Origin: Candidatus Obscuribacter phosphatis
Lineage (GTDB): Bacteria; Cyanobacteriota; Vampirovibrionia; Obscuribacterales; Obscuribacteraceae
Assembly: GCA_001899315.1 (NCBI GenBank)
Contig: MOYA01000001.1
Span: 372,001 to 436,000 of the forward strand
Length of the DNA stretch: 64,000 nt
Reading direction: 5' to 3'
The notes below the pieces were generated by a model that did not search any database, had not been told where the DNA came from, and saw only the letters and a program-made list of their open reading frames with translations. The first letter of the stretch is position 1, and every line of letters begins with the position of its first letter. Shown here piece by piece: positions 1-64,000 of this stretch. The translations under genes and the position numbers were made by a program.

Positions 1-2
1 CT

Positions 3-914
3 AACGAGGCTCGCTTTGCCCGTGATTTCGATAGACTGACCGACCTTTATAAAAGGCTCAATCTTTCTCCTCTCGGCGCTGCCTCATTAGCCGGCACCAG
101 CAAGCCGATCGACCGAGAAATGGTGGCTTTTGAGCTTGGTTTTGATGGTTTGGTGGAAAACAGCATTGATGCTGTTTCAGATCGCGACTTTGTGGTTGAG
201 TTTGCCAGTTTCGCAGCTATCTGCGGCATTCATTACAGTCAGTTAGCCAGTGAGCTATTGCTCTGGTCTACTCAAGAGTTTGACTTTGTTCGTCTACCCA
301 GGGCTCTGACAATCAAGAGCCCCAATATGCCCCACAAGCGAAACCCCGAGCTGCTCGAACTTTTGCGCGCCCGTACCGCCTTATTCAGCGGCCGTCTCAG
401 CGAATTTATCTGTGAGCTTAAGGGGTTGCCTGTCAGCTATTCCGGTGATTTGAAAGAGTGTTTGCCTGGTCTGGTTGATGTGGTGGAGAATTTGCGCTTT
501 GTCACCGAAGTGGCCGCCACAGTTTTGCCGGCCTTTAAGTTTAATTTGGCTCGCATGCAGGCTCAGGCTCATTCTGATTTGACTAATGCCTCGATGGCTG
601 TCGATTATCTTATTGAAAGAGCTACGCCTCAAGAGAAGGCGCGCGAAGTCGTGGAAAACCTAGGCGACTATTGCAAGAAACGGCACCGCCAATTGACCGA
701 CCTCACTCTTTCGGAATGGCAGCAGTTTTCTCCTGCCTTCGAAGACGATATATACGGCTATTTGCAGTTGGAAGTTTCGGTGGAGTCGCTCACTTCCAGA
801 GGGGGCACCGCCACACCGCGGGTGATGGAAGGGCTTTCAAGAGCTGCTTCGCTCTTTAGTCAAGATAGTGAGCGTTTGCCGCCCTTAGTGAAAGAGTTGC
901 TCGCCGCAAAATAG
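3..914 (+). CDS. argH: argininosuccinate lyase, 5' partial
   Basis: Final enzyme of arginine synthesis, splitting argininosuccinate into arginine and fumarate in the cytoplasm. The open frame runs in from the window edge, so the N-terminus is missing; the ATG at 120 is internal. Visible family marks are the PLGAASLAGT stretch, IDREMVAFELGFDG, the ENSIDAVSDRDF segment, and the mobile superfamily loop SPNMPHKRNPE. The C-terminal part (LTLSEWQQFSPAFEDDIY, then SVESLTSRGGTA) is typical of ArgH. The usual GSSxMPxKxNP loop reads K-S-P-N-M here: the first, catalytic serine of the loop is kept and the second is proline. MPHKRNP alone recalls adenylosuccinate lyase, but the rest of the protein fits ArgH. 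No other arginine gene is in the window. Confidence 0.9.
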   Translation, partial: NEARFARDFDRLTDLYKRLNLSPLGAASLAGTSKPIDREMVAFELGFDGLVENSIDAVSDRDFVVEFASFAAICGIHYSQLASELLLWSTQEFDFVRLPRALTIKSPNMPHKRNPELLELLRARTALFSGRLSEFICELKGLPVSYSGDLKECLPGLVDVVENLRFVTEVAATVLPAFKFNLARMQAQAHSDLTNASMAVDYLIERATPQEKAREVVENLGDYCKKRHRQLTDLTLSEWQQFSPAFEDDIYGYLQLEVSVESLTSRGGTATPRVMEGLSRAASLFSQDSERLPPLVKELLAAK

Positions 915-1051
915 GCTGGTTTTCTTGTTTTGCCACTTTTCAACCTTCTTAAATTAGTCAAAGCTTTACCGGCATTTACTATTTACAAGGGTGTCGGATG
1001 TTAACTTTATAACAGTGTTCTTTTGGACTGTGTTTTCGCGGAGACTTTTTG

Positions 1052-2173
1052 ATGAAGGCAATGGTGCTGGCGGCCGGTGTCGGTTCGCGTCTTGACCCTC
1101 TTACCACCCAATTACCAAAGCCGCTTGTGCCGGTAGCCAACATTCCTGTAATGGAGCACATTCTCACTCTACTCAAGCATCACGGCATAAGAGATGTTGT
1201 GGCTAATTTGCATTATCTTCCTGAGAAATTGGTTGAGTATTTTGGTGACGGCTCGCGTTTTGATATGAATATCGAAATGCGCCAAGAAGAAAAGCTCTCA
1301 GGTGATGCCGGCGGCGTTAGATTTTGCCGAGATTTTCTCAGCGACGGAACCTTTGTGGTCTTGATGGGCGACTTGCTCACCGATGCCGATCTCGGCTATG
1401 TCATTGCCGAGCATAAGCGCAAAGGGGCGCTTGCCAGCATTGGTCTAAAGCGCGTGCACGATGTCACCCGCTTTGGTGTGGCTGTTCTGGACGAAGATGG
1501 TTTTATCACCGGCTTCCAAGAAAAGCCTAAGCGCGAGGAAGCTCTCTCTGATCTGGCATCCACCGGCATTTATGTCCTTGAGCCGGAAGTTTTCCAGTAT
1601 ATGCCGGCTACCGGTGAATTTGGCTTTGGTCGCCAGCTCTTCCCCATGCTTGTCAAAGAGGGCAAGAAAGTTTTGGGTGTAGAGATTGAAGCTTATTGGT
1701 CGGATGTAGGCACAATTGAGCAGTACTGGCTTTCAAATTTTGATGTGCTCAAGGGCCGTCTCAAATCTGAGTTGCAAGACTATAAGAAAATAGTTTATGG
1801 CTTTTTCAATGTCTATCTTGCACCATCGGCGGTGGTAGCACCCGGTGTAGAGATTATGGCCAACGTCATCATTGGACCAAACTGTCTTTTGGAAGACAAT
1901 GTTGTACTGAAGGGCAATGTAGTCTTGGGCGAAGGCACTATTGTCGGCGCCGGTGCTCAGTTGGAAGATGTCATTCTTTGGCCCGGTTCGCGGGTTGAGG
2001 CCGGTGCTCGCTTGAAGCGTTGCATCGTCACTGCCGCAGGCATCACCGAAGTACCCCATCATGAATTGAGCGGCGGTCAAAGACCTTTTTTCGCCCCAAT
2101 TAATGCCAGTTACCGAAGTAGTACTCTTGTGGGTTCGGGCCTAAGTTCTGGTGCCGCTTCTCTCAGAATGTAA
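1052..2173 (+). CDS. sugar-phosphate nucleotidyltransferase with left-handed beta-helix (GDP-mannose pyrophosphorylase-like)
   Basis: Predicted to join a nucleoside triphosphate to a sugar 1-phosphate, supplying an activated sugar for polysaccharide or lipid glycosylation. Residues 1 to about 235 form the NTP-transferase fold: the MKAMVLAAGVGSRLDPLT signature, the KPLVPVANIP loop, a metal-binding aspartate in VVLMGDLLTD, and the FQEKP motif. Residues about 255 to 320 carry hexapeptide repeats (APGVEIMANVIIGPN and following) of a left-handed beta-helix. I chose ATG 1052 because a GGAG box lies 8 bases upstream; a TTG one codon earlier is less likely. The sugar cannot be read from sequence: mannose-1-phosphate guanylyltransferase or glucose-1-phosphate thymidylyltransferase are both possible. 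It is followed by a strong hairpin terminator. Confidence 0.85.
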   Translation: MKAMVLAAGVGSRLDPLTTQLPKPLVPVANIPVMEHILTLLKHHGIRDVVANLHYLPEKLVEYFGDGSRFDMNIEMRQEEKLSGDAGGVRFCRDFLSDGTFVVLMGDLLTDADLGYVIAEHKRKGALASIGLKRVHDVTRFGVAVLDEDGFITGFQEKPKREEALSDLASTGIYVLEPEVFQYMPATGEFGFGRQLFPMLVKEGKKVLGVEIEAYWSDVGTIEQYWLSNFDVLKGRLKSELQDYKKIVYGFFNVYLAPSAVVAPGVEIMANVIIGPNCLLEDNVVLKGNVVLGEGTIVGAGAQLEDVILWPGSRVEAGARLKRCIVTAAGITEVPHHELSGGQRPFFAPINASYRSSTLVGSGLSSGAASLRM

Positions 2174-2202
2174 GAGAGCGGTAGTAGGTGTAAGACTAAA
2201 AA

Positions 2203-2233
2203 GAAAAGGAGGAAGATTCACTTCCTCCTTTTC
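2203..2233. terminator. bidirectional intrinsic terminator
   Basis: A perfect 13-bp stem (GAAAAGGAGGAAG paired with CTTCCTCCTTTTC) closes a 5-base loop. A-rich sequence precedes it and T-rich sequence follows on the + strand. It lies between the converging nucleotidyltransferase gene and the small minus-strand gene ending at 2267, so it probably stops transcription from both sides. Confidence 0.8.
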
Positions 2234-2266
2234 TCAAACAACACCAGCCTAGAGAGTTAGAGATCG

Positions 2267-2524
2267 CTACTTCGTTGCGACTGCAGCACTTCGGTCTTGC
2301 GGAGGCGGGTCGATATTTGTTGCTTCGCTATTCTCTTCAGATAGCTGAGCCGCCTTCCAGATTTCCATCCATAACCAATAGTGGAATGGATTGATACTGG
2401 CGGCGTCGACTCTCTCTGTCGGTTCCAGTAGTGCAAGCCAAGTATGTGGATTCGGAAATCTCTTCGCCAGGCTGTAACAGTCTGCCATCCAGAGAACTTG
2501 ATCCGTCGATTGTTTCGTGGCCAT
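2267..2524 (-). CDS. small hypothetical protein (85 aa)
   Basis: Not recognised. The protein begins MATKQSTDQVLWMADCYSLA and contains a Trp/Pro-rich middle (RFPNPHTWLALLEP, INPFHYWLWMEIWKAAQL) with a polar tail. No membrane segment or signal peptide. I chose ATG at 2524 because GGGGA lies about 10 bases upstream; an open extension further upstream reads less like protein. Its reading frame is supported by amphipathic, aromatic-rich composition, whereas an overlapping minus-strand frame over 2257-2538 reads like noise. It converges on the terminator at 2203-2233. The length and the two-helix look suggest a small partner or regulatory protein, but nothing in the sequence fixes a role. Confidence 0.55.
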   Translation of the reverse strand: MATKQSTDQVLWMADCYSLAKRFPNPHTWLALLEPTERVDAASINPFHYWLWMEIWKAAQLSEENSEATNIDPPPQDRSAAVATK

Positions 2525-2641
2525 TGTCCTATCCCCATCTGCTTGATTATTTAATACCCAAATCAAGCGCCGATAAAACAACATGCTTTTGCTTAAATGC
2601 TGAAGTTTTATTGCTGTATATCTATTTGTACACTTGGACAG

Positions 2642-3004
2642 TTAGCCCGGCGGCCAAAGCATTTGCCGACCACCCAATATATGGATGTGTAAATGCCCGA
2701 CAGATTGCCCGCCTTCATCGCCTGTGTTGACCACCAGTCTGAAGCCTTTCTCGTGCACATTCTCTTTTTTTGCAACCTGACTGGCCTTTTGAAAGAGATG
2801 ACCGAGAAGTTCTTTCTCTTCTACCAGCGTTATATTTTGTCTGTGTTTCCGTGGAATAACTAGGATGTGCGTTGGCGCCTGCGGGCTTATGTCTCTAATG
2901 GCGAAGAAATGCTCATCCTGGTCGACCAAGGCAGCATTAATGTCGCCTTTGCCGATTTTGCAAAAGAGACAGCCAGGATCAAAATCGTTTTCGTTTGTGT
3001 TCAT
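2642..3004 (-). CDS. HIT family (histidine triad) nucleotide-binding protein
   Basis: Likely a small homodimeric nucleotide hydrolase of the HINT branch, acting on AMP-linked phosphoramidates. The 120-residue length is normal. Residues 12-15 are C-L-F-C, half of the zinc site often seen in HINT proteins. The middle carries the PTHILVIPRKH motif, and the C-terminus has the triad HLHIHIL followed by GGRQMLWPPG, a classic HINT ending. The start is ATG at 3004; no clear Shine-Dalgarno site is visible and AT-rich sequence sits immediately upstream. It is transcribed divergently from the diguanylate cyclase at 3142, sharing a 137-bp promoter region. Confidence 0.93.
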   Translation of the reverse strand: MNTNENDFDPGCLFCKIGKGDINAALVDQDEHFFAIRDISPQAPTHILVIPRKHRQNITLVEEKELLGHLFQKASQVAKKENVHEKGFRLVVNTGDEGGQSVGHLHIHILGGRQMLWPPG

Positions 3005-3141
3005 TTATAGGTATAGGTCCGTAACTGGATAATTGTCATCAGAATAATGGTTAGTTAAAGGATACAAGTTTACTAAAGGCAAATATGTTTAACTAATTAG
3101 GCGTAAAGCTTTATCTGATTTGTTGGCTTGAGGGGGACTGC

Positions 3142-4815
3142 ATGACAGGCGAATCGAACATACTGCCAAGGCTTTTGCAACTTCAAAAGAGTCTTTTCTC
3201 TTCTTTGAAGTTGAAAGAAGTACTCGATAACGCAGTCACACTCTTTACTGAACTAGCTGCCGGGGCTAAGGTGGCGGTTTTCCTTTGCGACAATGAAAGC
3301 ACTACTTTTAAGCTCATGGCCGCCAAGGGCTATAGTGATTCTTCTCTCGACCAGCTAAAAGTAGTGCCCTTTGCCATTGATAGCTTGCTCAAGGTGGCTT
3401 ATCAAAAACGGGCACCGCAAGCTTGCGCCGACCCGGCTCAGGCACCTGACTTTTCTGCCATGATCATGCGCAAAGAAGCCTCCAGTGGTCAAATCGCCCT
3501 ACCCCTGGTAAGCAATAACCTGCTTGTCGGAGCTGTTTTGCTTGATGTGAGCAATCCGCAATTGCTTGGCTTCCTCGATTTCTTGAAAGAAGTTGCCGAT
3601 CTTGTCGCTACGGCTATCTCAAATTCGATTTTGTTTGGCCGTTCTGAATATGAAAGAGAGCGGTTGAACACGCTCTACAAGACTTCCTGCGCCCTGAGCA
3701 GCAAAGCCTTGGAAGTGGGACCGGTTTTGAAAATTGCCGCCGATACTGCCTTGGTGCTGGGTAATACCCCCACCTGTGCCATTCTTTTGCTTGACGAAAG
3801 TGGTGATAAGTTCCAGCTGGCCGCCTTTAAGGGGCTTGATGGACCGAGTTTGAGTGATTTTGATATGTCGGCCAACCGCTCGATTGCGGCAAGCTGTCTT
3901 AAGGCCGGACAGACTGAAATATATGGCGATGGTCAAAGAGAGCCCCACGGTATGCCCAGAGCCATGAGTGGGCGTCCTTTCGCATCGGTCTTGGCTATTC
4001 CGCTTAGAGCCGGAGAGCGCAACATCGGAGTTCTAGAGGTCTTCTCCACCGAGTCACGCGCTTTCCACCGTGAGCATCAAGACTTGTTAGAGTCGCTGGC
4101 TGAGCAGGTTTCCAGCGCACTCAATATTGCTCTTTCGCATACTCCCGGGGGCGGCGGCTCTATACTTGACGCCCACACCGGTCTTGTCAATCGTGTGCAT
4201 TTCGAGTCTTGTCTGGTCAAAGAGCTGGAACGCTCGCAAAGACACAGTCACAATCTTTCGGTCATGCTTGTCGATATCGACCATCTTTCGCAGATTAACG
4301 ACATGCTTGGTCAGATGAAAGGTGATGATGCCATCAAGCATGTGGCCACGACAATTAAGAGTGGTTTGCGCGATATCGATATTCCCTCGCGCTTTGGGGG
4401 CGAGGAATTTGCCGTCATATTGCCTGAAACCTCGCAGGAGAACGCCCTGGAAGTTGCCGATAGGCTGAGGCAGAAGCTAAGGCAGTCGCCGGCTCCGGGT
4501 ATCGGACTGATTACTGTTTCGGTTGGTATCGCTTCTTTCCCCGGTAATGCCGAGAGTTTTGAGAATTTGATGCGTGATGCCGAACATGCCCTCAACATTG
4601 CCAAGTACGAAGGCCGTGACCGGGTGAAGTCGGCCCTTACCGGTGCCTATAAAGACAAGGGCGGCTTAAACTGGGACGAACTGGCCAAACAAGCTCGTAT
4701 GTCGGTTATTTCTGAGCGGCAGTCCAGACTGCAGAGCCGCCTTACTGCCACACCCGAGTATGCCACCTGGCTAGCCAAGCCCGGCTCGCTCGTCGGCAAG
4801 AAAAAGGGTCTGTAA
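3142..4815 (+). CDS. GAF-GAF-GGDEF diguanylate cyclase
   Basis: Predicted to make cyclic di-GMP from two GTP, controlled by two N-terminal sensory GAF domains. The 557-residue protein has GAF 1 at about residues 20-165, GAF 2 at about 180-335 and a GGDEF domain at about 345-505. The catalytic signature is GGEEF at residues 419-423, an active form. An RxxD inhibitory site (RDID, residues 410-413) stands exactly five residues upstream, so product feedback is expected. DIDHLSQIND supplies the metal-binding aspartates. No membrane segment is present, so it is cytoplasmic. An AGGGGG box supports ATG 3142. The roughly 50 residues after the GGDEF domain are not recognised. Of the three GGDEF proteins in this window, only this one has an intact catalytic motif. 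Confidence 0.92.
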   Translation: MTGESNILPRLLQLQKSLFSSLKLKEVLDNAVTLFTELAAGAKVAVFLCDNESTTFKLMAAKGYSDSSLDQLKVVPFAIDSLLKVAYQKRAPQACADPAQAPDFSAMIMRKEASSGQIALPLVSNNLLVGAVLLDVSNPQLLGFLDFLKEVADLVATAISNSILFGRSEYERERLNTLYKTSCALSSKALEVGPVLKIAADTALVLGNTPTCAILLLDESGDKFQLAAFKGLDGPSLSDFDMSANRSIAASCLKAGQTEIYGDGQREPHGMPRAMSGRPFASVLAIPLRAGERNIGVLEVFSTESRAFHREHQDLLESLAEQVSSALNIALSHTPGGGGSILDAHTGLVNRVHFESCLVKELERSQRHSHNLSVMLVDIDHLSQINDMLGQMKGDDAIKHVATTIKSGLRDIDIPSRFGGEEFAVILPETSQENALEVADRLRQKLRQSPAPGIGLITVSVGIASFPGNAESFENLMRDAEHALNIAKYEGRDRVKSALTGAYKDKGGLNWDELAKQARMSVISERQSRLQSRLTATPEYATWLAKPGSLVGKKKGL

Positions 4816-4845
4816 GCCATTGATTACCTGAATTCTTAAAAAAAT

Positions 4846-4875
4846 AGCAAAAGCTAGAGCAGACCGGCTTTTGCT
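4846..4875 (+). terminator. hairpin after the diguanylate cyclase gene, possible terminator
   Basis: AGCAAAAGC (4846-4854) pairs with GCTTTTGCT (4867-4875) across a 12-base loop, about 30 bases after the stop codon. No long T tract follows, so termination may be weak. It separates the diguanylate cyclase gene from the groE promoter region. Confidence 0.45.
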
Positions 4876-4950
4876 CTATACACTGAACCATGTGCAAAGA
4901 AGTGCGGCGATAGACGCCCTCTTTGCTTTAAATAGTTTGTCTTACACATT

Positions 4951-4972
4951 TTTGCGAACAGAGATTCGTAAA
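4951..4972. promoter_or_regulatory. inverted repeat upstream of groES, candidate operator
   Basis: TTTGCGAA (4951-4958) and TTCGTAAA (4965-4972) form an imperfect inverted repeat (7 of 8 pairs) with a 6-base spacer, ending two bases before the groES ribosome-binding site. The usual CIRCE operator of HrcA was looked for and is absent. The same half-sites (TGCGAA/TTCGTA) recur at 35479-35495 in front of the RND pump operon. The core CGAAC-N4-ATTCG also loosely resembles a Gram-positive LexA box. The binding protein is unknown. Confidence 0.35.
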
Positions 4973-4988
4973 CTAGGAGGATAGAACC

Positions 4989-5300
4989 TTGGCTACTGCA
5001 TCTGCATCTAAGCTTCAACTCAAACCGCTGGCCGACCGGGTTGTTGTCAAGAAACTCGAAGCCGAAGAGAAAACAGCGGGTGGCATCGTCCTTCCCGACA
5101 CCGCCAAAGAGAAGCCGCAGCAGGGCGAAATCCTGGCTGTAGGCGCCGGCCGCCTGGATGAGAAAGGCAACCGTCAGCCCCTCGAAGTCAAAGTGGGTGA
5201 CAAAGTTCTTTTCGCCAAATACTCCGGAACCGAAGTAAAAATCGACGGTCACGAATATCTCATTCTTGCTGAAAGAGACATTCTTGCTGTTATCGGCTAA
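4989..5300 (+). CDS. groES: co-chaperonin GroES
   Basis: Forms the heptameric lid that caps GroEL during ATP-driven protein folding in the cytoplasm. The 103-residue protein has the expected [13 protein letters not shown] start, the mobile-loop segment [22 protein letters not shown], the [21 protein letters not shown] strands and a C-terminal ERDILAVIG. The start is TTG at 4989: AGGAGG sits 8 bases upstream and no ATG or GTG fits. It is 49 bases ahead of groEL in the usual order, so both are one operon. The only visible candidate regulatory element is the inverted repeat at 4951-4972. Confidence 0.97.
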
Positions 5301-5307
5301 TTCTTAA

Positions 5308-6978
<1,671 letters not shown>

Positions 6979-7003
6979 ATCTAAGCATTTAGAGTCAGAT
7001 TAA

Positions 7004-7124
7004 AGAAAAGGGCGGAGTTTACTCCGCCCTTTTCTCTGTTATGTATAGAGAGGGGGCGGATGAATATCCGCCCTTTTCTCCGTTATCTATCTAGAGAGGG
7101 CGGAGTTTGCTCCGCCCTCTCTAG
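7004..7124. terminator. three tandem terminator-like hairpins after groEL
   Basis: Three perfect or near-perfect hairpins stand in a row with a shared GGGCGGA core. Hairpin 1 spans 7004-7035 (AGAAAAGGGCGGAGT and its complement). Hairpin 2 spans 7054-7073 (GGGCGGAT with ATCCGCCC). Hairpin 3 spans 7091-7124 with a 15-bp stem (CTAGAGAGGGCGGAG) and a TTTG loop. The first two run into CTTTTCT tracts. They probably back each other up in stopping strong groE transcription, and the symmetric stems would also block antisense reads. The shared core suggests they arose by local duplication. Confidence 0.75.
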
Positions 7125-7357
7125 ATTTCATACGATCTAGTTACCGTATCGACAGGACTCTATCTCAAGCAAACAACCGCTGTCACATTTTGATAGTGCG
7201 GATCGCCGCTTATGCCGTAGTGGATTTTTCGCTCGTTCGTCTCTGTCAATACTTCTATGTTAGCTCGGCTTTCCGATTTGCCTATTAGGACTAGCCTGTA
7301 ATTTTTTAAGAGCTTTCCTGTATTCTGTAATTTAATAGGGCAATAGCGGTAGGTCAT

Positions 7358-8179
7358 TTGGCTAAGAAAATAGCTTTACTAGCAATGGCATTTTGCATGG
7401 GCTGCCAGTCTGCCTATGCTGATGACCTCTTTAGTGTGGGCGGCGGCTCGCTTTTTAAGAAGCCGCTCTTTTCGGGCGACAGTCTCTTCAACAATAACGA
7501 AAGCCAAAAGAGCGGCAGTTCTGCCGCCGATACCGCCCGTCGTACCGAAGCAGAATTGCATGAATATGAGCAAAAAAAGGCAAGAGAAGATGCTATCCGC
7601 GAGCAAAAGATTGCTCGCAAAGAAATGCTCATGACCATCGACAATGAAATGTTCCGTCAGATGAAAGCTGTTGCTGATTGGCTCAACAACTTTGTCGTGA
7701 TGAATCATCGCTTCCCTGAGCAGTCTATCGGGGGCGAAGACCCATACAACCTTACGTTCGGTCAGAGTGATGAACTCAATATCGCCCTGCGTCAGATGAA
7801 CATACTGATTCCCAACAATCCTTACATGAATGCTGGAATTTATATGGTGCCCGGTGCAGATGTTGATCCTAATTTGCAGATATCAAATGAGAATCCGATG
7901 ACCGTTTTTCCTGATGATTCCAAATACAATCGCAATCGGGTGAAAGTAATTTACGACCGTTCGCTCAACCCGCAAGCTGTGGCCGATCTGGCTATCCATC
8001 CGCCTTATGACTGGCAGGGTTCGCCCGGTACGGTTGGTGTGGTTACCGATGGACTTTACTATTTCGTCGTTTGGGGCGCCGGCATTGACGGAAAACCAAT
8101 TAAAGATCCGATATCGGGAAACGTGCGCTTAGTGCTCGGCAGCTACCAAACTTGGGACCAGCCACCTCTGCAACCATAA
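7358..8179 (+). CDS. secreted hypothetical protein (273 aa)
   Basis: Not recognised. A signal peptide is clear: MAKKIALLAMAFCMGC followed by a cleavage site after AYA at about residue 22. The mature protein begins with a Gly/Ser/Phe-rich stretch, then a strongly charged coiled-coil segment (about residues 65-90, RRTEAELHEYEQKKARED), then a globular part with LNNFVVMNHRFPE, DPYNLTFGQSDELN and a final GSYQTWDQPPL. The start is TTG 7358, chosen because it gives the basic N-terminus of a signal peptide; the ribosome-binding site is weak. A CxGC pair in the signal might suggest a lipoprotein, but the lipobox is poor. It stands alone between groEL and pckG. Function unknown; export to periplasm or surface is the only safe inference. 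Confidence 0.75.
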   Translation: MAKKIALLAMAFCMGCQSAYADDLFSVGGGSLFKKPLFSGDSLFNNNESQKSGSSAADTARRTEAELHEYEQKKAREDAIREQKIARKEMLMTIDNEMFRQMKAVADWLNNFVVMNHRFPEQSIGGEDPYNLTFGQSDELNIALRQMNILIPNNPYMNAGIYMVPGADVDPNLQISNENPMTVFPDDSKYNRNRVKVIYDRSLNPQAVADLAIHPPYDWQGSPGTVGVVTDGLYYFVVWGAGIDGKPIKDPISGNVRLVLGSYQTWDQPPLQP

Positions 8180-8311
8180 GATTAATAACTGCTTATGGTT
8201 AACATTCAATATAACTTATATAAGTGCTAGTTCCTATAAGCCCTTAGAGGGATGGCCGCGCGCTTCAAATTCGGTAACCTATTGTCATTCTAGTATGGAG
8301 GCGCCCAGTAA

Positions 8312-10195
8312 ATGGGAAAGGAGCTTCGAGTGGAGATGGTCAGTGCCAAGCCTGGAAGTCAGATGATGAGTCAAAGTCAAGTTCGTGAAATCGGATATGA
8401 AGTAAAGAATGCAGCCGTGAAGGCATTTGTAGCTGAAGTGGCTCAAATGTGCGAACCAGATCGGATTGTTTATTGCGATGGTTCAGAAGCCGAACGCGAA
8501 CGCCTCCTGGCTGAAATGGTAGCTGAAGGCAAGCTAATCAAACTTAATCCGGAACTACGCCCCGGAAGTTATCTCGCCCGCTCGGACGAGTCTGATGTCG
8601 CCAGGGTCGAGGACCGCACCTTTATTTGTTCTGAAAAAGAAGAAGATGCTGGTCCGACCAATAACTGGATGGCCCCGGCCGATGCTAGAGCCAAGCTCAC
8701 TGCTCATTTTAAAGGCTGCATGCGTGGTCGCACCATGTATGTTATGCCTTTTTCGATGGGACCAATTGGTTCGCCCCTAGCTCAAGTGGGTGTGCAGGTA
8801 ACCGACTCGGCTTATGTCGTAGTCAGCATGGGTGTCATGACCCGCATGGGTAAAGCAGTTCTCGATAGACTAGGCGACAGCAATCATTTTGTCCGCTGTC
8901 TGCATTCAGTCGGGGCGCCGCTTGCTCCCGGCGAGGCTGATTCCACCTGGCCTTCCAACAAAGACACCAAGTACATCGTACATTTCCCTGAGACCAGAGA
9001 AATTTGGTCCTATGGTTCCGGCTACGGCGGTAACGCACTACTCGGTAAGAAATGCTTCGCCTTGCGCATCGCTTCTTCCATGGGTCTAAAAGACGGCTGG
9101 CTGGCAGAACATATGCTCATCCTCGGCATTGAATCGCCCAAAGGCGAGAAGAGCTACGTGGCTGCCGCCTTCCCCAGCGCCTGCGGCAAGACCAATCTAG
9201 CCATGCTGATTCCGCCTGCTTCTATGCCCGGTTGGAAAGTCACCACGGTTGGTGACGACATCGCCTGGATCAAGCCCGGTGCCGACGGCAGACTCTATGC
9301 CATCAATCCTGAAGCTGGATTCTTTGGTGTTGCTCCCGGTACTTCTTTGAAGACCAATCCCAATGCCATAAAGACCATCGAGAAAAATTGTGTCTTCACC
9401 AATGTGGCTCTTACTGCCGATGGTGATGTCTGGTGGGAAGGTCTCACTGATGAGCCGCCGGCCAACTTGATTGATTGGCAAGGACAGCCTTGGACCCCTG
9501 GTTGCGGACGCAAGGCGGCGCATCCTAATGCTCGCTTCACCGCACCGGTAAGTCAATGTCCCGCCCTCGATGAGAACTTCGACAAGCCTGAAGGCGTGCC
9601 GATTGATGCCTTCATATTTGGTGGCAGACGCTGCACCACAATGCCGCTTGTCTTTGAAGCAGCAACCTGGGCCGACGGCGTCTATATGGCTGCCACAATG
9701 GGTTCTGAAACCACCGCTGCCGCCATCGGCAAGGTCGGCGAAGTACGTCGTGATCCTTTTGCCATGTTGCCTTTCATGGGCTATCACATGGGTACTTACT
9801 TCCAGCACTGGCTCGACATGGGCGAGAAAGTGCCGGTTGCATCCCGCCCGCGCATTTACGGGGTCAACTGGTTCTTGCAGGGTGAGAAAGGCGAGTTCCT
9901 CTGGCCAGGCTTTGGCGAAAACATGCGGGTTCTCAAATGGATCTTCAACCGCGTTCGCGGTCAAGTTTCTGCCCAAGAAACTGAAATCGGCTTGATGCCT
10001 GCTTTTGAAGATATGGACTTCAATGGTCTAGATGAGATCACGCCCCAAGCCTTTGAGAAAATAACCAAGCTCGATAAAGAACTCTGGGCTCAGGAACTGG
10101 AATTGCACCAGGAATTGTTTGAAAAGTTGGCAGCTAGACTGCCTTCTGAATTCAACAAAAAGAGAGAGACTCTTCTGGCTAAGTTCAAGAACTAA
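8312..10195 (+). CDS. pckG: phosphoenolpyruvate carboxykinase (GTP)
   Basis: Interconverts oxaloacetate plus GTP with phosphoenolpyruvate, CO2 and GDP, linking the citric acid cycle to gluconeogenesis. The 627-residue length matches the GTP-dependent class rather than the shorter ATP class. Visible marks are the kinase-1 P-loop [13 protein letters not shown] (about residue 290), the kinase-2 segment VGDDIAWI, and the [22 protein letters not shown] stretch, here cited only in part. [15 protein letters not shown] and [16 protein letters not shown] are also typical. ATG 8312 has GGAGG 10 bases upstream. The gene is monocistronic, ending at a strong bidirectional terminator. Presence of this enzyme in a heterotroph suggests growth on acids or amino acids, in line with the acyl-CoA genes nearby. 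Confidence 0.96.
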
Positions 10196-10216
10196 GTTCT
10201 GTTTTTCACTACTTAA

Positions 10217-10253
10217 AAAGAGAAAGCCCGCTCACCGAGCGGGTTTTCTCTTT
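10217..10253. terminator. bidirectional intrinsic terminator after pckG
   Basis: AAAGAGAAAGCCCGCTC pairs with GAGCGGGTTTTCTCTTT around a 3-base loop, with A-rich and T-rich flanks. It lies between converging pckG and the minus-strand gene ending at 10291 and can act on both. Confidence 0.85.
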
Positions 10254-10290
10254 GTGAACTATCTATGTTCTTTCGGTGTTCTTTTGCTAC

Positions 10291-10875
10291 TTACTCTTCA
10301 GTTTTTTTGACTTTAGAGATAATTTTTCCCGAGGCTTCGGTCTGGGCTTCAATGCCCAAGACATTTTTCATATAACGGGCATTTGTTTCCCAGGCTTTAG
10401 GCGCCCTACCGACCAGATTTTTGAGATGCTGTCTGGCTGTTATGTAATGCTCGTCATCTTTATAGAGGTGGTCGAATATACCACCCATGCCCTTGTAATT
10501 GGTTCCCGCTTCTTCGCCTGTACCGGCTCTCAAGACGACCAGCCAGTGTCTGACGCATTCACCCATCATCTTGGGGTCTTTCTCGGTCTGGGTGCTTAGT
10601 TTCTTTTCTAAAACCTGGGCGATGATCAGATGCGCTTCTATCTCGTCTTCATCTAGACTGAGTGTCTTGCGCGCCAAAGTTAAGGCTTTGGAATAGGACT
10701 GATTTCTGAAAGCCGCCTGGGCTCGGGCTAGATAAGTGTGGGCGCTGACCTGACCCATACCGACAATCTCATCGTATTGAATGGTGGGCCTATCGGTTAA
10801 GTCATCTTTTTCTACCTGGGTGTTATTGTATGCAAGCACTATTGGAATTATTGAAAGCCAGGTTAGTATTTTCAT
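10291..10875 (-). CDS. exported protein with TPR-like helices
   Basis: Function unknown. The N-terminus MKILTWLSIIPIVLA is a short signal peptide or membrane anchor. After a polar stretch, residues about 55-130 look like tetratricopeptide helices (TYLARAQAAFRNQSYSKALTLA followed by DEIEAHLIIAQVLEKK), which usually bind protein partners. The C-terminal half has HLKNLVGRAPKAWETNARYM and a basic tail. ATG at 10875 has AAGGAAA upstream; an open extension of 13 residues is less likely. It converges with pckG and is divergent from the tetR gene at 10970, sharing a 94-bp region, so the TetR protein might control it. Confidence 0.65.
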   Translation of the reverse strand: MKILTWLSIIPIVLAYNNTQVEKDDLTDRPTIQYDEIVGMGQVSAHTYLARAQAAFRNQSYSKALTLARKTLSLDEDEIEAHLIIAQVLEKKLSTQTEKDPKMMGECVRHWLVVLRAGTGEEAGTNYKGMGGIFDHLYKDDEHYITARQHLKNLVGRAPKAWETNARYMKNVLGIEAQTEASGKIISKVKKTEE

Positions 10876-10952
10876 GGTGTTTCCTTTTTGACTAACAAAT
10901 TTTTGACTGCCCATTTTTTGAAAATCTTGAACTCAAGTCTAAAATTGTATCG

Positions 10953-10961
10953 TGGTATAAT
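10953..10961 (+). promoter_or_regulatory. extended -10 promoter for the tetR gene
   Basis: TGGTATAAT is a perfect extended -10 element (TGn plus TATAAT). It ends only 8 bases before ATG 10970, so transcription should begin at or within about 3 bases of the start codon, giving a leaderless mRNA. No Shine-Dalgarno sequence is present. No good -35 stands at 17 bases, as expected for an extended -10 promoter. Confidence 0.65.
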
Positions 10962-10969
10962 TGCAAATA

Positions 10970-11548
10970 ATGTCAGAGAAGTCAATTACAATAGGTAGGC
11001 GTGAGCGCAAAAGGCTTGAAACCAGGCAGCAGATACTGACTGCGGCGGCTTCACTATTTGCCACAAGGGGCTATGAAAATACATCTATAGATGACATTGC
11101 CGCATTGGCCGATATTGCCAGAGGCACGATTTTTTATAACTTCGAATCGAAAGAGTCCATCGTCTTTGAATTAAGAGTGCAAGCTTGGGGGCAATTTGCT
11201 GCCGCCGCCCTAGAAAAGCAGCAGTCGGGGTTGAAAGCCATCGATTGCATCAGCCAGATGATTTTGCACTGTGTCAAATGGTGCGAAGACAATCCTGAAC
11301 TGGCTAAGGTTTTCTTTATTCCAAAAGGACCCTTACCCGAGGCCTTGATTCCCTCACCGCTGATTGAGGCGGCCCAGCATGAAGGCAGTCTCAGAGCCGA
11401 TCTTGATCCTGAATGGCTTGGTCATCTCTTCACTTTTTTGATCTTGCACGGGCAAGGGCTTTCCACCAGCGGCAGTTTTGGCCAATCGGGCAGTGAGCCG
11501 CATATCAACAAATGGACTCAGTCTTTGCTATCGGGCATAGCGCCCTGA
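10970..11548 (+). CDS. TetR/AcrR family transcriptional regulator
   Basis: One-component repressor of the TetR family. Residues about 10-60 form the DNA-binding domain: RQQILTAAASLFATRGYENTS, cited in part, then IDDIAALADIARGTIFYNFESKE, with the recognition helix around RGTIFYNF. Phe replaces the more usual Tyr in YYHF/YFYF. The ligand-binding C-terminal half is not specific enough to name an inducer. ATG 10970 was chosen over the in-frame TTG at 10961, because that TTG overlaps the -10 box. The 3' end overlaps convergent ispF by 31 bases. The nearest divergent gene is the TPR-like exported protein, a possible target along with the gene itself. Confidence 0.9.
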   Translation: MSEKSITIGRRERKRLETRQQILTAAASLFATRGYENTSIDDIAALADIARGTIFYNFESKESIVFELRVQAWGQFAAAALEKQQSGLKAIDCISQMILHCVKWCEDNPELAKVFFIPKGPLPEALIPSPLIEAAQHEGSLRADLDPEWLGHLFTFLILHGQGLSTSGSFGQSGSEPHINKWTQSLLSGIAP

Positions 11549-12018
11549 CAGATAAGCACCACAGCCTGGCAAACAACTGCATGTTCTTGACCAGCGGCAT
11601 CTTGCTTTTCGTTTGTCTTGGCTTTGACCGAAACGGCGTCTAGAGCAAGACCTAGATTATCTGCAATTGAACGGCGTATCGGCTCTATATGAGGTCTCAG
11701 CTTTGGCTTTTCTAAAATTATCGTCGTATCGATATTGATAATCTCATAGCCCTGACTCTTCAGCAGGCTGTGGGTTTCGCCCAGCAGCTTGAGGCTTTCG
11801 ATATCTTTATAGCGATTGTCGCTGGGTGGAAAATGCTTACCGATATCCCCCAGGGCCGCAGCACCGAGAAGGGCATCGATAATGGCATGTAAGAGGGCGT
11901 CGCCGTCTGAGTGTCCAAGCGAGCCTTTGGCTGAATCTATTTTGAGACCGCCGAGCATGAGGTTGCGACCTTCTACCAGTTGGTGAATGTCGTAACCCTG
12001 ACCAATTCTGAGCTTCAA
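11518..12018 (-). CDS. ispF: 2-C-methyl-D-erythritol 2,4-cyclodiphosphate synthase
   Basis: Fifth step of the MEP isoprenoid pathway, cyclising CDP-methylerythritol 2-phosphate with release of CMP. The 166-residue length is normal. The N-terminus RIGQGYDIHQL carries the zinc-binding Asp and His. SDGDALLHAIIDALLGAAALGDIGKHFPPSD is the family signature, cited here as the SDGDALLHAI and GDIGKHFPPSD halves. The C-terminal KAKTNEK motif is also present. It lies 11 bases downstream of the biotin carboxylase gene on the same strand, so the two are probably cotranscribed. The 3' end overlaps convergent tetR by 31 bases. Confidence 0.96.
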   Translation of the reverse strand: MKLRIGQGYDIHQLVEGRNLMLGGLKIDSAKGSLGHSDGDALLHAIIDALLGAAALGDIGKHFPPSDNRYKDIESLKLLGETHSLLKSQGYEIINIDTTIILEKPKLRPHIEPIRRSIADNLGLALDAVSVKAKTNEKQDAAGQEHAVVCQAVVLICQGAMPDSKD

Positions 12019-12029
12019 ATCTACCAGCC

Positions 12030-13802
12030 TTATTTTGCGAGGACGAAAAGCAGGGTGCCGTTATCCACTGTCTGACCGGCTTTTACTTTGATTTCCTGCA
12101 CGGCACCATCGATATCGGCCACTATATCCGATTCCATTTTCATGGCTTCGAATATCGCTAGTCTTTGCCCTTTCTTCACCCGCGTACCGGTTTCCACTTC
12201 AATTTGCTTGACCAGTCCATGCATTGTCGCTTCGATTTTTCCGGTTTCGTGGCTGTGAATATGCTCACTCTTCTTAGCCGGTTTGGTCGCCACTTTGCTC
12301 GTGGTCTTTTCTTCAAGCAATTCAGTCACTTGCACTTTGAAGACTTTTTGATTGACGTCTACTTCAAAGTTGCGGGCTTCACCGCGCACTGGTGCTTTGT
12401 TTTCGCCTGTCGGTGAGACGGCGGCGGCTGTCTGCGGTGCAGGCGCTGCTGTCGCCTTGAACGAGCGCTTCATAAAGTCTTGCTCGACATAGGTGGTATA
12501 GACCTTGCCTTCGATAAAGCCTTGGTCTTCCAGCATTGCCAGATGGAAAGGAATAGTGGTGGCCACTCCTTCTATTTTGAAGTGCTTCAAGGCGCAGAGG
12601 GTTCTTTCAATGGCTTCGGCTCTGGTTCTTCCCCAGACCACTAATTTGGCAAGCAATGAGTCATAAAAGGGCAAAACCTGATAACCCTGGTAGCAGGCTG
12701 TGTCTACTCTCACCCAAGGATGATGGGGCAGTTCGAAGCGCGTTAAGGTACCTGGGCTGGGCATAAAATTGCGAGAGGGATCTTCGGCATTGATTCGGCA
12801 TTCTATGGCATGCCCGTGTTGGCTCACTTCCTCCTGGCTGAAGGAAAGCGGTGCCCCCGCTGCTAATTTGATCTGTTCTTTGACGATGTCTATGCCGGTT
12901 ATGGCTTCAGTAATGGGGTGTTCCACCTGAATGCGTGTGTTTACTTCCAAGAAGTAGAAATCTTCACCCGAGACCATACACTCTACAGTACCGGCTGAGG
13001 TATAACCAAGGGCGGTGGCACCCTTGACGGCTGCTTCGGTCAGTCTTCTGCGCAAGTCTTGGCTTAGATGCGGGGCCGGTGTCTCTTCCAAAAGCTTCTG
13101 GTGTCTTCTCTGGCTAGAACAGTCTCTCTCATAGAGGTGCAAGACCTTACCGCTTTCGTCGGCGAGAATCTGCACTTCTATGTGGCGGGGATGATCAAGA
13201 TATTTTTCCACATAGACTTCGCCTGAACCAAAATAGCTGGCTCCTTCTCTCTGGGCGCCGGCCAGCGCTTGTTCTACATCTTCGGCTTTCCTGACCACCC
13301 GCAGTCCGCGTCCGCCACCGCCGGCACTGGCTTTGATGGCGATGGGATAACCATATTTCTCGCCTAGGGCTATTACTTCTGCGGCGGTGGAAACCGGATC
13401 GGTCGTACCTGGAACCACCGGCACACCGGCTTGTTCCATCACTCTTCTCGACTCGATTTTGGAGCCCATTTTGTGAATTACTTCTGGTTTTGGTCCGATG
13501 AATTTTATGCCTGCTTCGCCGCAAAGTTTGGCAAATTCGGCATTCTCAGAAAGAAAACCATAGCCTGGATGAATTGCATCGGCGCCCGCTCTTTTGGCTA
13601 TATCGATAATCTGGGCGCCGTCAAGATAGACCCTGGCCGGCTGACCGTTCAACTGCCAGGTCTCGTCTGCCATTTTGACGTGTTTCGACTCGCGGTCCGG
13701 CTCAGAGAAGATCGCTACAGTTTTTATGCCTAGTTCTCGGCAAGCCTGAATGACTCGCACTGCTATTTCGGAGCGGTTGGCGATAAGAACTTTCTGGAAC
13801 AT
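12030..13802 (-). CDS. biotin carboxylase fused to biotin carboxyl carrier domain (acyl-CoA or pyruvate carboxylase alpha subunit)
   Basis: Carboxylates its own biotin using bicarbonate and ATP, then hands CO2 to a separate carboxyltransferase. Residues 1-450 are biotin carboxylase: FQKVLIANRSEIAVRVI at the start, the glycine-rich ATP loop KASAGGGGRGLRVV, ERDCSSQRRHQK, and the FLEVNTRIQVEHPITE signature. A linker of about 60 residues rich in Ala, Pro and Lys follows. Residues about 520-590 are a biotinyl domain with EAMKME, whose lysine takes biotin. This fused layout occurs in acetyl/propionyl-CoA carboxylase alpha subunits and two-subunit pyruvate carboxylase. The carboxyltransferase subunit is not in the window. 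Divergent from the 3-hydroxyacyl-CoA dehydrogenase at 14053, which favours an acyl-CoA role. Confidence 0.9.
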   Translation of the reverse strand: MFQKVLIANRSEIAVRVIQACRELGIKTVAIFSEPDRESKHVKMADETWQLNGQPARVYLDGAQIIDIAKRAGADAIHPGYGFLSENAEFAKLCGEAGIKFIGPKPEVIHKMGSKIESRRVMEQAGVPVVPGTTDPVSTAAEVIALGEKYGYPIAIKASAGGGGRGLRVVRKAEDVEQALAGAQREGASYFGSGEVYVEKYLDHPRHIEVQILADESGKVLHLYERDCSSQRRHQKLLEETPAPHLSQDLRRRLTEAAVKGATALGYTSAGTVECMVSGEDFYFLEVNTRIQVEHPITEAITGIDIVKEQIKLAAGAPLSFSQEEVSQHGHAIECRINAEDPSRNFMPSPGTLTRFELPHHPWVRVDTACYQGYQVLPFYDSLLAKLVVWGRTRAEAIERTLCALKHFKIEGVATTIPFHLAMLEDQGFIEGKVYTTYVEQDFMKRSFKATAAPAPQTAAAVSPTGENKAPVRGEARNFEVDVNQKVFKVQVTELLEEKTTSKVATKPAKKSEHIHSHETGKIEATMHGLVKQIEVETGTRVKKGQRLAIFEAMKMESDIVADIDGAVQEIKVKAGQTVDNGTLLFVLAK

Positions 13803-14052
13803 GCTCTTCTCCTTTTTAGGCCGTAAGAAAGTATGTAAAGTATATTCGCTGGCGCCCGGCTCATCGTGCCCAGTTTTATTATAGAAAGTTGATCATTTTT
13901 CTATATCAATTTAGGGGGCGCGCCAGTTGACCTTCCTGCCTTCGGCTAAGCTTCTGAACAGTTGTCATAGTGTTGCTTGCTAAGGCAGCCTAGGTTTTGG
14001 GGTGGTACGATAGCCCTGTCAGTGTGTTCTGTCTGTCTATAAGGAGTATCCA

Positions 14053-14919
14053 GTGGCAGGCTCTTGTAGTTTCCCCTCGGTTTTTATTGCCGGTAGCGGG
14101 TTCATGGGTTCGGCGATTGCCTTCCTCATTGCATCTAAAACCAGTGCTCGCGTTAATGTCTATGATATTTCGGAAGAGCAGTTGGCTAAAGCCGTACAGA
14201 CAGTGGAAAAGTTCGGCAAATCTTCGGTTGACAAAGGTTTCTTGACCGTTGAGCAATTCCAAGATCTAAAGGGGCGTATTCACACAACCTCTTCCGAGCA
14301 GCTGGCTGCGCATAGCGACCTAGTCATCGAAGCAATCGCCGAGAACTTAGAGATAAAGAGAGATCTCTTCAAAAGGTTAGATCGCATTTGCAAGCCCGAG
14401 ACGATTTTTGCTTCCAATACTTCCAGCTTGCCCATAACCGCCCTGGCTGCCGTCACCAAAAGATCTAAACAGTTCATCGGCATGCACTTTTTCTCTCCCG
14501 CTCATATCATGAAGCTGGTTGAGCTGATTAGCGGTCTCGATACTTCAGAAGAAACAACCGCTAAAGTACGTGCTTTTGGTGAAGAGCTGGGCAAAACCAT
14601 CATCCATTCAAAGGATTTTCCCGGCTTCATTACCACCCGCCTTGGTCTAGTCCTCATCAATGAAGCGGCCTTCGCCCTCATGGAAGGACTTTCCACCGCC
14701 AAAGAGATAGATACAGGTATGACCCTTGGTTATAACCATCCGATGGGTCCGCTTGCTCTGGCTGATTTTATTGGTCTAGATATATGTTTGCATATCCTCG
14801 AAACACTCTACGAGGGCTTTGGTGATACAAAGTATCGCCCCTGTCCTTTGATCAGGCAGTTGGTCACCGCCGGGCATCTCGGCAAGAAGACCGGCCGGGG
14901 CTTTTACGAGTATAACTAA
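14053..14919 (+). CDS. 3-hydroxyacyl-CoA (3-hydroxybutyryl-CoA) dehydrogenase
   Basis: NAD(P)-dependent oxidation of 3-hydroxyacyl-CoA to 3-ketoacyl-CoA, or the reverse, in fatty acid or butyrate metabolism. The 288-residue length is that of the short stand-alone enzymes. The Rossmann start is VFIAGSGFMGSAIA (GxGxMG), NAD contacts follow, then the catalytic-domain motifs ASNTSSLPIT, IGMHFFSPAHIMKLVE (catalytic His in this segment), and NHPMGPLALADFIGLD, with a final GRGFYEYN. GTG 14053 has AAGGAG at 14040-14045. It leads a tight run with the glycosyltransferase (14-base gap) and hfq. Together with the acyl-CoA dehydrogenase at 46242 it suggests acyl-CoA oxidation or butyrate-type metabolism. 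Confidence 0.92.
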   Translation: MAGSCSFPSVFIAGSGFMGSAIAFLIASKTSARVNVYDISEEQLAKAVQTVEKFGKSSVDKGFLTVEQFQDLKGRIHTTSSEQLAAHSDLVIEAIAENLEIKRDLFKRLDRICKPETIFASNTSSLPITALAAVTKRSKQFIGMHFFSPAHIMKLVELISGLDTSEETTAKVRAFGEELGKTIIHSKDFPGFITTRLGLVLINEAAFALMEGLSTAKEIDTGMTLGYNHPMGPLALADFIGLDICLHILETLYEGFGDTKYRPCPLIRQLVTAGHLGKKTGRGFYEYN

Positions 14920-14933
14920 GGCGGGCAAGCTCT

Positions 14934-16184
14934 ATGCTTCTATGTTTGATGCTCTTCAATACCCTCTTCATCATTGCTCTTTACGGGCTCACCTTGGCTT
15001 TTTATCTCAAGCTCAAGCCGGTTGAGAGCTGTCAATCTTTAGGGCGAGATGCTTCAGGCCAAGACTATCCGCTTGTTTCGGTGATTGTGCCGGCCCGCAA
15101 CGAAGAAGGCAAAATTGGTCGCTGTATCGAGTCCTTGCTCAATCAGAACTATCCCAATTTTGAGCTTGTCGTAATAGACGATCGTTCCACTGACTCCACC
15201 GGTGATATCATCGCCTCTTATGCCGCCCGTGACAGCCGCATCAAGTTCGTCAAAGGTAAAGACGCTCCCAGTGGCTGGATAGGCAAATGTAATGCCCTCG
15301 CCCATGCCGTCGGCTATGCCTCCGGCGACTGGTTCGTCTTTACAGACGCCGATACCTGTCATCATCCAAATTCGGTTGCCGACGCCGTCGCTTACGGCAT
15401 CAAGAACAAGATCGATCTCATTTCTTTCTTGCCCATGCAAGAGTTGGGCAGCTTCCCCGAGCGCTTGATTATGCCGGTTCTACTTAGCGCCTTCCTCATC
15501 GGCGACCCCTTCCATGCCGTCAACAATCCGCGTGATTCCAGAGCCTATGCCCATGGGCAATATATTCTTTGCCGTCGCAGTTCCTACCTGGCTGTGGGCG
15601 GACACCGCAGTGTGCGTGATGAAATCGTTGAAGACCATGCTTTGGCTCGGGTCTTTAAAGAGAAAGGCTATAAAATTGAAGTCGCCGACGGCAAGACGCT
15701 CTATTCGGTGCGTATGTACACCGATCTAGTCAGTCTCTGGCATGGTTGGACCAAAAATCTTTATAGCTTTATCGACAGTAAGCCCAGCAATTTGCTTGTC
15801 ATTTTGCTCATGATCAATACAGTGGTGGTGGCGCCCTGGTTGTGGCTCGGCTATGTGGGCTGGCAGTGGATAACCGGCGAGTTCACCAATCTTGTCATTC
15901 AGCTGTCTCTGCTTCTTATCGTTCAATTCGGCACCCTCATGCTCTGGCTGAGACGCACATCGTGTCACCACGACGGCATCAAGTGGTATCACTTCTTCTT
16001 GACGCCATATGGTTGTTTGGCGGTTTCCGCCCTTTATCTGCATGCCGCTTATTTGGTGCATAGCGGCGGTCAAGTCAATTGGAAAGGTCGCCGTTATGTG
16101 GTCAACACCAGGCAGACCATCGAACCGACTGATGGCGCCGAGTCTATCGAAGCTAAGTTGATATCGCGAGATGCTGCCGACTAA
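14934..16184 (+). CDS. membrane family 2 glycosyltransferase (HpnB/CrtQ-like)
   Basis: Predicted to transfer a sugar from a nucleotide donor to a lipid or carotenoid-like acceptor at the membrane. An N-terminal membrane helix (residues 1-24) precedes the GT-A domain: LVSVIVPARNEEGKIGRCIES, cited in part, VVIDDRSTDSTGDI, then GWIGKCNALAHAVGYASGDW and the DxD-type metal site TDADT at about residue 140. The GW-x-GK pattern before DADT is typical of the hopanoid-linked HpnB and carotenoid CrtQ group. EIVEDHALARVFKEKGY supplies the ED catalytic-base pattern. Three C-terminal membrane helices follow. The stop codon overlaps the hfq start (TAATG), so the genes are translationally coupled. The acceptor is unknown. 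Confidence 0.82.
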   Translation: MLLCLMLFNTLFIIALYGLTLAFYLKLKPVESCQSLGRDASGQDYPLVSVIVPARNEEGKIGRCIESLLNQNYPNFELVVIDDRSTDSTGDIIASYAARDSRIKFVKGKDAPSGWIGKCNALAHAVGYASGDWFVFTDADTCHHPNSVADAVAYGIKNKIDLISFLPMQELGSFPERLIMPVLLSAFLIGDPFHAVNNPRDSRAYAHGQYILCRRSSYLAVGGHRSVRDEIVEDHALARVFKEKGYKIEVADGKTLYSVRMYTDLVSLWHGWTKNLYSFIDSKPSNLLVILLMINTVVVAPWLWLGYVGWQWITGEFTNLVIQLSLLLIVQFGTLMLWLRRTSCHHDGIKWYHFFLTPYGCLAVSALYLHAAYLVHSGGQVNWKGRRYVVNTRQTIEPTDGAESIEAKLISRDAAD

Positions 16185-16405
16185 TGTCGAGCGAGAATAA
16201 AACACCTTCTTTAGTGGAAGTGCAGCGGTTGATAAGAGAGAAAACCGTTGTCGAAGTCCTGACGCTTGATGCCAAAAGCAGTCGTTTTGCCGGTACCATC
16301 AAGTGGTTCGACGGAGACGCTTTTCATCTCAAGCTTGAAGATGGTTCCGAAATAACGATCTTGCGACATGCAGTGCTAGGAATTCGCGCCAAGAAAGCCA
16401 AATAG
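16184..16405 (+). CDS. hfq: Hfq, cyanobacterial-type Sm-like RNA-binding protein
   Basis: Hexameric Sm-fold protein. In most bacteria it pairs small RNAs with mRNAs. The 73-residue protein fits the short cyanobacterial form: a helix PSLVEVQRLIREKTVVEV, then Sm1-like strands around FAGTIKWFDGDAFHLKL, then Sm2 with ITILRHAVLGI, where LRHA stands where enterobacterial Hfq has YKHA and cyanobacterial Hfq has WRHA. The C-terminus is a basic KKAK tail with no long disordered extension. Its ATG overlaps the stop of the glycosyltransferase. mreB begins 102 bases further on. In cyanobacteria this protein is reported to act in pilus-dependent motility rather than RNA matching; whether that holds here is unknown. 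Confidence 0.85.
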   Translation: MSSENKTPSLVEVQRLIREKTVVEVLTLDAKSSRFAGTIKWFDGDAFHLKLEDGSEITILRHAVLGIRAKKAK

Positions 16406-16507
16406 TGTTAGACTAAGGCGTGATGCGGCATTTAAGGTCAATCAGGTCTCCATCAGCTTTCTAAAAGTATGACTTTGGATATCCTGCTTACCTACGGGAG
16501 TTAGTCA

Positions 16508-17542
16508 GTGGCTTTCTTCAAGAATATTTTTTGGCACGGAATCGGTATCGACCTGGGTACCGCCAATACCCTTATATATGTACACGACAAAGGTGTGGTT
16601 CTGCGTGAACCGTCGGTTGTGGCGGTTGATGAGAATACTAATATGGTCAGATGGGTGGGTGAAGAAGCCCGCGCCATGATCGGCAGGACCCCACAAGGTA
16701 TCAAAGCCATACGTCCTCTTAAGGACGGAGTCATTGCCGACCTTGAACATGCCAAGGTCATGCTGCGTAAGTTTGTTGAAAGGGTGACCGGAGCCGGTGG
16801 CATCAAAAACCCCGATATGGCCATTGGCGTGCCCAGTGGTGTCACCTCGGTAGAGAAAATTGCCATCAAGTCGGCTGCTGAAAATGCCCGCGCCTCGCAG
16901 ATTTATTTGCCGGAAGAGCCGATGGCTGCCGCTATTGGAGCCTCTTTGCCGGTGGTCGAACCGACCGGTTCGATGATCGTCGATATCGGCGGCGGTACAA
17001 CCGAAGTGGCTGTCATCAGTCTTTCGGGCATTGTTGTGAACGAGTCGATTCGCATAGCCGGTGATGAACTGACCGAAGCGATTATTTCTTATCTCAAGAA
17101 AGTGCACAGTTTAGCCGTGGGTGAGCGCACCGCCGAAGAAATCAAATTCAGACTCGGTTCGGCCTTTAGAACCGCTGAAAATGATCGTCTCGATGTAAGA
17201 GGCTTGAGCCTTCTCAATCATGTGCCTTGCACCATAACCATCAGCCGGGGTGAAGTGCGCGAAGCCATGCAAGAACCTCTCAAAGCCATTGTCGAGTCGG
17301 TGAAACGTACCTTGGAACGCACCCCTCCAGAGCTAGCCGCTGATATTTTCAATCGCGGCATCTTTCTCACCGGCGGTGGTGCTCTGCTCAGCGGTCTCGA
17401 TGAGCTTATCTCGCATGAAACCGAAGTGCCTGTTTTTGTGGCTGAAGATCCTCTTTCTTCTGTGGCGATCGGCACCGGTAAGATGCTCACCGACCCTACA
17501 TATCGCAGGGTCTTAGAGCAATGTTTGTTCCGCAAGTCTTAG
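16508..17542 (+). CDS. mreB: rod shape-determining protein MreB
   Basis: Bacterial actin that forms membrane filaments guiding cell-wall elongation. The 344-residue length is standard. It opens with a membrane-binding FKNIFWHGIGIDLGTANTLIY segment, cited in part, where GIDLGTANT is phosphate-1. MIVDIGGGTTEVAVISL is phosphate-2, ESIRIAGDEL follows, and GIFLTGGGALLSGLDE is the adenosine motif. GTG 16508 has GGGAG upstream. It starts a compact block, mreB-mreC-mreD-PBP2, with gaps of 20, 3 and about 5 bases, typical of the elongasome operon. RodZ, its usual membrane partner, is encoded apart at 31203. Confidence 0.97.
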   Translation: MAFFKNIFWHGIGIDLGTANTLIYVHDKGVVLREPSVVAVDENTNMVRWVGEEARAMIGRTPQGIKAIRPLKDGVIADLEHAKVMLRKFVERVTGAGGIKNPDMAIGVPSGVTSVEKIAIKSAAENARASQIYLPEEPMAAAIGASLPVVEPTGSMIVDIGGGTTEVAVISLSGIVVNESIRIAGDELTEAIISYLKKVHSLAVGERTAEEIKFRLGSAFRTAENDRLDVRGLSLLNHVPCTITISRGEVREAMQEPLKAIVESVKRTLERTPPELAADIFNRGIFLTGGGALLSGLDELISHETEVPVFVAEDPLSSVAIGTGKMLTDPTYRRVLEQCLFRKS

Positions 17543-17562
17543 TCAGCCTTTGATGAGGTAGC

Positions 17563-18360
17563 GTGCAAAACGAGAGTTTTGAGAGCCAGTCTCAGTCTTT
17601 GACCGAGTATTTAGTTCTGGGCATGCTGGTCCTCATGGTTGCCGTGCCTGTTTCTGGTTTTGTGCTTTCGGCCGAAGCCTGGACCTCTGCTTTGTTTGCT
17701 AAAGGCGCCTATCAAGTAGAGTCGACTAAAAATTTAGCCGAGCAGCTCTTTGATGCTTCGGCCAAGATTAGGGCTCTAGAGCGAAAACTAGCTCAAAATG
17801 AACTGGAGATGACGAGGCTAAAGCAGGAAGCTCGCGATACAAGTCGTTTGCGCAGTCTGCTTGAACTAAAGCAAAAATCCAAGCGGCAAACCATTGCCGC
17901 CGAAGTCGTTTCGCGCAACGCAGATAACTGGTTTGAGCAAGTGGTTATCGATAAAGGTTCGGCCGACCATATCACCGTCGGCTCGGCTGTTATCTCGATA
18001 TCAGGTGTGGTCGGGCAGGTGGTAAAGGTGGACAGTCATGGGGCTGTGGTCAGATTAATCACCGATCCTGATCAAAAATTGGGTGTTTTGATACCACGTC
18101 TTGGTTTGACCGGCATTCTTGTAGGCAATAGTCAAAATCTCGCCCGCATTGATTTTGTGCCGGTGGGCACCAATGTCAATGTCGGCGACAAAGTGGTTAC
18201 ACTCGGCAAAGCCGGGACCTTCCCTGAGAATCATCCGGTGGGCAGTGTCGTGGCTGTAAGGCGTGATGCCGAGGGGGCTTCGATGGAAATCGACGTCAAG
18301 TTGACCGAGAATTGCTACGACCTATCTCATGTGCTTGTCTTGCCGCCGCTTGAGGGCTAA
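17563..18360 (+). CDS. mreC: rod shape-determining protein MreC
   Basis: Periplasmic scaffold that links MreB filaments to penicillin-binding protein 2. The 265-residue protein has one N-terminal membrane helix (about residues 14-36), a long coiled coil (about 45-105, LAEQLFDASAKIRALERKLA cited in part), and two small beta-barrels with VVSRNADNWFEQVVIDKGS and GVVGQVVKV, GSVVAVRRD. GTG 17563 has a GAGG box. Three bases separate it from mreD. The layout and motifs are typical for the family. Confidence 0.93.
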   Translation: MQNESFESQSQSLTEYLVLGMLVLMVAVPVSGFVLSAEAWTSALFAKGAYQVESTKNLAEQLFDASAKIRALERKLAQNELEMTRLKQEARDTSRLRSLLELKQKSKRQTIAAEVVSRNADNWFEQVVIDKGSADHITVGSAVISISGVVGQVVKVDSHGAVVRLITDPDQKLGVLIPRLGLTGILVGNSQNLARIDFVPVGTNVNVGDKVVTLGKAGTFPENHPVGSVVAVRRDAEGASMEIDVKLTENCYDLSHVLVLPPLEG

Positions 18361-18363
18361 AGC

Positions 18364-18960
18364 ATGTATCTTGTTTCCAACCGCACAAGAAGACGATTGT
18401 CCGAAGTAGTGGTCGCTATTTTTGTCGTTTATTTGGCTTGGATTATTCAGCTTGCTTTGCTCTCTCAATTTCGCTTTGTTGATATTTGCGCCAATCTGCC
18501 TATGGCCATGACTATTGTCTGGGGGCTGACTTTCGGCTCGCGTATGGAAAAGGCCACCAATGACGAATTGCGGGTCTCAAGTCTCTCTGCTGTATTCATT
18601 CGCCAGCTCCTTTCCGGCTCGCCTTCCGGTCTTTTGATTGGTGCTTATTTTGCCGCCCTGGCTGCCTCGGTCATGCCCGTCTATCCTGTTTGCTATCCGC
18701 TTATTGGCTGGATAGCCGGCTATTTTTCTTTGCGCAATTTCAACCAAGCGGCTTTTCTTTGCATACCTCTGACTGTCTTGCTCAATTTTCTGGCTGAGAT
18801 GATCATGGCTCTGCAGCTCAATCTTGTCGGTCGTCCCGATGTCTTTAGCCATATGATGCAGATTAGTTTCCCCGAGGCTTTCCTCAGCGGCATCATCGCT
18901 CCCGTGCTCTTTATTCCGATGCGAGGCTGGTTCCAGTATTCGCTTTATCTCGATAGGTGA
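18364..18960 (+). CDS. mreD: MreD-like membrane protein
   Basis: Small integral membrane partner of MreC in the elongation machinery. The 198-residue protein has about five hydrophobic segments, including VVVAIFVVYLAWIIQLALL, LPMAMTIVWGLTFG, SGLLIGAYFAALAASVM and the last FLSGIIAPVLFIP. The position between mreC and the PBP2 gene is the strongest support, since MreD sequences are poorly conserved. The insertion RMEKATNDELRVSSLSAVFI between the second and third helices is unusual. Its stop overlaps the region of the PBP2 start, so they are translationally coupled. Confidence 0.85.
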   Translation: MYLVSNRTRRRLSEVVVAIFVVYLAWIIQLALLSQFRFVDICANLPMAMTIVWGLTFGSRMEKATNDELRVSSLSAVFIRQLLSGSPSGLLIGAYFAALAASVMPVYPVCYPLIGWIAGYFSLRNFNQAAFLCIPLTVLLNFLAEMIMALQLNLVGRPDVFSHMMQISFPEAFLSGIIAPVLFIPMRGWFQYSLYLDR

Positions 18961-18965
18961 AGATA

Positions 18966-20810
18966 ATGTTTACCCGCGAGAGCCGAAGCACAACCTCGAC
19001 TATCTCATTTGGAGAGAGAGACTTCCGCCCTAAAGTGGTGATTCTCACTGTCGTCATTGGCCTGGCCATGCTTGCTCTTCTTGCTCGTCTTGTCTGGTTG
19101 CAGATCGTCCAGAATCCTTATTACAAGGGGCAGGCGGTAGAGAACTCCACCCGTGTTACCTTTTTGCGGGCGCCGCGGGGTAATATTTATGACCGACACG
19201 GCACCCTGATTGCCACCAATAAGCAGTCTCTATCGATGGTGGCAATACCGGCCCAGTTGGACAATGTCCAAGACCTCAGTCGGCGGCTGGCGCCAATTTT
19301 GAGCAGTCCCGAGCCTAAGATACTGGCTTCCCTTCTTAAGGCTAAAGCTTCTGCCTCGGTACTGCCGGTGGTGATTGAGCGAGATCTCGATATGGAGATC
19401 GTCAGTAAGTTTTATGAGAAGAAAATCTTTCTCAAAGGCATCGATATCTTGCAGGATGTCAGCCGCAGCTATCCCCATGGCGAAGTGACTGCCCATGTGC
19501 TCGGTTATTGCGGCGAGATTACCCAGTCGCAGCTGAAGCGCCGCAAAGGGCGCAAAATGGGTGACGTTATTGGTCAAGACGGAGTAGAGCGTCTTTACGA
19601 TGATCAGCTCAGAGGCATAGACGGTGAACAGAGGGTGCGGGTCAATGCCATGGGGCAGTCGCTCTCGGCTGAAACGGCTCGTCCGCAAATAACTCGCAAA
19701 TCTACTGCCGGTAAGCCGGTGGTGCTTTCTTTAGATCTGGAATTGCAGAAAGCCGCCTATGAAGCTTTGGGTGAGCGCTCTGGTGCTATCGTGGCTATCG
19801 ACCCGCGCACCGGCGAAATTCTCACCATGGTTTCGCGCCCTAGTTTTGATCCCAATGTCTTTACCAAGCGCATCACACCCGATGTTTGGAAGCGCATCAA
19901 TGCCCCCGACCATCCTCTCTTTAACCGCGCTCTATCAGGCTATCCACCGGGTTCTATTTGGAAAGCCTTTACACTTTTGGCGGCACTTGAGAGCAAGGCG
20001 GTCAAGCCTGATACCAAATTGCATGTTTCAGGCGGTATCTCTCTTGGTGGCTTCTTCTTTGGTGACTGGACCGGCACCACCGGTTTGTTTGACCTGGTTA
20101 AGTGTTTGGCTTGGTCTAGAGACTCGGCTTTCTACCAGATGGCGCTCAAGATGACGCCCGAGCAAATTAAGGAATGGGCGATGAAATTTGGTGCCGGGCG
20201 TCCCACCGGTGTCGAACTTCGGCATGAAAGCAAAGGTTTGGTGCCCGACTCGGAATGGAAGCTCAGGGTCTATAAAGAGAAGTGGTATCCAGGTAATACC
20301 TTGCACATGTCCATCGGTCAGACCTATGTGCAGGTGACACCTGTACAAGCGGCTCGTATGTTCGCCGGTTTAGGTATGAAAGGGCAGGTGCCCAATCTGC
20401 ATCTGGTCATTAAGATAGGCGATCGTCTTATCCCGCCGCCCAAGCCCGAAATAGTCAAAACCAATCCAGTCTATTTGAAAGTGGTTCTCGATGGCCTCAA
20501 GGCGGTTGTGGCCAGTGGCACCGGCGGCGCCACCAGGCTTGGCAATGTGGAAGTGGCCGGTAAGACCGGTTCGGCGGAAGCCCCTCCAGCCGGCAGCAAG
20601 ACCCATGCTTGGTTTGCTTGCTATGCACCGGCCGACAATCCGCGCATTGCTGTGGCTTGCTTTGTCGAGCACGGCGGTCACGGTGGTTCGACGGCGGCAC
20701 CGCTGGCTAGAGTAGTCTTAGAAAAATTCTTTGCGGTCGGGCAAGACGATACCACTGCCGGTGCGACCCAGAATGCAGCCGCCGCGGGCAAGAAGAACAA
20801 ACCACACTAA
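18966..20810 (+). CDS. mrdA: penicillin-binding protein 2, elongation transpeptidase
   Basis: Class B penicillin-binding protein that cross-links peptidoglycan during side-wall growth. It has one membrane anchor near the N-terminus (VVILTVVIGLAMLALLARLV), the dimerisation segment RAPRGNIYDRHG, and the transpeptidase domain. The active-site set is SIWK (SxxK serine in PPGSIWKAFT), SRD in the SxN position, and KTG in AGKTGSAEA. The proximal QDGVERLYDDQLRG motif is also typical. I chose ATG 18966, with AGGTGA five bases upstream; an in-frame GTG at 18957 is possible. The C-terminus is an Ala/Lys-rich tail of about 20 residues. Last enzyme of the mre block; RodA is not present here. Confidence 0.95.
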   Translation: MFTRESRSTTSTISFGERDFRPKVVILTVVIGLAMLALLARLVWLQIVQNPYYKGQAVENSTRVTFLRAPRGNIYDRHGTLIATNKQSLSMVAIPAQLDNVQDLSRRLAPILSSPEPKILASLLKAKASASVLPVVIERDLDMEIVSKFYEKKIFLKGIDILQDVSRSYPHGEVTAHVLGYCGEITQSQLKRRKGRKMGDVIGQDGVERLYDDQLRGIDGEQRVRVNAMGQSLSAETARPQITRKSTAGKPVVLSLDLELQKAAYEALGERSGAIVAIDPRTGEILTMVSRPSFDPNVFTKRITPDVWKRINAPDHPLFNRALSGYPPGSIWKAFTLLAALESKAVKPDTKLHVSGGISLGGFFFGDWTGTTGLFDLVKCLAWSRDSAFYQMALKMTPEQIKEWAMKFGAGRPTGVELRHESKGLVPDSEWKLRVYKEKWYPGNTLHMSIGQTYVQVTPVQAARMFAGLGMKGQVPNLHLVIKIGDRLIPPPKPEIVKTNPVYLKVVLDGLKAVVASGTGGATRLGNVEVAGKTGSAEAPPAGSKTHAWFACYAPADNPRIAVACFVEHGGHGGSTAAPLARVVLEKFFAVGQDDTTAGATQNAAAAGKKNKPH

Positions 20811-20909
20811 ATTTGTATATGCTTGGCATATAAAGTAGTTGGAATGGACAAAGGCGGCGCTTTTGGCGATAATCTTTATCTATTATTCAAATGCTTCAGG
20901 AGCGCGCCA

Positions 20910-21692
20910 ATGATTCAGCCCCAGTCTCTAGAAGATGGACCCCAGGCTAATTTACCGCCTACCAATCTGGATGATTATCAGGGACTACTCAACGATGGTG
21001 GCAGCGATTTCATCATGGACGCCTTCATTGATCAAGCCGTGGAAGAGTCGATGTTCTCTGCCGAGGAGGTGATGATTGCCATCGCGGAAGAACAGGCCAA
21101 ATTTGCCGACGAAGTTGGGACCGAAAGTGGTGCATCTTTCGACGCCAGTCCTGATGCTGAACTTTGTCAGACCACCGATGTTACCGAAAATTTGAAGCAG
21201 TTGCCTGCCAATACTATGGTTGGTGCCAGTGATAAAGTTTCGCGCAAGGCTCTGGTCAATTTGCTCGAAGGTTTTGTCGACGTGCTCAAATCTGAATCTG
21301 AGCCCGATGAAGAAGGTCGGCAGTATAGGGTTGAATTGGTCTCAAGCGTCAAGCCTATAGAAGCCCATGTGGATGATCGCACTCAAGAAATTGAGAATCT
21401 TAGAAGTCTGGTTATCGAAGCCCAAGACACCATCATCAAACTATTGACCGATAGAGTGGAAGATCGAGCCAAGATTGCCACACTCGAGACCCAGGTGGCT
21501 TTACTGCCCGACTTGCAGGCCCAAGCCGACCGCGCCATGGCTGCAGCCGTCAAGACCGAAGAGTATAGAACTGAGCTGACCAAGATCAAATTTGAAGTAG
21601 ATCGCTTCAAGCTCTTCCGGGTGCGCAGTGAAGAGGGCTCGCTTTGGGCGCGTATCAAGCGTTGGTTCGTCAAGCCTAGTAGCAATCAGTAA
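20910..21692 (+). CDS. hypothetical coiled-coil protein (260 aa)
   Basis: Not recognised. The first 115 residues are acidic and probably disordered (LPPTNLDDYQGLLNDGG, MDAFIDQAVEESMFSAEEVM). Residues about 150-235 form a heptad-rich coiled coil (TQEIENLRSLVIEAQDTIIK, LETQVALLPDLQAQADRA). The end is basic and tryptophan-bearing (SLWARIKRWFVKPSSN), possibly a membrane-touching amphipathic helix. I chose ATG 20910 because AGGAG lies upstream; an open N-terminal extension from TTG 20823 is unlikely. It follows the PBP2 gene by 99 bases on the same strand, so it could be cotranscribed and serve in envelope growth, but that is only positional. Confidence 0.65.
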   Translation: MIQPQSLEDGPQANLPPTNLDDYQGLLNDGGSDFIMDAFIDQAVEESMFSAEEVMIAIAEEQAKFADEVGTESGASFDASPDAELCQTTDVTENLKQLPANTMVGASDKVSRKALVNLLEGFVDVLKSESEPDEEGRQYRVELVSSVKPIEAHVDDRTQEIENLRSLVIEAQDTIIKLLTDRVEDRAKIATLETQVALLPDLQAQADRAMAAAVKTEEYRTELTKIKFEVDRFKLFRVRSEEGSLWARIKRWFVKPSSNQ

Positions 21693-21703
21693 TATAAGCA
21701 GTC

Positions 21704-22630
21704 TTAGCTAAAGACGGCACAGTCTTTTAACTTGCTTCTCAGTCTAGCGGCGCCGATTTCGGTGATTCTTGTGTCGCGCAATTCAAGATGTTCCAGGGTT
21801 GTGAGATTTTCCAGGTGGTTGAGACCTTTGTCTGTGATCAACGTGCCGTTCAAAAAGAGAACCTTGAGTGTTTTTGATTGCGAAAGTTCGCTGAGGGCAT
21901 CATCGCCGATTTCGGTGTCGTTCAGATAAAGAGTTTCCATGCCCAACTGGGCCAGGTGCGGGGCGCAGCAATTGCTGATTTTGCTGTAGGAAAGGTCTAG
22001 TTCGTTGATGCGGCTGCGTCCCTCGCTCAGATAGGCTGGACCGCTGTCGTCGATGGATGCCGGTAGGTGCAGGCGCTTCAGGCTCTCAAAGCCCTTGCAT
22101 AGATTGGCTAAGGCGTGGCTGGTCAAAGAAGTGCTCTTCAAAGTAAGGGAGGTCAATGAGGGCAGGTCCTTTATTAAAAGGAGCTGTTCGTCTCTCACCG
22201 AGGCTCCTGTCAGCCAGATTGTTTCCAGACTTTGGATCTTGCCTATTACTTCCAGGTCTTTGCCCGATATGGCGGCAAAATCGAGACGCAGCTCCACCAG
22301 TTTGCTCTCTGCTAGTCCGGATAAGACGCCGCTCGAAAATGTACACATGGAAAAGTCGGCAGACTCTAGCTGCTTCAGACTTTCTGCTACTTTTGGCAGT
22401 TCTTTGTCGTTGAAATCGTAGGAAAAGGCCAGTCCCAGGAGGCTATCGTCCTTTATCTCTAGGGCCACCTGATTTTGTGCCTGGCCAACCCAGGTTTTTG
22501 AATGGGGGAAAGCTCTCTGCGCTAGATAGAGATTGCCTGCGGACCGTGCTAGGGGGAAGTGGAGTTTAACTGCCTGCATAAATTTCCAGTGGTTTGCTTT
22601 GTGAAACAGATAGGACGGACCAGAGAGCAC
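21704..22630 (-). CDS. leucine-rich repeat protein
   Basis: Made largely of leucine-rich repeats of the ribonuclease-inhibitor-like type, which form a curved solenoid for protein binding. About eight repeats of 22-25 residues run from residue 90 to the end, for example LETIWLTGASVRDEQLLLIK, LTSLTLKSTSLTSHALANL and LKVLFLNGTLITDKGLNHL. The first 85 residues are non-repetitive. The start is uncertain: GTG 22630 has no ribosome-binding site, and ATG 22579 (MQAVKLHF) is an equal candidate with weak GGA upstream. No signal peptide, so cytoplasmic. It converges with the coiled-coil gene at 20910 with 11 bases between stops. Partner unknown. Confidence 0.75.
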   Translation of the reverse strand: MLSGPSYLFHKANHWKFMQAVKLHFPLARSAGNLYLAQRAFPHSKTWVGQAQNQVALEIKDDSLLGLAFSYDFNDKELPKVAESLKQLESADFSMCTFSSGVLSGLAESKLVELRLDFAAISGKDLEVIGKIQSLETIWLTGASVRDEQLLLIKDLPSLTSLTLKSTSLTSHALANLCKGFESLKRLHLPASIDDSGPAYLSEGRSRINELDLSYSKISNCCAPHLAQLGMETLYLNDTEIGDDALSELSQSKTLKVLFLNGTLITDKGLNHLENLTTLEHLELRDTRITEIGAARLRSKLKDCAVFS

Positions 22631-22705
22631 AGATAAGAAAGGTTCATTAATTGGTCGACCATGGGAGAAACCGTGTCGTCGATTTCCAGCTATTAGATTA
22701 ACCTG

Positions 22706-23575
22706 TTGAAATCTTATACCCCCCTCTCCCTTGAAAATATAAATCCTATGACTGATTTCTTTCCTTACGACCGCAATGGCCGGTCAGTTGACGGTTCATA
22801 TAATCCCGAATTCGATTATGAAGATCGGACTCTGCGTCAGTTCGTCAATGACCAGATGATGGGTCAGATGAGCAGGGGCTATTACAGCGGTCCGCCCGAG
22901 AATCTTGCCTATCAGCAAGATTATCGCCAAGATTATCGCCAAGATGCTGTCTACAGACCGCAGGGCAATCCCGATTCTTTATATATGCAGGATCCCTATT
23001 CAGATTATGCCGATGAGCGCTCCGGCTATCGCAGACAAATGCCCCCTGAAATGCAGTCTGACATGCAGTCTGAAATGCAACCAGTTCAATACGCTCAGTA
23101 TCGTCCCGAAGGGGGCGAGCGCGGCAACAGCCGCGACAGTCGCCGCCATAGCTGGACCGAGGGCGAAATTCGCGATTTTTATCGTCTAGATGACACAGTC
23201 TCTGGTCTGAACGGGCAGTCTATCAATAGATTCTTCCCAAATATGGACCCTGACGTTGCCTGCGCCAAAGCGGTCAGTCTGGCCATCAAGAAAGCCTGGG
23301 GCTACAATGTCGATGAAGTCAATGTCAACCGTCTGGAACAGAGGCTGCGCGGCTTCGGCTTCACCCAGGTGAGTTCTCCCCGCGATGTTAAACCGGGTGA
23401 TGTAATCCTGGCTTATCGCGAACAGGGCGATTATTCCCATTCGGCAATCTATATGGGAAATGACCGTATCTTCAATAATGACAGCAAAACAGGGCTGATG
23501 AGAATGGAGTCGATAACCAAGTTTAACGAAGCTCAGTTCAAGCGCTTTGTCATCTTGCGTAAGCCTTCTGCTTAA
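22706..23575 (+). CDS. NlpC/P60- or CHAP-like cysteine peptidase candidate
   Basis: Likely a papain-fold amidase or endopeptidase, perhaps acting on peptidoglycan. The C-terminal 115 residues contain a candidate nucleophile in DPDVACAKAVSLAIKKAWG, then the spacing typical of NlpC/P60 and CHAP: DVKPGDVILAYREQGDYSHSAIYMG, cited here in two parts (DVKPGDVIL; YSHSAIYMG with the His), then an Asn-rich RIFNNDSKTG. The first 160 residues are low-complexity, rich in Tyr, Gln, Met and Asp, with short repeats (QDYRQDYRQD; DMQSEMQ). There is no clear signal peptide, which is odd for a wall enzyme. The start is uncertain: TTG 22706 or ATG 22748, neither with a good ribosome-binding site. Confidence 0.6.
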   Translation: MKSYTPLSLENINPMTDFFPYDRNGRSVDGSYNPEFDYEDRTLRQFVNDQMMGQMSRGYYSGPPENLAYQQDYRQDYRQDAVYRPQGNPDSLYMQDPYSDYADERSGYRRQMPPEMQSDMQSEMQPVQYAQYRPEGGERGNSRDSRRHSWTEGEIRDFYRLDDTVSGLNGQSINRFFPNMDPDVACAKAVSLAIKKAWGYNVDEVNVNRLEQRLRGFGFTQVSSPRDVKPGDVILAYREQGDYSHSAIYMGNDRIFNNDSKTGLMRMESITKFNEAQFKRFVILRKPSA

Positions 23576-23661
23576 GAGTTCAGATTTGCTTTATCAGACT
23601 CTGCGATAAGCTCTTGCGCTTTCGTGGCATAAAAGCTGGGTCTGACTTTGCGGATCTGCTC

Positions 23662-24384
23662 ATGGAATTTGATATCAGGCTGGTGGCGCCTCTTGCCACT
23701 ACAATTGGTATCATGGTCAGTATCTACCTTTGGATACTGAACCAGAAAAAGAAGCGCTTGAGCTTCAAGGTACTCTCTTGCGAACCAATACTGAAGCTCT
23801 CAGGCTATGCCCGCCGTCATTTACAGGTGCGCTTTGACGGGCAGATAGTAGACGACGCATCAGTTGTGCTTTTGCGCCTGACCAATAGTGGTCATCTGCC
23901 CATCAATGTTTCAGATTACATAAGCGAAATTTCGATTTGCTTCAATCCCGGCGCCCTGGTTTTAATGGCCGACGTAAGAGCCACTGCTCCCGCCGATCTC
24001 GATGAGCGTACCGAGGCCAGGGGTTCACTTGGCCTAATCAAGACACTCGAAGACCGCCGCGTTGTTTTAGAGCGTGTCTTACTCAATGATGGTGATTCTA
24101 TGACTTTGCAGGTTGTGGTGCGCAATCATAGCGGCCGTCTGCAAGTGAAAGGACATATCAACGGTATTTCCAAAATCGAAGAAGAGAAGAAATATCTTCT
24201 CACTCCTCGCCTGCTCACCAGTGGCGGTGTGACCATTATGATCGCCAGCATGTTCCTTTGCGAGCCAAGCTCTTTCTTTTATTGGGGTTTCGAAGATATC
24301 TTGCCCTATGTGCAGCTCTTTGCCATGGGGTTGCTCTTGCTTTTGGTTGGTTGGCGTTGGCCCAGACCCATAGATTTGGTTTAG
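23662..24384 (+). CDS. hypothetical membrane protein (240 aa)
   Basis: Not recognised. One N-terminal membrane helix (LVAPLATTIGIMVSIYLWIL) is followed by a basic QKKKRLSF stop-transfer and a soluble beta-rich domain (residues about 30-180) with VLLRLTNSGHLPINVSDYI and MTLQVVVRNHSGRLQVKGHI, resembling an Ig-like fold. Two further hydrophobic segments end the protein (GGVTIMIASMFLCEP; VQLFAMGLLLLLVGWRW). I chose ATG 23662 with GGA about 9 bases upstream; upstream in-frame sequence from TTG 23614 is less protein-like. It sits between the peptidase candidate and the receptor-like gene, all on the same strand. Confidence 0.55.
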   Translation: MEFDIRLVAPLATTIGIMVSIYLWILNQKKKRLSFKVLSCEPILKLSGYARRHLQVRFDGQIVDDASVVLLRLTNSGHLPINVSDYISEISICFNPGALVLMADVRATAPADLDERTEARGSLGLIKTLEDRRVVLERVLLNDGDSMTLQVVVRNHSGRLQVKGHINGISKIEEEKKYLLTPRLLTSGGVTIMIASMFLCEPSSFFYWGFEDILPYVQLFAMGLLLLLVGWRWPRPIDLV

Positions 24385-24431
24385 AGACTTAGAAAAGACA
24401 CAGATATAGATAGTTTTTCTGGAGGACGCAG

Positions 24432-25937
24432 GTGAAGATCAGATCGCAGTTGAAGGTTGTCTCTATCGCCAACGCCCTCTTCGTTCTGATTTTGGGCGGC
24501 TCCGCTCTCTTTGGCGTGCTCAAACTTACCGAGGCTCATAAAAGTGTCTCGCATTCGCATAGAGTTTTGGCTGAGATCAATATGCTGCTTTTCAATCTTG
24601 CCGATACCACGGCTAACGAAAGAGCTTATCTCATTACCGAGCAGGAAAGCTATTTCCAGCGCTATAAATTTTCCATGGAAAAGACGGAGAAGTCTCTCGG
24701 TGATCTTCCCGCCTTGCTTACCGACAACCAAGAGCAGTCGGCTCGCATCAAAGAAGTAGACCGGGTGATCATGGAGCGTCTCAAGTCTTTCGAAGTGACC
24801 ACCGAACTCTATCGCAAAGGTGATAAAGAAGGGGCTCTCAACCGTGTGCGCCTCGGCAAGGGGCAGCAGTACATGCTGCAGATCAGCCGTATGATCGAAG
24901 AAGTGAAGCAGACCGAGCTCTCTTTGCTCGAGCATCGTCTGCAAGATCTCAGTCGCAACATCGAGTCTCTGGAGCGCACAATTATCTTTGGTACACTATC
25001 GGCCATCGCCTGTGTTTCGCTCTTCAATGCCGCCCTTGGCCGCAATGTCGTTTCTTGGGTGGAGCTTTTGCGCCATGCCGCCGACAATATCGAAAGAGGG
25101 CGCTTCGATACCCGTGTACCCACCGAGACCGCCGATGAATTTGCCGAGATAGCGGAAGCCTTCAATAGACTGGGCCAATCGCTCGAGGTTGCCTTGGATA
25201 TTCAACCTTCTGAGTTGGAGGATGCCCGCGACAGTCTCTCACGTGTGGCTCAAACCGCTTACCATGTAGAAGAGTGGTCGCATACAGCTAGAGACAGCGC
25301 CCGCCTGGCTCAGTCGGCTATCAATTCGGCTTTGAACGGGGCGGGTGAGATGTCTTTGACCGCGCCGGTTCTGATGAATCGCTCTATGTCATCTTATGAA
25401 TCGGTGCGTCTAATCAACGACACATTGAGCGACTTGCAAGAGCGCTTCGCCGGTCTCACCGATGTCTCCAACGAACTCATGGTTTTGTGTTTAAATGCCG
25501 AAACTCAAGATCAAGAAACTCTCACCGCCGCTAGTATCAAGCTCTGGCAGTCGAAGCTGAAGGAAGTTTCGCTCAAGCTGCGAGAAGAAAGCAATCAATC
25601 TCATAGACTTTTACGCAAACTGGAATCGGAAGGCATTAGACTTTTAGGCGAAGAGCGCGACGAACATTCGTCGGCTCAAAAGATCTCTTTGGCTGTAGAG
25701 CAACTTATGCTCAGTTTACGTAGCTGCGCCGAGTCAATCAATTCGGCCCAAAATTCCATCAATAGCATGTCTGAACTAACCAGTAAGAACAGCACCACGG
25801 TTGCTCTGGGCCGAGGCAGTCTAGATAGGCTGTTCAACGATCTTGAACGGCGCAAAGCAAAGATTAGACCGGTCGAGGCTTTAGCCACCAGTGCCCTTGC
25901 CACCATAAGCGATGCCAAGCCCGATGCTGCAAGCTGA
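24432..25937 (+). CDS. CHASE3-HAMP receptor-like protein with coiled-coil output, degenerate chemoreceptor-type
   Basis: Probable membrane sensor. GTG 24432 has GGAGG at 24421-24425. Residues 9-30 are the first membrane helix, about 35-180 an extracytoplasmic CHASE3-like four-helix domain (NLADTTANERAYLITEQESY), about 183-205 a second membrane helix, and about 205-260 a HAMP domain ending TADEFAEIAEAFNRLGQSL. The rest is a long coiled coil. At the place where chemoreceptors carry the conserved hairpin tip LLALNAAIEAARAG it reads LMVLCLNAETQDQE, so contacts for CheA and CheW seem lost. No che genes are nearby. It may signal through another partner or act as a structural sensor. Confidence 0.7.
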   Translation: MKIRSQLKVVSIANALFVLILGGSALFGVLKLTEAHKSVSHSHRVLAEINMLLFNLADTTANERAYLITEQESYFQRYKFSMEKTEKSLGDLPALLTDNQEQSARIKEVDRVIMERLKSFEVTTELYRKGDKEGALNRVRLGKGQQYMLQISRMIEEVKQTELSLLEHRLQDLSRNIESLERTIIFGTLSAIACVSLFNAALGRNVVSWVELLRHAADNIERGRFDTRVPTETADEFAEIAEAFNRLGQSLEVALDIQPSELEDARDSLSRVAQTAYHVEEWSHTARDSARLAQSAINSALNGAGEMSLTAPVLMNRSMSSYESVRLINDTLSDLQERFAGLTDVSNELMVLCLNAETQDQETLTAASIKLWQSKLKEVSLKLREESNQSHRLLRKLESEGIRLLGEERDEHSSAQKISLAVEQLMLSLRSCAESINSAQNSINSMSELTSKNSTTVALGRGSLDRLFNDLERRKAKIRPVEALATSALATISDAKPDAAS

Positions 25938-25943
25938 TTTTCT

Positions 25944-27488
25944 TTAGCTCTTTACTGCTTCTTCTAATCTCATAAATATCGGTCCGGTGTTGCGCACTTT
26001 TTGACCAACCGGAATCATATCGAAGAAACCATCCGGTCTATCTGAGTCGCCCAAGACTTCGATATTATCGTCGTGTCCCAGCTGCCACCAGATATCGGAA
26101 GCCAATTTTGGCGTGAAGGGATAAATTTGAAAAGCCACTCTTCTGAGCATTTCCACCGAGGTGTAAAGTACTTCCGAGGCTTCTTTCACCTTGCCTTCTT
26201 TGAAAAGGGTCCAGGGTTTTTCGTCGTTTATGTATTTATTGGTCTGGTCTAGAATGGCCATAATAGCTTCCACTGCCTTGGCAAATTCCAGCTTTTCCAT
26301 GCAGCTATCAAAGACCGCATGCAAAGTATTGGCCTTCTCTCTCAAATCGTGCTCCGGCTTGGCATCTGGTATCTTGCCGTCTAGGTTGTTTTCAATTAGT
26401 TTGAGAGTACGGTTCAGTAAATTGCCCAGGTTATTTGCCAGTTCGGCATTCACCTTACGGACAAATTCGTGTCTGGAAAAATCGCCGTCTTGATCAAAAG
26501 AGGTGCCGCTCATGAGGAAGAAGCGCACGGCATCGGCTCCGAATTCTTCCACCAATTTATTTGGATCGATGACATTGCCCAAACTCTTACTGATTTTCTG
26601 CCCTTCCACAGTGATGAAGCCATGGGCATAAATCTGCTTGGGCAGCGGAATTCCGGCCGCCATCAAGAAGGCTATCCAGTAGATTGAGTGGAACTTGGTG
26701 ATGTCTTTGCCGATGAGATGGAGGTCTGCCGGCCAGTACTTTTGGAAGTGCTCGTCGTCGGTGAGATAACCCGCCCCGGTGATGTAATTGGTGAGGGCGT
26801 CCATCCAAACATAAATGACTTGGTCGTGATCGCCTGGAATATCGATGCCCCAATTAAGCGATTTGCGCGAACGCGAGACTGAAAAATCGGTTAACTCGGG
26901 GTCGTTCAACTGATTCAAGACTTCTTTGCGGCGACCATCGGGGCGCACAGATTCTGGGTTTTCTTCCAGCCAAGCTTTGATTAGTGGTTTGTATTTTGAG
27001 AGTTTGAAGAAATAGTTTTCTTCGGCAATTTTGCGCGGCGGCTTTTTATGGTTGGGGCAGTTGCCGCTTTCGTCCAGATCGCGCTCTCTGAGAAAGTCTT
27101 CACAGCCTTCGCAATAGAGACCTTCGTAGGTGGACTTATAGATGTCACCCTGTTCTTTCAGTTTGGTAAAGAGACTTTGCACCACTTTGGCATGACGCTC
27201 TTCGGTGGTTCTGATGAAATAGTCGAAGGACAAGCCCAAGTTGAGCCAAGATTTTTTGAAGGTCTCAGCGATTTCATCGCAAAAGGCTATAGGGGTTTTG
27301 CCCGCAGCCAGAGCCGATTTTTCTACTTTTGAACCATGCTCGTCGGTGCCGGTAAGAAAGAACACATCATAACCACGCATGCGATAGTAGCGAGCAATGA
27401 CGTCGGCGGCGATTTTTTCATAGGCATGCCCGATGTGAGGGGCTGCGTTGACGTAGTCAATCGCCGTGGTGACATAGAACTTTTTCAT
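25944..27488 (-). CDS. metG: methionyl-tRNA synthetase
   Basis: Charges tRNA-Met with methionine using ATP. The 514-residue protein is the short form without the C-terminal tRNA-binding domain. The HIGH signature is PHIGHAYEKIAADV near residue 17, and the KMSKS loop is VEGQKISKSLGN at about residue 300. A single zinc knuckle, C-E-G-C at about residue 127 with CPNH some 14 residues on, matches the one-knuckle type. The C-terminal anticodon-binding helices are present (NLGNLLNRTLKLIENN). ATG 27488 has no good Shine-Dalgarno site. The gene converges with the receptor-like gene, with 6 bases between the two stops. Confidence 0.96.
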   Translation of the reverse strand: MKKFYVTTAIDYVNAAPHIGHAYEKIAADVIARYYRMRGYDVFFLTGTDEHGSKVEKSALAAGKTPIAFCDEIAETFKKSWLNLGLSFDYFIRTTEERHAKVVQSLFTKLKEQGDIYKSTYEGLYCEGCEDFLRERDLDESGNCPNHKKPPRKIAEENYFFKLSKYKPLIKAWLEENPESVRPDGRRKEVLNQLNDPELTDFSVSRSRKSLNWGIDIPGDHDQVIYVWMDALTNYITGAGYLTDDEHFQKYWPADLHLIGKDITKFHSIYWIAFLMAAGIPLPKQIYAHGFITVEGQKISKSLGNVIDPNKLVEEFGADAVRFFLMSGTSFDQDGDFSRHEFVRKVNAELANNLGNLLNRTLKLIENNLDGKIPDAKPEHDLREKANTLHAVFDSCMEKLEFAKAVEAIMAILDQTNKYINDEKPWTLFKEGKVKEASEVLYTSVEMLRRVAFQIYPFTPKLASDIWWQLGHDDNIEVLGDSDRPDGFFDMIPVGQKVRNTGPIFMRLEEAVKS

Positions 27489-27609
27489 GGATGACGTGTA
27501 ACCTATTAAGCACTACAATAACTATGTCGAACCATAATAATACATATCTGGTGTCCGCAAGACTCTGGTATTCAAAAGGCGGCGGCTGTCAAGCGGCAGT
27601 GCCGGTTCA

Positions 27610-27627
27610 GACCGTTTTAGAACGGTC
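27610..27627. promoter_or_regulatory. small hairpin in the metG-coaBC divergent region
   Basis: GACCGTT (27610-27616) and AACGGTC (27621-27627) form a perfect 7-bp inverted repeat around TTAG. It lies between divergent metG and coaBC, directly before the AAGC repeat. It could be an operator or an RNA hairpin; there is no T tract to make it a terminator. Confidence 0.35.
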
Positions 27628-27629
27628 AA

Positions 27630-27653
27630 AAGCAAGCAAGCAAGCAAGCAAGT
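27630..27653. repeat. tetranucleotide tandem repeat (AAGC)n
   Basis: Five to six perfect copies of AAGC, about 77 bases upstream of the coaBC start and outside any gene. Copy changes would alter spacing in the coaBC leader but no reading frame. Confidence 0.9.
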
Positions 27654-27729
27654 AGGTTGGGTAAGAGCTTGGGCTTGCGACGGGGCATCAAACTAGTAGG
27701 AAATTTGAGGGCAAGCGAGGTTTGCAAGT

Positions 27730-28995
27730 ATGAAGAAGGGCAGCAAAAAAAGGGCAAGCAATATTGAATCGTTTAGCCCCCTTGAAAACAAAACCATTTT
27801 GCTTGGCATCACCGGTGGTATAGCTGCCTACAAAGCTTGCGACATCGCTTCTCTATTGCGCCGCTCCGGCGCCGATGTGCACGCCGTTCTCACCCCTAAT
27901 GCCAAAGAGTTCATCACGCCGCTCTCGCTCACCACGATCACCCGCAACCAAGCCCATTGCGAACAGTATGGTCCGACTGTCAATTGGCGCCCCGAGCACA
28001 TAGATCTGGCTAAAAAATGCGACCTCATCTTGATAGCTCCCGCCACCGCCGATATCATCGCCAAGCTCGCCAATGGCATTTGCGACGATCTTCTCACCAC
28101 CATGGTTTTAGCCTCGCAGGCCAAGGTCATGTTGGCTCCGGCTATGAATCCGGTCATGCTGGCGCATCCGGCTACACAACACAATCTTTCCATTCTAGAA
28201 AATCGCTACCGTTACGACATAATTTCTCCTGAATTTGGCGAAGTGGCTTGCGGCGATGTCGGTCTCGGCAAGATGGCGGCGGTAGAGTCCATCATCGCTG
28301 CAGTGGCAGCGCGCCTCCTTGCCAATCAGACGCTTTCCACCAAACGAGTTTTGGTCACAGCCGGGGGCACGCGCGAACCCATCGATCCGGTGCGCTTCAT
28401 CGGCAACCGGTCTTCAGGCAAGATGGGCATAGCCATGGCTGATGCTGCTTTTGCTCGCGGTGCCGATGTCACCTTGATTTCAACAGTAGATGTTGAAAGA
28501 GCTTATCCTGTGGTGGTGGTGGAGACCGCCCAAGAGATGCAAGATGCTGTCGAATCTGAATTCGACGGCTGTGACGCTCTAGTTATGACCGCAGCTGTGG
28601 CTGATTTCAGACCTCTAGCTGTCTCCAGTCAGAAAATCAAGAAGACCGAATCGGAAGACCTGGTTTTGGAGCTGACCAAGAACCCTGACATTATCGACCT
28701 GCTTGGCCGAGTTAAGCGCAAAGATCAAGTAATTATCGGCTTTGCCGCCGAGTCTGAAGCCTTGCTCTCTAATGCCGCTCAGAAGCTGAAACGCAAAAAT
28801 CTCGACATGATTATTGGCAACGATATTTCAGTTCCTGATATCGGCTTTGGATCAGATGACAACGCCGTTGTCATACTTTCCGCCGAAGGCACCCGCGAAA
28901 GCCTGCCGCGCATGCCGAAGCGGGCTATCGCTGACCACATCTGCGATTTACTCGCTGACCGTTTTCAGGTGATTGAGAAAGAATACGTAGGTTAG
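27730..28995 (+). CDS. coaBC: bifunctional phosphopantothenoylcysteine decarboxylase/phosphopantothenate-cysteine ligase
   Basis: Catalyses two steps of coenzyme A synthesis: joining cysteine to 4'-phosphopantothenate (CoaB, using CTP) and decarboxylating the product (CoaC, with FMN). The CoaC half covers residues about 20-200: [20 protein letters not shown], cited in part, a catalytic His in [31 protein letters not shown] and the PAMNPVM motif. The CoaB half follows from about 205: [35 protein letters not shown], and [12 protein letters not shown] 27730 has GAGG upstream. The first 18 residues are a basic extension. The 421-residue length is normal. Confidence 0.96.
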
Positions 28996-29066
28996 GCTTC
29001 TTATTTGGGTCTAGCCCTTAGTTTGGTGCTATACTGCAGTGTCCACATCGTGTCGGAGATTTGTTC

Positions 29067-29444
29067 ATGGGCAGAGCCGAGAACTATAGCGTTGAGATTT
29101 CTTCCGCCGAGTCAGAGCGGAATCCCGGTTGGGGCGCCTGGTTGGCTGGATTACTTATCGGAGCAGCCGGCGGTGCAGCCATCGCCTTGTTGACCGCTCC
29201 TAAATCTGGCAATGAGCTGCGCGGCAATCTAGAGAGAACCGCCAGGCACGTGCCGGATCGTCTTGGAGAAGTCGTAGATGATTCCCTCGATCTTTACGCT
29301 TCTTTCCTCAATTATTGCCAGCTCACTCTCGAAGAGCAAACACTGCGTTTCAAGCGTGCTGTGGCTGCCGGTAAGTTAGCTGCCGCCAAGAAGAGAGAAG
29401 AAATCGAACTGGGCGGCGGTCAGATGCCTTTCCAGCATCGCTAG
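29067..29444 (+). CDS. YtxH-like membrane protein, first copy
   Basis: Small protein with one glycine-rich membrane helix followed by a soluble helical tail, the YtxH pattern often linked to envelope stress. The core is WGAWLAGLLIGAAGGAAIAL, then LLTAPKSGNELRGNL, where the APKSGxELR motif just after the helix is typical. ATG 29067 has GGAG 8 bases upstream and begins MGRAENYSVEIS; an upstream TTG is less likely. The tail is a basic amphipathic coiled coil. It forms a compact set with the DUF948-like gene (17-base gap) and a second YtxH copy (29946). Such triplets recur in several phyla without a known biochemical role. Confidence 0.78.
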   Translation: MGRAENYSVEISSAESERNPGWGAWLAGLLIGAAGGAAIALLTAPKSGNELRGNLERTARHVPDRLGEVVDDSLDLYASFLNYCQLTLEEQTLRFKRAVAAGKLAAAKKREEIELGGGQMPFQHR

Positions 29445-29460
29445 AAACGAGGAGTTTTAC

Positions 29461-29892
29461 GTGGAGCAAATTTCCGGAAGCCTGAACATACTGGTGGCGG
29501 TGGCTTTGATTTTTTTGGCTGTCTCACTGATGCTTATCAGTCTGCCCCTCATGTCTATGGTTAAACAGTCAGAGCGCACGCTGTCCGCCCTCGAAAGACT
29601 TCTTGGAACGGTGGACAAAGAGCTTGGACCGACCCTCAAACAAGTCGACACCCTCTTGGGTGCGGTAATTGAGCTGAAAGGTAGAGCTGAACGCTCTATC
29701 GGCGATGTGGGCAGCAAGGTCGGTGATGTTAAGGGCGGCATTACAAAGGCTGCCGATGAAGCTAAGAAAAACTCATCAGTATTTGGTGCCGGTTTTATGG
29801 CAGGTATAAGAGCCTATCTGGAACCAAAGGGTAACAAGGAAGAAAAAGAGCGCATTCGGGAAGCGAGATCGCTTTCTGAAGTGGGCAAGTAA
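29461..29892 (+). CDS. DUF948-like membrane-anchored protein
   Basis: One N-terminal membrane helix (ILVAVALIFLAVSLMLISLP) followed by an amphipathic helical region in which Leu and Val recur with polar spacers (LGPTLKQVDTLLGAVIELKG), as in DUF948 proteins that accompany YtxH proteins. GTG 29461 has GAGGAG upstream. The C-terminal 45 residues are polar and basic, including a short SVFGAGFMAGIRAYLEPKG. It sits between two YtxH-like genes, which is the main support for the assignment. Probably a membrane-associated structural or stress protein, role unknown. Confidence 0.7.
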   Translation: MEQISGSLNILVAVALIFLAVSLMLISLPLMSMVKQSERTLSALERLLGTVDKELGPTLKQVDTLLGAVIELKGRAERSIGDVGSKVGDVKGGITKAADEAKKNSSVFGAGFMAGIRAYLEPKGNKEEKERIREARSLSEVGK

Positions 29893-29945
29893 AAGAGTGA
29901 AAGCTCTAAGCAAACTTAACTAGATTGTGAGGTAAAACACAGATC

Positions 29946-30278
29946 ATGAGCAGATTTTGGGAAGGTCTCGTAGTAGGCGGCGCTGTTGGTTACATAATCG
30001 GTCTCTTGTCGGCTCCCAAGTCGGGCGCCGAATTGCGTCGTCAGATTGCTGACGGTTCTGAAGACCTCTACAAGCAAGCGTCTGACTCTCTTTGCGAAAT
30101 CAAAGAGAAAACCGGTACAACAATTACCGACTTGCAAAGCAGAAGCAATGAAGTTTTGAAGAAAGCCAGCGACTCTGTGGCCGGCACCAAAGATCAGATT
30201 GCTCAGAAGTTGCAAGAACTGGCCGGACAATCGAAAGTCATGGTGGATGACGTAGAAAGCGCCACATCGGGAGGCTAG
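29946..30278 (+). CDS. YtxH-like membrane protein, second copy
   Basis: A 110-residue YtxH protein with the helix FWEGLVVGGAVGYIIGLLSA followed at once by the diagnostic APKSGAELRRQI, then a long coiled-coil tail of apolipophorin-like amphipathic helices (LYKQASDSLCEIKEKTGTTI and later). ATG 29946 has GAGGT about 13 bases upstream. It is closer to classical YtxH than the copy at 29067, whose tail is different, so the two are not a recent duplication. Same strand and order as the preceding DUF948-like gene; 20 bases before the pseudouridine synthase gene. Confidence 0.82.
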   Translation: MSRFWEGLVVGGAVGYIIGLLSAPKSGAELRRQIADGSEDLYKQASDSLCEIKEKTGTTITDLQSRSNEVLKKASDSVAGTKDQIAQKLQELAGQSKVMVDDVESATSGG

Positions 30279-30298
30279 GGCTAGTTTGCCCGAGTCGA

Positions 30299-31123
30299 AT
30301 GAGCGGTCGTGATAAGCAAGAATCTTCGCGCAAGAAAAACAGCGAAATTTCTTGCAGCCAATCTGAAAAGCAGCCGGAGAAGCAGCCAGAGAAGCAGCCG
30401 GAGAAGCAGCCAGAACGGTTCCGTCTCAACCGAGCTGTGGCTCTCACTGGTCTAGCCAGCAGGCGCAAAGCTGACGAGCTCATTGCCCAAGGGCAAGTGA
30501 AGGTGAATGGAGTGGTCGTGAAAGATTTTTCTTTCATGGTTTCTCTTCAAGACAAAATTGAAGTGGGACGCGACAGCGCCCCACTTCTTTCTTTTGAATA
30601 CATCGCCCTTAATAAGCCAAAAGGCATTGTCTCTACCTGCGAAGACGAACGGGGGCGCAGATGTCTCATCGACCTTTTGCCTGAAGAACTGAAGCATCTC
30701 AAGCCGGTCGGGCGCTTGGATCGCGATTCGGAAGGTTTGATTCTTTTGACTAATGACGGCGAATTCACCAAAATTCTCACTCATCCATCCCATGACATTC
30801 CTAAAATTTACCGAGTGACTGTCAAGGGGAAGCTGGAGCAATCTCATTTGCGTCAGCTCGCCTCTGGTGTTAAGTTGTCGGATGGTATGACTAGAGCGGC
30901 TAAGGTTCGCAAAATTTCTGCAAATTATGACTCGACAACTTTTGAAATTGCCATCAAAGAGGGGCGAAATCGGCAAATCAGGCGCATGTGCGCTACACTC
31001 GGCTATGATGTAACTCGTTTAGTCAGGGTTGCCATAGGTGGGTTACAATTGAGTCAGTTGCCGTCTGGAAAATGGCGTCGGCTCACCGATAGAGAGATAT
31101 CGCAAGAGATATTCGATAGATAG
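30299..31123 (+). CDS. RluB/RsuA-family rRNA pseudouridine synthase
   Basis: Converts a specific uridine of ribosomal RNA to pseudouridine. The domain order is an S4 RNA-binding domain at about residues 42-90 (FRLNRAVALTGLASRRKADE, LIAQGQVKVNG) and a catalytic domain with the motif VGRLDRDSEGLILLTNDGE, where the Asp of GRLDRDSEG is catalytic, plus KEGRNRQIRRMCATLGYDV. Length without the extension matches RluB or RsuA. The first 40 residues are a polar extension carrying four copies of QPEK, encoded by a 12-bp tandem repeat at 30368-30415. ATG 30299 follows the second YtxH gene by 20 bases. The target uridine (large or small subunit) is not decided by sequence alone. Confidence 0.9.
   Translation: MSGRDKQESSRKKNSEISCSQSEKQPEKQPEKQPEKQPERFRLNRAVALTGLASRRKADELIAQGQVKVNGVVVKDFSFMVSLQDKIEVGRDSAPLLSFEYIALNKPKGIVSTCEDERGRRCLIDLLPEELKHLKPVGRLDRDSEGLILLTNDGEFTKILTHPSHDIPKIYRVTVKGKLEQSHLRQLASGVKLSDGMTRAAKVRKISANYDSTTFEIAIKEGRNRQIRRMCATLGYDVTRLVRVAIGGLQLSQLPSGKWRRLTDREISQEIFDR
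30368..30415 (+). repeat. 12-bp tandem repeat, four copies, coding for QPEK
   Basis: Four head-to-tail copies of AAGCAGCCRGAG, in which the third-position base alternates G and A, so the array grew by 24-bp steps. It extends the disordered N-terminus of the pseudouridine synthase without shifting frame. Confidence 0.9.
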
Positions 31124-31202
31124 CCGGTTTCGCTTCAGCAAATTTTAGGCAAGTAAGCACAATAGACACCAAAACAAAACAAATTCAGGTTGGGGAATAG
31201 CG

Positions 31203-32303
31203 GTGACTGCCACAATGTCGTTAGAACAAGTAGGACAAAAACTAAAATCGGCAAGGGAAGCCCAGAATCTGACCCTCGGTCAGGTATATGATCGTATCCG
31301 TATTTCCACTTCTAATCTCGAAGCAATCGAAGAAGGACGACTGGAAGATCTGCCCGAACCGGTGTACGTAGCTGGTTTTATCAAACGTTACGGCGACATG
31401 CTTGGTCTATCGGGTCAGACCTTGGTGGAAGAATACAAAAGAACCATGACCGGCGAGAATGGCAAGGGCAATGGACTTTTCGGCATAGTCAAGAACAGTC
31501 AGCCGATAGCCGCTCCCACAGTCAGTTATGTCGCACCGCCGCGTCTTGTTTCCGATGCTCCTAGTTTCACTAAAACATTTTTCTATCCCAGTCTGCTTTT
31601 GGTAGCCGTTGTAGCCAGCGTCAGCGGATTGCTTTGGTGGCAACAACAGCAACTGGCTCAACAGCAAGATCCTTCAGTACTGGCTCTGCGTGATTCAACC
31701 TCGCGTTTCAATGCCGCCGGCATGCAGGTTGCAGCCGGCACAAGCCAGATGCCTACCGCGCAAGTTCCGAGTGTTTTGCCGGCCAGCACAGGCAAGATCA
31801 CACTTGCTGCAAGCCAATATGTCTGGGTCGAAGTCAAGTCAATGGCTACTGGTGCCCCCTTGTTCACCGGCTATCTTGAAGCCGGAGACAAGCGTGACTT
31901 TCAGGACCCGCAAGGATTGACAGTGCGAGCCGGTAACGGCGGCTCTTTGTCGGTTACCGATTTTACCGGCAAGACAGAGGTTATGGGCGCTCCCGGCAAG
32001 GTCAAGGAAATCACCTATACACCTCCGGCTCAGACTCAGCCTGGTGCAGCCGGCACGCAAGTTGCCGATCAGAGTAGCGGTGCCTCAAGTGCAAGCGCTG
32101 GAGCCGTCAAGCCTGTAACAAATGTAAAGAGGCCGATTTCATACAAGCGCTCGGTCTCGGATGCCGCTGGCACGGGCGAAAGACGCCCTCGCCGGCTTGA
32201 TGATGGCGGCACCAGAGACATACCGGGCATATCGTCCGGAGGCGGGATTAGATCAATCGAAACCCCTTACCGTTACAATGATGGTCGTCTTGATAACGAA
32301 TAG
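31203..32303 (+). CDS. rodZ: RodZ-like cytoskeletal membrane protein
   Basis: Bitopic protein that anchors MreB to the membrane in rod-shaped cells. Residues about 8-75 are a helix-turn-helix domain (VGQKLKSAREAQNLTLGQVY, then IRISTSNLEAIEEGRLEDLP, PVYVAGFIKRYGDMLGL), the RodZ hallmark. One membrane helix (FFYPSLLLVAVVASVSGLLW) follows near residue 125. The outer part has a Gln/Ala-rich linker and a beta-rich domain (YVWVEVKSMATGAPLFTGYL, then RAGNGGSLSVTDFTGK) matching the C-terminal DUF4115 fold. A disordered tail of about 85 residues rich in Ala, Ser and Arg ends it. GTG 31203 has GGGGA upstream. It is separate from the mre block and 38 bases before rimO. Confidence 0.88.
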   Translation: MTATMSLEQVGQKLKSAREAQNLTLGQVYDRIRISTSNLEAIEEGRLEDLPEPVYVAGFIKRYGDMLGLSGQTLVEEYKRTMTGENGKGNGLFGIVKNSQPIAAPTVSYVAPPRLVSDAPSFTKTFFYPSLLLVAVVASVSGLLWWQQQQLAQQQDPSVLALRDSTSRFNAAGMQVAAGTSQMPTAQVPSVLPASTGKITLAASQYVWVEVKSMATGAPLFTGYLEAGDKRDFQDPQGLTVRAGNGGSLSVTDFTGKTEVMGAPGKVKEITYTPPAQTQPGAAGTQVADQSSGASSASAGAVKPVTNVKRPISYKRSVSDAAGTGERRPRRLDDGGTRDIPGISSGGGIRSIETPYRYNDGRLDNE

Positions 32304-32341
32304 GTCGGTTATCTAGCTTTCGATTCGGTGAGGAAAATCTG

Positions 32342-33718
32342 ATGCGCAACCCCAAGATCGGGGTGGTTTCACTTGGCTGTCCAAAGAATGCCACTGACAC
32401 CGAGGTTATGCTCGGTTTATTGAATAGAGCTGGTTTTGAAGTCACTTTTGACAATGACGAAGCACAGATGTGCTTAGTGAATACCTGTTCTTTTATCGGT
32501 GATGCCCGCAAAGAATCGGTGCGCACCTTGGTGGAACTGGCAGATCAAGGTAAAGAGCTGATTATCGCCGGTTGTCTGGCGCAGCATTTCAAAGAAGAAC
32601 TCCTCGAAGAAATTCCTGAGGCTCGCGCTTTGGTTGGAACCGGTGACATCACCAAGATTGTCGATGTAATCAAATCAATTGCCCAAGACTCATCGCTTCG
32701 CGTGGTCGAAGTATCCGATGTACCAAATAACTATGACGATGAAGTCTTGCCTCGTATGGCTACTGGAGTCGGTGCTTCTGCTTATCTCAAGATAGCCGAA
32801 GGCTGCGACCATAGCTGCTCGTTCTGCATCATTCCACAATTGCGCGGTAAGTTCCGCTCCCGCACCATCGAGTCTTTGGTAAAAGAAGCGCGCATGCTGG
32901 TCATGGGCGGTGTGAAAGAAATCATACTTGTCTCACAAGATTCCAGCTATTACGGTCTAGATATCTATAACCGTATGGCGCTGCCTGAGCTTTTGGAAGC
33001 CTTGCATGAGATAGAAGAACTAGATTGGATCAGGGTGATGTATTGTTACCCGACCGAAACCAATAAGGCCTTGCTCACCACCATGGCTCGTCTGCCCAAG
33101 GTGGTCAAGTATGTCGATATTCCGCTGCAGCATTCTCATCCTGATGTTTTGGCCGCTATGGCCAGACCCAAGCATCCAGAAAAGGTCATGGACCTAATTC
33201 GCGAAAACCTGCCCGGGGTCAAAATTCGCTCTACCTTTATAGTGGGCTTCCCGGGTGAAACCGAAGAACATTTTGAGCATCTCTATAATTTTATAGACCG
33301 ATATCGGTTCGATAGATTAGGTGTCTTCACTTACAGCCGTCAAATGGAAGTACCTAGCGGCCATATGGAAGACCAGATACCCGAGAAAGTCAAGAAGAAC
33401 CGTCAGAAGCGTATAATGCAGTTGCAGCATGGTATTTCGCTATCACTCAATGAAGCCATGGTGGGCAGTCGCATACCGGTCTTGGTGGAAAGCTATGATG
33501 AGTCTAAAAAGCTCTATATCGGCCGCTCGCAATGGGATGCCCCCGGCATAGACAACCAGGTCTACATTAGAGAAAGTGACGAGACTGTCTATATGGCTGA
33601 GGTCAATAATGTCTTGGTGGAAAGTGCCAAGCCCTATGACCTATATGGCGTAGCTTGTGGCGAAGACAGTCTTTCAGAGCTGGTTTCAGTCGTTTCGACA
33701 AAAAATAAGAAGGCTTAA
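32342..33718 (+). CDS. rimO: ribosomal protein S12 methylthiotransferase RimO
   Basis: Radical-SAM enzyme that methylthiolates an aspartate of ribosomal protein S12. The 458-residue protein has the N-terminal UPF0004 domain (VVSLGCPKNATDTEVMLGLL, LVNTCSFIGDARKES with cluster cysteines), the radical-SAM motif CDHSCSFC in AEGCDHSCSFCIIPQLRGK, cited in part, the DIPLQHSHPDVL segment, and IVGFPGETEEHF. A C-terminal TRAM domain follows. SLGCPKNxxDxE marks RimO rather than MiaB. ATG 32342 has GAGG upstream. The DNA for DRYRFDR at 33297-33308 is the palindrome ACCGATATCGGT (see findings). Confidence 0.94.
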   Translation: MRNPKIGVVSLGCPKNATDTEVMLGLLNRAGFEVTFDNDEAQMCLVNTCSFIGDARKESVRTLVELADQGKELIIAGCLAQHFKEELLEEIPEARALVGTGDITKIVDVIKSIAQDSSLRVVEVSDVPNNYDDEVLPRMATGVGASAYLKIAEGCDHSCSFCIIPQLRGKFRSRTIESLVKEARMLVMGGVKEIILVSQDSSYYGLDIYNRMALPELLEALHEIEELDWIRVMYCYPTETNKALLTTMARLPKVVKYVDIPLQHSHPDVLAAMARPKHPEKVMDLIRENLPGVKIRSTFIVGFPGETEEHFEHLYNFIDRYRFDRLGVFTYSRQMEVPSGHMEDQIPEKVKKNRQKRIMQLQHGISLSLNEAMVGSRIPVLVESYDESKKLYIGRSQWDAPGIDNQVYIRESDETVYMAEVNNVLVESAKPYDLYGVACGEDSLSELVSVVSTKNKKA

Positions 33719-33775
33719 AGCTTTCCGTGCTATATTGTCAACAGGGAGTGTCCGCACTTTCTCGAGGCAAAAGCT

Positions 33776-34276
33776 GTGATCGGCAAGCGGAACAAGTCGG
33801 CTAATCTATATATAGGTGACGATGCAGCCTATGTAACCAGTCTGGCATTTGATGACCAAGGCTTTTATGTCAGTCTCAATAATAGACAGCGTCTCGCTGA
33901 TGCTCTTGCTTGTTGCCTAGAAAGCGAGATACAGCCTCTTACAATTGCTGATTCGATTAGACGGCGCATTGCAGTTGAAGAACGAGTGAAAGAGTGTATT
34001 CCGGCTGCGCAGTTACCTGGTTTGCACGAGTTGTTCATAGAAGTCGAGGGTGATTTCTTTGTCATCCATCTCTTTTGCGATGGTTATAAACAAAGCACCG
34101 TTTTGGCGCGTGTCTTGATCGAGCGCGGCTATTTCGCCCTCGCCAACGAAATAGTGGCTCACTGCCAGTCGTCTGGCGGGGGACCCAGTTTAGCCGGTTT
34201 ATTCCCTTTATTCCCTCGACTGTTCCCCATTTTCTGGGGTTGGTTGGTAAAGAACTTGGGCAATCTCAAGGTCTGA
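33776..34276 (+). CDS. hypothetical protein (166 aa)
   Basis: Not recognised. A soluble N-terminal part (residues about 5-115) contains ADALACCLESEIQPLTIADS and FIEVEGDFFVIHLFCDGYKQ. A short Gly/Pro/Phe-rich C-terminus (LAGLFPLFPRLFPIFWGWLV) is hydrophobic enough to contact the membrane, like a tail anchor. GTG 33776 has GAGG about 11 bases upstream. It follows rimO by 57 bases on the same strand, with nothing on the next 140 bases but a tetranucleotide repeat. No motif indicates an enzymatic role. Confidence 0.65.
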   Translation: MIGKRNKSANLYIGDDAAYVTSLAFDDQGFYVSLNNRQRLADALACCLESEIQPLTIADSIRRRIAVEERVKECIPAAQLPGLHELFIEVEGDFFVIHLFCDGYKQSTVLARVLIERGYFALANEIVAHCQSSGGGPSLAGLFPLFPRLFPIFWGWLVKNLGNLKV

Positions 34277-34401
34277 GTTCTTTCGCTTTCTTTTCAGACC
34301 TTGTGCTTGCTGTGATATCGTCGGTAGTGGCGCCATTTTCTGTTTTGTAAATACAATTGAGCCTGCTTCAAGAGCGCTAGCTCCTGCTCTCAAGCGCTGC
34401 T

Positions 34402-34426
34402 TTACTTACTTACTTACTTACTTACT
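34402..34426. repeat. tetranucleotide tandem repeat (TTAC)6
   Basis: Six copies of TTAC (TAAG on the other strand). It overlaps the last codons of the minus-strand MarR gene: the AAG and TAA stop that end that gene are the first repeat unit. Changes in copy number would leave the first in-frame TAA in place, so the protein would not change. Confidence 0.9.
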
Positions 34427-35371
34427 CTCAAGTGCGGTGATCATGCGCTGCAGAAAGTCCTTCATAAAATCTATATCGCTTGGTTTTAGCCCCTTTGTGA
34501 CCTCGCCTGTGGTGGCAAGGGCAAGGGGCGGCAAGACTTGATAAAGCTCTTTGCCTCTTGCTGTGAGAAAGACTAATATTCTTCTTTTGTCTTGTTCGTC
34601 TACCCGTCTAGAAACCAGTCCTCTTTCTTCCATGCGGTCAAGCAGCCCAGTGAGAGTTCCCCCCACCATATCAACATGGCTGCCTATCTCCATGGTGGTG
34701 ATGCCCTCTTGCCGCCATAGTCGGCACAGGGCTACCCATTGCACAGTGGTCACTTCATAGGGTGAAAGCACTTCAGAAAAGCGACGACTGAGTGCCAGGG
34801 TCAGCACTTTCATGCGATAACCAAGTGATTTAGGCGGTAAGATGCGGCTCAGCTCGGGGGGCAATTCATTGCTGCATTCGGGCAGAGAGCAACTATATTC
34901 CGGTATGAGATTTTTTAGGCAATGATCGATAAGTTGAGAGAATCGCTCTTTCTCGTCTTTGCTTATTTGTTCTAGAGCTTGATCCCATATTTGCCTAACC
35001 AGTCGGGGCAGTTCGTTCAAGAGCTGGCTGCCTTTCTCGGTCAAGAAGACTCGCCAAATACGGCGGTCTTGCTTGTCTCTGCGACGCACCACCAGTTTTC
35101 TCTTTTCCATGCGGTCCAGCACTCCGGTAAGGGTGCCGCCGATTTGTTGAATTTGACGAGCTATATAAGTGACCGGCTGTCCGTCACTTCGCCACAAACA
35201 AGAGAGAACTATCCAGTGATTGGCGGTCAGTTGGAAGGGCGCCAGCTGATTGGTCAGCTTCAGCGTCAAGAGATTGGAGGCACGCTTGGTAAGCGAACCT
35301 AAGGAAGTTCGATCGAGAAACTGTTTGTACTCTTCGATTTGTGTTGAGTTGTTAAGAGAACTTCGCTCCAT
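34418..35371 (-). CDS. double-domain MarR family regulator (two fused MarR domains)
   Basis: DNA-binding repressor made of two complete MarR domains in one chain of 317 residues. Domain 1 covers about residues 15-155 and domain 2 about 165-315. Each has the winged-helix core with the same marks: GGTLTGVLDRMEKRKLV and DKQDRRIWRVFLTEKG in the first, GGTLTGLLDRMEERGLV and DEQDKRRILVFLTARG in the second. MarR proteins are normally about 150 residues and work as dimers, so this is a covalent dimer by duplication. I chose ATG 35371, with GGAAAG upstream. It is divergent from the RND efflux operon, with a candidate palindromic operator at 35479-35495, so it probably represses the pump. Confidence 0.88.
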   Translation of the reverse strand: MERSSLNNSTQIEEYKQFLDRTSLGSLTKRASNLLTLKLTNQLAPFQLTANHWIVLSCLWRSDGQPVTYIARQIQQIGGTLTGVLDRMEKRKLVVRRRDKQDRRIWRVFLTEKGSQLLNELPRLVRQIWDQALEQISKDEKERFSQLIDHCLKNLIPEYSCSLPECSNELPPELSRILPPKSLGYRMKVLTLALSRRFSEVLSPYEVTTVQWVALCRLWRQEGITTMEIGSHVDMVGGTLTGLLDRMEERGLVSRRVDEQDKRRILVFLTARGKELYQVLPPLALATTGEVTKGLKPSDIDFMKDFLQRMITALESK

Positions 35372-35478
35372 TATTCGTCGCTTTCCATACTCTGGCGCCA
35401 AATCCAAGACCAAATTAGCAGATTTTGCCGAACGCTACTTCTAATGCCCAAAGGCAACAGATTAAATAAGTGTTGCAA

Positions 35479-35495
35479 ATGCGAATATTTCGTAT
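35479..35495. promoter_or_regulatory. candidate operator and promoter of the RND operon
   Basis: ATGCGAA-TAT-TTCGTAT is an imperfect palindrome (6 of 7 pairs), of the size MarR dimers bind. A TATAAT box at 35500-35505 lies 5 bases downstream, and TTGCAA at 35473-35478 overlaps its upstream side, so a bound protein would cover the promoter. The spacing between TTGCAA and TATAAT (21) is long, so TTGCAA may not be the true -35. Confidence 0.5.
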
Positions 35496-35528
35496 AACCT
35501 ATAATTATAGAGCAGGATATTGGAAACC

Positions 35529-38500
35529 ATGTGGATAGTCGAACTAGCCCTGAGAAGACCGTACACCTTTGTGGTTACGTCGCTTTTGCTTGCTATTTTG
35601 GGCATCTTTAGCGCTTTGCGCATGCCCACCGACATCTTTCCTTTCGTCAATATGCCGGTTGTGAGCGTCATTTGGAGCTATAACAATCTGCCTGCCGAAG
35701 AGATGGAGAATCGCATCACCACCATCTGTGAGCGCGCCATCACCACGGTAACCAGTGGCATCGACTTTATTGAGTCGCAGTCTATGAACGGCATTTCGGT
35801 TATTAAGGTGCATATGCACCAAGGGGCTGACCTAGGTAAGGCCGTGGGCACCATCGCTTCCTTATGCCAGACCTTGCTCAGGGTTTATCCAACAGGCACC
35901 ACTCCGCCATTAATTACTAGCTTTTCTGCCTCCGACGTGCCTATCTTGCAATTGGGTGTAGGAAGTGAAAGTCTCTCTGAGTCGGAACTGTTCGACTATG
36001 GTTTGAATTTCATCCGCACTGGTCTATCGGGTGTCCCCGGGGCTTCGATACCCTTGCCTTACGGTGGCAAACAGCGCCAGGTCATGGTCGATCTCGATCA
36101 GAATGCTCTCACCGCTAAAGGGCTCTCGGCCCAAGAAGTGGCAAATGCAGTGGGCAATCAGAACATCATCATTCCATCCGGCTCAGCCAAGATTGGTGAG
36201 ACCGAATATGCCGTAAAGCTCAATTCCACCCCGCAAATAATCGATGATTTCAACGAATTGCCCATCAAGCAGATTAACGGCGCCACTGTTTATCTCAAAG
36301 ATGTCGCTCAAGTGCATGACGGCTATGCCGTGCAGACCAATATAGTGCGCCAAAATGGGCGGCGCTCCACCCTGCTCAATGTTCTCAAAAACGGTAATGC
36401 TTCCACCATCAAAGTCGTGGAAGACATCAAAAAGGCTCTGCCTCGCATCCTTGCCACCTGTCCACCTGAGCTCAAGGTGGCTCTTATGTCCGACCAGTCG
36501 GTTTTCGTCAAAGCAGCCGTCGAAGGTGTGGTGAAAGAAGCTCTTACTGCTGCCTGTCTCACTGCTCTCTTTATGTTTTTGGTCTTGGCCAGTTGGCGCA
36601 GTACTTTGATTGTCGCTGTTTCAATACCGCTTTCGATTCTTGCCTCGATAGTCTGTCTTCACGCTTGCGGGCAGACTCTCAACACCATGACTCTGGGCGG
36701 TTTGGCTTTAGCGGTGGGCATGCTGGTCGACGATGCCACTGTCGAAGTAGAGAATATTCACCGCAATCTCAGTCTCGGTAAGGCAATCGAAAGGGCAATT
36801 CTCGATGGAGCGCAGCAAGTGGCTGCCCCTGCTTTTGTTTCTACCACCGCCATTTGTATTGTCTTTGTGCCGGTCTTTTTGCTGACAGAGCCGGCTCGCT
36901 CACTTTTTGTGCCTTTGGCTTTGGCAGTTGTCTTTGCCATGATGTTTTCTTATTTCCTCTCTCGCACATTAGTGCCGGTTATGGCTCGGGCTCTGCTCAA
37001 AAATGAAAGCCATGATCAAGCAAAACCTTCTCTATTCAGCCCTCTCTTTCAACTGAGTGAAAACTTTATCGAGGGCTTACGCAGTCATTATCGCGACCTT
37101 CTTTCTTATCTGCTTTCGGCTCGACTCTTTTGTTTTGCCGCATTCACAGTTGTCTTTCTCGCTTCATTTTCCGTTGTGCCATTTATTGGGCAAGACTATT
37201 TTCCAAAGGTCGACGGTGGGCAACTTAGGCTGCACTTGCGCCTGCCGGTCGGCACCCGCATAGAAGAGTCTGAGCGTATTTTTGCCGCCGTCGAAGATGA
37301 AGTGAAGCAAGTGATCGGCAAGGGCGAGATTGAAGATATAGTCGACAATATCGGCTTGCCCACCAGCGGTATAAATCTAGCTTACGGCGACAATATCACC
37401 ATTTCCAATTTTGACGGTGAGGTGCTCATCTCGCTAAAAGAAGGGCACAAGAAATCTACCTTTCAGTATGCCAAAGAGATCAGGTCCAGACTGAAGACAA
37501 AGTTTCCAGATGTTCAGCTCTTCTTTCAACCCGCCGATATCGTTTCGCAGATACTCAATGCCGGTTTGCCGGCACCCATAGACATTCAGGTGACAGGGCG
37601 AGACAAGGCTCTCAATTTCAAAATTGCTCTACAGGTGAAGGAGGCTGTCAGCAAAGTAAAAGGTGCCGTAGACGTCACCTTGCTTCAAATTGTTGATGCC
37701 CCGCAGCTCAACTTCAATATCGACCGAGTCAGAGCCAATCAAATGGGTTTCACTCAGAAAGATATAGCTGCCAATGTCCTGATTAGTTTGAGCTCGTCTT
37801 TCCAAACGGCACCGAGCTTCTGGGTCAATCCCGCCAACGGAGTGAACTACAACGTGGCCATAATGACTCCGCCTACAAAGATGCGCAAGATAGACGACAT
37901 ACTTTCGATGCCGCTCACTCCTTCTTCTTCTTCCTCTATAGAAGGGCGCAAGCAGCTCTTAAGCAATCTTGCTTCGGTTGGCAGATCAGTAACACCGTCG
38001 GTGGCAAGTCATTACAAGATTCAGAATGTCTACAACGTTTTTGTCAATGTACAAGATCGCGACCTGAACGGGGTGGCGAGCGATATCAAAAAGGCAATCG
38101 CCCCAATCGAGAAAAATCTACCCAGGGGCACTTTCATCAATATCAGAGGGCAGGCAGAAAGTATGAATGCTGCTTTCAGTGCTTTGTTTGGTGGTCTCGT
38201 ATTTGCCCTCTTACTCATCTATCTTCTTCTTGTTGTCAATTTCCATTCTTGGATAGATCCCCTGATTGTTTTGGGCGCCCTGCCCGGCGCTTTTGCCGGC
38301 ATTATTTTGGCACTCTTTGCCAGCAATACGCCCTTTAGCGTGCCGGCTCTGATGGGCGCGATCATGAGTATAGGTGTGGCATCTGCCAATAGCATTCTCT
38401 TGGTCACTTTTGCCAATGAAAGATTGCATATGGGCGATACCCCCACCGCTGCCGCCCTGATGTCTGGTTATACGAGAATTAGACCGGTCTTGATGACTGC

Positions 38501-38795
38501 TACGGCTATGATCCTCGGTATGTTGCCTATGGCTCTAGGTCTTGGTGAGGGCGGCTCGCAGAACGCTCCTCTTGGGCGTGCTGTAATTGGTGGTTTGATA
38601 CTAGCCACGGTGACAACTCTTTTGCTTGTACCTTGTCTATATAGCTTGGTGAAGCGCCGGCGAGACGACCATTTTAATGGTGCCGCTCAGGAAGATTATG
38701 CTGAAAACAACATGCGAAATAGAAGTAGTGATCACGATTTCGCCACTCTTCTATTCGATAATGAAAACAAAGAAAATAGAATGGAAGCAAGATGA
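35529..38795 (+). CDS. RND family efflux transporter, inner-membrane permease
   Basis: Proton-driven pump of the AcrB/HAE-type resistance-nodulation-division family. The 1088-residue protein has about 12 membrane helices with two large periplasmic loops. The first helix begins MWIVELALRRPYTFVVTSLL, typical of the family, followed by PTDIFPFVNMPVV. Helix 4 holds the proton-relay pair in LAVGMLVDDATVEVENIHRN. In helix 10, GVASANSILLVTFANE lacks the AcrB lysine at the usual place, as in many non-enteric members. I chose ATG 35529 with GGA 5-6 bases upstream. The stop overlaps the start of the adaptor gene (ATGA). The substrate is unknown, and no outer-membrane channel gene is in the window. Confidence 0.93.
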   Translation: MWIVELALRRPYTFVVTSLLLAILGIFSALRMPTDIFPFVNMPVVSVIWSYNNLPAEEMENRITTICERAITTVTSGIDFIESQSMNGISVIKVHMHQGADLGKAVGTIASLCQTLLRVYPTGTTPPLITSFSASDVPILQLGVGSESLSESELFDYGLNFIRTGLSGVPGASIPLPYGGKQRQVMVDLDQNALTAKGLSAQEVANAVGNQNIIIPSGSAKIGETEYAVKLNSTPQIIDDFNELPIKQINGATVYLKDVAQVHDGYAVQTNIVRQNGRRSTLLNVLKNGNASTIKVVEDIKKALPRILATCPPELKVALMSDQSVFVKAAVEGVVKEALTAACLTALFMFLVLASWRSTLIVAVSIPLSILASIVCLHACGQTLNTMTLGGLALAVGMLVDDATVEVENIHRNLSLGKAIERAILDGAQQVAAPAFVSTTAICIVFVPVFLLTEPARSLFVPLALAVVFAMMFSYFLSRTLVPVMARALLKNESHDQAKPSLFSPLFQLSENFIEGLRSHYRDLLSYLLSARLFCFAAFTVVFLASFSVVPFIGQDYFPKVDGGQLRLHLRLPVGTRIEESERIFAAVEDEVKQVIGKGEIEDIVDNIGLPTSGINLAYGDNITISNFDGEVLISLKEGHKKSTFQYAKEIRSRLKTKFPDVQLFFQPADIVSQILNAGLPAPIDIQVTGRDKALNFKIALQVKEAVSKVKGAVDVTLLQIVDAPQLNFNIDRVRANQMGFTQKDIAANVLISLSSSFQTAPSFWVNPANGVNYNVAIMTPPTKMRKIDDILSMPLTPSSSSSIEGRKQLLSNLASVGRSVTPSVASHYKIQNVYNVFVNVQDRDLNGVASDIKKAIAPIEKNLPRGTFINIRGQAESMNAAFSALFGGLVFALLLIYLLLVVNFHSWIDPLIVLGALPGAFAGIILALFASNTPFSVPALMGAIMSIGVASANSILLVTFANERLHMGDTPTAAALMSGYTRIRPVLMTATAMILGMLPMALGLGEGGSQNAPLGRAVIGGLILATVTTLLLVPCLYSLVKRRRDDHFNGAAQEDYAENNMRNRSSDHDFATLLFDNENKENRMEAR

Positions 38796-40237
38796 TGTCA
38801 GAAACTCTATGCCAAGCAAAACTAGATAGCGAAATGAAAGCCGAACAAGAAAGTCTGGAACCGCCGGTTTCTCTCAATCGTTCATCAGGCGCTCGCCCTC
38901 CCAAGATACTCTATGTCGCTATTGCGGCGGGTTTACTTACTTTTGCTCTGCTCTTGCTTGCCGGTCTTTTGCCCCGCCTAAGCACAGAAGCCGAATTGAA
39001 CCAAGCACACGGCGCCGAAACAATGAGTATTAGAAAAGTCGCTTTTACCCAGGTGCAGCCACCTGTCGGCGAGACCTCACTCACTCTGCCGGCTTCGCTT
39101 GAACCGATTCAAGAGATTCCAATTTTTGCCCGCTGTGATGGTTATCTGGTGCAGCGCTTTGTTGATATTGGCGACCGGGTGAAAGCCGGTCAGCTCTTAG
39201 CGACAATAGATGCTCCTGAGCTGGACCGCCAAGTTGAGCAAGCCGAGGCAGACTTGCATCAATCTCAAGCCCAGGTCAAGGCTGCCGAGGCAGAGTTGGC
39301 CAGGGCTCGGGCTGTGGTTGCCACCAGTGAAGCGGCGGTTCGCAAACTGCAAGCCAATCTTACTTTTTCTAGGCAGCAGTTGGCTAGATATAGTGAGCTT
39401 GTGCAAGAAGGGGCGATCAGTCGCGAAATGAAAGATGAGAAACAGCGCGACCTCGATAGCGATCTTGCCGGTCTTGAGGCGGCCCAGGCAGAAGTGGCCG
39501 CCAACCAGGCACAGGTAGCCTCTCTCGCTGAAAAGGTGGCGGTCAGCAAAGCTGCCGTTGGTTCATATCGAGCTGCCCTTGGTCGAGCCCTAAGCCAGCA
39601 GTCTTTCAAAACAGTCAAGGCTCCCGCCGACGGTGTCATCGTCTCTCGCAATATCGATGCCGGTTCTCTCGTCTCGGAAGGCAGCGACAATGCCAAGAAA
39701 GAGCTTATGCGTCTAGCCAAGACAGATCCACTTAGGGTGATGGTGGCAGTGCCGCAGAGTTTCTATCGCCATATCAAGGTCGGCTCCAAAGTGCAACTCA
39801 ATATCAATGAATTGTCCGGCAAGAAATTGCAAGCTGTGGTGGCAAAGGTGGCGGGCGGTCTTGATGCCGCTTCCCGCACCATGCTCACTGAGGTGCATGT
39901 CGCAAATGATGGCGGTATTCTCAAACCCGGTATGTATGCAACCGTGAAATTTGAAGCCGGTGTGGATAGACCTAGGACAAAGAATGCTCCAAATCTTGCT
40001 TCTAACGAGAATAAACCTTTCAGAATTCCAGCTAGTTCGCTTGTCGTCAAGCCGGAAGGATTGTTCGTGGCCAAGTTGAATGACGGCGACAAAGTGCATT
40101 TTGAGAAAGTGGTTTTGGGTCGCGATTTCGGCAGACAGATTGAGATATTAGATGGTATCACCAGCGGTGAAAGGCTGGTCTTGGACCCCGATGTCGATTT
40201 GAAAGAAGGTCAGAAAGTTGAGGCTTTCAGCAAATAA
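38792..40237 (+). CDS. RND efflux periplasmic adaptor (membrane fusion protein)
   Basis: Periplasmic adaptor that links the RND permease to an outer-membrane channel. The 481-residue protein has an N-terminal cytoplasmic stretch (residues 1-45), one membrane helix (ILYVAIAAGLLTFALLLLAG), a lipoyl half-motif IFARCDGYLVQRFVDIGDRV, cited in part with VKAGQLLATIDAPELD, a long alpha-hairpin (QVKAAEAELARARAVVATSE, about residues 160-240), the second half APADGVIVSRNIDAGSLVS, and beta-barrel domains. Unlike lipoprotein AcrA it uses a membrane helix. The permease precedes the adaptor, the reverse of the common order. The overlap of ATGA couples translation. Confidence 0.9.
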   Translation: MMSETLCQAKLDSEMKAEQESLEPPVSLNRSSGARPPKILYVAIAAGLLTFALLLLAGLLPRLSTEAELNQAHGAETMSIRKVAFTQVQPPVGETSLTLPASLEPIQEIPIFARCDGYLVQRFVDIGDRVKAGQLLATIDAPELDRQVEQAEADLHQSQAQVKAAEAELARARAVVATSEAAVRKLQANLTFSRQQLARYSELVQEGAISREMKDEKQRDLDSDLAGLEAAQAEVAANQAQVASLAEKVAVSKAAVGSYRAALGRALSQQSFKTVKAPADGVIVSRNIDAGSLVSEGSDNAKKELMRLAKTDPLRVMVAVPQSFYRHIKVGSKVQLNINELSGKKLQAVVAKVAGGLDAASRTMLTEVHVANDGGILKPGMYATVKFEAGVDRPRTKNAPNLASNENKPFRIPASSLVVKPEGLFVAKLNDGDKVHFEKVVLGRDFGRQIEILDGITSGERLVLDPDVDLKEGQKVEAFSK

Positions 40238-40265
40238 GGCGGAATTTAGTTTATTGAAAGCAAGA

Positions 40266-40309
40266 GCTGCCGGTAAAAGTTGCTGGTAAAAGTTGTCGGG
40301 AAAAGATGC
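40266..40309. repeat. 13-bp near-tandem repeat, about three copies
   Basis: Units resembling GCTGGTAAAAGTT recur about three times with drift. The array contains the likely -35 element of the next gene's promoter. Confidence 0.6.
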
Positions 40310-40321
40310 CGACAATATAAT
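40293..40321 (+). promoter_or_regulatory. promoter of the gene at 40328
   Basis: TTGTCG (40293-40298) and TATAAT (40316-40321) are spaced 17 bases apart. The -10 box ends 6 bases before ATG 40328, so the transcript should start at or near the A of ATG, giving a leaderless or nearly leaderless mRNA. The -35 box sits in the repeat at 40266-40309. Confidence 0.6.
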
Positions 40322-40327
40322 TAGGTA

Positions 40328-41152
40328 ATGAAATGCATCAGCCAACTTCTTATACCGCAGCTCAGGCAGAGTCTTTGGGCGAGACTTCTCTATTTTCAGG
40401 GAAGTGTTATTTTTGGCTTTTCATTGCTTTTGACAGCAATATTTTCCCTAGCTATATTTTGCTTGGCTGCTCAAACACTCGCCGCCGAGGGCGATAAGCC
40501 CACTGTCAAGGCTTTGAAACTCAGTCAGATTCATTACTATTTTGGCGACTGCGACACAGTTATTGCCAGTAATGGTCTGCGCATCAACAATCGTGGCAGT
40601 ATGAAATTCTGCTTGGTGACAAAAGCGCCTAAGTGGGATTTCTGTGTTTTTCGTGACGACGATAAAACTTGCTTTCCTCAGTCTCTTAAATGGCTGAGTG
40701 AAAACGGCATAGTCAATGACTTTATCGTCATGAATCGAGAGATAGATGTTAAGGGTGAGAAGGCAAAAGACGTCAAGATTTGCAATACAACAGTCAAGCA
40801 CATCGAGAAGGGCAAGCTGAAGCTGGATATATTGCCCCTGCCGGCTGGCTTCTCGCCGCAGCTGCCCACTATTTTGCATTACATATATAAGATTCCCAAT
40901 AATGGGGCGCTGGCCATTCGCTACAGCAAGCCCGCCGTCAAGAGAGATTGGCTGAGCGGTGAAGATCATACCGGTCGCCAGAAAATTCTCTTTGATACGG
41001 TCAAGATAGAAGCAGTGCTTGTGCCCAAGAATTATTTCGACGCCCCGCTCAATTATCGTAAGCTTCGCTCTATTCAAGAGGTGCTGGTTAGCAAAGAGCG
41101 AAGAGACGCCACCGCCGACCTAGACGAGATTTTTCAAATCAAAAAGAAATAG
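40328..41152 (+). CDS. exported hypothetical protein (274 aa)
   Basis: Not recognised. Residues 25-50 are a hydrophobic segment (VIFGFSLLLTAIFSLAIFCL) ending AAQTLAAEGD, suggesting a signal peptide with a long, basic n-region and cleavage after LAA. The mature part is beta-rich with several Cys (YFGDCDTVIASNGLRI, FCLVTKAPKWDFCVF, KTCFPQSL, KICNTTV) that could form disulfides outside the cytoplasm. The end is a charged KERRDATADLDEIFQIKKK. It follows the RND operon by 90 bases but has its own promoter. The 72 bases after its stop are non-coding and lead into the repeat at 41224. Confidence 0.7.
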   Translation: MKCISQLLIPQLRQSLWARLLYFQGSVIFGFSLLLTAIFSLAIFCLAAQTLAAEGDKPTVKALKLSQIHYYFGDCDTVIASNGLRINNRGSMKFCLVTKAPKWDFCVFRDDDKTCFPQSLKWLSENGIVNDFIVMNREIDVKGEKAKDVKICNTTVKHIEKGKLKLDILPLPAGFSPQLPTILHYIYKIPNNGALAIRYSKPAVKRDWLSGEDHTGRQKILFDTVKIEAVLVPKNYFDAPLNYRKLRSIQEVLVSKERRDATADLDEIFQIKKK

Positions 41153-41223
41153 AAGGTGTACTCTCAAGCTTGCTTGTGGTATCGTCTGCGGTGCTAAGGT
41201 CGGCTTGCTTGGTCTTGACCTAG

Positions 41224-41364
41224 ATATTTCTAAAGGATTTTGCTGAAGAGATTTCTGAAGAGATTTTTGAAAGATATTTCTGAGGATATTTCTGAAAGAT
41301 TTTTCTGAGGAGATTTTTGAAAAATCTTCTGAAAGAATTTTCTGAAGATAATTCTGGGAGATTT
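41224..41364. repeat. degenerate 12-13 bp tandem repeat, about 11 units
   Basis: Drifted copies of a unit like GATTTTTCTGAAGA fill most of the gap between the converging genes ending at 41152 and 41373. Units vary from 11 to 14 bp, with A/T and T-run length differences typical of slippage. The array is strongly purine/pyrimidine patterned (runs of T, then GAAGA). No open frame crosses it. Confidence 0.8.
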
Positions 41365-41372
41365 TATGGCAG

Positions 41373-42062
41373 CTAGATTTGCGCCCCTAATTTGGCTAAG
41401 CTACCAGCTTTGACTAGATGTTCGGCAGCTATCTTGAATAAATTGTCGGCCATGGCTAAATGATCGTAATCGTAATTGCCAAGAAAATATCTCAGTTCAT
41501 CCAGTCCATCTGAAGCTTGCGCTATGGCATGGCGCATCCACTGCACAGCCGGTATCAAGGTCATAGGCGGCGGATTGTCGGTAAATTCGCGGGAGGCTTT
41601 GAGAAGCGTTCTTTCTATTTCTTCGACGTATTGTTCAAAATCTTCGAGCAAATCTTCGGCATATATGTCTTGCGCAAGTATTTGCAATTTCGCTTTGTAT
41701 TTTTTGAGCACTGTGGCGATTGAGCGCTTGAGCGGATTGAATACAGCCCGCAAAAACCGTTCTCTTGCCCTCTCTTCATCAAGCGAGTCTTGGGCATGTT
41801 TGGGAATAGTGGGGGTTCTATGACTGAAAATGGTAAGGTCATAGTCAGCCCTTTTGTCAACGTCTATCAAGACACTGTAGGCTTCATTGACCGACATCAT
41901 AAATTCGGTCTCGCTTACCACCTGATTGTCGCTTTTGTCGGTATACGAGAGGTCGGGGTGCTTTGATTTAACCAGACTGCGATAAGCTTGCTTGATCTCG
42001 TCTGCCGAGACTGTCGGCAGAACCCCGAGAATTTCATAGTGGGTAACCTTGCTTCGCTTCAT
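41373..42062 (-). CDS. J-domain protein (DnaJ-like, 229 aa)
   Basis: Co-chaperone-type protein with an N-terminal J domain at residues about 7-80: THYEILGVLPTVSADEIKQA, YRSLVKSKHPDLSYTD with the HPD motif that stimulates DnaK, and VNEAYSVLIDVDKRADYD. The remainder (residues about 95-229) is helical and not like DnaJ: no Gly/Phe region and no zinc fingers. It contains VEEIERTLLKASREFTDNPP and a later LDELRYFLGNYDYDHLAMAD. ATG 42062 has no Shine-Dalgarno site, and CATAAT lies 6 bases upstream, so it too may have a very short leader. Divergent from nrdR with a 103-bp shared region. Confidence 0.8.
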   Translation of the reverse strand: MKRSKVTHYEILGVLPTVSADEIKQAYRSLVKSKHPDLSYTDKSDNQVVSETEFMMSVNEAYSVLIDVDKRADYDLTIFSHRTPTIPKHAQDSLDEERARERFLRAVFNPLKRSIATVLKKYKAKLQILAQDIYAEDLLEDFEQYVEEIERTLLKASREFTDNPPPMTLIPAVQWMRHAIAQASDGLDELRYFLGNYDYDHLAMADNLFKIAAEHLVKAGSLAKLGAQI

Positions 42063-42150
42063 AAATCAATTATGCCCTGCCTTAGCCCATTGAGCACGGC
42101 TCTTCAGCGCAACTTCCAATATTTTCATTTAGCCCCTATCTTTCATCCTC

Positions 42151-42156
42151 TATAAT
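42151..42156 (+). promoter_or_regulatory. -10 box of nrdR, leaderless arrangement
   Basis: A perfect TATAAT ends 9 bases before ATG 42166, placing the transcription start within about 3 bases of the start codon. No Shine-Dalgarno sequence precedes the ATG. The best -35 at 17 bases (TTTAGC) is weak. Confidence 0.55.
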
Positions 42157-42165
42157 CAAATCAGT

Positions 42166-42714
42166 ATGTTTTGCCCTTTTTGCAATCACCGAGAAAGCAG
42201 AGTGCTTGAATCTCGCCTGACCAACGATAATTCGGTCCGGCGCAGACGCGAGTGCGAATCTTGCGGTAAGCGCTTTACCACCTATGAAAAGCTGGAAGTG
42301 ATTCAGTTTCTCGTGGTGAAGCGCTCCGGCACGCGCGATACCTATTCTAGAGAGAAGCTGAGAGCTGGTATTTCTAGAGCCTGTGTCAAAACCAATGTCA
42401 GCGCCGAGCAAATCGACAACCTAGTCGACTCTGTTGAGAACGAGCTGATTGCCGCCGGGCGGCGCGAGATTTCTTCTTCTTTGTTGGGTGAATTGGTACT
42501 TTCCAAATTGAGCGGGCTCGACCAAGTGGCTTATGTGCGCTTCGCCTCGGTCTATAGGGCTTTTCAGTCGGTGGATGATTTTATCGCCGAACTCAATCAA
42601 TTGAAAGATTCATTGAAAGACTCCGAAACTCGCTCAAAACAAATATTAGAGAGGGCTGAGCTCGAAGAGCGCATGTCGAAGAATGCTACTATGGGCGGTG
42701 GCAAGTCCCGCTAA
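42166..42714 (+). CDS. nrdR: transcriptional repressor NrdR
   Basis: Represses ribonucleotide reductase genes in response to nucleotide levels. The N-terminus MFCPFCNH with CESCGKRFTTYEKLE is the zinc ribbon, four cysteines, and residues about 49-139 form the ATP-cone (VVKRSGTRDTYSREKLRAGI, then EISSSLLGELVLSKLSGLDQ, VAYVRFASVYRAF). Length is 182 residues, about 30 longer than usual because of a charged C-terminal tail ending GGGKSR. The last codons (GGC AAG TCC CGC TAA) are the first unit of the 10-bp repeat that follows. Probably leaderless. No nrd genes are in the window. Confidence 0.95.
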   Translation: MFCPFCNHRESRVLESRLTNDNSVRRRRECESCGKRFTTYEKLEVIQFLVVKRSGTRDTYSREKLRAGISRACVKTNVSAEQIDNLVDSVENELIAAGRREISSSLLGELVLSKLSGLDQVAYVRFASVYRAFQSVDDFIAELNQLKDSLKDSETRSKQILERAELEERMSKNATMGGGKSR

Positions 42715-42810
42715 GTCCATCTAAGTCCATCTAAGTCCCGCTAATTCCCGCTAATTCCCTCTAAGTGCCTCTATGTGCCTCTAGGTGCTGCTAAGTCCCG
42801 CTAAGTGGCA
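42701..42810. repeat. 10-bp tandem repeat, 11 units, beginning in the nrdR stop region
   Basis: Eleven units in exact 10-bp register, consensus CTAAGTCCCG, with drift in the last four bases. The first unit (GCAAGTCCCG) encodes the final residues of NrdR and the second starts with its stop codon. Later units differ by one to four bases. The period equals one DNA helical turn. Confidence 0.95.
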
Positions 42811-42991
42811 CCTTCCTGTCGGCTTTTCGTCTTTTTACTGTATCTGTATCTGTATAAAGATTAGACAAATTCAATCCAGAAACGGTAAAGCCTCGTTTAC
42901 CAGGCAGCCCTATCCCCTTCTCGGATATCTATCGGGTGCTACAATCTTAAATCGCTTTTCTATATCTTCGAAGACCAAAAATAAGTGAGTC

Positions 42992-43369
42992 ATGAACAGC
43001 ATCATCAAAGAAATTGAAGCCCCGCTCATCAAGAGCAACCTGCCCACATTCGACGTCGGCGACACCGTCAAGGTCTTCGTCAAAATCGTCGAAGGCGGCA
43101 AAGAGCGCACTCAGGGCTATGAAGGCGTGATTATCAAGCACTCCGGTCACGGTGTGAACGAGACAATCACCGTTCGTCGCGTATTCCAGGGTATCGGCAT
43201 CGAGCGCGTTTTCCTCGTCCACTCGCCCCGCGTTGAGAAAATCACCGTGCAGCGCCGTGGTCAGGTCCGTCGCGCCAAGCTCTACTATCTTAGAAACCGT
43301 ACCGGTAAAGCTACTCGTATTAAAGAGAAGACCGGTACCAGAAAAGAAGCCACTGCTGCCAAAGCCTAA
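42992..43369 (+). CDS. rplS: 50S ribosomal protein L19
   Basis: Large-subunit ribosomal protein near the 30S interface. The 125-residue protein opens [20 protein letters not shown], then shows [40 protein letters not shown], and the signature [20 protein letters not shown], followed by the [14 protein letters not shown] end. The basic [20 protein letters not shown] tail is slightly longer than usual. It begins a run with rbgA and rnhB (gaps of 15 bases and an overlap), the same order seen in many Firmicutes, where rplS, rbgA and rnhB are neighbours. Confidence 0.97.
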
Positions 43370-43384
43370 TCATGGGCGCCTTCA

Positions 43385-44305
43385 TTGCCTAAGCCTAAGC
43401 CAAATAAAGACGGCAAAGGCGGTATGAAACCGCAGCCGAAATCAAGTACGGGGGTCAAAAAAAGACCCCCGTCTACTGCTTTTCAAAGATTGACCGAGAT
43501 AGTCAAGTGGGTCGATCTAGTCATCGAAGTTTTGGACGGACGCTTGCCGGTCAGCACCAGGCATCCTAAGTCGAATGAGATATTTGGCTCAAAGCCGCGT
43601 CTGATTATCTATTCAAAGCTGGATATGTCCGACTCGCGTCGACTTAAGGCTTATGTCAAGAGCGTTAATGAAGAGTTTGCCCTCTCTGCTGAGAAGGGCG
43701 GAGTCCAGCAGCAGGCGGTCGCCCTTTGTCTCAAGGGACTGAGCAGCAAGGCAAGCTTTGTCGAAGCCTGTTTGGCCCTTACCAAAGCCAAGCGCGAGAG
43801 TTTGAACAAGAAAGGGCTTTTGCCAAGACCAATGCGGGCTTGTGTTGTGGGCATACCTAATGTGGGTAAGTCTTCGCTTATTAACTGGTTCATTGGTAAG
43901 AAGCATGCCCGAACAGGCGATATGCCCGGGGTGACCAAGGGGACACAGTGGATTAGAGTGCATCCGCAACTGGAGTTGCTCGATACCCCTGGTATTCTGC
44001 CGCCGACCTTCTTTCAGAAAGAGACCATGTCAAGGTTGTCTGTCTTGAACCTGGTTCCCCCTGATACATATGAAAATCTTGAATGTGCGCGGGAAGCGCT
44101 TCAGCTATTTAAACAGTATTATCCTGAAGCCCTTGATAAGTATCTTGAGGGGTTGGCGGAGAGTGGCGACGGTCTCAATTTACTCGCCGAGAAACGTAAC
44201 TTTCTTACCCATGGGGGTAAGCTCGATGATTATCGCGCCGCCAATATTCTGCTTAGAGACATTCGCGAAGGCAAGCTGGGCGGCATAACGCTCGATGAGC
44301 TATGA
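43385..44305 (+). CDS. rbgA: ribosome biogenesis GTPase RbgA (YlqF)
   Basis: Circularly permuted GTPase needed for late assembly of the 50S subunit. The permuted order is clear: G4 as YSKLDM (where NKxD is usual), then G1 VVGIPNVGKSSLINWF, G2-G3 with PGVTKGTQWIRV and LLDTPGILPP. WVDLVIEVLDGRLPVSTRHP is the usual opening. The start is uncertain: TTG 43385, just after rplS and without a good ribosome-binding site, or ATG 43424, with a purine-rich GGCGG close by. The first 30 residues are basic and include a strong DNA hairpin. The stop overlaps the rnhB ATG. Confidence 0.92.
   Translation: MPKPKPNKDGKGGMKPQPKSSTGVKKRPPSTAFQRLTEIVKWVDLVIEVLDGRLPVSTRHPKSNEIFGSKPRLIIYSKLDMSDSRRLKAYVKSVNEEFALSAEKGGVQQQAVALCLKGLSSKASFVEACLALTKAKRESLNKKGLLPRPMRACVVGIPNVGKSSLINWFIGKKHARTGDMPGVTKGTQWIRVHPQLELLDTPGILPPTFFQKETMSRLSVLNLVPPDTYENLECAREALQLFKQYYPEALDKYLEGLAESGDGLNLLAEKRNFLTHGGKLDDYRAANILLRDIREGKLGGITLDEL
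43448..43472 (+). promoter_or_regulatory. strong hairpin inside the 5' end of rbgA
   Basis: ACGGGGGTC (43448-43456) and GACCCCCGT (43464-43472) are perfect complements around seven A. The hairpin falls within codons 22-29 of rbgA. It could act on translation or mRNA stability between rplS and rbgA, or it may be incidental to codon choice. Without a T tract it is not a terminator on the + strand; on the minus strand the loop would be T7, not a tail. Confidence 0.35.
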
Positions 44306-45342
44306 GTGGTAACTTCAAGGGTCTGCGGCAGTTCGATTTGTCTTTATATCGAACCGAATTTGCGCGCTTCGAATTAGAGCCTTTGGTTGTAAGCAGAGGA
44401 CAGAGAGTCAATCTCAACTGTCGCCAGCTCAAACTACCTTTAGATGCGAAAGCTGATCGTGCTTCTCTTAATGAATCAGAGAAAGAAGCTGGGAAAGAAG
44501 CTGCGAAAGATTCGGGTAGCCGCTTAGCCTCCAGTACGGCCGGCGCTTTTTTGATTGGGGTGGACGAAGTCGGGCGTGGCTGCCTGGCTGGACCGGTGGT
44601 ATCGGCGGCGGTGGCGCTACCCTTCGCCGATCTTGATGCTGCCACAATTGGTTCTTTGGCTGCACTCGATGACAGTAAGAAACTCGATGCCTCGGTGCGA
44701 GAGGACCTCTCTGCCAAAATTCGCAAGATTGCGCCTTTTGCTATCGGTCAGGCTTCGCCGCAGGAAATTGACGAGATCAATATTCTCAATGCCTCCTTGC
44801 TTTCAATGCAGCGCGCCTGTGATGAACTAATGCGTCAGCTCAATCTTGAGCCTGCGCAGGTGCTCATTTTGGTGGATGGCAATAAGAAAATTAAAGTCGA
44901 TCGCTATAAGCAAGTAACCGTTATCAAAGGCGATAGCAAGTCGGCATCAATCGCTGCAGCCAGTGTGATCGCTAAAGTGCACCGTGATGCCTTGATGGTG
45001 GCGCTCGATAAAGTCTATCCGGCTTACGGCTTTGCTTCCAACAAGGGCTATCCGGCGGTTAGCCACCGCCAGGCCATCGCCAGCATTGGTGCCTGCCCCG
45101 AGCATCGCTTAAGTTTTAGACTTTTGCCAGATGCGAAAGAATCGAAAGAAGCGCACGAGACGAAAGCACAGAAAGAATCTAAAGGGAAGAAAGCGCAGAA
45201 AGAATCAAAAACACAAAAAGAATCTAAAACGCGGAAAGAATCTAAAGCACAGAAAGCACAGAAATCACAGAAAGCACAGAAAGTACAGAAAGCACAGAAA
45301 GAGTCTAAAGCACAGAAAGAACCTAATGAGGAAACAGCCTAA
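44302..45342 (+). CDS. rnhB: ribonuclease HII with N- and C-terminal extensions
   Basis: Removes ribonucleotides from RNA-DNA hybrids. The core (residues about 76-275) has the motif IGVDEVGRGCLAGPVVSAAV with the catalytic Asp and Glu, DDSKKLDASVREDL, and the later VDGNKKI and SASIAAASVIAKVHRDALM, cited in part, with catalytic acids, then the end GACPEHRLSF. The protein is 346 residues, while typical members have about 200-260. An extra 75 residues at the N-terminus are not recognised. The C-terminal 70 residues are lysine-rich repeats (AQKESK-like) encoded by short DNA repeats at 45134-45330. The ATG overlaps the rbgA stop. A strong terminator follows. Confidence 0.93.
   Translation: MSGNFKGLRQFDLSLYRTEFARFELEPLVVSRGQRVNLNCRQLKLPLDAKADRASLNESEKEAGKEAAKDSGSRLASSTAGAFLIGVDEVGRGCLAGPVVSAAVALPFADLDAATIGSLAALDDSKKLDASVREDLSAKIRKIAPFAIGQASPQEIDEINILNASLLSMQRACDELMRQLNLEPAQVLILVDGNKKIKVDRYKQVTVIKGDSKSASIAAASVIAKVHRDALMVALDKVYPAYGFASNKGYPAVSHRQAIASIGACPEHRLSFRLLPDAKESKEAHETKAQKESKGKKAQKESKTQKESKTRKESKAQKAQKSQKAQKVQKAQKESKAQKEPNEETA
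45134..45330 (+). repeat. 9- and 15-bp coding repeats in the rnhB tail
   Basis: The DNA reads as drifted runs of GCACAGAAA (Ala-Gln-Lys) and AAAGAATCT (Lys-Glu-Ser) units. It makes a lysine-rich, flexible tail of about 65 residues without changing frame. The out-of-frame Arg/Lys-rich readings are by-products. Confidence 0.85.
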
Positions 45343-45347
45343 AGGTC

Positions 45348-45395
45348 TAAGGGGAAGAACTAGCTGTTAGTCCTTCCCCTTATTATTTTTTTTAT
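45348..45395 (+). terminator. intrinsic terminator after rnhB
   Basis: TAAGGGGAAG (45348-45357) pairs with CTTCCCCTTA (45373-45382), with additional inner pairing of ACTA with TAGT, and is followed within a few bases by a T8 tract near 45386. It ends the rplS-rbgA-rnhB transcript. Confidence 0.85.
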
Positions 45396-45443
45396 GGGCT
45401 TCATGAGCTAAGCAAGAAGCTTCTTGCTGCTGTCAGCTTTTGC

Positions 45444-46238
45444 TTATGTTCGAGCCGGCAGGTTAGGGCTTGAGCCAGCGGCGCCATCGTTGATTTTGGC
45501 TTTACGCATTTTCTTCTCAGCATCGCTGCCGCCGTCGAGAATTTGGGTCTGCGACAGCTGCTCAACCAGATAGTCAACGCCCTTTACCGAAATCATGAAT
45601 AGGCGTTCGCCCATTTCGATTAGACCTTTTTCCCGCAGATACCAAAGGGCGAATTCCATTTCAGCCATGTCATTGGTGCCGAGAATATCCATCATCATTT
45701 TGGCTGATGCACCGCCGGTCTGTACTTTTTTCTTTCTCTGACCGAGCAAGATCTGCAGAATCGCCAGACGAAATTCAATTTCGTTCCAGGAAGTTCCTGT
45801 TTGCACTTTCAGGGCATCGCGGTTGAATGAATGCATGCCTGAGCTGGCACTGGCACCGGGGGCGGTGCCAGGTGCGGCGCTCTGCGGCGCCGTTTGGGCT
45901 TCTTTGGCGCCGAGCGACATGTCGTAGGCGGCGCGTTTGCCTTCGTCTGAGAGCGTACGCCAGGCATCAGTAATTACGCGAAATTTCTCGGCGTCACCGG
46001 TCTCTGTATTATCAGGGTGGTACATAGCGGCAAGAAATCGATAAGCGTATCGAATAATGGTCGAGTGCGCATCGCGGTTAACTTGCAGCAAGTCATAGTA
46101 GTTGATCGGTCTGGGAGCGCCAGCTGGTGCTCCGGCGTTACCTGGGTGTCCGCCGCCCGGGTTACCGCCCGGATTACCACCGGGATTGCCGCCGGGCATG
46201 CCTGGTCTGGGTGGGGGAGGGGGTGGTTGCCACGACAT
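45444..46238 (-). CDS. J-domain protein with Pro/Gly-rich N-terminus and winged-helix-like C-terminus
   Basis: Residues 1-44 are low-complexity: SWQPPPPPPRPGMPGG followed by GNPG repeats from a 12-bp DNA repeat. Residues about 45-110 are a J domain (NYYDLLQVNRDAHSTIIRYA, YHPDNTETGDAEKF with the HPD motif, DEGKRAAYDMSLG). A Ala/Pro-rich linker leads to residues about 140-235, a helical region with SWNEIEFRLAILQILLGQRK, then EFALWYLREKGLIEMGERLF and MISVKGVDYLVEQL, resembling a winged helix. ATG 46238 has its start 3 bases downstream of the acyl-CoA dehydrogenase stop on the same strand, so they are probably cotranscribed. Function unknown beyond a likely DnaK link. Confidence 0.75.
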   Translation of the reverse strand: MSWQPPPPPPRPGMPGGNPGGNPGGNPGGGHPGNAGAPAGAPRPINYYDLLQVNRDAHSTIIRYAYRFLAAMYHPDNTETGDAEKFRVITDAWRTLSDEGKRAAYDMSLGAKEAQTAPQSAAPGTAPGASASSGMHSFNRDALKVQTGTSWNEIEFRLAILQILLGQRKKKVQTGGASAKMMMDILGTNDMAEMEFALWYLREKGLIEMGERLFMISVKGVDYLVEQLSQTQILDGGSDAEKKMRKAKINDGAAGSSPNLPART

Positions 46239-46241
46239 AAT

Positions 46242-47420
46242 TTAGAGTCCCTTCAATACGTTTTGTGCTATTACCAGTCTCTGGACTTCAGAAGTCCCTT
46301 CATATATCTCAGTTATTTTGGCGTCGCGCATGTAGCGCTCAACAGGATAGTCGGTGACATAGCCGTAGCCACCAAAAATCTGCACACACTTGGTGGTCGA
46401 GCGCATAGCAACTTCCGCTGCGTAGAGTTTGGCATGCGCTGCTTCTTTTGTGAACTTCACCCCCAGATCTTGCCCGCGTGCTGCGTGCCATGTCAGCAGT
46501 CTGGCGGCATCAATCTCGGTTTGCATTTCAGCCAGCATAAATTGAATCGCTTGGAATTTATTGATCGTTTGGTTGAAAGCCACGCGCTCTTTGCTGTATT
46601 TGAAGGCGTGGTCCCAGGCGCCTTGGGCTATGCCTACCGCTTGGGCGGCGATACCGATTCTGCCACCATCAAGGGTGACCATCGAAACCTTAAATCCGTC
46701 CTGCGGACCGGCCAGCATATTCTCGACCGGTATGGGGCTATCTTCAAAGTTAATCTGGCAAGTGGACGATCCCTTGATACCGAGTTTGTCTTCAAGCTTG
46801 CCGAAGGTAAAACCGGGGGTGCCTTTCTCAACCAGCAGGGCAATCAGTCCCTTGTGTTTGAGGCTTGAATCGGTTTGAGCTATGACTAGATAGGTATCAG
46901 CTTCGATTCCGTTTGTAATCCAGTTTTTGGAACCATTCAATATAAAGTGGTCGCCTTTTCTAACGGCGGTGCATTTAGCCGCCGCGGCGTCAGAACCCGA
47001 GCCTGGCTCCGAAAGAGCAAAGGCTCCGAGCTTCTCGCCCTTACACAGAGGTGTGAGGAATTTCTTCTTTTGCTCTTCGGTGCCGAAGATATAGATCGGT
47101 TTGGCGCAAAGAGAGACATGGGCTGAATAAATCACTGACGTGGTGGCACAGGCTTTAGCCAGTTCTTCTACAACGATGGCATAAGAAACGTTGTCCATAC
47201 CAGCACCGCCGTATTCCTCTGGAAAAGGCAGCCCGCAGAGGTCGGAACTGGCAATAAGCTCGAAATTCTCTCTGGGAAAGCGGTGCTTCTGGTCGACTTC
47301 GGCGGCTTTCGGCGCGAACTCGGCCTGAGCGATTTCATTTACTGTTTCCTTAATCAGTCTTTGCTCTTCTGTAAGAGCGAATGACATTGGTGCATCTGAT
47401 TGTGTGGCTGCGGTCAACAT
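46242..47420 (-). CDS. acyl-CoA dehydrogenase (short-chain type)
   Basis: FAD enzyme that introduces the alpha-beta double bond in acyl-CoA. The 392-residue protein has FALTEEQRLIKETVNEIAQA, cited in part, then YGGAGMDNVSYAIVVEELAK, the flavin motif GAFALSEPGSGSDA, NGSKNWITNGIEAD, and the C-terminal RYMRDAKITEIYEGTSEVQR, cited in part. The glutamate of IYEGTSEVQR sits at the catalytic position used by short- and medium-chain enzymes. ATG 47420 has AGGT about 9 bases upstream. No ETF genes are in the window. It fits with the 3-hydroxyacyl-CoA dehydrogenase at 14053 in a beta-oxidation or butyrate route. Confidence 0.93.
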   Translation of the reverse strand: MLTAATQSDAPMSFALTEEQRLIKETVNEIAQAEFAPKAAEVDQKHRFPRENFELIASSDLCGLPFPEEYGGAGMDNVSYAIVVEELAKACATTSVIYSAHVSLCAKPIYIFGTEEQKKKFLTPLCKGEKLGAFALSEPGSGSDAAAAKCTAVRKGDHFILNGSKNWITNGIEADTYLVIAQTDSSLKHKGLIALLVEKGTPGFTFGKLEDKLGIKGSSTCQINFEDSPIPVENMLAGPQDGFKVSMVTLDGGRIGIAAQAVGIAQGAWDHAFKYSKERVAFNQTINKFQAIQFMLAEMQTEIDAARLLTWHAARGQDLGVKFTKEAAHAKLYAAEVAMRSTTKCVQIFGGYGYVTDYPVERYMRDAKITEIYEGTSEVQRLVIAQNVLKGL

Positions 47421-47700
47421 GATTTACCTGATTGCTTTGGAAGGAAGGAGAAAGAAATTTTGTCAGTAATTTTTGAAATTTTCTTTCAAACTAAAGAATG
47501 GGATTTCCGACCAGCCTGGGTCCAATTGACACTGTTGTCAACCGTTACGCCCGTCCATAGGCTGAAGACAGGCCTTTGCGACCCAGTATTGGATAGTGCA
47601 AATTTTAGCACTTTCTGCTCTCTTGGTAGCTTTCAAGTGCGCCTTGATCAGGTTTTCAAGCCTTTATATTTAGAAGGGACTGCATTAAGGAAGCGCGCCG

Positions 47701-49179
47701 ATGGCCGACATCAAAGTTTTATACGTCGAGGACGCAAAGAGCTCCGGTGGAACTCTTCGCCAGGCTTTGAAAGACGCCCAGGTAAACCTAGTCCTGCTGG
47801 GTGGCGGCTTTGACGCCCTGGATGAGTTGATAGACAGTGGCGCCGATGCCATAGTTTCCTGTCTCGACCTTTCCGACTTGCCAGGCTACCAACTCAGTCA
47901 ACTAATCAAATCGAGCGCGGGCGCAAGCAAGATGCCCGTAGTTCTTTTCGGCACTGTCAGTATGGGGGCTCGCATAGATCCCCTTTGGATCAAAGGGTCG
48001 CAGTGCGATCTCTACGTAGCCGACCGCGATATCGGTAATGGAACCGATGTGGTCAAGCAGTTGCTTGAATTGGTCGAGAAATCTCGCAGTGCCGGTTTCA
48101 ACCGAAGCCAAGCCAGTTCTATGCTGAAATGCCGCTTTAATTTCTCCTCTTCAAAAGTTCTAGAGAGTAGTCAGAAGCTGCTGGACGAACTTCTCATATC
48201 TAGAAACGCGACCACCCTTGTATCTGATATGTTCAAAGAGGCTGGAAATCGCAAAGCTCTTTTGGACGTCTTTTATAGAGGCGCCGCTGCCTTTATCGAA
48301 GCTGATTTGGTTGGCTTAGTTGTAATTGGTGAGGCTCCCTGGGCTTCATTTTCAGCTGACGGTGTGGTTAGCGGAAGCTACAAGAAACTTGTCGACAGAC
48401 TAACAAACGAACTAGAGCTGCGCTCTGCACTTGAAATCGATTTGAGAGGAGAGTTGGTTGAGGGCACAGCTAAGGATTTAGGCTCAGTTCAGATTGTGCC
48501 TGTTGTTGCGCAGTCTAGGGCCGTTGGCGCTCTTGTGGTAGCAAGTAAAGACCGCAATAGCTTTTCGGACCAAGCTATTGCCTTCGGCGAGCAATTGGGA
48601 ATGGCGCTAGGTCCTCTATTTGAGTTGGTTTTAGCCAAGGAAGCTATTGCAAATCTCGAGTCCGCCGCGGCATACAACGCTTCAATAGATAGTCTCACTG
48701 GACTCTACAATCTCGAATTCTTTGTTGGTTTCTTGCAGCAGCAGCTACTCTTTTCTTTCAGGCAGCGTCTCCCCGTTGCAGTTGCGATCATTGATATAGA
48801 TAACTTCGAGAAGATAAATGAGCAGTATGGCGTCGAGTTTGGTGACGGCGCCTTGATGACGATAGCAAGCAGACTACTTAACATTACACGTTCTTCCGAT
48901 TTGATCGCTCGCTACGGAAGTGACCAGTTTGCCGTAGTACTGCCAAATACTGATGTGGCTGGTGCCAAAGTGCTGGGTGAGAAGGTTCGTTCTGAAGTAG
49001 AATCGATTGATTTCAGCGGGACTTCTTCCATTAGTTCTGGTCCTGTTCGCATTACAGTTTCTGTTGGCTGTGCAAGTTTCAACATGGAAGATCTTAATCC
49101 CGAGACAATACTTAGAGATGCTAAGGTTGCTCTTCGCAAGGCTAAAGATGAAGGTCGAAACAGAGTAATTCTAGGATAA
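47701..49179 (+). CDS. pseudo-receiver/GAF-like/degenerate GGDEF protein
   Basis: A signalling protein whose key catalytic and phospho-accepting residues are lost. Residues 1-125 form a receiver-like domain. The acidic pair E10-D11 remains, but the phospho-acceptor position, in the segment DAIVSCLDLSDLPG, is Cys54 instead of Asp. Residues about 170-320 look like a GAF domain (VFYRGAAAFIEADLVGLVVI; later IVPVVAQSRAVGALVV). Residues about 330-490 form a GGDEF fold with SIDSLTGLYNLEFF and IDIDNFEKIN intact, but the signature is GSDQF (406-410). It is therefore probably inactive and may bind GTP or c-di-GMP or only interact. ATG 47701 has AAGGAAG upstream. Divergent from the acyl-CoA dehydrogenase, with a 280-bp region between. 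Confidence 0.82.
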   Translation: MADIKVLYVEDAKSSGGTLRQALKDAQVNLVLLGGGFDALDELIDSGADAIVSCLDLSDLPGYQLSQLIKSSAGASKMPVVLFGTVSMGARIDPLWIKGSQCDLYVADRDIGNGTDVVKQLLELVEKSRSAGFNRSQASSMLKCRFNFSSSKVLESSQKLLDELLISRNATTLVSDMFKEAGNRKALLDVFYRGAAAFIEADLVGLVVIGEAPWASFSADGVVSGSYKKLVDRLTNELELRSALEIDLRGELVEGTAKDLGSVQIVPVVAQSRAVGALVVASKDRNSFSDQAIAFGEQLGMALGPLFELVLAKEAIANLESAAAYNASIDSLTGLYNLEFFVGFLQQQLLFSFRQRLPVAVAIIDIDNFEKINEQYGVEFGDGALMTIASRLLNITRSSDLIARYGSDQFAVVLPNTDVAGAKVLGEKVRSEVESIDFSGTSSISSGPVRITVSVGCASFNMEDLNPETILRDAKVALRKAKDEGRNRVILG

Positions 49180-49293
49180 AGCTTAGAGTAAATAAGTTGA
49201 GTTCTCTTAGTTGCTTCCAGGCTGGGGCTGCTGTGGCGATTTGTGGCTCCACTCATTTGAGCGATTTCGCAAATTGACCTCGTTTTTTTTATG

Positions 49294-49307
49294 GACCGAT
49301 ATCGGTC
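49294..49307. promoter_or_regulatory. 14-bp perfect palindrome upstream of the transposase-derived gene
   Basis: GACCGATATCGGTC is its own reverse complement and lies about 102 bases before ATG 49409, in a 229-bp non-coding gap. The core CCGATATCGG recurs at five other places in the window (see findings). An operator is possible but the binding protein is unknown. Confidence 0.45.
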
Positions 49308-49329
49308 TGTATGCAACTGTCACATCGTT

Positions 49330-49361
49330 CAAAAAAGTTTCGAGAAATTTGAACTTTTTTG
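49330..49361. promoter_or_regulatory. hairpin with A6/T6 arms in the leader of the 49409 gene
   Basis: CAAAAAAGTT (49330-49339) pairs with AACTTTTTTG (49352-49361) across 12 bases. It looks like a weak bidirectional terminator or attenuator in front of the gene at 49409. The arms are AT-rich and the stem is not strong. Confidence 0.4.
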
Positions 49362-49408
49362 TTCCAAATTACGTCTATATAACTACGACCTTCAAAGGGG
49401 GTAGCTTT

Positions 49409-50647
49409 ATGGATTTGAACAATCTAGATGCCGCTGCGCGTCTCAAGATATTTCTTACTGATGAGTACATCACTCGCAGGCAAGAACTCCTTGAGTCGTT
49501 CAATTTGGAGTACCCGGACGATGAAAGCTGTTGGCGGTCGATTCTCTTTGAAATGAAGCGAAGTGGCTCACTTCGTTGTAGGAAGTGTGGTTCAGAGGAC
49601 GTATCTATTTCGGCGGACTTTAGGGTGCTGTCGTGTTCTTTTTGTAATCGCGATAGCAGAGCAACCGCAGGTACATTCTTTCATGGAGTAAAGAAAATAC
49701 GTGCTTGGCTTTTTGCAATTTGGATAGTGGATAACGGTTTCTATGTTAGTTCAAAATGGTTTGCTTCGGCCGTTTCCGTGGCGCAGTCTTCGGCTCTACA
49801 TATAATTAAGTCTGCACTGGTGGTGGTTGGAAAAAGTCATGTTCCTAGTGAGTTTTTAGGATTGGAGCTTTCGCTATTCTGGCGATTCTTTGACAAGAGA
49901 ACTATATTGACGCAAGCACTGCGAAGTCCAAAAGACGAGCTGGATATTGACTCTTGTGACTCAACTAACGCAAATGATAAAGAAGAGTCTGACGATTCTA
50001 GTCGGTCAAATACCTATACAACAACAGATTGTAATGAAGCTGCTGAGCAAGATACCGGACCAGAAGCCGTTTCGAATTTTGCCGCTGAGCAAAAATCTGA
50101 ATCTGATTTTGTAGAGTTCCACAGTGAAGAATACCAGAAACCAGCTGAGTCGGAGCTGTTTGGACGCATCCTTTCTCTATTAGAGGAGGCGCCTAGAAAT
50201 GTCGATACATTGGTTGAATTGTTAGGTGGCAATAGCCAGGAGATTCTTTCTTTGCTAACGGAACTTGAGTTTGCCGGGCAGGTGAAGTCATGTGCTGGTG
50301 GATTCTTTGAAAGAGTCTATTCAAGCGCTCTTCGGACCACTGAAGCTAAAGTGGATCTGCTTGAAGTGTTAGAACAAGCTGATGAGAACAAGCAGGAAGA
50401 TGATCCCATTAAGAGATTTCAAATGGCCGCTCGATGTTTCTTTAGGGTATCAAAGTCTCTCGCAAAAGGCATCGGCAGAAAGTATCTGTCGCTCTATATG
50501 ACTTGTGCAAACGAGATCATTCTAGGTCTTTCAACTGGGCGTTTCCTTGGGAATTGTGTCTTGTCTGGCTACGTCGGATCGCGGTTTCTTCGAGGCTACT
50601 GTTCGGCTCTGCAAGTTGGTCTAGCTCCATGCGATGAAGTTATGTAG
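49409..50647 (+). CDS. transposase-derived protein: IS1595-type zinc ribbon and tail with DprA-like winged helix, no DDE core
   Basis: A 412-residue chimera that appears domesticated. Residues 31-140 match the N-terminal part of IS1595/ISXO2 transposases: FNLEYPDDESCWRSILFEMK, cited in part, a zinc ribbon (C57-x2-C60 and C76-x2-C79), then ATAGTFFHGVKKIRAWLFAI, where TxGTxFHGxKxxxxxWxxAIW is the family pattern. The next part should be the DDE catalytic core but no such acid triad or spacing is visible. Instead residues 175-250 are an acidic Ser/Asp/Glu linker, and 250-305 read like the DprA C-terminal winged helix (GRILSLLEEAPRNVDTLVEL; LTELEFAGQVKSCAGGFFER). Near residue 355, GIGRKYLSLYM recalls the ISXO2 C-terminal tail. 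ATG 49409 has AAGGGGG upstream. No terminal inverted repeats seen, so not an active element. Probably DNA-binding; role unknown. Confidence 0.65.
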   Translation: MDLNNLDAAARLKIFLTDEYITRRQELLESFNLEYPDDESCWRSILFEMKRSGSLRCRKCGSEDVSISADFRVLSCSFCNRDSRATAGTFFHGVKKIRAWLFAIWIVDNGFYVSSKWFASAVSVAQSSALHIIKSALVVVGKSHVPSEFLGLELSLFWRFFDKRTILTQALRSPKDELDIDSCDSTNANDKEESDDSSRSNTYTTTDCNEAAEQDTGPEAVSNFAAEQKSESDFVEFHSEEYQKPAESELFGRILSLLEEAPRNVDTLVELLGGNSQEILSLLTELEFAGQVKSCAGGFFERVYSSALRTTEAKVDLLEVLEQADENKQEDDPIKRFQMAARCFFRVSKSLAKGIGRKYLSLYMTCANEIILGLSTGRFLGNCVLSGYVGSRFLRGYCSALQVGLAPCDEVM

Positions 50648-50684
50648 TCAGCTAGCATTAGTCAAAGGAGATTAGAGGCGCGAA

Positions 50685-50843
50685 GTGGGCATTGAGATAT
50701 TTCAGTCTTTAAGTCTTGCTCTAATTCTTGCGCACGTCCTTGATACCTCATCTGATACCGTGCTCCATAAATTTGTTTATACTGCCTGCGCTGCCATATC
50801 TGGAATTGCTTCTTTATCGAGCTGTCGTGCTGGGGTCTTGTAG
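50685..50843 (+). CDS. possible small hydrophobic protein (52 aa)
   Basis: An open frame too short for usual cut-offs: GTG 50685 with GAGG six bases upstream and AAAGGAG further up, ending TAG at 50841-50843. It begins MGIEIFQSLSLALILAHVLD and has a second hydrophobic part (FVYTACAAISGIASLSSC). It could be one or two membrane segments. It fills the gap between the transposase-derived gene and the convergent CobT-like gene, ending 4 bases before the latter's stop. The good ribosome-binding site is the best support; no homologue is recognised. Confidence 0.35.
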   Translation: MGIEIFQSLSLALILAHVLDTSSDTVLHKFVYTACAAISGIASLSSCRAGVL

Positions 50844-50847
50844 TGAT

Positions 50848-52053
50848 TCATTGACCAGGTGATAAGGCCACGGTTAGTGATCCATAGGTCTTGTCTATCT
50901 CTTCCAGCAGTTCTTCGCCAGAGATTTTTGCCAGTGTGTAAGCCATAAGGCAGGCGGCGCCAGCACCCACTCCTTCCTTGACGTGTCCTTGTTCGTACGC
51001 GCGCAATCCTTGATGCACAGAGTTCTTTAAATGAGGGTCAACACTAACTAAAGGCGCTTTGTTTTTTGCTGCAAGATCTTTTACCTTTGCTTCTTTGTCT
51101 AGCGCTACATATTTGGTCGTGGCAATTAGACTGTTTGTGGCTAATAGCTCTGGCTTTGTTAGTAATGAGGCGATCCTATAGACTGCTATCATTTGGCTTC
51201 CACCGGCAAGTATTGTTGTTTGACCTTTGGATGCTCTACCCAACAGATAGCCGGCAGCATAGGCTTGCATAGTATCTCCAGCAAGGCTGATGGCTTCAAG
51301 AGGATCTCTCAGGCATTGAGAGACTAGTTCTGGTAATGCTTTCCCGCGACTTGTCTCAAGGAAGTCTAGTTGTTCTCTAATAAAGGAAATCTTCTGGGAT
51401 TTGGCTCCGAGAAGACTTGATGAACAGTAGCTGGCAAGTTTTTCTGGGGGCATTCGAATGCTTGAATCGCTTTCTAAATTTGTGAGTGCCAGTACTAAGG
51501 CTGCTGAAGTTGTTCCTCCAGGAACGCATTCGGCAATTAGCTCGAGTTCTTCTCCGTTTCTTGAGTCGTTCAGTCCTTGCTCGAAGAGGTCAGTAACAAG
51601 CTTTCTGTCAAGGGCTCGACCTAAATCTGATTGCGTTGGATATTTTGCAACTTCATCATTTATTCTTCTATGCATGACTGCTGGTTGCTTGAAGGAACCT
51701 GCATCCACTATTTCGAGTTTTGGTTCTAAGAAAGTCAGTGCTGCCTTGGTAAGTACTACTGGCGATGTAACACCTGCTGGTGATACCGGAAGGCTTACGG
51801 GAAGATTTTCGAGGGAGTGGCAAAGTGCTTCCGCATCTAGCGCTGGAGTAAGTCGCCGGCTTTCGGAATCTTTGCCAGCGGCGGAAATGTTATCTAGATC
51901 GCTTAGTGTGGTGGATGCGAGAACCAAATTGAACTTCAACTGGTTTCGGGTGTCTCTTCTTTGGGTTAGGAATTTGAGCACTTGCTCCGTACCTTCCTCC
52001 TCGTGAACAGTCAGAAAATCGTGTTCTTTCTGATTAGCTGGCGCTGAAACCAT
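50848..52053 (-). CDS. CobT-related phosphoribosyltransferase (UPF0284-like)
   Basis: Resembles the nicotinate-nucleotide-dependent phosphoribosyltransferase branch found in cyanobacteria and archaea, related to CobT of cobalamin synthesis. Family-like marks are AECVPGGTTSAALVLALTNL, a glycine-rich ILAGGSQMIAVYRIASLL, and VGAGAACLMAYTLAKIS near the C-terminus. A 401-residue length is a little above the usual 340-370 because of a longer N-terminus (residues 1-65). No other cobalamin gene is in the window, so the substrate is uncertain. Only weak AAGAAAG precedes ATG 52053. Same strand as the membrane protein at 52180 with a 126-bp gap. Confidence 0.65.
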   Translation of the reverse strand: MVSAPANQKEHDFLTVHEEEGTEQVLKFLTQRRDTRNQLKFNLVLASTTLSDLDNISAAGKDSESRRLTPALDAEALCHSLENLPVSLPVSPAGVTSPVVLTKAALTFLEPKLEIVDAGSFKQPAVMHRRINDEVAKYPTQSDLGRALDRKLVTDLFEQGLNDSRNGEELELIAECVPGGTTSAALVLALTNLESDSSIRMPPEKLASYCSSSLLGAKSQKISFIREQLDFLETSRGKALPELVSQCLRDPLEAISLAGDTMQAYAAGYLLGRASKGQTTILAGGSQMIAVYRIASLLTKPELLATNSLIATTKYVALDKEAKVKDLAAKNKAPLVSVDPHLKNSVHQGLRAYEQGHVKEGVGAGAACLMAYTLAKISGEELLEEIDKTYGSLTVALSPGQ

Positions 52054-52179
52054 TTTCGCTTCTTTCTTAATTCAGTGGATATGTAAGGTCGATCTAGTTA
52101 TTCAAATGATTGGAGGGCTTTCGTCTCTAGTGCGTTGCTCGTCTCGGTTGTCTTTATGTAGAGCTGAATGTCCTTGATT

Positions 52180-53523
52180 TTAATCCGGAGTTGCAGGTGG
52201 ATTAAAATCATCCGATATCGGTTCAATAAACTGGTCTGAATTCTCCATTTCTGACAAAAGAGTTTTATTTTCGGGAACCGATATCGGTTCGTTCGGCGTC
52301 CCCGAATCTGGCAAAGTTTTTGATGAAACAGTTTCATCAAGAACCGATATCGGTTCGTTTTCATGTTCTGTATCGTCGGAAATTTCAAATTCAGTAGCTG
52401 AAGCCGACTTTTCGTTCGACTCTTCACCCTCTTGGCTATTCGGCGTGGACTTTTCTCCAATCACCTCGCCTGAAGCTTCTTTATTCTCAATTGCTTCGTT
52501 TAATGATTGCGTAGCGGAGAAATCTTTGCCTTCTGTTCTTTGCTCAGGCGTCAGTGCCGGGTCGAAAACAATTACATCATTTGAAACTGCCGCTTCTGCT
52601 AGCCCACCAGCCAGGGCTCTTTCCCTGATGGTCTCAAGCAGAACTCCAATACTAATCGGCCAAAGAAAAACATCTACAGCTGCTTTCCAAATTGTCCTTC
52701 CAAAAAGAATCCACACGGGCTCCGAATAACCGGGAATTTTTTGATGATTCAGAGCAAGATTTATGATGTCTGGTGTTTCAATGAATGTTCCCGCTATGAA
52801 TACAAGTAGAGCAATAAATGTCATCAGCGGCAAGCTTTGAAAAGTAAGCAGTAGCGAGTGCCAAAGTACTTTCCAGTTCGGACGATCCAGCAGAACGCTT
52901 AAGGCAATTCCACAGATGGTGAAATTGTTCAGGAACATTCCAGAGGCTGCGGCGACCAGTATCGCTGTGGGAATTTGCTTTTCGAGTAGTACTACTATTT
53001 CTTGAGCAATTGCAACGCCGCTATGCTGTTCTATTAGGGTGTGAAATTGAGCAAATAGAAAAAGAACCGTACTGCCAATGAAAATCAGTAGGGCTGGAAT
53101 TTGCAAAAGTGAGATCTCGAGCAAGAGCAGACAAAGCCTGCCTTTCTTCTTATCCAGTGTGGCTCTGGCCTCTCCCAGGTTGTTGCCTAAGGACAACGCT
53201 GAATCACCTGGGCGCGAGTTTAGATATGCTCGAAAAATTACTGCTACCCGCCATAGACCGAGGATCATTCCGATTAGCAGCAGGATGCCGCAAAGAATCA
53301 TTAGGCTCGACATAAGCAAAAGCAAAAGCAACGTATCGGTGCCGTTCTTGACAGGCAGCTTCATTGCCGGACCGATTATTGAATCTTGCATGTTCAAACA
53401 AAGCTGGGCACAAGCCAAAAGGACTACTGGCGTGAGCAAATAGCCTTTTGTCGCCCAAGCAAAACGAAGCAGATGAACTGCGAAATCGATTGTGAATATT
53501 CGCTTTATCGGCATGGTTTTCAT
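52180..53523 (-). CDS. multi-pass membrane protein with acidic repeat-bearing tail
   Basis: Not recognised. Residues 1-325 hold about six hydrophobic segments, including YLLTPVVLLACAQLCL, LLLLLLMSSLMILCGILLLI, LLEISLLQIPALLIFIGSTV and LPLMTFIALLVFIAGTFI, with positive-inside charges (WRVAVIFRAYLNSR). The C-terminal 125 residues are a disordered acidic tail (EGKDFSATQSLNEAIENKEA). In it the peptide EPIS occurs three times, each coded by the palindrome around CCGATATCGG. The start is uncertain: ATG 53523 without ribosome-binding site, or TTG 53577. The fold resembles small DUF-type membrane proteins with six helices, but no family can be named. Confidence 0.65.
   Translation of the reverse strand: MKTMPIKRIFTIDFAVHLLRFAWATKGYLLTPVVLLACAQLCLNMQDSIIGPAMKLPVKNGTDTLLLLLLMSSLMILCGILLLIGMILGLWRVAVIFRAYLNSRPGDSALSLGNNLGEARATLDKKKGRLCLLLLEISLLQIPALLIFIGSTVLFLFAQFHTLIEQHSGVAIAQEIVVLLEKQIPTAILVAAASGMFLNNFTICGIALSVLLDRPNWKVLWHSLLLTFQSLPLMTFIALLVFIAGTFIETPDIINLALNHQKIPGYSEPVWILFGRTIWKAAVDVFLWPISIGVLLETIRERALAGGLAEAAVSNDVIVFDPALTPEQRTEGKDFSATQSLNEAIENKEASGEVIGEKSTPNSQEGEESNEKSASATEFEISDDTEHENEPISVLDETVSSKTLPDSGTPNEPISVPENKTLLSEMENSDQFIEPISDDFNPPATPD
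52212..52356. repeat. three copies of a CCGATATCGG palindrome inside the membrane protein tail
   Basis: Sites at 52212-52221, 52275-52290 and 52341-52356. The last two are the 16-bp perfect palindrome GAACCGATATCGGTTC, coding Glu-Pro-Ile-Ser-Val. The intervening sequences differ, so the palindrome rather than a larger block is repeated, at intervals of about 63-66 bp. Confidence 0.85.
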
Positions 53524-53624
53524 GTCTGAATATGAGAGTCTGAAGTTATTGTCGGATACGTGAACCGCTGGTTGCAAAGGCGGTGTTGAGTTTCGGGCTT
53601 TCCAAGTGTAGGGATTGTGTAAAG

Positions 53625-53678
53625 ATGATTAAACAGTATTTAGCCGACCTCTTCCAGTGGGCTAAAGAGGTTGATTAG
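53625..53678 (+). CDS. possible leader peptide upstream of DAHP synthase (17 aa)
   Basis: A short frame, MIKQYLADLFQWAKEVD, with one Tyr, one Phe and one Trp, in the 268-bp gap ahead of the aromatic-pathway gene at 53846. ACCTCTT (53647-53653) and AAGAGGT (53665-53671) form a 7-bp hairpin within it. This might be an attenuation device for aromatic amino acids, but the Shine-Dalgarno site is poor and codons are not stacked as in classical leaders. The rest of the gap, 53680-53845, shows nothing clear. Confidence 0.2.
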   Translation: MIKQYLADLFQWAKEVD

Positions 53679-53845
53679 ACCATCCTTGCAGCTTCTTCGG
53701 GGATTTTCTTCGATTTTGCCAGAAAACTTAAACGGTCTGAAGCTAAGTCTAAGGCTCACCTTGACAAAATGTGCGAAGATTTGGCTTGAGAATGGACCTG
53801 GTTGTTTATTGGTAGGTTCGCTCGTTCACAGGTTAGGACTGAAAA

Positions 53846-54916
53846 GTGATTCTTTCATTTCAAAAGGCGGCATCAGATGAGTGCTTGAGCAAAGCACTGA
53901 AGCGCCTTTCTGAAAACGGTCTGGCGGCGCAGATAGTTGAAAGTGCCAGCAGGCGGCTGATTGTCATTAGCAGTGAATGTGACTCGATGCCCGGTCATTT
54001 TTTTAGCCAGTTAGAGGGTGTCGAGAAAGTCGTTAAGCTTACCGCTCGCAGTCCATTAGCTGAAGATTCGGGATGCGCCACGGTGGCCATTGGTTCGGAA
54101 GAGCGAAGGGGTCGGCTCTTCATCGGTCAGGGGCGCAAGCCGGTGGTCATCGGTGGACCCTGTTCTGTGGAAAGCCGAGAGCAGATCTTCGAGATCGCCC
54201 ATGCAGTTAAGCTTGCCGGTGCTGGCGCTCTGCGCGGCGGTGCTTTCAAACCGAGGTCTAATCCGTATGATTTCCAGGGGCTTGGACTAGACGGCCTTAA
54301 GTTCATGTCCGAGGCGGCTGAGTCGGCGCGCCTGCCTGTTATTTCAGAAGTTATGTCTCCCCGAGATGTGGAAACTTGCGAGCCTTATTTGGATGTTTTC
54401 CAAGTAGGTGCGCGCAACATGTACAACTACGATTTGCTGCGCGAGCTTGGTCGCCAGACTAAGCCGGTCTTGCTCAAGCGGGGGTTGTCCGCCACTATTG
54501 ATGAGCTTCTGCAAGCGGCTGAATATGTTCTAGCTTCTGGCAATTTGCAGGTCATTTTGTGCGAGCGCGGCATCCGCACCTATGAAACAAGGTTGCGCAA
54601 TACTCTTGATCTTTCAGCTGTGGCTTTGCTCAAGTCTCTAACAAGCTTGCCTGTGCTTGTTGATCCGTCCCATGCCACAGGTAAGCGCGAGTTGATCAGA
54701 CCCCTCAGCCGAGCTGCCATTGCCTGTGGTGCTGATGGTGTGATTATCGAGGCTCATTGCCAGCCTGAAAAGTCTATCTCGGATGCCGCTCAAGCCATCA
54801 GTCCAACTGTGCTAGCCGACATCGTTAAAGATGTTGATTTGATTGCCGAAACGCTCAGGCAGATTGACAAAACCTCGGAGCCCGATTCGAGCCCCGAGGA
54901 ATGCATACTCAGATAG
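53846..54916 (+). CDS. aroF: 3-deoxy-7-phosphoheptulonate synthase with N-terminal regulatory domain
   Basis: First step of aromatic amino acid synthesis: PEP plus erythrose 4-phosphate to DAHP. Residues about 1-72 look like a ferredoxin-like/ACT regulatory domain, as in the Thermotoga-type enzyme that is feedback-inhibited by Tyr and Phe. The catalytic barrel from residue 82 shows [20 protein letters not shown], cited in part, [40 protein letters not shown] and [16 protein letters not shown]. The KPRSSPYxFQG-type motif binds substrates. GTG 53846 has AGGA 8 bases upstream. It precedes nothing else in the pathway here. Gene name follows the usual aroF/aroG usage and may differ. Confidence 0.93.
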
Positions 54917-54967
54917 ACCTGGGATAGTTCGCGGGGTTGACCCGGGATAGACTCAGAATTCCTAGAT

Positions 54968-56008
54968 CTAATGATTCGGTTTGAAACGACGCAGGATGAA
55001 GAGGAAGTCCACGCCCGGCTTGATGCTTTCCGGCATTTCTCCGATTGTGTCCACCACGGTCTTTCTGTATACGGGCTTGCTGCCTGGTTTGCCAGGAACT
55101 TCTAGCGGTTTGCCGTGCTCGTCATAGATTGGACGCATGATCACCGCGCCGCAGATGTCCTCCAGATCTTGCATGAAGCGATTGAAGCCCCCGCCGTCTG
55201 CAGAGACGCCGCCGGTGCGCAGTCTCGATACTTCGATGAAATGAGGGGACATGCTGCCTCTAGGCGCCATGTAGTGACCCTTCTTGCTCATGATGATTAG
55301 TGTGCCGTCCGATGGCAGTTCTTCGCTTTCGAGGCGCTCGATTATCGCCTTCAAAATCGGATGAGTTTCCGCCATCGAGTGCAGATTTTGATTTCTGGTT
55401 TCGTCCAGCATCCGGGCTCTTTCGTCCAGGTGCCGACGCAGTTCAGTGAGGCGGCGAGCCGCGCTCATGCCTTCAGGGGTTCTCTCGGGGAGAAAGTTGG
55501 TTTTGCCCTTGAATGAATGAGGCAGCCTGTCCATCATCGATTCGGTCTGGCAAACTGCCATTTGCGCAACGGCGTGATGCTCGCTCGAACTGCCTATGTG
55601 CTTGAGTCTTTGCTCTTCCAGCGAGGCATAGCGCGAGACCAGCTTGATAGCTTTGGTGTAAGACGCCGGCTTATCTGTCCCTAGTTTGAGGCGGGCGATT
55701 TCCATGCGCTTGAGATGCTGCTCGCGTTCCGGTGCATCGGCAGGTAGGGTTTCGAGAATTTTCTTGCAGGCATGAATTTCGCGAGCCAGCTCGTTTTCCT
55801 CAATGGCAAGCAAAGCGTCCTGCTTCGCTTCCGACACTTCTTTCACCCTTCTTGCGGTGTCTAAAGTGAGCGCGGTCATTGAGCTTGTGCTCGCCCAGCG
55901 ATCGTTCACCGACTTCAGTCGGCGGGCACCGAAGGCAACGCCGCTGCCAGTTGCGACGAACTCATCTTTTGTGGTGCTTAGATTATGTGATGAATTGAAT
56001 GATTGCAT
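54968..56008 (-). CDS. hypothetical protein (346 aa)
   Basis: Not recognised. Residues 1-120 are helical and charged (ALLAIEENELAREIHACKKI). The middle (about 125-240) is rich in Arg and Glu (LTELRRHLDERARMLDE). The C-terminal third has GTLIIMSKKGHYMAPRGSMS and VDTIGEMPESIKPGVDFLFI, ending LRRFKPNH, resembling a small beta-domain. No signal peptide or membrane segment. ATG 56008 has no strong ribosome-binding site. It converges with the DAHP synthase gene with 51 bases between, including a two-copy direct repeat of about 20 bases. It is divergent from the gene at 56239, which has a good TATAAT at 56208. Confidence 0.7.
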   Translation of the reverse strand: MQSFNSSHNLSTTKDEFVATGSGVAFGARRLKSVNDRWASTSSMTALTLDTARRVKEVSEAKQDALLAIEENELAREIHACKKILETLPADAPEREQHLKRMEIARLKLGTDKPASYTKAIKLVSRYASLEEQRLKHIGSSSEHHAVAQMAVCQTESMMDRLPHSFKGKTNFLPERTPEGMSAARRLTELRRHLDERARMLDETRNQNLHSMAETHPILKAIIERLESEELPSDGTLIIMSKKGHYMAPRGSMSPHFIEVSRLRTGGVSADGGGFNRFMQDLEDICGAVIMRPIYDEHGKPLEVPGKPGSKPVYRKTVVDTIGEMPESIKPGVDFLFILRRFKPNH

Positions 56009-56238
56009 GATGACTTTGGTCGCGCTTTGCGGGCGACCGACGCTAAGGGGTGTATAAAAACGTGATCTGGAGAAGAAGTCGACTTTGTCGACTGCGCTGT
56101 CGTTTAACTATTTAGAATTATTCATTTTTGTGGGTGGAGAGTCGATTGGGGAAAATCCCCATGGTCTCGTAATTCCCCCACCGGATTTTTCGCCGAGGCA
56201 TTAAACGTATAATTGCTTCAGTCCAAAACGGAAGCTCT

Positions 56239-57357
56239 ATGGATATAGACCCTGAAATGCCCGAGTCCGAACCAGCGCCCGAAACCGAACCCGCGCCCGA
56301 GTCCGAACCAGCGCCCGAAACCGGCTCAGCCCAGCCCGAGTCCGAGCCATTGCCCGAAACCGGCTCAGCCCAGCCCGAGTCCGAGCCATTGCCCGAAACC
56401 GGCTCAGCCCAGCCCGAGTCCGGCTCAGCCCAGCCCGAAACCGAAGCCTCAGACAATCTGCGCCAGGCTGGGGTCTACAGCGTTTTCTTGCGCTCCCAAG
56501 AAGATGGACGCCACCGCTATTTCCTCACCAAGATCGTCCATCTAGACGAAAATATCGTCCATTTGGTGGTGCTCAGCCCCGACTTTGCCTATCGTCCCAA
56601 CAGCCTGCAGGCAGAACAAAGCAAAGCCACTCTGCCCGGCGACATTGAGGAAGCCCGCAGCCGGCACATGAGCGTTTCGCGGCGTCTTTTCAGTTTAATG
56701 TTGCCCGTCTATTGCTATGAAGAGGCTGTCAACGACCTCGAATTGAATGGTTACCGCCGCTGGAAGATTCTAGATACTAGGGAGGTAGCCGATGCGCCCT
56801 CGCAGTTGCCCGGCTTTGACGGTAAAAGCGCCGCCTGGCGCATCTTTCTCTTCTCGGGGGTGCCCTTTGGGCTTCTCCAGGCTGCCTGGCACTACTATAT
56901 AGATGGTCTCACCGTGGCTCTTCTGGTCTTGCCGCTCTCAACCATCATATTTGGCGGCGGTATGGTCCTCACCCAGCGCTATTTCGTCAAGCGACGCCTA
57001 CAGAAAAGCGGAACCCTCGCTAAAGGCTGGGAAGATAGCGCCATGTCCGCCTATCAGATGGCTGAAACCCAGCTGGCATTGCCCTTCTCGGCGGCGTTCG
57101 CTCGGGCGCTTGGCGCTCTTTCTCGGCTGAAGGGCAGCCGAATCATTCTAAAAGATCAGGCCGGCACAATCGAAGCCGAAGTGAAAGAGGGGTTCTCCTC
57201 AGAGGGGCAGTCGGTTTCCATATCTATATACTCAGTTGGACTGGACCGCGCCGGCGTGGTGGTGCGCAGTGTGCCTAGAAAGGGCGGCGAGCTTGATCTA
57301 GGCAAAAATCATGAGAATGTTCAGTCGATTTTGAACTTCCTAAAAGAGGGTGTTTAA
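56239..57357 (+). CDS. membrane protein with repetitive Pro/Glu-rich N-terminus (372 aa)
   Basis: Not recognised. Residues 1-73 are repeats of PESEPAPETE and PESEPLPETGSAQ type, encoded by short DNA repeats including a perfect 39-bp duplication, giving an acidic, proline-rich arm. Residues about 75-185 are a soluble domain (YRRWKILDTREVADAPSQ, YFLTKIVHLDENIVHLVVL). Two membrane helices follow near 193-245 (WRIFLFSGVPFGLLQAAWHY; LTVALLVLPLSTIIFGGG). The end (about 275-372) is a second soluble domain (SRIILKDQAGTIEAEVKEGF). ATG 56239 has GGAAG upstream and TATAAT 25 bases further up. The opposite-strand frame over the repeats is a shadow. Confidence 0.72.
   Translation: MDIDPEMPESEPAPETEPAPESEPAPETGSAQPESEPLPETGSAQPESEPLPETGSAQPESGSAQPETEASDNLRQAGVYSVFLRSQEDGRHRYFLTKIVHLDENIVHLVVLSPDFAYRPNSLQAEQSKATLPGDIEEARSRHMSVSRRLFSLMLPVYCYEEAVNDLELNGYRRWKILDTREVADAPSQLPGFDGKSAAWRIFLFSGVPFGLLQAAWHYYIDGLTVALLVLPLSTIIFGGGMVLTQRYFVKRRLQKSGTLAKGWEDSAMSAYQMAETQLALPFSAAFARALGALSRLKGSRIILKDQAGTIEAEVKEGFSSEGQSVSISIYSVGLDRAGVVVRSVPRKGGELDLGKNHENVQSILNFLKEGV
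56257..56445 (+). repeat. coding tandem repeats, including perfect 39-bp direct repeats
   Basis: Units encode PESEP and PETxP; a 13-codon block (Gly-Ser-Ala-Gln-Pro-Glu-Ser-Glu-Pro-Leu-Pro-Glu-Thr) occurs twice in perfect DNA identity. Perfect identity at synonymous positions implies a recent duplication. Confidence 0.9.
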
Positions 57358-57410
57358 CACCGCTCTTGGTGTATATACTTTGGGCTTGTTTTTGTGCCAT
57401 GTCTTATACG

Positions 57411-57518
57411 AGTAAGATGCTAGGCAAAAATACAAGGCAAAAATACAAGACTAAATTGCAAGTAAAATGCAAGGCAAAAATACAACTAAGATGCAAGGCG
57501 AAAATACAAGTAAATTCC
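57411..57518. repeat. composite 24-bp tandem repeat
   Basis: Alternating 13-bp (AAGGCAAAAATAC) and 11-bp (AAGTAAGATGC) blocks make about four composite 24-bp units, ending about 55 bases before the permease ATG 57574. It fills half of the 216-bp gap after the gene ending at 57357. Confidence 0.85.
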
Positions 57519-57573
57519 ACGGAAATTGTCGAGCGCCTTTTCGTGGTCGAATATTTGGTAAACTGACCAGGTT

Positions 57574-59025
57574 ATGCTAACTGGATTGCTTTGCCTGGCA
57601 GTGTTTTTTGTAATGGCCCTCGCTATGTACGGGCGGCGCATTTCGGCTTTGCTTGCTTTGCCCCTCATGGCTATCGCCATTGCCCTCATCGGTGGTGTCG
57701 AGGGTAAGGTCATCGTAAAAGATGTGTTGAGCGGCGGTGCCGTGAAGTTGCACAATGCCTACACTGCCACCATGTTTGGTGCGATGCTTGCCGAGTTGGT
57801 CAACAAGCACGGCATGGCTCGTTCGCTGGTGCGCTTCGTGGCTGAGTTTGCCGGTGATAATCCCTACTTGCTAGGCGTCTTTCTTACCCTGGTTACCGCC
57901 CTGCTCTTCTCGACACTGGGTGGTCTTGGCGCCGTGATTATGGTCGGCACCATTATCTTGCCGGTCATGCTCTCACTTGGTATTCCTGCCCTATGTGCCG
58001 CCGGTCTCTTCCTCTTTGGCATTTCACTGGGTGGCATGTTCAACTTGACCAATTGGCAGCTTTATACCGATGTACTCAAAATAGACCAACCTACGATTAT
58101 TTCTTTTGTGGTGCCCTTCTCGCTCATCTTGGGCTTGGTTATTTTGCTGTTTTTGCTAATCGAGCTTAAAAAGAAAGGCAATCTACTTTATTTCTTGGGC
58201 GGGCTGCTCTGTCTTTCAGCGCTCTATGTGCCTCTCAGCGGCTACAATCCGGTCTCTCCTCAATCTTCCAGCGCAGGCTCAGGCGCAACTGCAACTGCCG
58301 GCGCCAGTGCTTCTGCCAATGCCTCTGCTGCCGGTGCCGACATCTACACTTACGCTCTCTATTTTGTCTTGGCGCTAATTGCTTATGCATTCTATCGAGC
58401 CTTCTCAAAGAAAGAAAGCATGCCCGCCATCAGCCTGCTTACACCGGTCATTCCGCTTGTGTTCGTTTTGTTCTTGCACTGGGACATAATTCCAGCCTTT
58501 ATGATGGGCATCACATATGGTGTGCTCACCACCTGGAAAAAAGACTCGGTCAACATACTGACTCGTGCCATCATAGATGGTACCGCCAATGTGATTCCGG
58601 CTGTACTTCTGATGATGGGCATCGGCATGCTCATCACTGCCGTTATGGACAAAGGCGTCTCCGAAGCGATTGCTCCCCTGATCAAGGCGGTGGTGCCAAG
58701 CACGCCCCTAATGTACATTCTTGGCTTTACGATGCTCGCCCCTTTTGCCCTCTATCGCGGTCCTCTCAGTTTGTGGGGCATGGGCAGCGGTTTGGTCACC
58801 TTGGTGGTCAATCTCACTACACTCTCGGCGCAATCTGTGATGAGCATGCTCATGTCGGTCGGTCAGGTGCAGGGCGTTTGCGACCCCACCAACACCCAGA
58901 ATATTTGGATAGCCACTTATCTTGGTGTCGATACTCAGGTCATTCTCAAGAAAACATTACCCTATGCCATGCTCGCTGCTTCGCTCGGTCTTAGCCTGGC
59001 TGTCTTGAAAGGGTTTGTGCATTAA
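57574..59025 (+). CDS. membrane permease, probable organic-anion transporter
   Basis: About 12 membrane helices in 483 residues (for example LTGLLCLAVFFVMALAMYG, LGIPALCAAGLFLFGISLGG, FVLALIAYAFYRAF). Glycine-rich loops in the first half (FSTLGGLGAVIMVGTIILPV) and in the second (ALYRGPLSLWGMGSGLVTLV) suggest two repeated halves, as in citrate/GntP-like carriers, but no family is certain. A non-membrane Ala/Ser/Gly loop of about 25 residues sits near residue 235. The stop overlaps the start of the hydantoinase gene (TAATG), so they are coupled. It probably imports the substrate of that enzyme. ATG 57574 has no clear ribosome-binding site. Confidence 0.7.
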   Translation: MLTGLLCLAVFFVMALAMYGRRISALLALPLMAIAIALIGGVEGKVIVKDVLSGGAVKLHNAYTATMFGAMLAELVNKHGMARSLVRFVAEFAGDNPYLLGVFLTLVTALLFSTLGGLGAVIMVGTIILPVMLSLGIPALCAAGLFLFGISLGGMFNLTNWQLYTDVLKIDQPTIISFVVPFSLILGLVILLFLLIELKKKGNLLYFLGGLLCLSALYVPLSGYNPVSPQSSSAGSGATATAGASASANASAAGADIYTYALYFVLALIAYAFYRAFSKKESMPAISLLTPVIPLVFVLFLHWDIIPAFMMGITYGVLTTWKKDSVNILTRAIIDGTANVIPAVLLMMGIGMLITAVMDKGVSEAIAPLIKAVVPSTPLMYILGFTMLAPFALYRGPLSLWGMGSGLVTLVVNLTTLSAQSVMSMLMSVGQVQGVCDPTNTQNIWIATYLGVDTQVILKKTLPYAMLAASLGLSLAVLKGFVH

Positions 59026-61223
59026 TGGCTGAGCGCAACATCAGAATCGGCATCGATGTGGGTGGCACTTTCACCCATGCCGTGGCTGTCGACGGTAATT
59101 CTTCCACCTTGGTGGGTAAGGCGAAAGTGCCGACCAGTCACTCAGCGCCTGAAGGCGTCGCCCGCGGTATAGTCGATGCCCTCGCTCTCTTGTTGAAGAC
59201 ATGCGGCATAGCTCCCGAGAATGTTTCTTTCATCGCCCATAGTACCACTCAAGCCACCAACGCTCTGCTCGAAGGCGATGTCGTCAAAGTGGGCGTGCTC
59301 GGAATGAGCGGCAAGGGGCTCGCCTGGTTAGCCTCGCCTTCCACGGCACTTGGTCGCATACCGCTTGCCGCCGGCGTCTTTATGGAAACCAGCCATCGCT
59401 TTATCGCAGTTGATGAAAGCATCTCTGAAAGCGCATTTGAAGGCGAAATCGAGAAACATTTGCTCTCCATGAAAGATGAGGGCTGTCAGGCTTTCGCTAT
59501 TTCAGACGCATACAGCGTCGATGATGCTTCGCGGGAAGAAACAGCTATGGCAGTGGCTGCACGCCTCGGTTTGCTTGCCACCTCTGGCTCTGAGGTCTCT
59601 AGGCTCTACGGGCTGAAAGTGCGCACCCGCACCGCCGCTATTAATGCCGGCATCTTGCCCAAGATGATCGAATCGGCAAATATGACAGAAACCTCGGTGC
59701 GCCAAGCCGGAATCACCGCCCCGATTATGATCATGCGCAGCGACGGCGGCGTCATGGACCTGGCTTCGATGCGCAAACGTCCCATTCTTTCCATACTATC
59801 CGGTCCGGCTGCCGGAGTCGCCGCCGCCATGATGTTTCTGCGCATCTCAGATGGTGTCTTTTTAGAAGTCGGCGGCACCTCTACCGATATCTCGGCTATT
59901 GCCAGCGGACGAGCCATGGTGCGCTCAGCTGAGATTGGCGGACACAAGGTCTATATGCGCACCCTCGATGTGCGCACAATCGGGGTTGCCGGTGGTTCGC
60001 TTTTGCGGCTCTCTAAAGACGACATCATCGACGTCGGTCCAAGAAGCGCTCACATAGCCGGTCTTAAATATGCAGCCTTCCCCGCAGAAAATAGCGACAG
60101 CAAAAGCTATAAGGTAAAGTTGGTCAAGCCACTGCCGAAAGATAGCGATGACTATTTGGCTCTTGATACCACCGGTGGTGTGGCTCATACTCTTACACCA
60201 ACATGTGCTTCTAATCTGCTCGGGCTTGTTCCCCAAGGCGATTGTGCCGTCGGCGACATCGAGAGCATCAAGAGCGGCTTCAGTGCCTTGAGCAGCTACT
60301 TAAGCAAATACGGGCAAGGGGAAGAGGCTTCCAAACAGTTGGCTTCTCGTTTGCTTGATATTGCCGCCCATAAATGCATACCCACAGTCAAGGCGCTCAT
60401 TGCCGAAAACAAGCTCGACCCCGATCTTACTCTCTTGGTGGGCGGCGGCGGTGGTGCGGCTGCCATTGTGCCCTATCTCGCTAAAGTGATGAAGCTTGAT
60501 CACACTATCGCCCAAGACGCCGATGTGATTTCCGCCATCGGTGTGGCGATGGCGCTCATCCGCGAGACAATCGAAAAGCAAGTGGCGGACACTTCGGCTC
60601 AAGACGCCATTCTTGCCTTGCGGGCCGAAGCCGTGCGTTCGGTGGAAGCCATGGGGGCCGACCCTGCCACAGTAGAAGTGCATATTGAAATAGACAGCAA
60701 GACCAGTATTGTGCGTGCCACTGCTTGCGGTGCGGCTAAAGCGGGCGGTGCAAACGAACAAAGTGCCCTAGATGATGAAGGGCGTAAATCGAAAGCGGCG
60801 CAGTCTATGAGAGTGGAACCGCAGCATACCCAAGAAGTCTGTCGCTCTCATTTCTTCACCATATACGGTGCTAATGTCAGTCGCTCGGGCAGTTTCTTTT
60901 CTATGCCGATGCCCTTTTTGCGTTCAACCAGCTTTGCCTTGCGTGTGGTTGATCGCGAAGGCGTGATCAGGCTCTCAGCCAGAGCCGGAGCCGCTCGGGC
61001 TTGTACTCGCGACGGTGCCGAATCGGCCATTCGCGAGCTAATCGAAGCTCATGCCACCTGGGGCGATGCCGGTAAAGTAATTCCCGACATCTTGCTTTTG
61101 GTGGGTGCCAGGGTGGTAGATTTATCTGGCTTGCTAAACGACGAACAAGTCTTGGCTTTAGCCCGCTCTGAACTTGCCAGCCAACCGCCGCAAGCCGAAG
61201 TGCTGGTCGTAGCGAAGTTCTGA
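59025..61223 (+). CDS. hydantoinase/oxoprolinase-family protein (HyuA-like)
   Basis: ATP-dependent hydrolase of the hydantoinase A/oxoprolinase family. It begins IRIGIDVGGTFTHAVAVDG, the actin-like ATP site, then AHSTTQATNALLEGDVVKVG, ILSGPAAGVAAAMMFL and FLEVGGTSTDISAIASG, typical of the family, with a glycine-rich LLVGGGGGAAAIVPYL later. It has 732 residues; residues 560-610 include an insertion-like polar stretch. The partner HyuB is absent. With the preceding permease it suggests uptake and hydrolysis of a cyclic amide (hydantoin, 5-oxoproline or similar), though substrate specificity cannot be read. The last codons form the first unit of a 22-bp repeat. Confidence 0.8.
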   Translation: MAERNIRIGIDVGGTFTHAVAVDGNSSTLVGKAKVPTSHSAPEGVARGIVDALALLLKTCGIAPENVSFIAHSTTQATNALLEGDVVKVGVLGMSGKGLAWLASPSTALGRIPLAAGVFMETSHRFIAVDESISESAFEGEIEKHLLSMKDEGCQAFAISDAYSVDDASREETAMAVAARLGLLATSGSEVSRLYGLKVRTRTAAINAGILPKMIESANMTETSVRQAGITAPIMIMRSDGGVMDLASMRKRPILSILSGPAAGVAAAMMFLRISDGVFLEVGGTSTDISAIASGRAMVRSAEIGGHKVYMRTLDVRTIGVAGGSLLRLSKDDIIDVGPRSAHIAGLKYAAFPAENSDSKSYKVKLVKPLPKDSDDYLALDTTGGVAHTLTPTCASNLLGLVPQGDCAVGDIESIKSGFSALSSYLSKYGQGEEASKQLASRLLDIAAHKCIPTVKALIAENKLDPDLTLLVGGGGGAAAIVPYLAKVMKLDHTIAQDADVISAIGVAMALIRETIEKQVADTSAQDAILALRAEAVRSVEAMGADPATVEVHIEIDSKTSIVRATACGAAKAGGANEQSALDDEGRKSKAAQSMRVEPQHTQEVCRSHFFTIYGANVSRSGSFFSMPMPFLRSTSFALRVVDREGVIRLSARAGAARACTRDGAESAIRELIEAHATWGDAGKVIPDILLLVGARVVDLSGLLNDEQVLALARSELASQPPQAEVLVVAKF

Positions 61224-61342
61224 CATAATTGAAGCGAAGCTTTGACTTATCTGAAGCCAAGTTCTTACCTAATTAGAACCAAGTCCTGACCCAATTAGAA
61301 CCAAGTCCTGACCCAATTAGAACCAAGTTCTGATTTAATTGA
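61211..61342. repeat. 22-bp tandem repeat, six units, spanning hyuA stop to the DUF309 start
   Basis: Six exact-length 22-bp units; the first (61211-61232) contains the last codons and the TGA stop of the hydantoinase gene, and the last ends 2 bases before ATG 61345. Two middle units are identical, and the others differ at 3-8 positions. Consensus halves are AACCAAGTCCTGA and CCCAATTAG. The whole gap is made of this repeat. Confidence 0.95.
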
Positions 61343-61344
61343 AA

Positions 61345-61773
61345 ATGATTGAAGTACAGCCAAACTCTCAAGAACACGCCGCTCTTTTTGCCCTCGGCTT
61401 GAAGCAGTTCAGTGAAGGGCAATATTTTGAATGTCATGAAACCTGGGAAGCCTATTGGAAGCCCCTGGAAGCTGGAGTGGAGAAAAATCTCGTGCAGGGC
61501 TTGATTCAGGTCTCGGTGGCTTATCATCACTGGCACAACGGCAATGTCAAGGGTGCCCTGCGGCTTGTCGAGCGGGCGCTGCCTCGCATCACCGAAGCCT
61601 TGCCGGTTTCCATGGGGCTCGATTTGACGAGTTATTTCGACAAGCTGCTGAAAGAACACGCCAAACTGCAGGCGCTGCAAAGCTCTAAGCTTGAGGACGG
61701 TGCCACTGGTGAAAGCGGCGAATTAGCAGATCTGCGACCAGATGCGCCTCGACTTATCCAGCTTGAAAAGTAG
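61345..61773 (+). CDS. DUF309 family protein
   Basis: Small helical protein with the DUF309 signature: LKQFSEGQYFECHETWEAYW, then LVQGLIQVSVAYHHWHNGNV, GALRLVERALPRI. These motifs suggest metal binding via the CHE and HxxWHxGN histidines, though no function is proven. ATG 61345 is chosen; TTG 61339 is two codons earlier. No ribosome-binding site is visible because the upstream sequence is the 22-bp repeat, whose last unit abuts the ATG. This protein is common in cyanobacteria and many heterotrophs. Confidence 0.82.
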   Translation: MIEVQPNSQEHAALFALGLKQFSEGQYFECHETWEAYWKPLEAGVEKNLVQGLIQVSVAYHHWHNGNVKGALRLVERALPRITEALPVSMGLDLTSYFDKLLKEHAKLQALQSSKLEDGATGESGELADLRPDAPRLIQLEK

Positions 61774-61900
61774 TTGGCGCTGCTACGTAAATTTAGGCGA
61801 CGCAAGGCGTTGTAAATATGGCTTCAATATTGTCCAATGCTCTTAAACAGGCTATCATCATTATCCAATTGGAATTCCTCATTTACTAAAGAGCGGTCAA

Positions 61901-62818
61901 GTGAAGCCTGCCAACACAATACTCGTTGTTGACGACGAACAAGTTAACACCACACTATTGAGTGAGGTCTTGAAGAAAGCCGGGTATTCGGTAAACTCGG
62001 CCAATGACGGTTTCAAAGCCATTGCTGCTTGCAAAGTGCGCACGCCCGATGTGATTGTGCTCGACTTGCACATGCCCCTCATGGGTGGCATGGAAGTCTA
62101 CAACCGCCTGCGCGCCGAAGAGAAAACCCAATCAATTCCGATAATTTTTCTAGCCGCCCGCGACAAGACCCTGCCCTCCTTTTCGGGCGATGATGCCAGC
62201 AACGAAGACATAATCTTTAAGCCGGTAGAGCCTAATGAGCTGCTTTCGCGGGTTAAGAGTGTTCTCAAAGAGAAAGCCCTGAAAGACGAGCTGCGTCGCA
62301 AAGAGGCTCAAATCAAAGAGCTCAGCCTCACCGATAGTCTGACTGCACTCAAGACAACGCGCTATTTGGAAGAGTTTATGCAGATTGGCATCAGGCAAGC
62401 CAAGCGCTATTCGGTGCCAATGTCGGTCGTGGTTTTGGAACTGGATAAACACGCCGAGATGGCAAAAGCGCTCGCGCAGTCTTCTTTCGATGCCATTGTT
62501 TCGCAAACAGCCCAGTTGGTTGCCAAGCAAATGCGCGACTCAGATATCGTGGTGCGCACCGGCACCGCCGAGTTTACAGTCGTGCTCACCTGCACATCCC
62601 GCGAAGGCGCCATCGAAGTAGCCGAGAGATTGCGCACCTCGGTAGCTGCTTCAACTTTTGCCGTGGGTTCCGAGTCTAAGCAACTCACCGTTTCTGTTGG
62701 CATCTGCCAATATGCCAAGCATATGGACGACGACGGCTCGGTCTTGCTCTCTCACGCCCGGGCTGCGGTCAATCACGCCCACAACAGTGGCGGCAACATG
62801 ACCCTCATGGCTGAATAA
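61901..62818 (+). CDS. response regulator with degenerate GGDEF output
   Basis: Two domains in 305 residues. The receiver (about residues 5-125) is intact: acidic pair D11-D12, phospho-acceptor Asp55 in VIVLDLHMPLMGG, Lys in IIFKPVE. A short coiled coil (KDELRRKEAQIKELSLTDSL) connects to a GGDEF-fold domain (about 145-305). Its signature is GTAEF at 221-225 instead of GGDEF and the metal Asp region reads LELDKHAEM, so cyclase activity is unlikely. It may be an effector or interaction module. GTG 61901 has only weak GAGCGG upstream. No histidine kinase gene is adjacent. Confidence 0.82.
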   Translation: MKPANTILVVDDEQVNTTLLSEVLKKAGYSVNSANDGFKAIAACKVRTPDVIVLDLHMPLMGGMEVYNRLRAEEKTQSIPIIFLAARDKTLPSFSGDDASNEDIIFKPVEPNELLSRVKSVLKEKALKDELRRKEAQIKELSLTDSLTALKTTRYLEEFMQIGIRQAKRYSVPMSVVVLELDKHAEMAKALAQSSFDAIVSQTAQLVAKQMRDSDIVVRTGTAEFTVVLTCTSREGAIEVAERLRTSVAASTFAVGSESKQLTVSVGICQYAKHMDDDGSVLLSHARAAVNHAHNSGGNMTLMAE

Positions 62819-62930
62819 GCCAGGCAATTAGCCAAAGCAAGTGCTAGCCGAACAAGTACTAGCCAAAGCAAGTCTAGTTAAGTAGTTATCCTGATAGCTA
62901 TCCAAATGTCCTGATAGCCACCCAAAGACC
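62819..62930. repeat. 14-20 bp near-tandem repeats after the response regulator gene
   Basis: About four units like GCCAAAGCAAGTGCTA (62819-62876) are followed by two units of about 20 bases sharing TCCTGATAGC (near 62890-62930). They occupy about half of the gap between the stop at 62818 and the tRNA promoter. Confidence 0.7.
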
Positions 62931-62989
62931 CGGCCCAAGCGCTGCTAGACCGACCATTGCAATAATGGCTGTAAAGCCTTTAACAAAAC

Positions 62990-63018
62990 CTGGCAAGAGC
63001 CGAGACTTCTGTTAAAAT
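62990..63018 (+). promoter_or_regulatory. promoter of tRNA-Pro
   Basis: CTGGCA (62990-62995) and TAAAAT (63013-63018) are spaced 17 bases apart and end 8 bases before the tRNA. Each matches the sigma-70 consensus at four or five of six positions. Confidence 0.55.
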
Positions 63019-63026
63019 AACCCCAT

Positions 63027-63100
63027 CGGGGCGTAGCGCAGCTTGGTAGCGCGTCCGTTTCGGGTGCGGAAGGCCGGAGGTTCAAATCCTCTCGCCCCGA
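63027..63100 (+). tRNA. tRNA-Pro (anticodon CGG)
   Basis: A 74-base cloverleaf: acceptor CGGGGCG (63027-63033) pairs with CGCCCCG (63093-63099), discriminator A at 63100, D arm with GGTAGC, anticodon stem TCCGT/GCGGA closing loop TTCGGGT, anticodon CGG at 63061-63063, and a T arm with GTTCAAATC. It reads CCG codons. No CCA is encoded. ruvA follows on the same strand, 66 bases downstream. Confidence 0.95.
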
Positions 63101-63166
63101 TATTTTCAGAGCGCTCAACTTTATTTTGCGGTTGGGCGTTTCTTTTTAGGTGCTGGGGTATAAGCA

Positions 63167-63805
63167 ATGCTAGCCTATCTCAAGGGCGAAATCATCGCCA
63201 AAGAAATGAGCGGTGGACCGGTGGACCGGTTGGTCATAGATGTCGGCGGTGTCGGCTTTGAAGTGGCTGTCGCCCACAGCACTTTGATGACCGTCGGGCA
63301 GCCGGGCGACCAGGCGACGGTGCATGTTTCTGTGGCAATAAGAGAGACCGAATGGACCATCTTTGGCTTTGCCCGTCATGACGAACGCCAGATGTTTACG
63401 CTCTTGCAATCGGTGACAGGCATCGGACCTCGCTTAGCTCTGGCTCTGGTGGGCACCCTCGGTGTCGATACCTTGGTCGAGGCTGTCACATCTGAAAATC
63501 AAAAGATGATTTCGCAGGCTCCAGGTGTCGGTGCTAAAGTGGCGCAGCGCATCATTTTAGAATTGAAGACCAAGATGGAAGACTTTGCCGCCGCCCGCGG
63601 CAAGACAATTGCTAACCCGGCTCAGACCAAGGGGCAGCATGCAGTCATAGAGGAAGTGACCGACATATTGAGTCACTACGGCTATACGCCAACCGAAATT
63701 CAAAGTGCCTTGAAAGAAGCCGAGAAAGCCGGTGTGCCCCGCGATACAGCTGAAGAACTGCTGCGTTTTACACTCAAACTTTTAGGGGCAGGCGCCTTGA
63801 AATAG
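63167..63805 (+). CDS. ruvA: Holliday junction ATP-dependent DNA helicase subunit RuvA
   Basis: Binds four-way DNA junctions and loads RuvB for branch migration in recombination and repair. The 212-residue protein opens MLAYLKGEIIAKEMSGGPVD, typical OB-fold, then DVGGVGFEVAVAHSTL, LLQSVTGIGPRLALALVGTL with the helix-hairpin-helix motif, and APGVGAKVAQRIILELKTKM as the second. The C-terminal RuvB-binding helices are present (IEEVTDILSHYGYTPTEIQSA, cited in part). ATG 63167. ruvB and ruvC are not in the window. The next gene begins 1 base pair block after the stop (ATG 63806). Confidence 0.96.
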   Translation: MLAYLKGEIIAKEMSGGPVDRLVIDVGGVGFEVAVAHSTLMTVGQPGDQATVHVSVAIRETEWTIFGFARHDERQMFTLLQSVTGIGPRLALALVGTLGVDTLVEAVTSENQKMISQAPGVGAKVAQRIILELKTKMEDFAAARGKTIANPAQTKGQHAVIEEVTDILSHYGYTPTEIQSALKEAEKAGVPRDTAEELLRFTLKLLGAGALK

Positions 63806-64000
63806 ATGAAACTGCCGACCCTCAAGTTCAGCTTTATCATTCCAAACATCTTTGCCTATTTGTCTTTGCTGATACTGCTGGTGGTGGTATGGTTGGTTTT
63901 GCCCATATACGCTGTAGCCAAACCGATGCGGCATGATTTTCTTAATGTCTTCGACTACTGCGCCTATGCTTTAATTTTTCTAGTTTTCGTCAATAAGGCT
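63806..64000 (+). CDS. membrane protein, 3' partial
   Basis: The frame starts at ATG 63806, directly after the ruvA stop, and runs off the window edge after 65 codons. It begins MKLPTLKFSFIIPNIFAYL and has a long membrane helix (LSLLILLVVVWLVLPIYA), followed by a polar stretch and the start of a second hydrophobic segment (YALIFLVFVNKA). Tight coupling to ruvA suggests one operon. Nothing more can be said without the rest of the gene. Confidence 0.6.
   Translation, partial: MKLPTLKFSFIIPNIFAYLSLLILLVVVWLVLPIYAVAKPMRHDFLNVFDYCAYALIFLVFVNKA

Follow-up and report, generated by a model that had tools for sequence, protein, structure and literature searches.

A candidate DNA-binding protein family that combines an IS1595-transposase-like domain with a DprA-type winged helix under a promoter shared with competence genes in Candidatus Obscuribacterales

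Closest described systems

IS1595/ISXO2 transposases (PF12760 and PF12762; NF033547) are similar to the N-terminal part of a 412-residue protein encoded in the window, the 64,000-nucleotide stretch of a Candidatus Obscuribacterales genome analyzed here. The similarity comprises a zinc ribbon and helix-turn-helix over residues 27–143, the order of the elements and a T(A)GT(F/I)F motif, but the family to which this protein belongs has neither a DDE core nor terminal inverted repeats, includes a DprA winged helix and is inherited vertically. DprA itself (PF02481 and PF17782) shares with the family the C-terminal winged helix and membership of a promoter set, but the family has a transposase-derived DNA-binding domain in place of the Rossmann-fold DNA-processing domain. 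The family is therefore neither a transposase, because the DDE core and the ends are absent, nor a DprA, because the Rossmann domain is absent.

Transcription of comEC, comF, dprA, and radC from an alternative sigma factor has been described for streptococcal ComX/SigX, whose core competence regulon includes ComEC, ComF, DprA, and RadC (PMC5069739), and for SigH of Lactobacillus sakei (PMC3364868). Genes of the same types appear to lie under one alternative sigma factor in the present genome; in contrast to the described regulons, the factor is of the ECF type with an anti-sigma factor, the organism belongs to the phylum Cyanobacteriota, and the regulon contains two large paralogous families of DNA-binding proteins. 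The DUS and USS of Neisseriaceae and Pasteurellaceae may also have a counterpart here, in a short word that is over-represented, lies in open reading frames and, between convergent genes, in inverted repeats, and occurs in a lineage with competence genes. Unlike DUS and USS, it is a perfect palindrome present in only tens of copies and located at the promoters of the family. Literature searches yielded no description of the protein family, in agreement with the first-pass annotation of this DNA, which had supposed that it might be undescribed, and none of an ECF-driven competence regulon in the Obscuribacterales group.

Architecture and inheritance of the protein family

The coding sequence (49409–50647, + strand) is intact, and its orthologue is 78% identical, with a dN/dS of 0.16. 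The IS1595-transposase-like N-terminal domain spans residues 27–143 (49487–49837, +) and comprises a zinc ribbon, with Cys57, Cys60, Cys76, and Cys79 (49577–49645, +), and a helix-turn-helix. The Pfam IS1595 zinc ribbon matches the protein alone at an E value of only 0.4, and NCBIfam NF033547 (IS1595 transposase) is matched by 18 of 62 family members individually. When a profile of the 62 relatives was aligned by hhalign with four IS1595 transposases from Cyanobacteriota, residues 27–143 matched with a probability of 99.2% and an E value of 2.9e-19. The four cysteines are kept in 61, 59, 62, and 62 of the 62 relatives, respectively, and the IS1595/ISXO2-type ribbon proposed in the first-pass annotation is thereby substantiated.

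The catalytic core that would follow in a transposase is missing, as had also been proposed. None of the 62 members contains a DDE/GG motif, and a conserved FxKRSxxTPAxxxPxxE motif (residues 160–177; 49886–49939, +) occupies the place in the alignment at which the first DDE motif is expected. The AlphaFold2 model of the protein (pLDDT 80.8, pTM 0.75) contains no RNase-H-like sheet and consists of a helical and zinc-ribbon N-terminal part, a disordered linker (residues 191–242), a winged helix, and a helical tail. The acidic linker placed in the middle of the protein by the earlier reading corresponds to residues 178–243 (49940–50137, +), which have a net charge of -16 and a pLDDT below 50 at residues 191–242. 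It is followed by the DprA-type winged helix (residues 244–298; 50138–50302, +), previously recognized by its pattern, which matches DprA_WH (PF17782) with an E value of 2.6e-11 and is present in 61 of the 62 members; the family profile also matches the C terminus of the DprA of the same genome (E 3.5e-15). The PF02481 Rossmann-type DNA-processing domain has no Pfam match in the 412-residue protein, and the true DprA of the genome is encoded elsewhere (C1:1086524). A Foldseek search of the model against the PDB gave no match below an E value of 0.001, the best being generic winged helices such as Zalpha.

The C-terminal tail (residues 335–405; 50411–50623, +) is helical and conserved, with the pattern G(I/V)SRKYLxLYL...C..GYxGSR in the alignment. 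The GIGRKYLSLYM sequence noted in the earlier reading is present, and its IS1595 origin is putative: the tail resembles the C terminus of IS1595 transposases in order and motif, and hhalign gives a probability of 5% and an E value of 0.007. Descent from a transposase C terminus is plausible on order and motif, but the match is not significant. Overall, a DNA-binding architecture for the protein is well supported. Inverted repeats of at least 14 nucleotides are absent between positions 48900 and 51200 of the window, so that none flank the gene, as noted previously, and the 3' flanks of the family copies are mutually unrelated.

The genome contains 19 divergent copies with about 26–51% identity to the 412-residue protein, one of which (L016, G000:C2:688103-690382) is split in mid-gene by a run of N, either a gap in the assembly or an insert that was withheld, its orthologue (L062) being intact. 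The sister species (G002) has 20 paralogues, and the tree pairs every one of the 19 copies with an orthologue of its own there, giving 19 pairs. Several orthologues at non-IS locations, with the DDE triad lost and the zinc cysteines kept, had been named beforehand as support for a protein made from transposon parts; these were found as the 19 paralogues here, the 20 in the sister species, and the copies in most other genera of the bacterial family. The comparison with the sister species also covered gene neighborhood and dN/dS, and the genes are syntenic and under purifying selection: the 18 intact pairs are 65–80% identical with dN/dS of 0.13–0.27, and both flanks align in 17 of the 18, the remaining pair, near a contig end, aligning on one side only. 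A gene that by eye looks like an IS1380-type transposase (L012) lies upstream of a copy near a contig end (G000:C3:749029) and may explain the one-sided break in synteny.

Most other genera of the bacterial family have 2–10 copies, which group largely by genome or genus in the tree. In a profile search of 386 genomes of the phylum, the matches listed from outside the bacterial family were all either DprA winged helices or IS1595-like N termini standing separately, with no fused zinc-ribbon/DprA_WH protein among them. Taken as a sequence record, the family thus displays vertical syntenic inheritance, purifying selection, a dead catalytic core, and a hybrid architecture.

The N-terminal homology to IS1595 and the presence of several copies in the genome are what would be expected if these were degenerate IS1595 transposases decaying after transposition. 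This explanation can be considered already refuted, because the orthologues are syntenic and pair one to one in the tree with dN/dS of 0.13–0.27, DprA_WH is nearly universal in the family, the copies have a promoter in common, no inverted repeats flank the gene in the window, and PF12762, the IS1595 DDE domain, has no match anywhere in the genome. Neither an intact DDE core nor a lone decaying copy accompanied by IS1595 fragments, either of which would mark a degenerate transposase, was seen. Another explanation is that the family consists of catalytically inactive repressors, derived from a transposase, that keep related mobile elements silent. The transposon-derived DNA-binding domain is indeed present in many copies, and tandem arrays occur among the palindromic repeats described below. 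A silencing function is nevertheless very improbable, since the genome has no IS1595 elements to silence and no relatives of the family were found in plasmids, phages, or viral contigs.

A promoter shared with DNA-uptake genes

Upstream of the gene, at positions 49349–49374 (+), is an exact copy of the ECF-sigma-type promoter TTGAACTTTTT-N12-CGT, the only match in the window at up to two mismatches. The GAACTT...CGT(C)T form is typical of ECF-sigma promoters. The region described in the first-pass annotation as an A/T hairpin overlaps the -35 box and is better read as part of this promoter. The same TTGAACTTTTT-N12-CGT element is present at all 19 family genes; for the 18 whose start has been mapped, it lies 55–68 bp ahead of the start codon. 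A genome-wide scan that allowed spacings of 8–14 bp identified 46 exact sites, each of them with a spacing of 12 bp, compared with none for a control with the reversed pattern; permitting one mismatch added only 8 sites, compared with 6 in the control.

Genes with an exact site include those for ComEC (PF03772, E 3.7e-41), ComM/YifB (TIGR00368, above its cut-off), RadC (PF04002), and 12 AbiEi-like helix-turn-helix paralogues. Sites with one mismatch precede the genes for DprA, a ComF-like phosphoribosyltransferase (best family TIGR00201, under its cut-off), UPF0102/YraN, and two further AbiEi-like proteins; because the control at one mismatch is 6, the identity of the genes counts for as much as the motif in the assignment of these members. 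Of 15 genomes of the bacterial family, 12 have the promoter ahead of ComEC, compared with 0 of 10 genomes outside it, and only 5 of the 15 have it ahead of DprA. Sharing of the promoter with competence genes is well supported, and the earlier guess that the protein might be a DNA-uptake factor is independently supported by the promoter common to ComEC, ComM, DprA, RadC, and the ComF-like gene. From this common promoter it follows that the protein probably has a role in natural transformation.

Two further observations concern the contents of this set. A DNA polymerase III alpha-like gene with a PHP domain (L081/L160, G000:C1:471901) also has an exact copy of the promoter. The AbiEi-like helix-turn-helix family has about 14 members (L076, L079, L088, L092, L099, L136, L137, L139, L142-L145, L164, and L165), one of which is recognized by PADLOC as AbiEi with an E value of 9e-11; many of the members have a palindrome of their own near AGAAATT-N-GAATTTCT.

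One of the 46 exact sites lies upstream of an ECF sigma factor gene (PF04542, PF08281; G000:C1:3075386; L100, L157), which is followed by genes for a zf-HC2 anti-sigma factor and a Spy-like protein. The encoded factor is probably the master of the regulon. Spy/LTXXQ-like secreted proteins elsewhere in the set also have the promoter, and an envelope signal or stress may therefore be the primary trigger. The anti-sigma and Spy-like genes of the ECF operon, together with these other secreted proteins, would equally suit an envelope-stress regulon in which the family members are ordinary transcription factors unrelated to uptake and the competence genes merely use the same sigma factor. We consider this unlikely, given that six genes of DNA uptake or processing occur among about 50 sites and that the link between ComEC and the promoter is kept across genera.

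A candidate palindromic ligand and the role of the family

The 14-bp palindrome reported in the first-pass annotation is present at positions 49294–49307 (GACCGATATCGGTC, with the core ACCGATATCGGT) and is a candidate operator. In most family copies, a palindrome with the core ACCG(ATAT)CGGT (ACCG-N4-CGGT) lies 31–56 bp before the GAAC box, with self-complementary arms that vary between copies. The palindrome score is 13 or higher in 10 of 18 intact copies, whereas shuffled sequences reached a maximum of 10.0 (n = 720) and never 12; three or four of the 19 copies have no clear palindrome. Since a different palindrome is found at many genes of the AbiEi-like family, the palindrome tracks the protein family rather than the promoter.

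The word ACCGWTAWCGGT is present 87 times in the 5.5-Mb genome, compared with 12 times for a control word. Among 24 genomes of the bacterial family, it exceeds the control in 15 of the 16 with the protein family, as compared with 1 of the 8 without it (Fisher p 2e-4; Mann-Whitney p 0.001), a comparison that ignores kinship and uses a control word that is an imperfect background. Some of the palindromes fall inside coding regions, where they are read in several different frames, and others are between convergent genes, locations that a pure promoter operator fails to explain. Those distant from family genes are often between convergent genes and have a terminator-like look.

Other properties of the palindrome were also considered. 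Preservation of the arms by compensatory change was not supported, the orthologues having 1 compensatory as compared with 19 broken pair columns. Helical phasing between palindrome and promoter was weak (p about 0.02), and other periods scored better. A plain terminator of the upstream gene is insufficient because the gene upstream of several family members is transcribed divergently. Within the window, three copies of CCGATATCGG, 66 bp apart (52212–52353), lie inside a coding sequence (52180–53577, - strand), where they encode a repeated EPIS; further tandem palindrome arrays are located at G000:C1:478761-478992 and C1:2873774-2873999.

With confidence and doubt in about equal measure, we interpret the family as transposon-derived DNA-binding proteins of a competence regulon that recognize the palindrome and either regulate their own genes or act on palindrome-bearing DNA during transformation. 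Both the binding of the palindrome and the biochemical role are inferred here. The family would have originated when the zinc-ribbon and helix-turn-helix half of an IS1595-type transposase was joined to a DprA winged helix and the DDE nuclease core was lost. The ECF sigma factor would read the promoter and turn on the family together with ComEC, ComM, DprA, RadC, and the ComF-like protein. The IS1595-derived domain would then bind ACCG-N4-CGGT, just as it formerly bound the ends of the transposon; a second contact, with DNA or with a partner, would come from the DprA-type winged helix. In the competent state, the proteins would regulate, in a sequence-specific manner, both their own promoters and other DNA that bears the palindrome.

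The main rival, which carries real weight and is a possible, if doubtful, explanation, is that the proteins handle incoming DNA directly, together with DprA and RecA. The winged helix would contact proteins or single strands. Self DNA would be marked by the transposase-derived domain through the dispersed palindromic word, which would act somewhat as an uptake sequence or a self-recognition sequence does. Such a function would suit the promoter common to ComEC, ComM, DprA, RadC, and the ComF-like gene, the winged helix in common with the DprA of the same genome, and the enrichment of the word, which follows the protein family; the placement of palindromes within coding regions, in several frames, and between convergent genes is likewise reminiscent of uptake words. 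Known uptake sequences are, however, far denser than the about 87 sites found here in 5.5 Mb, and sites occur at the family's own promoters. A broader proposal, speculative and rather unlikely, is that about 20 transposase-DprA hybrids per genome, driven by a dedicated ECF sigma factor, read a dispersed palindromic word for self-recognition or DNA sorting in a lineage-specific form of transformation.

If the interpretation as a competence-regulon family is true, it would provide a clear case in which the DNA-binding half of a transposase was recruited to natural transformation and radiated to a 20-member family, and it would place a competence regulon driven by an ECF sigma factor in a branch of the Cyanobacteriota that is non-photosynthetic. 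Co-regulation of about 50 genes is predicted from the promoter in common, and the palindrome is a candidate ligand, both of which are directly testable.

Follow-up and report, generated by a model that had tools for sequence, protein, structure and literature searches.

A 22-bp tandem array between a hydantoinase-like gene and a DUF309 gene of Candidatus Obscuribacter phosphatis, probably a lineage-specific minisatellite

Between a hydantoinase-like gene and the DUF309 gene that follows it in Candidatus Obscuribacter phosphatis, a 22-bp unit is repeated from the last codons of the first gene almost to the start codon of the second. This placement raises the question of whether the array acts on the downstream gene, as a switch or a spacer of variable length, or whether it is repeat growth that the site happens to tolerate.

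The array and the genes on either side

The window analysed is the whole 64,000-nt stretch at positions 372,001 to 436,000 of contig MOYA01000001.1, and coordinates below are counted from its first base. The source genome is 5.5 Mb in 8 contigs, with the array lying within a 3.2-Mb contig, and its nearest relatives among the genomes compared are metagenome-assembled genomes of Obscuribacterales/Melainabacteria (non-photosynthetic cyanobacteria). The features of the locus are as follows.

59025..61223, plus strand: hydantoinase/oxoprolinase-like gene, 732 aa (open reading frame; Pfam Hydantoinase_A 5.1e-55, Hydant_A_N 1.7e-25)
61215..61344, plus strand: 22-bp minisatellite, with full units from 61215, 61237, 61259, 61281 and 61303 (Tandem Repeats Finder, unit table, shuffle control)
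61281..61324, plus strand: units 4 and 5, identical (distance matrix of units)
from 61325, plus strand: sixth unit, continuing into the DUF309 ATG
61345..61773, plus strand: DUF309 gene, 142 aa from the ATG (open reading frame; Pfam DUF309 5.7e-23; relative)

Tandem Repeats Finder reports the array at 61215-61340 with a period of 22 and 5.7 copies, within the size of roughly 10-60 bp for head-to-tail minisatellite units. Self-identity at lag 22 is 86/110, far above chance, as the maximum over 10,000 shuffles and lags 8-44 was 53. The first-pass annotation had set the register at 61211-61342 as six 22-mers, and these do follow one another without indels; it was also right that unit 1 holds the last codons and TGA of the hydantoinase gene (AAG TTC TGA, Lys-Phe-stop), that unit 6 ends 2 bases before the DUF309 start (61342 against an ATG at 61345-61347) and that the entire gap between the genes is repeat. 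Its further statement that every unit carries a stop pattern holds in part: five of the six units have TGA, but unit 3 has TTA, which is not a stop, and the copied TGA changes frame from unit to unit because 22 is not divisible by 3.

Units 4 and 5, being identical, are probably the most recent duplication in the array. Unit 3 has 3 mismatches to this pair, units 1, 2 and 6 are 5 to 10 positions away from the remaining units, and unit 2 alone has 6-10 mismatches to the others. A homogeneous centre with diverged edges is the usual picture of a growing minisatellite. A pattern search of the genome allowing 3 mismatches found the unit nowhere outside 61211-61342, and an origin in a phage or plasmid was set aside after no match was obtained in phage or plasmid records. 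A literature search for DUF309 together with hydantoinase also returned no match.

The junction in relatives and the start of the DUF309 gene

Two congeneric relatives have the same gene pair, and neither has the array. In the closest (L035, from genome G002), the hydantoinase is 95% identical over its best segment and the DUF309 protein 82%, and the junction AAGTTTTGAATTGGTAACTTATTGATAATGATGGAA has 19 bp from TGA to ATG; in the other (L036, from genome G001) the gap from stop to start is below 19 bp. The corresponding distance is 121 bp here, and the mapped junction is 103 bp longer than in L035. As both relatives are free of the array at this junction, it was most likely expanded in the present lineage. 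The end of the hydantoinase gene, Val-Ala-Lys-Phe-stop, is kept in all three genomes, including the two without an array, and the unit was therefore probably seeded from the gene end and copied outward.

The start context of the DUF309 gene had been proposed to be a product of the repeat, and the comparison overturns this. The array-free L035 has a start context (TTGATAATGATGGAA) lacking both the repeat and a Shine-Dalgarno site, and shares it with the context found here (TTGAAAATGATTGAA); the bases before the ATG read TTG-AAA-ATG here and TTG-ATA-ATG in L035, and an alternative in-frame TTG at 61339 is likewise present in the relative. As the context is common to a junction that has no repeat, the repeat did not create it. 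The accompanying remark that a Shine-Dalgarno site is missing stands: the array contains no AGGA, GGAG or GAGG ahead of the ATG. Genes of this kind are common in the genome: a 4-base Shine-Dalgarno match precedes 62/181 crudely called genes, compared with 21/181 at a control position, and only about one third of predicted genes show one. TAACTGA direct repeats (PMC4679880) are known from Beggiatoaceae and some Cyanobacteria, where they precede start codons, and the present array resembles them in consisting of direct repeats just upstream of a start without a Shine-Dalgarno site. The two differ in that TAACTGA is one heptamer dispersed over many loci whereas the 22-bp unit occurs at one locus only, and arrays in this genome lie nearer to stops than to starts.

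Tandem arrays across the genome

The array is one of many. A survey of 1.436 Mb of the genome, using a crude codon-usage gene finder and periods below 55, gave 144 intergenic tandem arrays, or about 10 (10.2) per 100 kb, against 4.7 per 100 kb in 214 kb of G002 and 0-3.3 in 12 other genomes, for which about 60 kb each makes the samples small; block shuffles yield 0-1 arrays. Among the 144, the hydantoinase-DUF309 array ranks 24th in score and about 16th in copy number. Almost every intergenic array for which the relative has a mapped counterpart exceeds that counterpart in length, a comparison biased by the arrays having been picked in this genome. The other intergenic arrays of the window, at 41222-41365, 42703-42806, 57406-57514 and 62829-62926, have unrelated units, and those at 42703, 57406 and 62829/62889 are 72-94 bp longer than their G002 counterparts. 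A dispersed repeat family was ruled out as the source of the array, its unit being unique and the 144 arrays sharing few 10-mers (18 pairs, against 9 when shuffled).

The arrays are unevenly placed. Convergent gene gaps hold 39 where 20.9 are expected by length (p 8e-5), while divergent gaps hold 20 against 39.2 expected (p 2e-4); a smaller first sample of 264 kb had none of 27 arrays in divergent gaps, which became a depletion with the larger sample and better gene calls. In co-directional gaps the array is nearer to the upstream stop in 59/84 cases (p 3e-4), with 22 overlapping or touching the stop. Periods are divisible by 3 in 175/180 coding arrays and 65/144 intergenic ones; the latter is somewhat above one third, possibly through missed coding ends, and intergenic periods concentrate at 12-18 bp (G000:C1:1-1436000). 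This genome-wide pattern fits frequent tandem duplication followed by selection against harm.

Among known systems, bacterial intergenic minisatellites, or VNTR loci as used in MLVA typing, share with the array direct head-to-tail units of 10-60 bp, lineage specificity, diverged edge units and unrelated units at each locus. They differ in their copy-number polymorphism between strains, whereas the comparison here, with one genome of the species, is between lineages, and in that this genome holds many loci relative to the sampled relatives. In Borg elements (PMC9879509), as here, arrays are numerous, arose independently of one another, evolve fast and occur in coding as well as intergenic DNA; the present arrays lie on a contig of a bacterial genome. 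Literature searches for Obscuribacter with tandem repeats and for cyanobacterial STRR repeats gave no match.

The hydantoinase-DUF309 array is of little weight alone, and the genome background is of slightly greater interest: intergenic tandem arrays are several-fold more numerous in this one bacterial lineage than in the relatives sampled, the majority of those compared are absent or shorter in the closest relative, and their placement maps tolerance of insertion at gene 3' ends against intolerance in promoter-holding gaps. The lineage could be a natural system for the study of tandem repeat birth.

Explanations for the array, and neighbouring sequence

The array is very likely a lineage-specific intergenic minisatellite, one that slippage or recombination generated at a site able to tolerate it, and probably ordinary tolerated repeat growth as opposed to a genetic switch. 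This rests on its presence here and absence in two relatives, its diverged edges and identical centre, and the abundance in the genome of mostly unrelated arrays biased to gene 3' ends. A stretch of about 22 bp, spanning the 3' end of the hydantoinase gene together with the short spacer that followed, would have been duplicated after the split from the nearest relative compared, and replication slippage or unequal recombination would then have added about 103 bp; we infer this class of mechanism, a gain here as opposed to a double loss, and tolerance as opposed to selection. Boundaries at a stop codon on one side and 2-4 bases short of a start codon on the other might point to a function, but 13 arrays of the genome occupy more than 85% of their own gap.

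A phase-variable or tunable element, in which copy number would set DUF309 translation or transcription through spacing or coupling, is quite improbable. The array does put 121 bp between stop and start where the relatives have at most 19 bp, and variable-copy tandem repeats in promoters are reported in M. tuberculosis (PMC12817950), resembling the present case in lying upstream of a gene; yet a scan of the array for sigma-70-like promoters gave no site, arrays are under-represented across the genome in divergent gaps, where promoters have to lie, and the start context is common to the array-free relative. A sigma-70-type promoter or a terminator in the array was also rejected, the only matches being terminator-like, on the minus strand and near shuffle level. 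Even less probable is a structured RNA or protein-binding repeat, in which matching 5-base arms of the consensus AAGTTCTGACCTAATTAGAACC (GTTCT...AGAAC) would pair into hairpins or serve as operator-like half-sites at a spacing of about two helical turns. The arms are mismatched in units 4 and 5 and lost in unit 6, the unit is absent from the rest of the genome, there is no Rfam match and the predicted fold is unexceptional (z-score -1.5; 14/200 shuffles equally good), on which grounds an RNA element such as a structured leader was rejected. Tandem repeats misassemble easily and the read type of the 8-contig assembly is unstated, but an assembly artefact is extremely improbable for an array of just 130 bp inside a 3.2-Mb contig, with units that are mostly distinguishable and of a divergence hardly expected from an artefact.

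With tolerated minisatellite growth as the preferred explanation, the main plausible consequence is the longer distance from stop to start, which could weaken translational coupling of the DUF309 gene to the upstream stop. A broader proposal, that unusually active tandem duplication in the lineage makes minisatellites behind stops and that operon spacing evolves fast enough to tune expression, is unlikely; the hydantoinase-to-DUF309 distance would be one example of it.

In the surroundings, a block of about 37 kb (G000:C1:598603-636000) has 96-98% DNA identity to G002, where most neighbouring aligned blocks have 77-93%, which points either to recent exchange or to strong conservation of the genes in the block; the search for intergenic arrays gave none there. 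Just past the window end, G000:C1:438910-451917 (L048, about 2910-15917) contains a 28-bp repeat, GTTCACTGCCGCACAGGCAGCTCAGAAA, in several stretches that have a period of 60 bp. These stretches look like CRISPR arrays, with repeats that we take to resemble those of type I-F, and the syntenic contig of G002 carries a different array with a period of 71 to 73.
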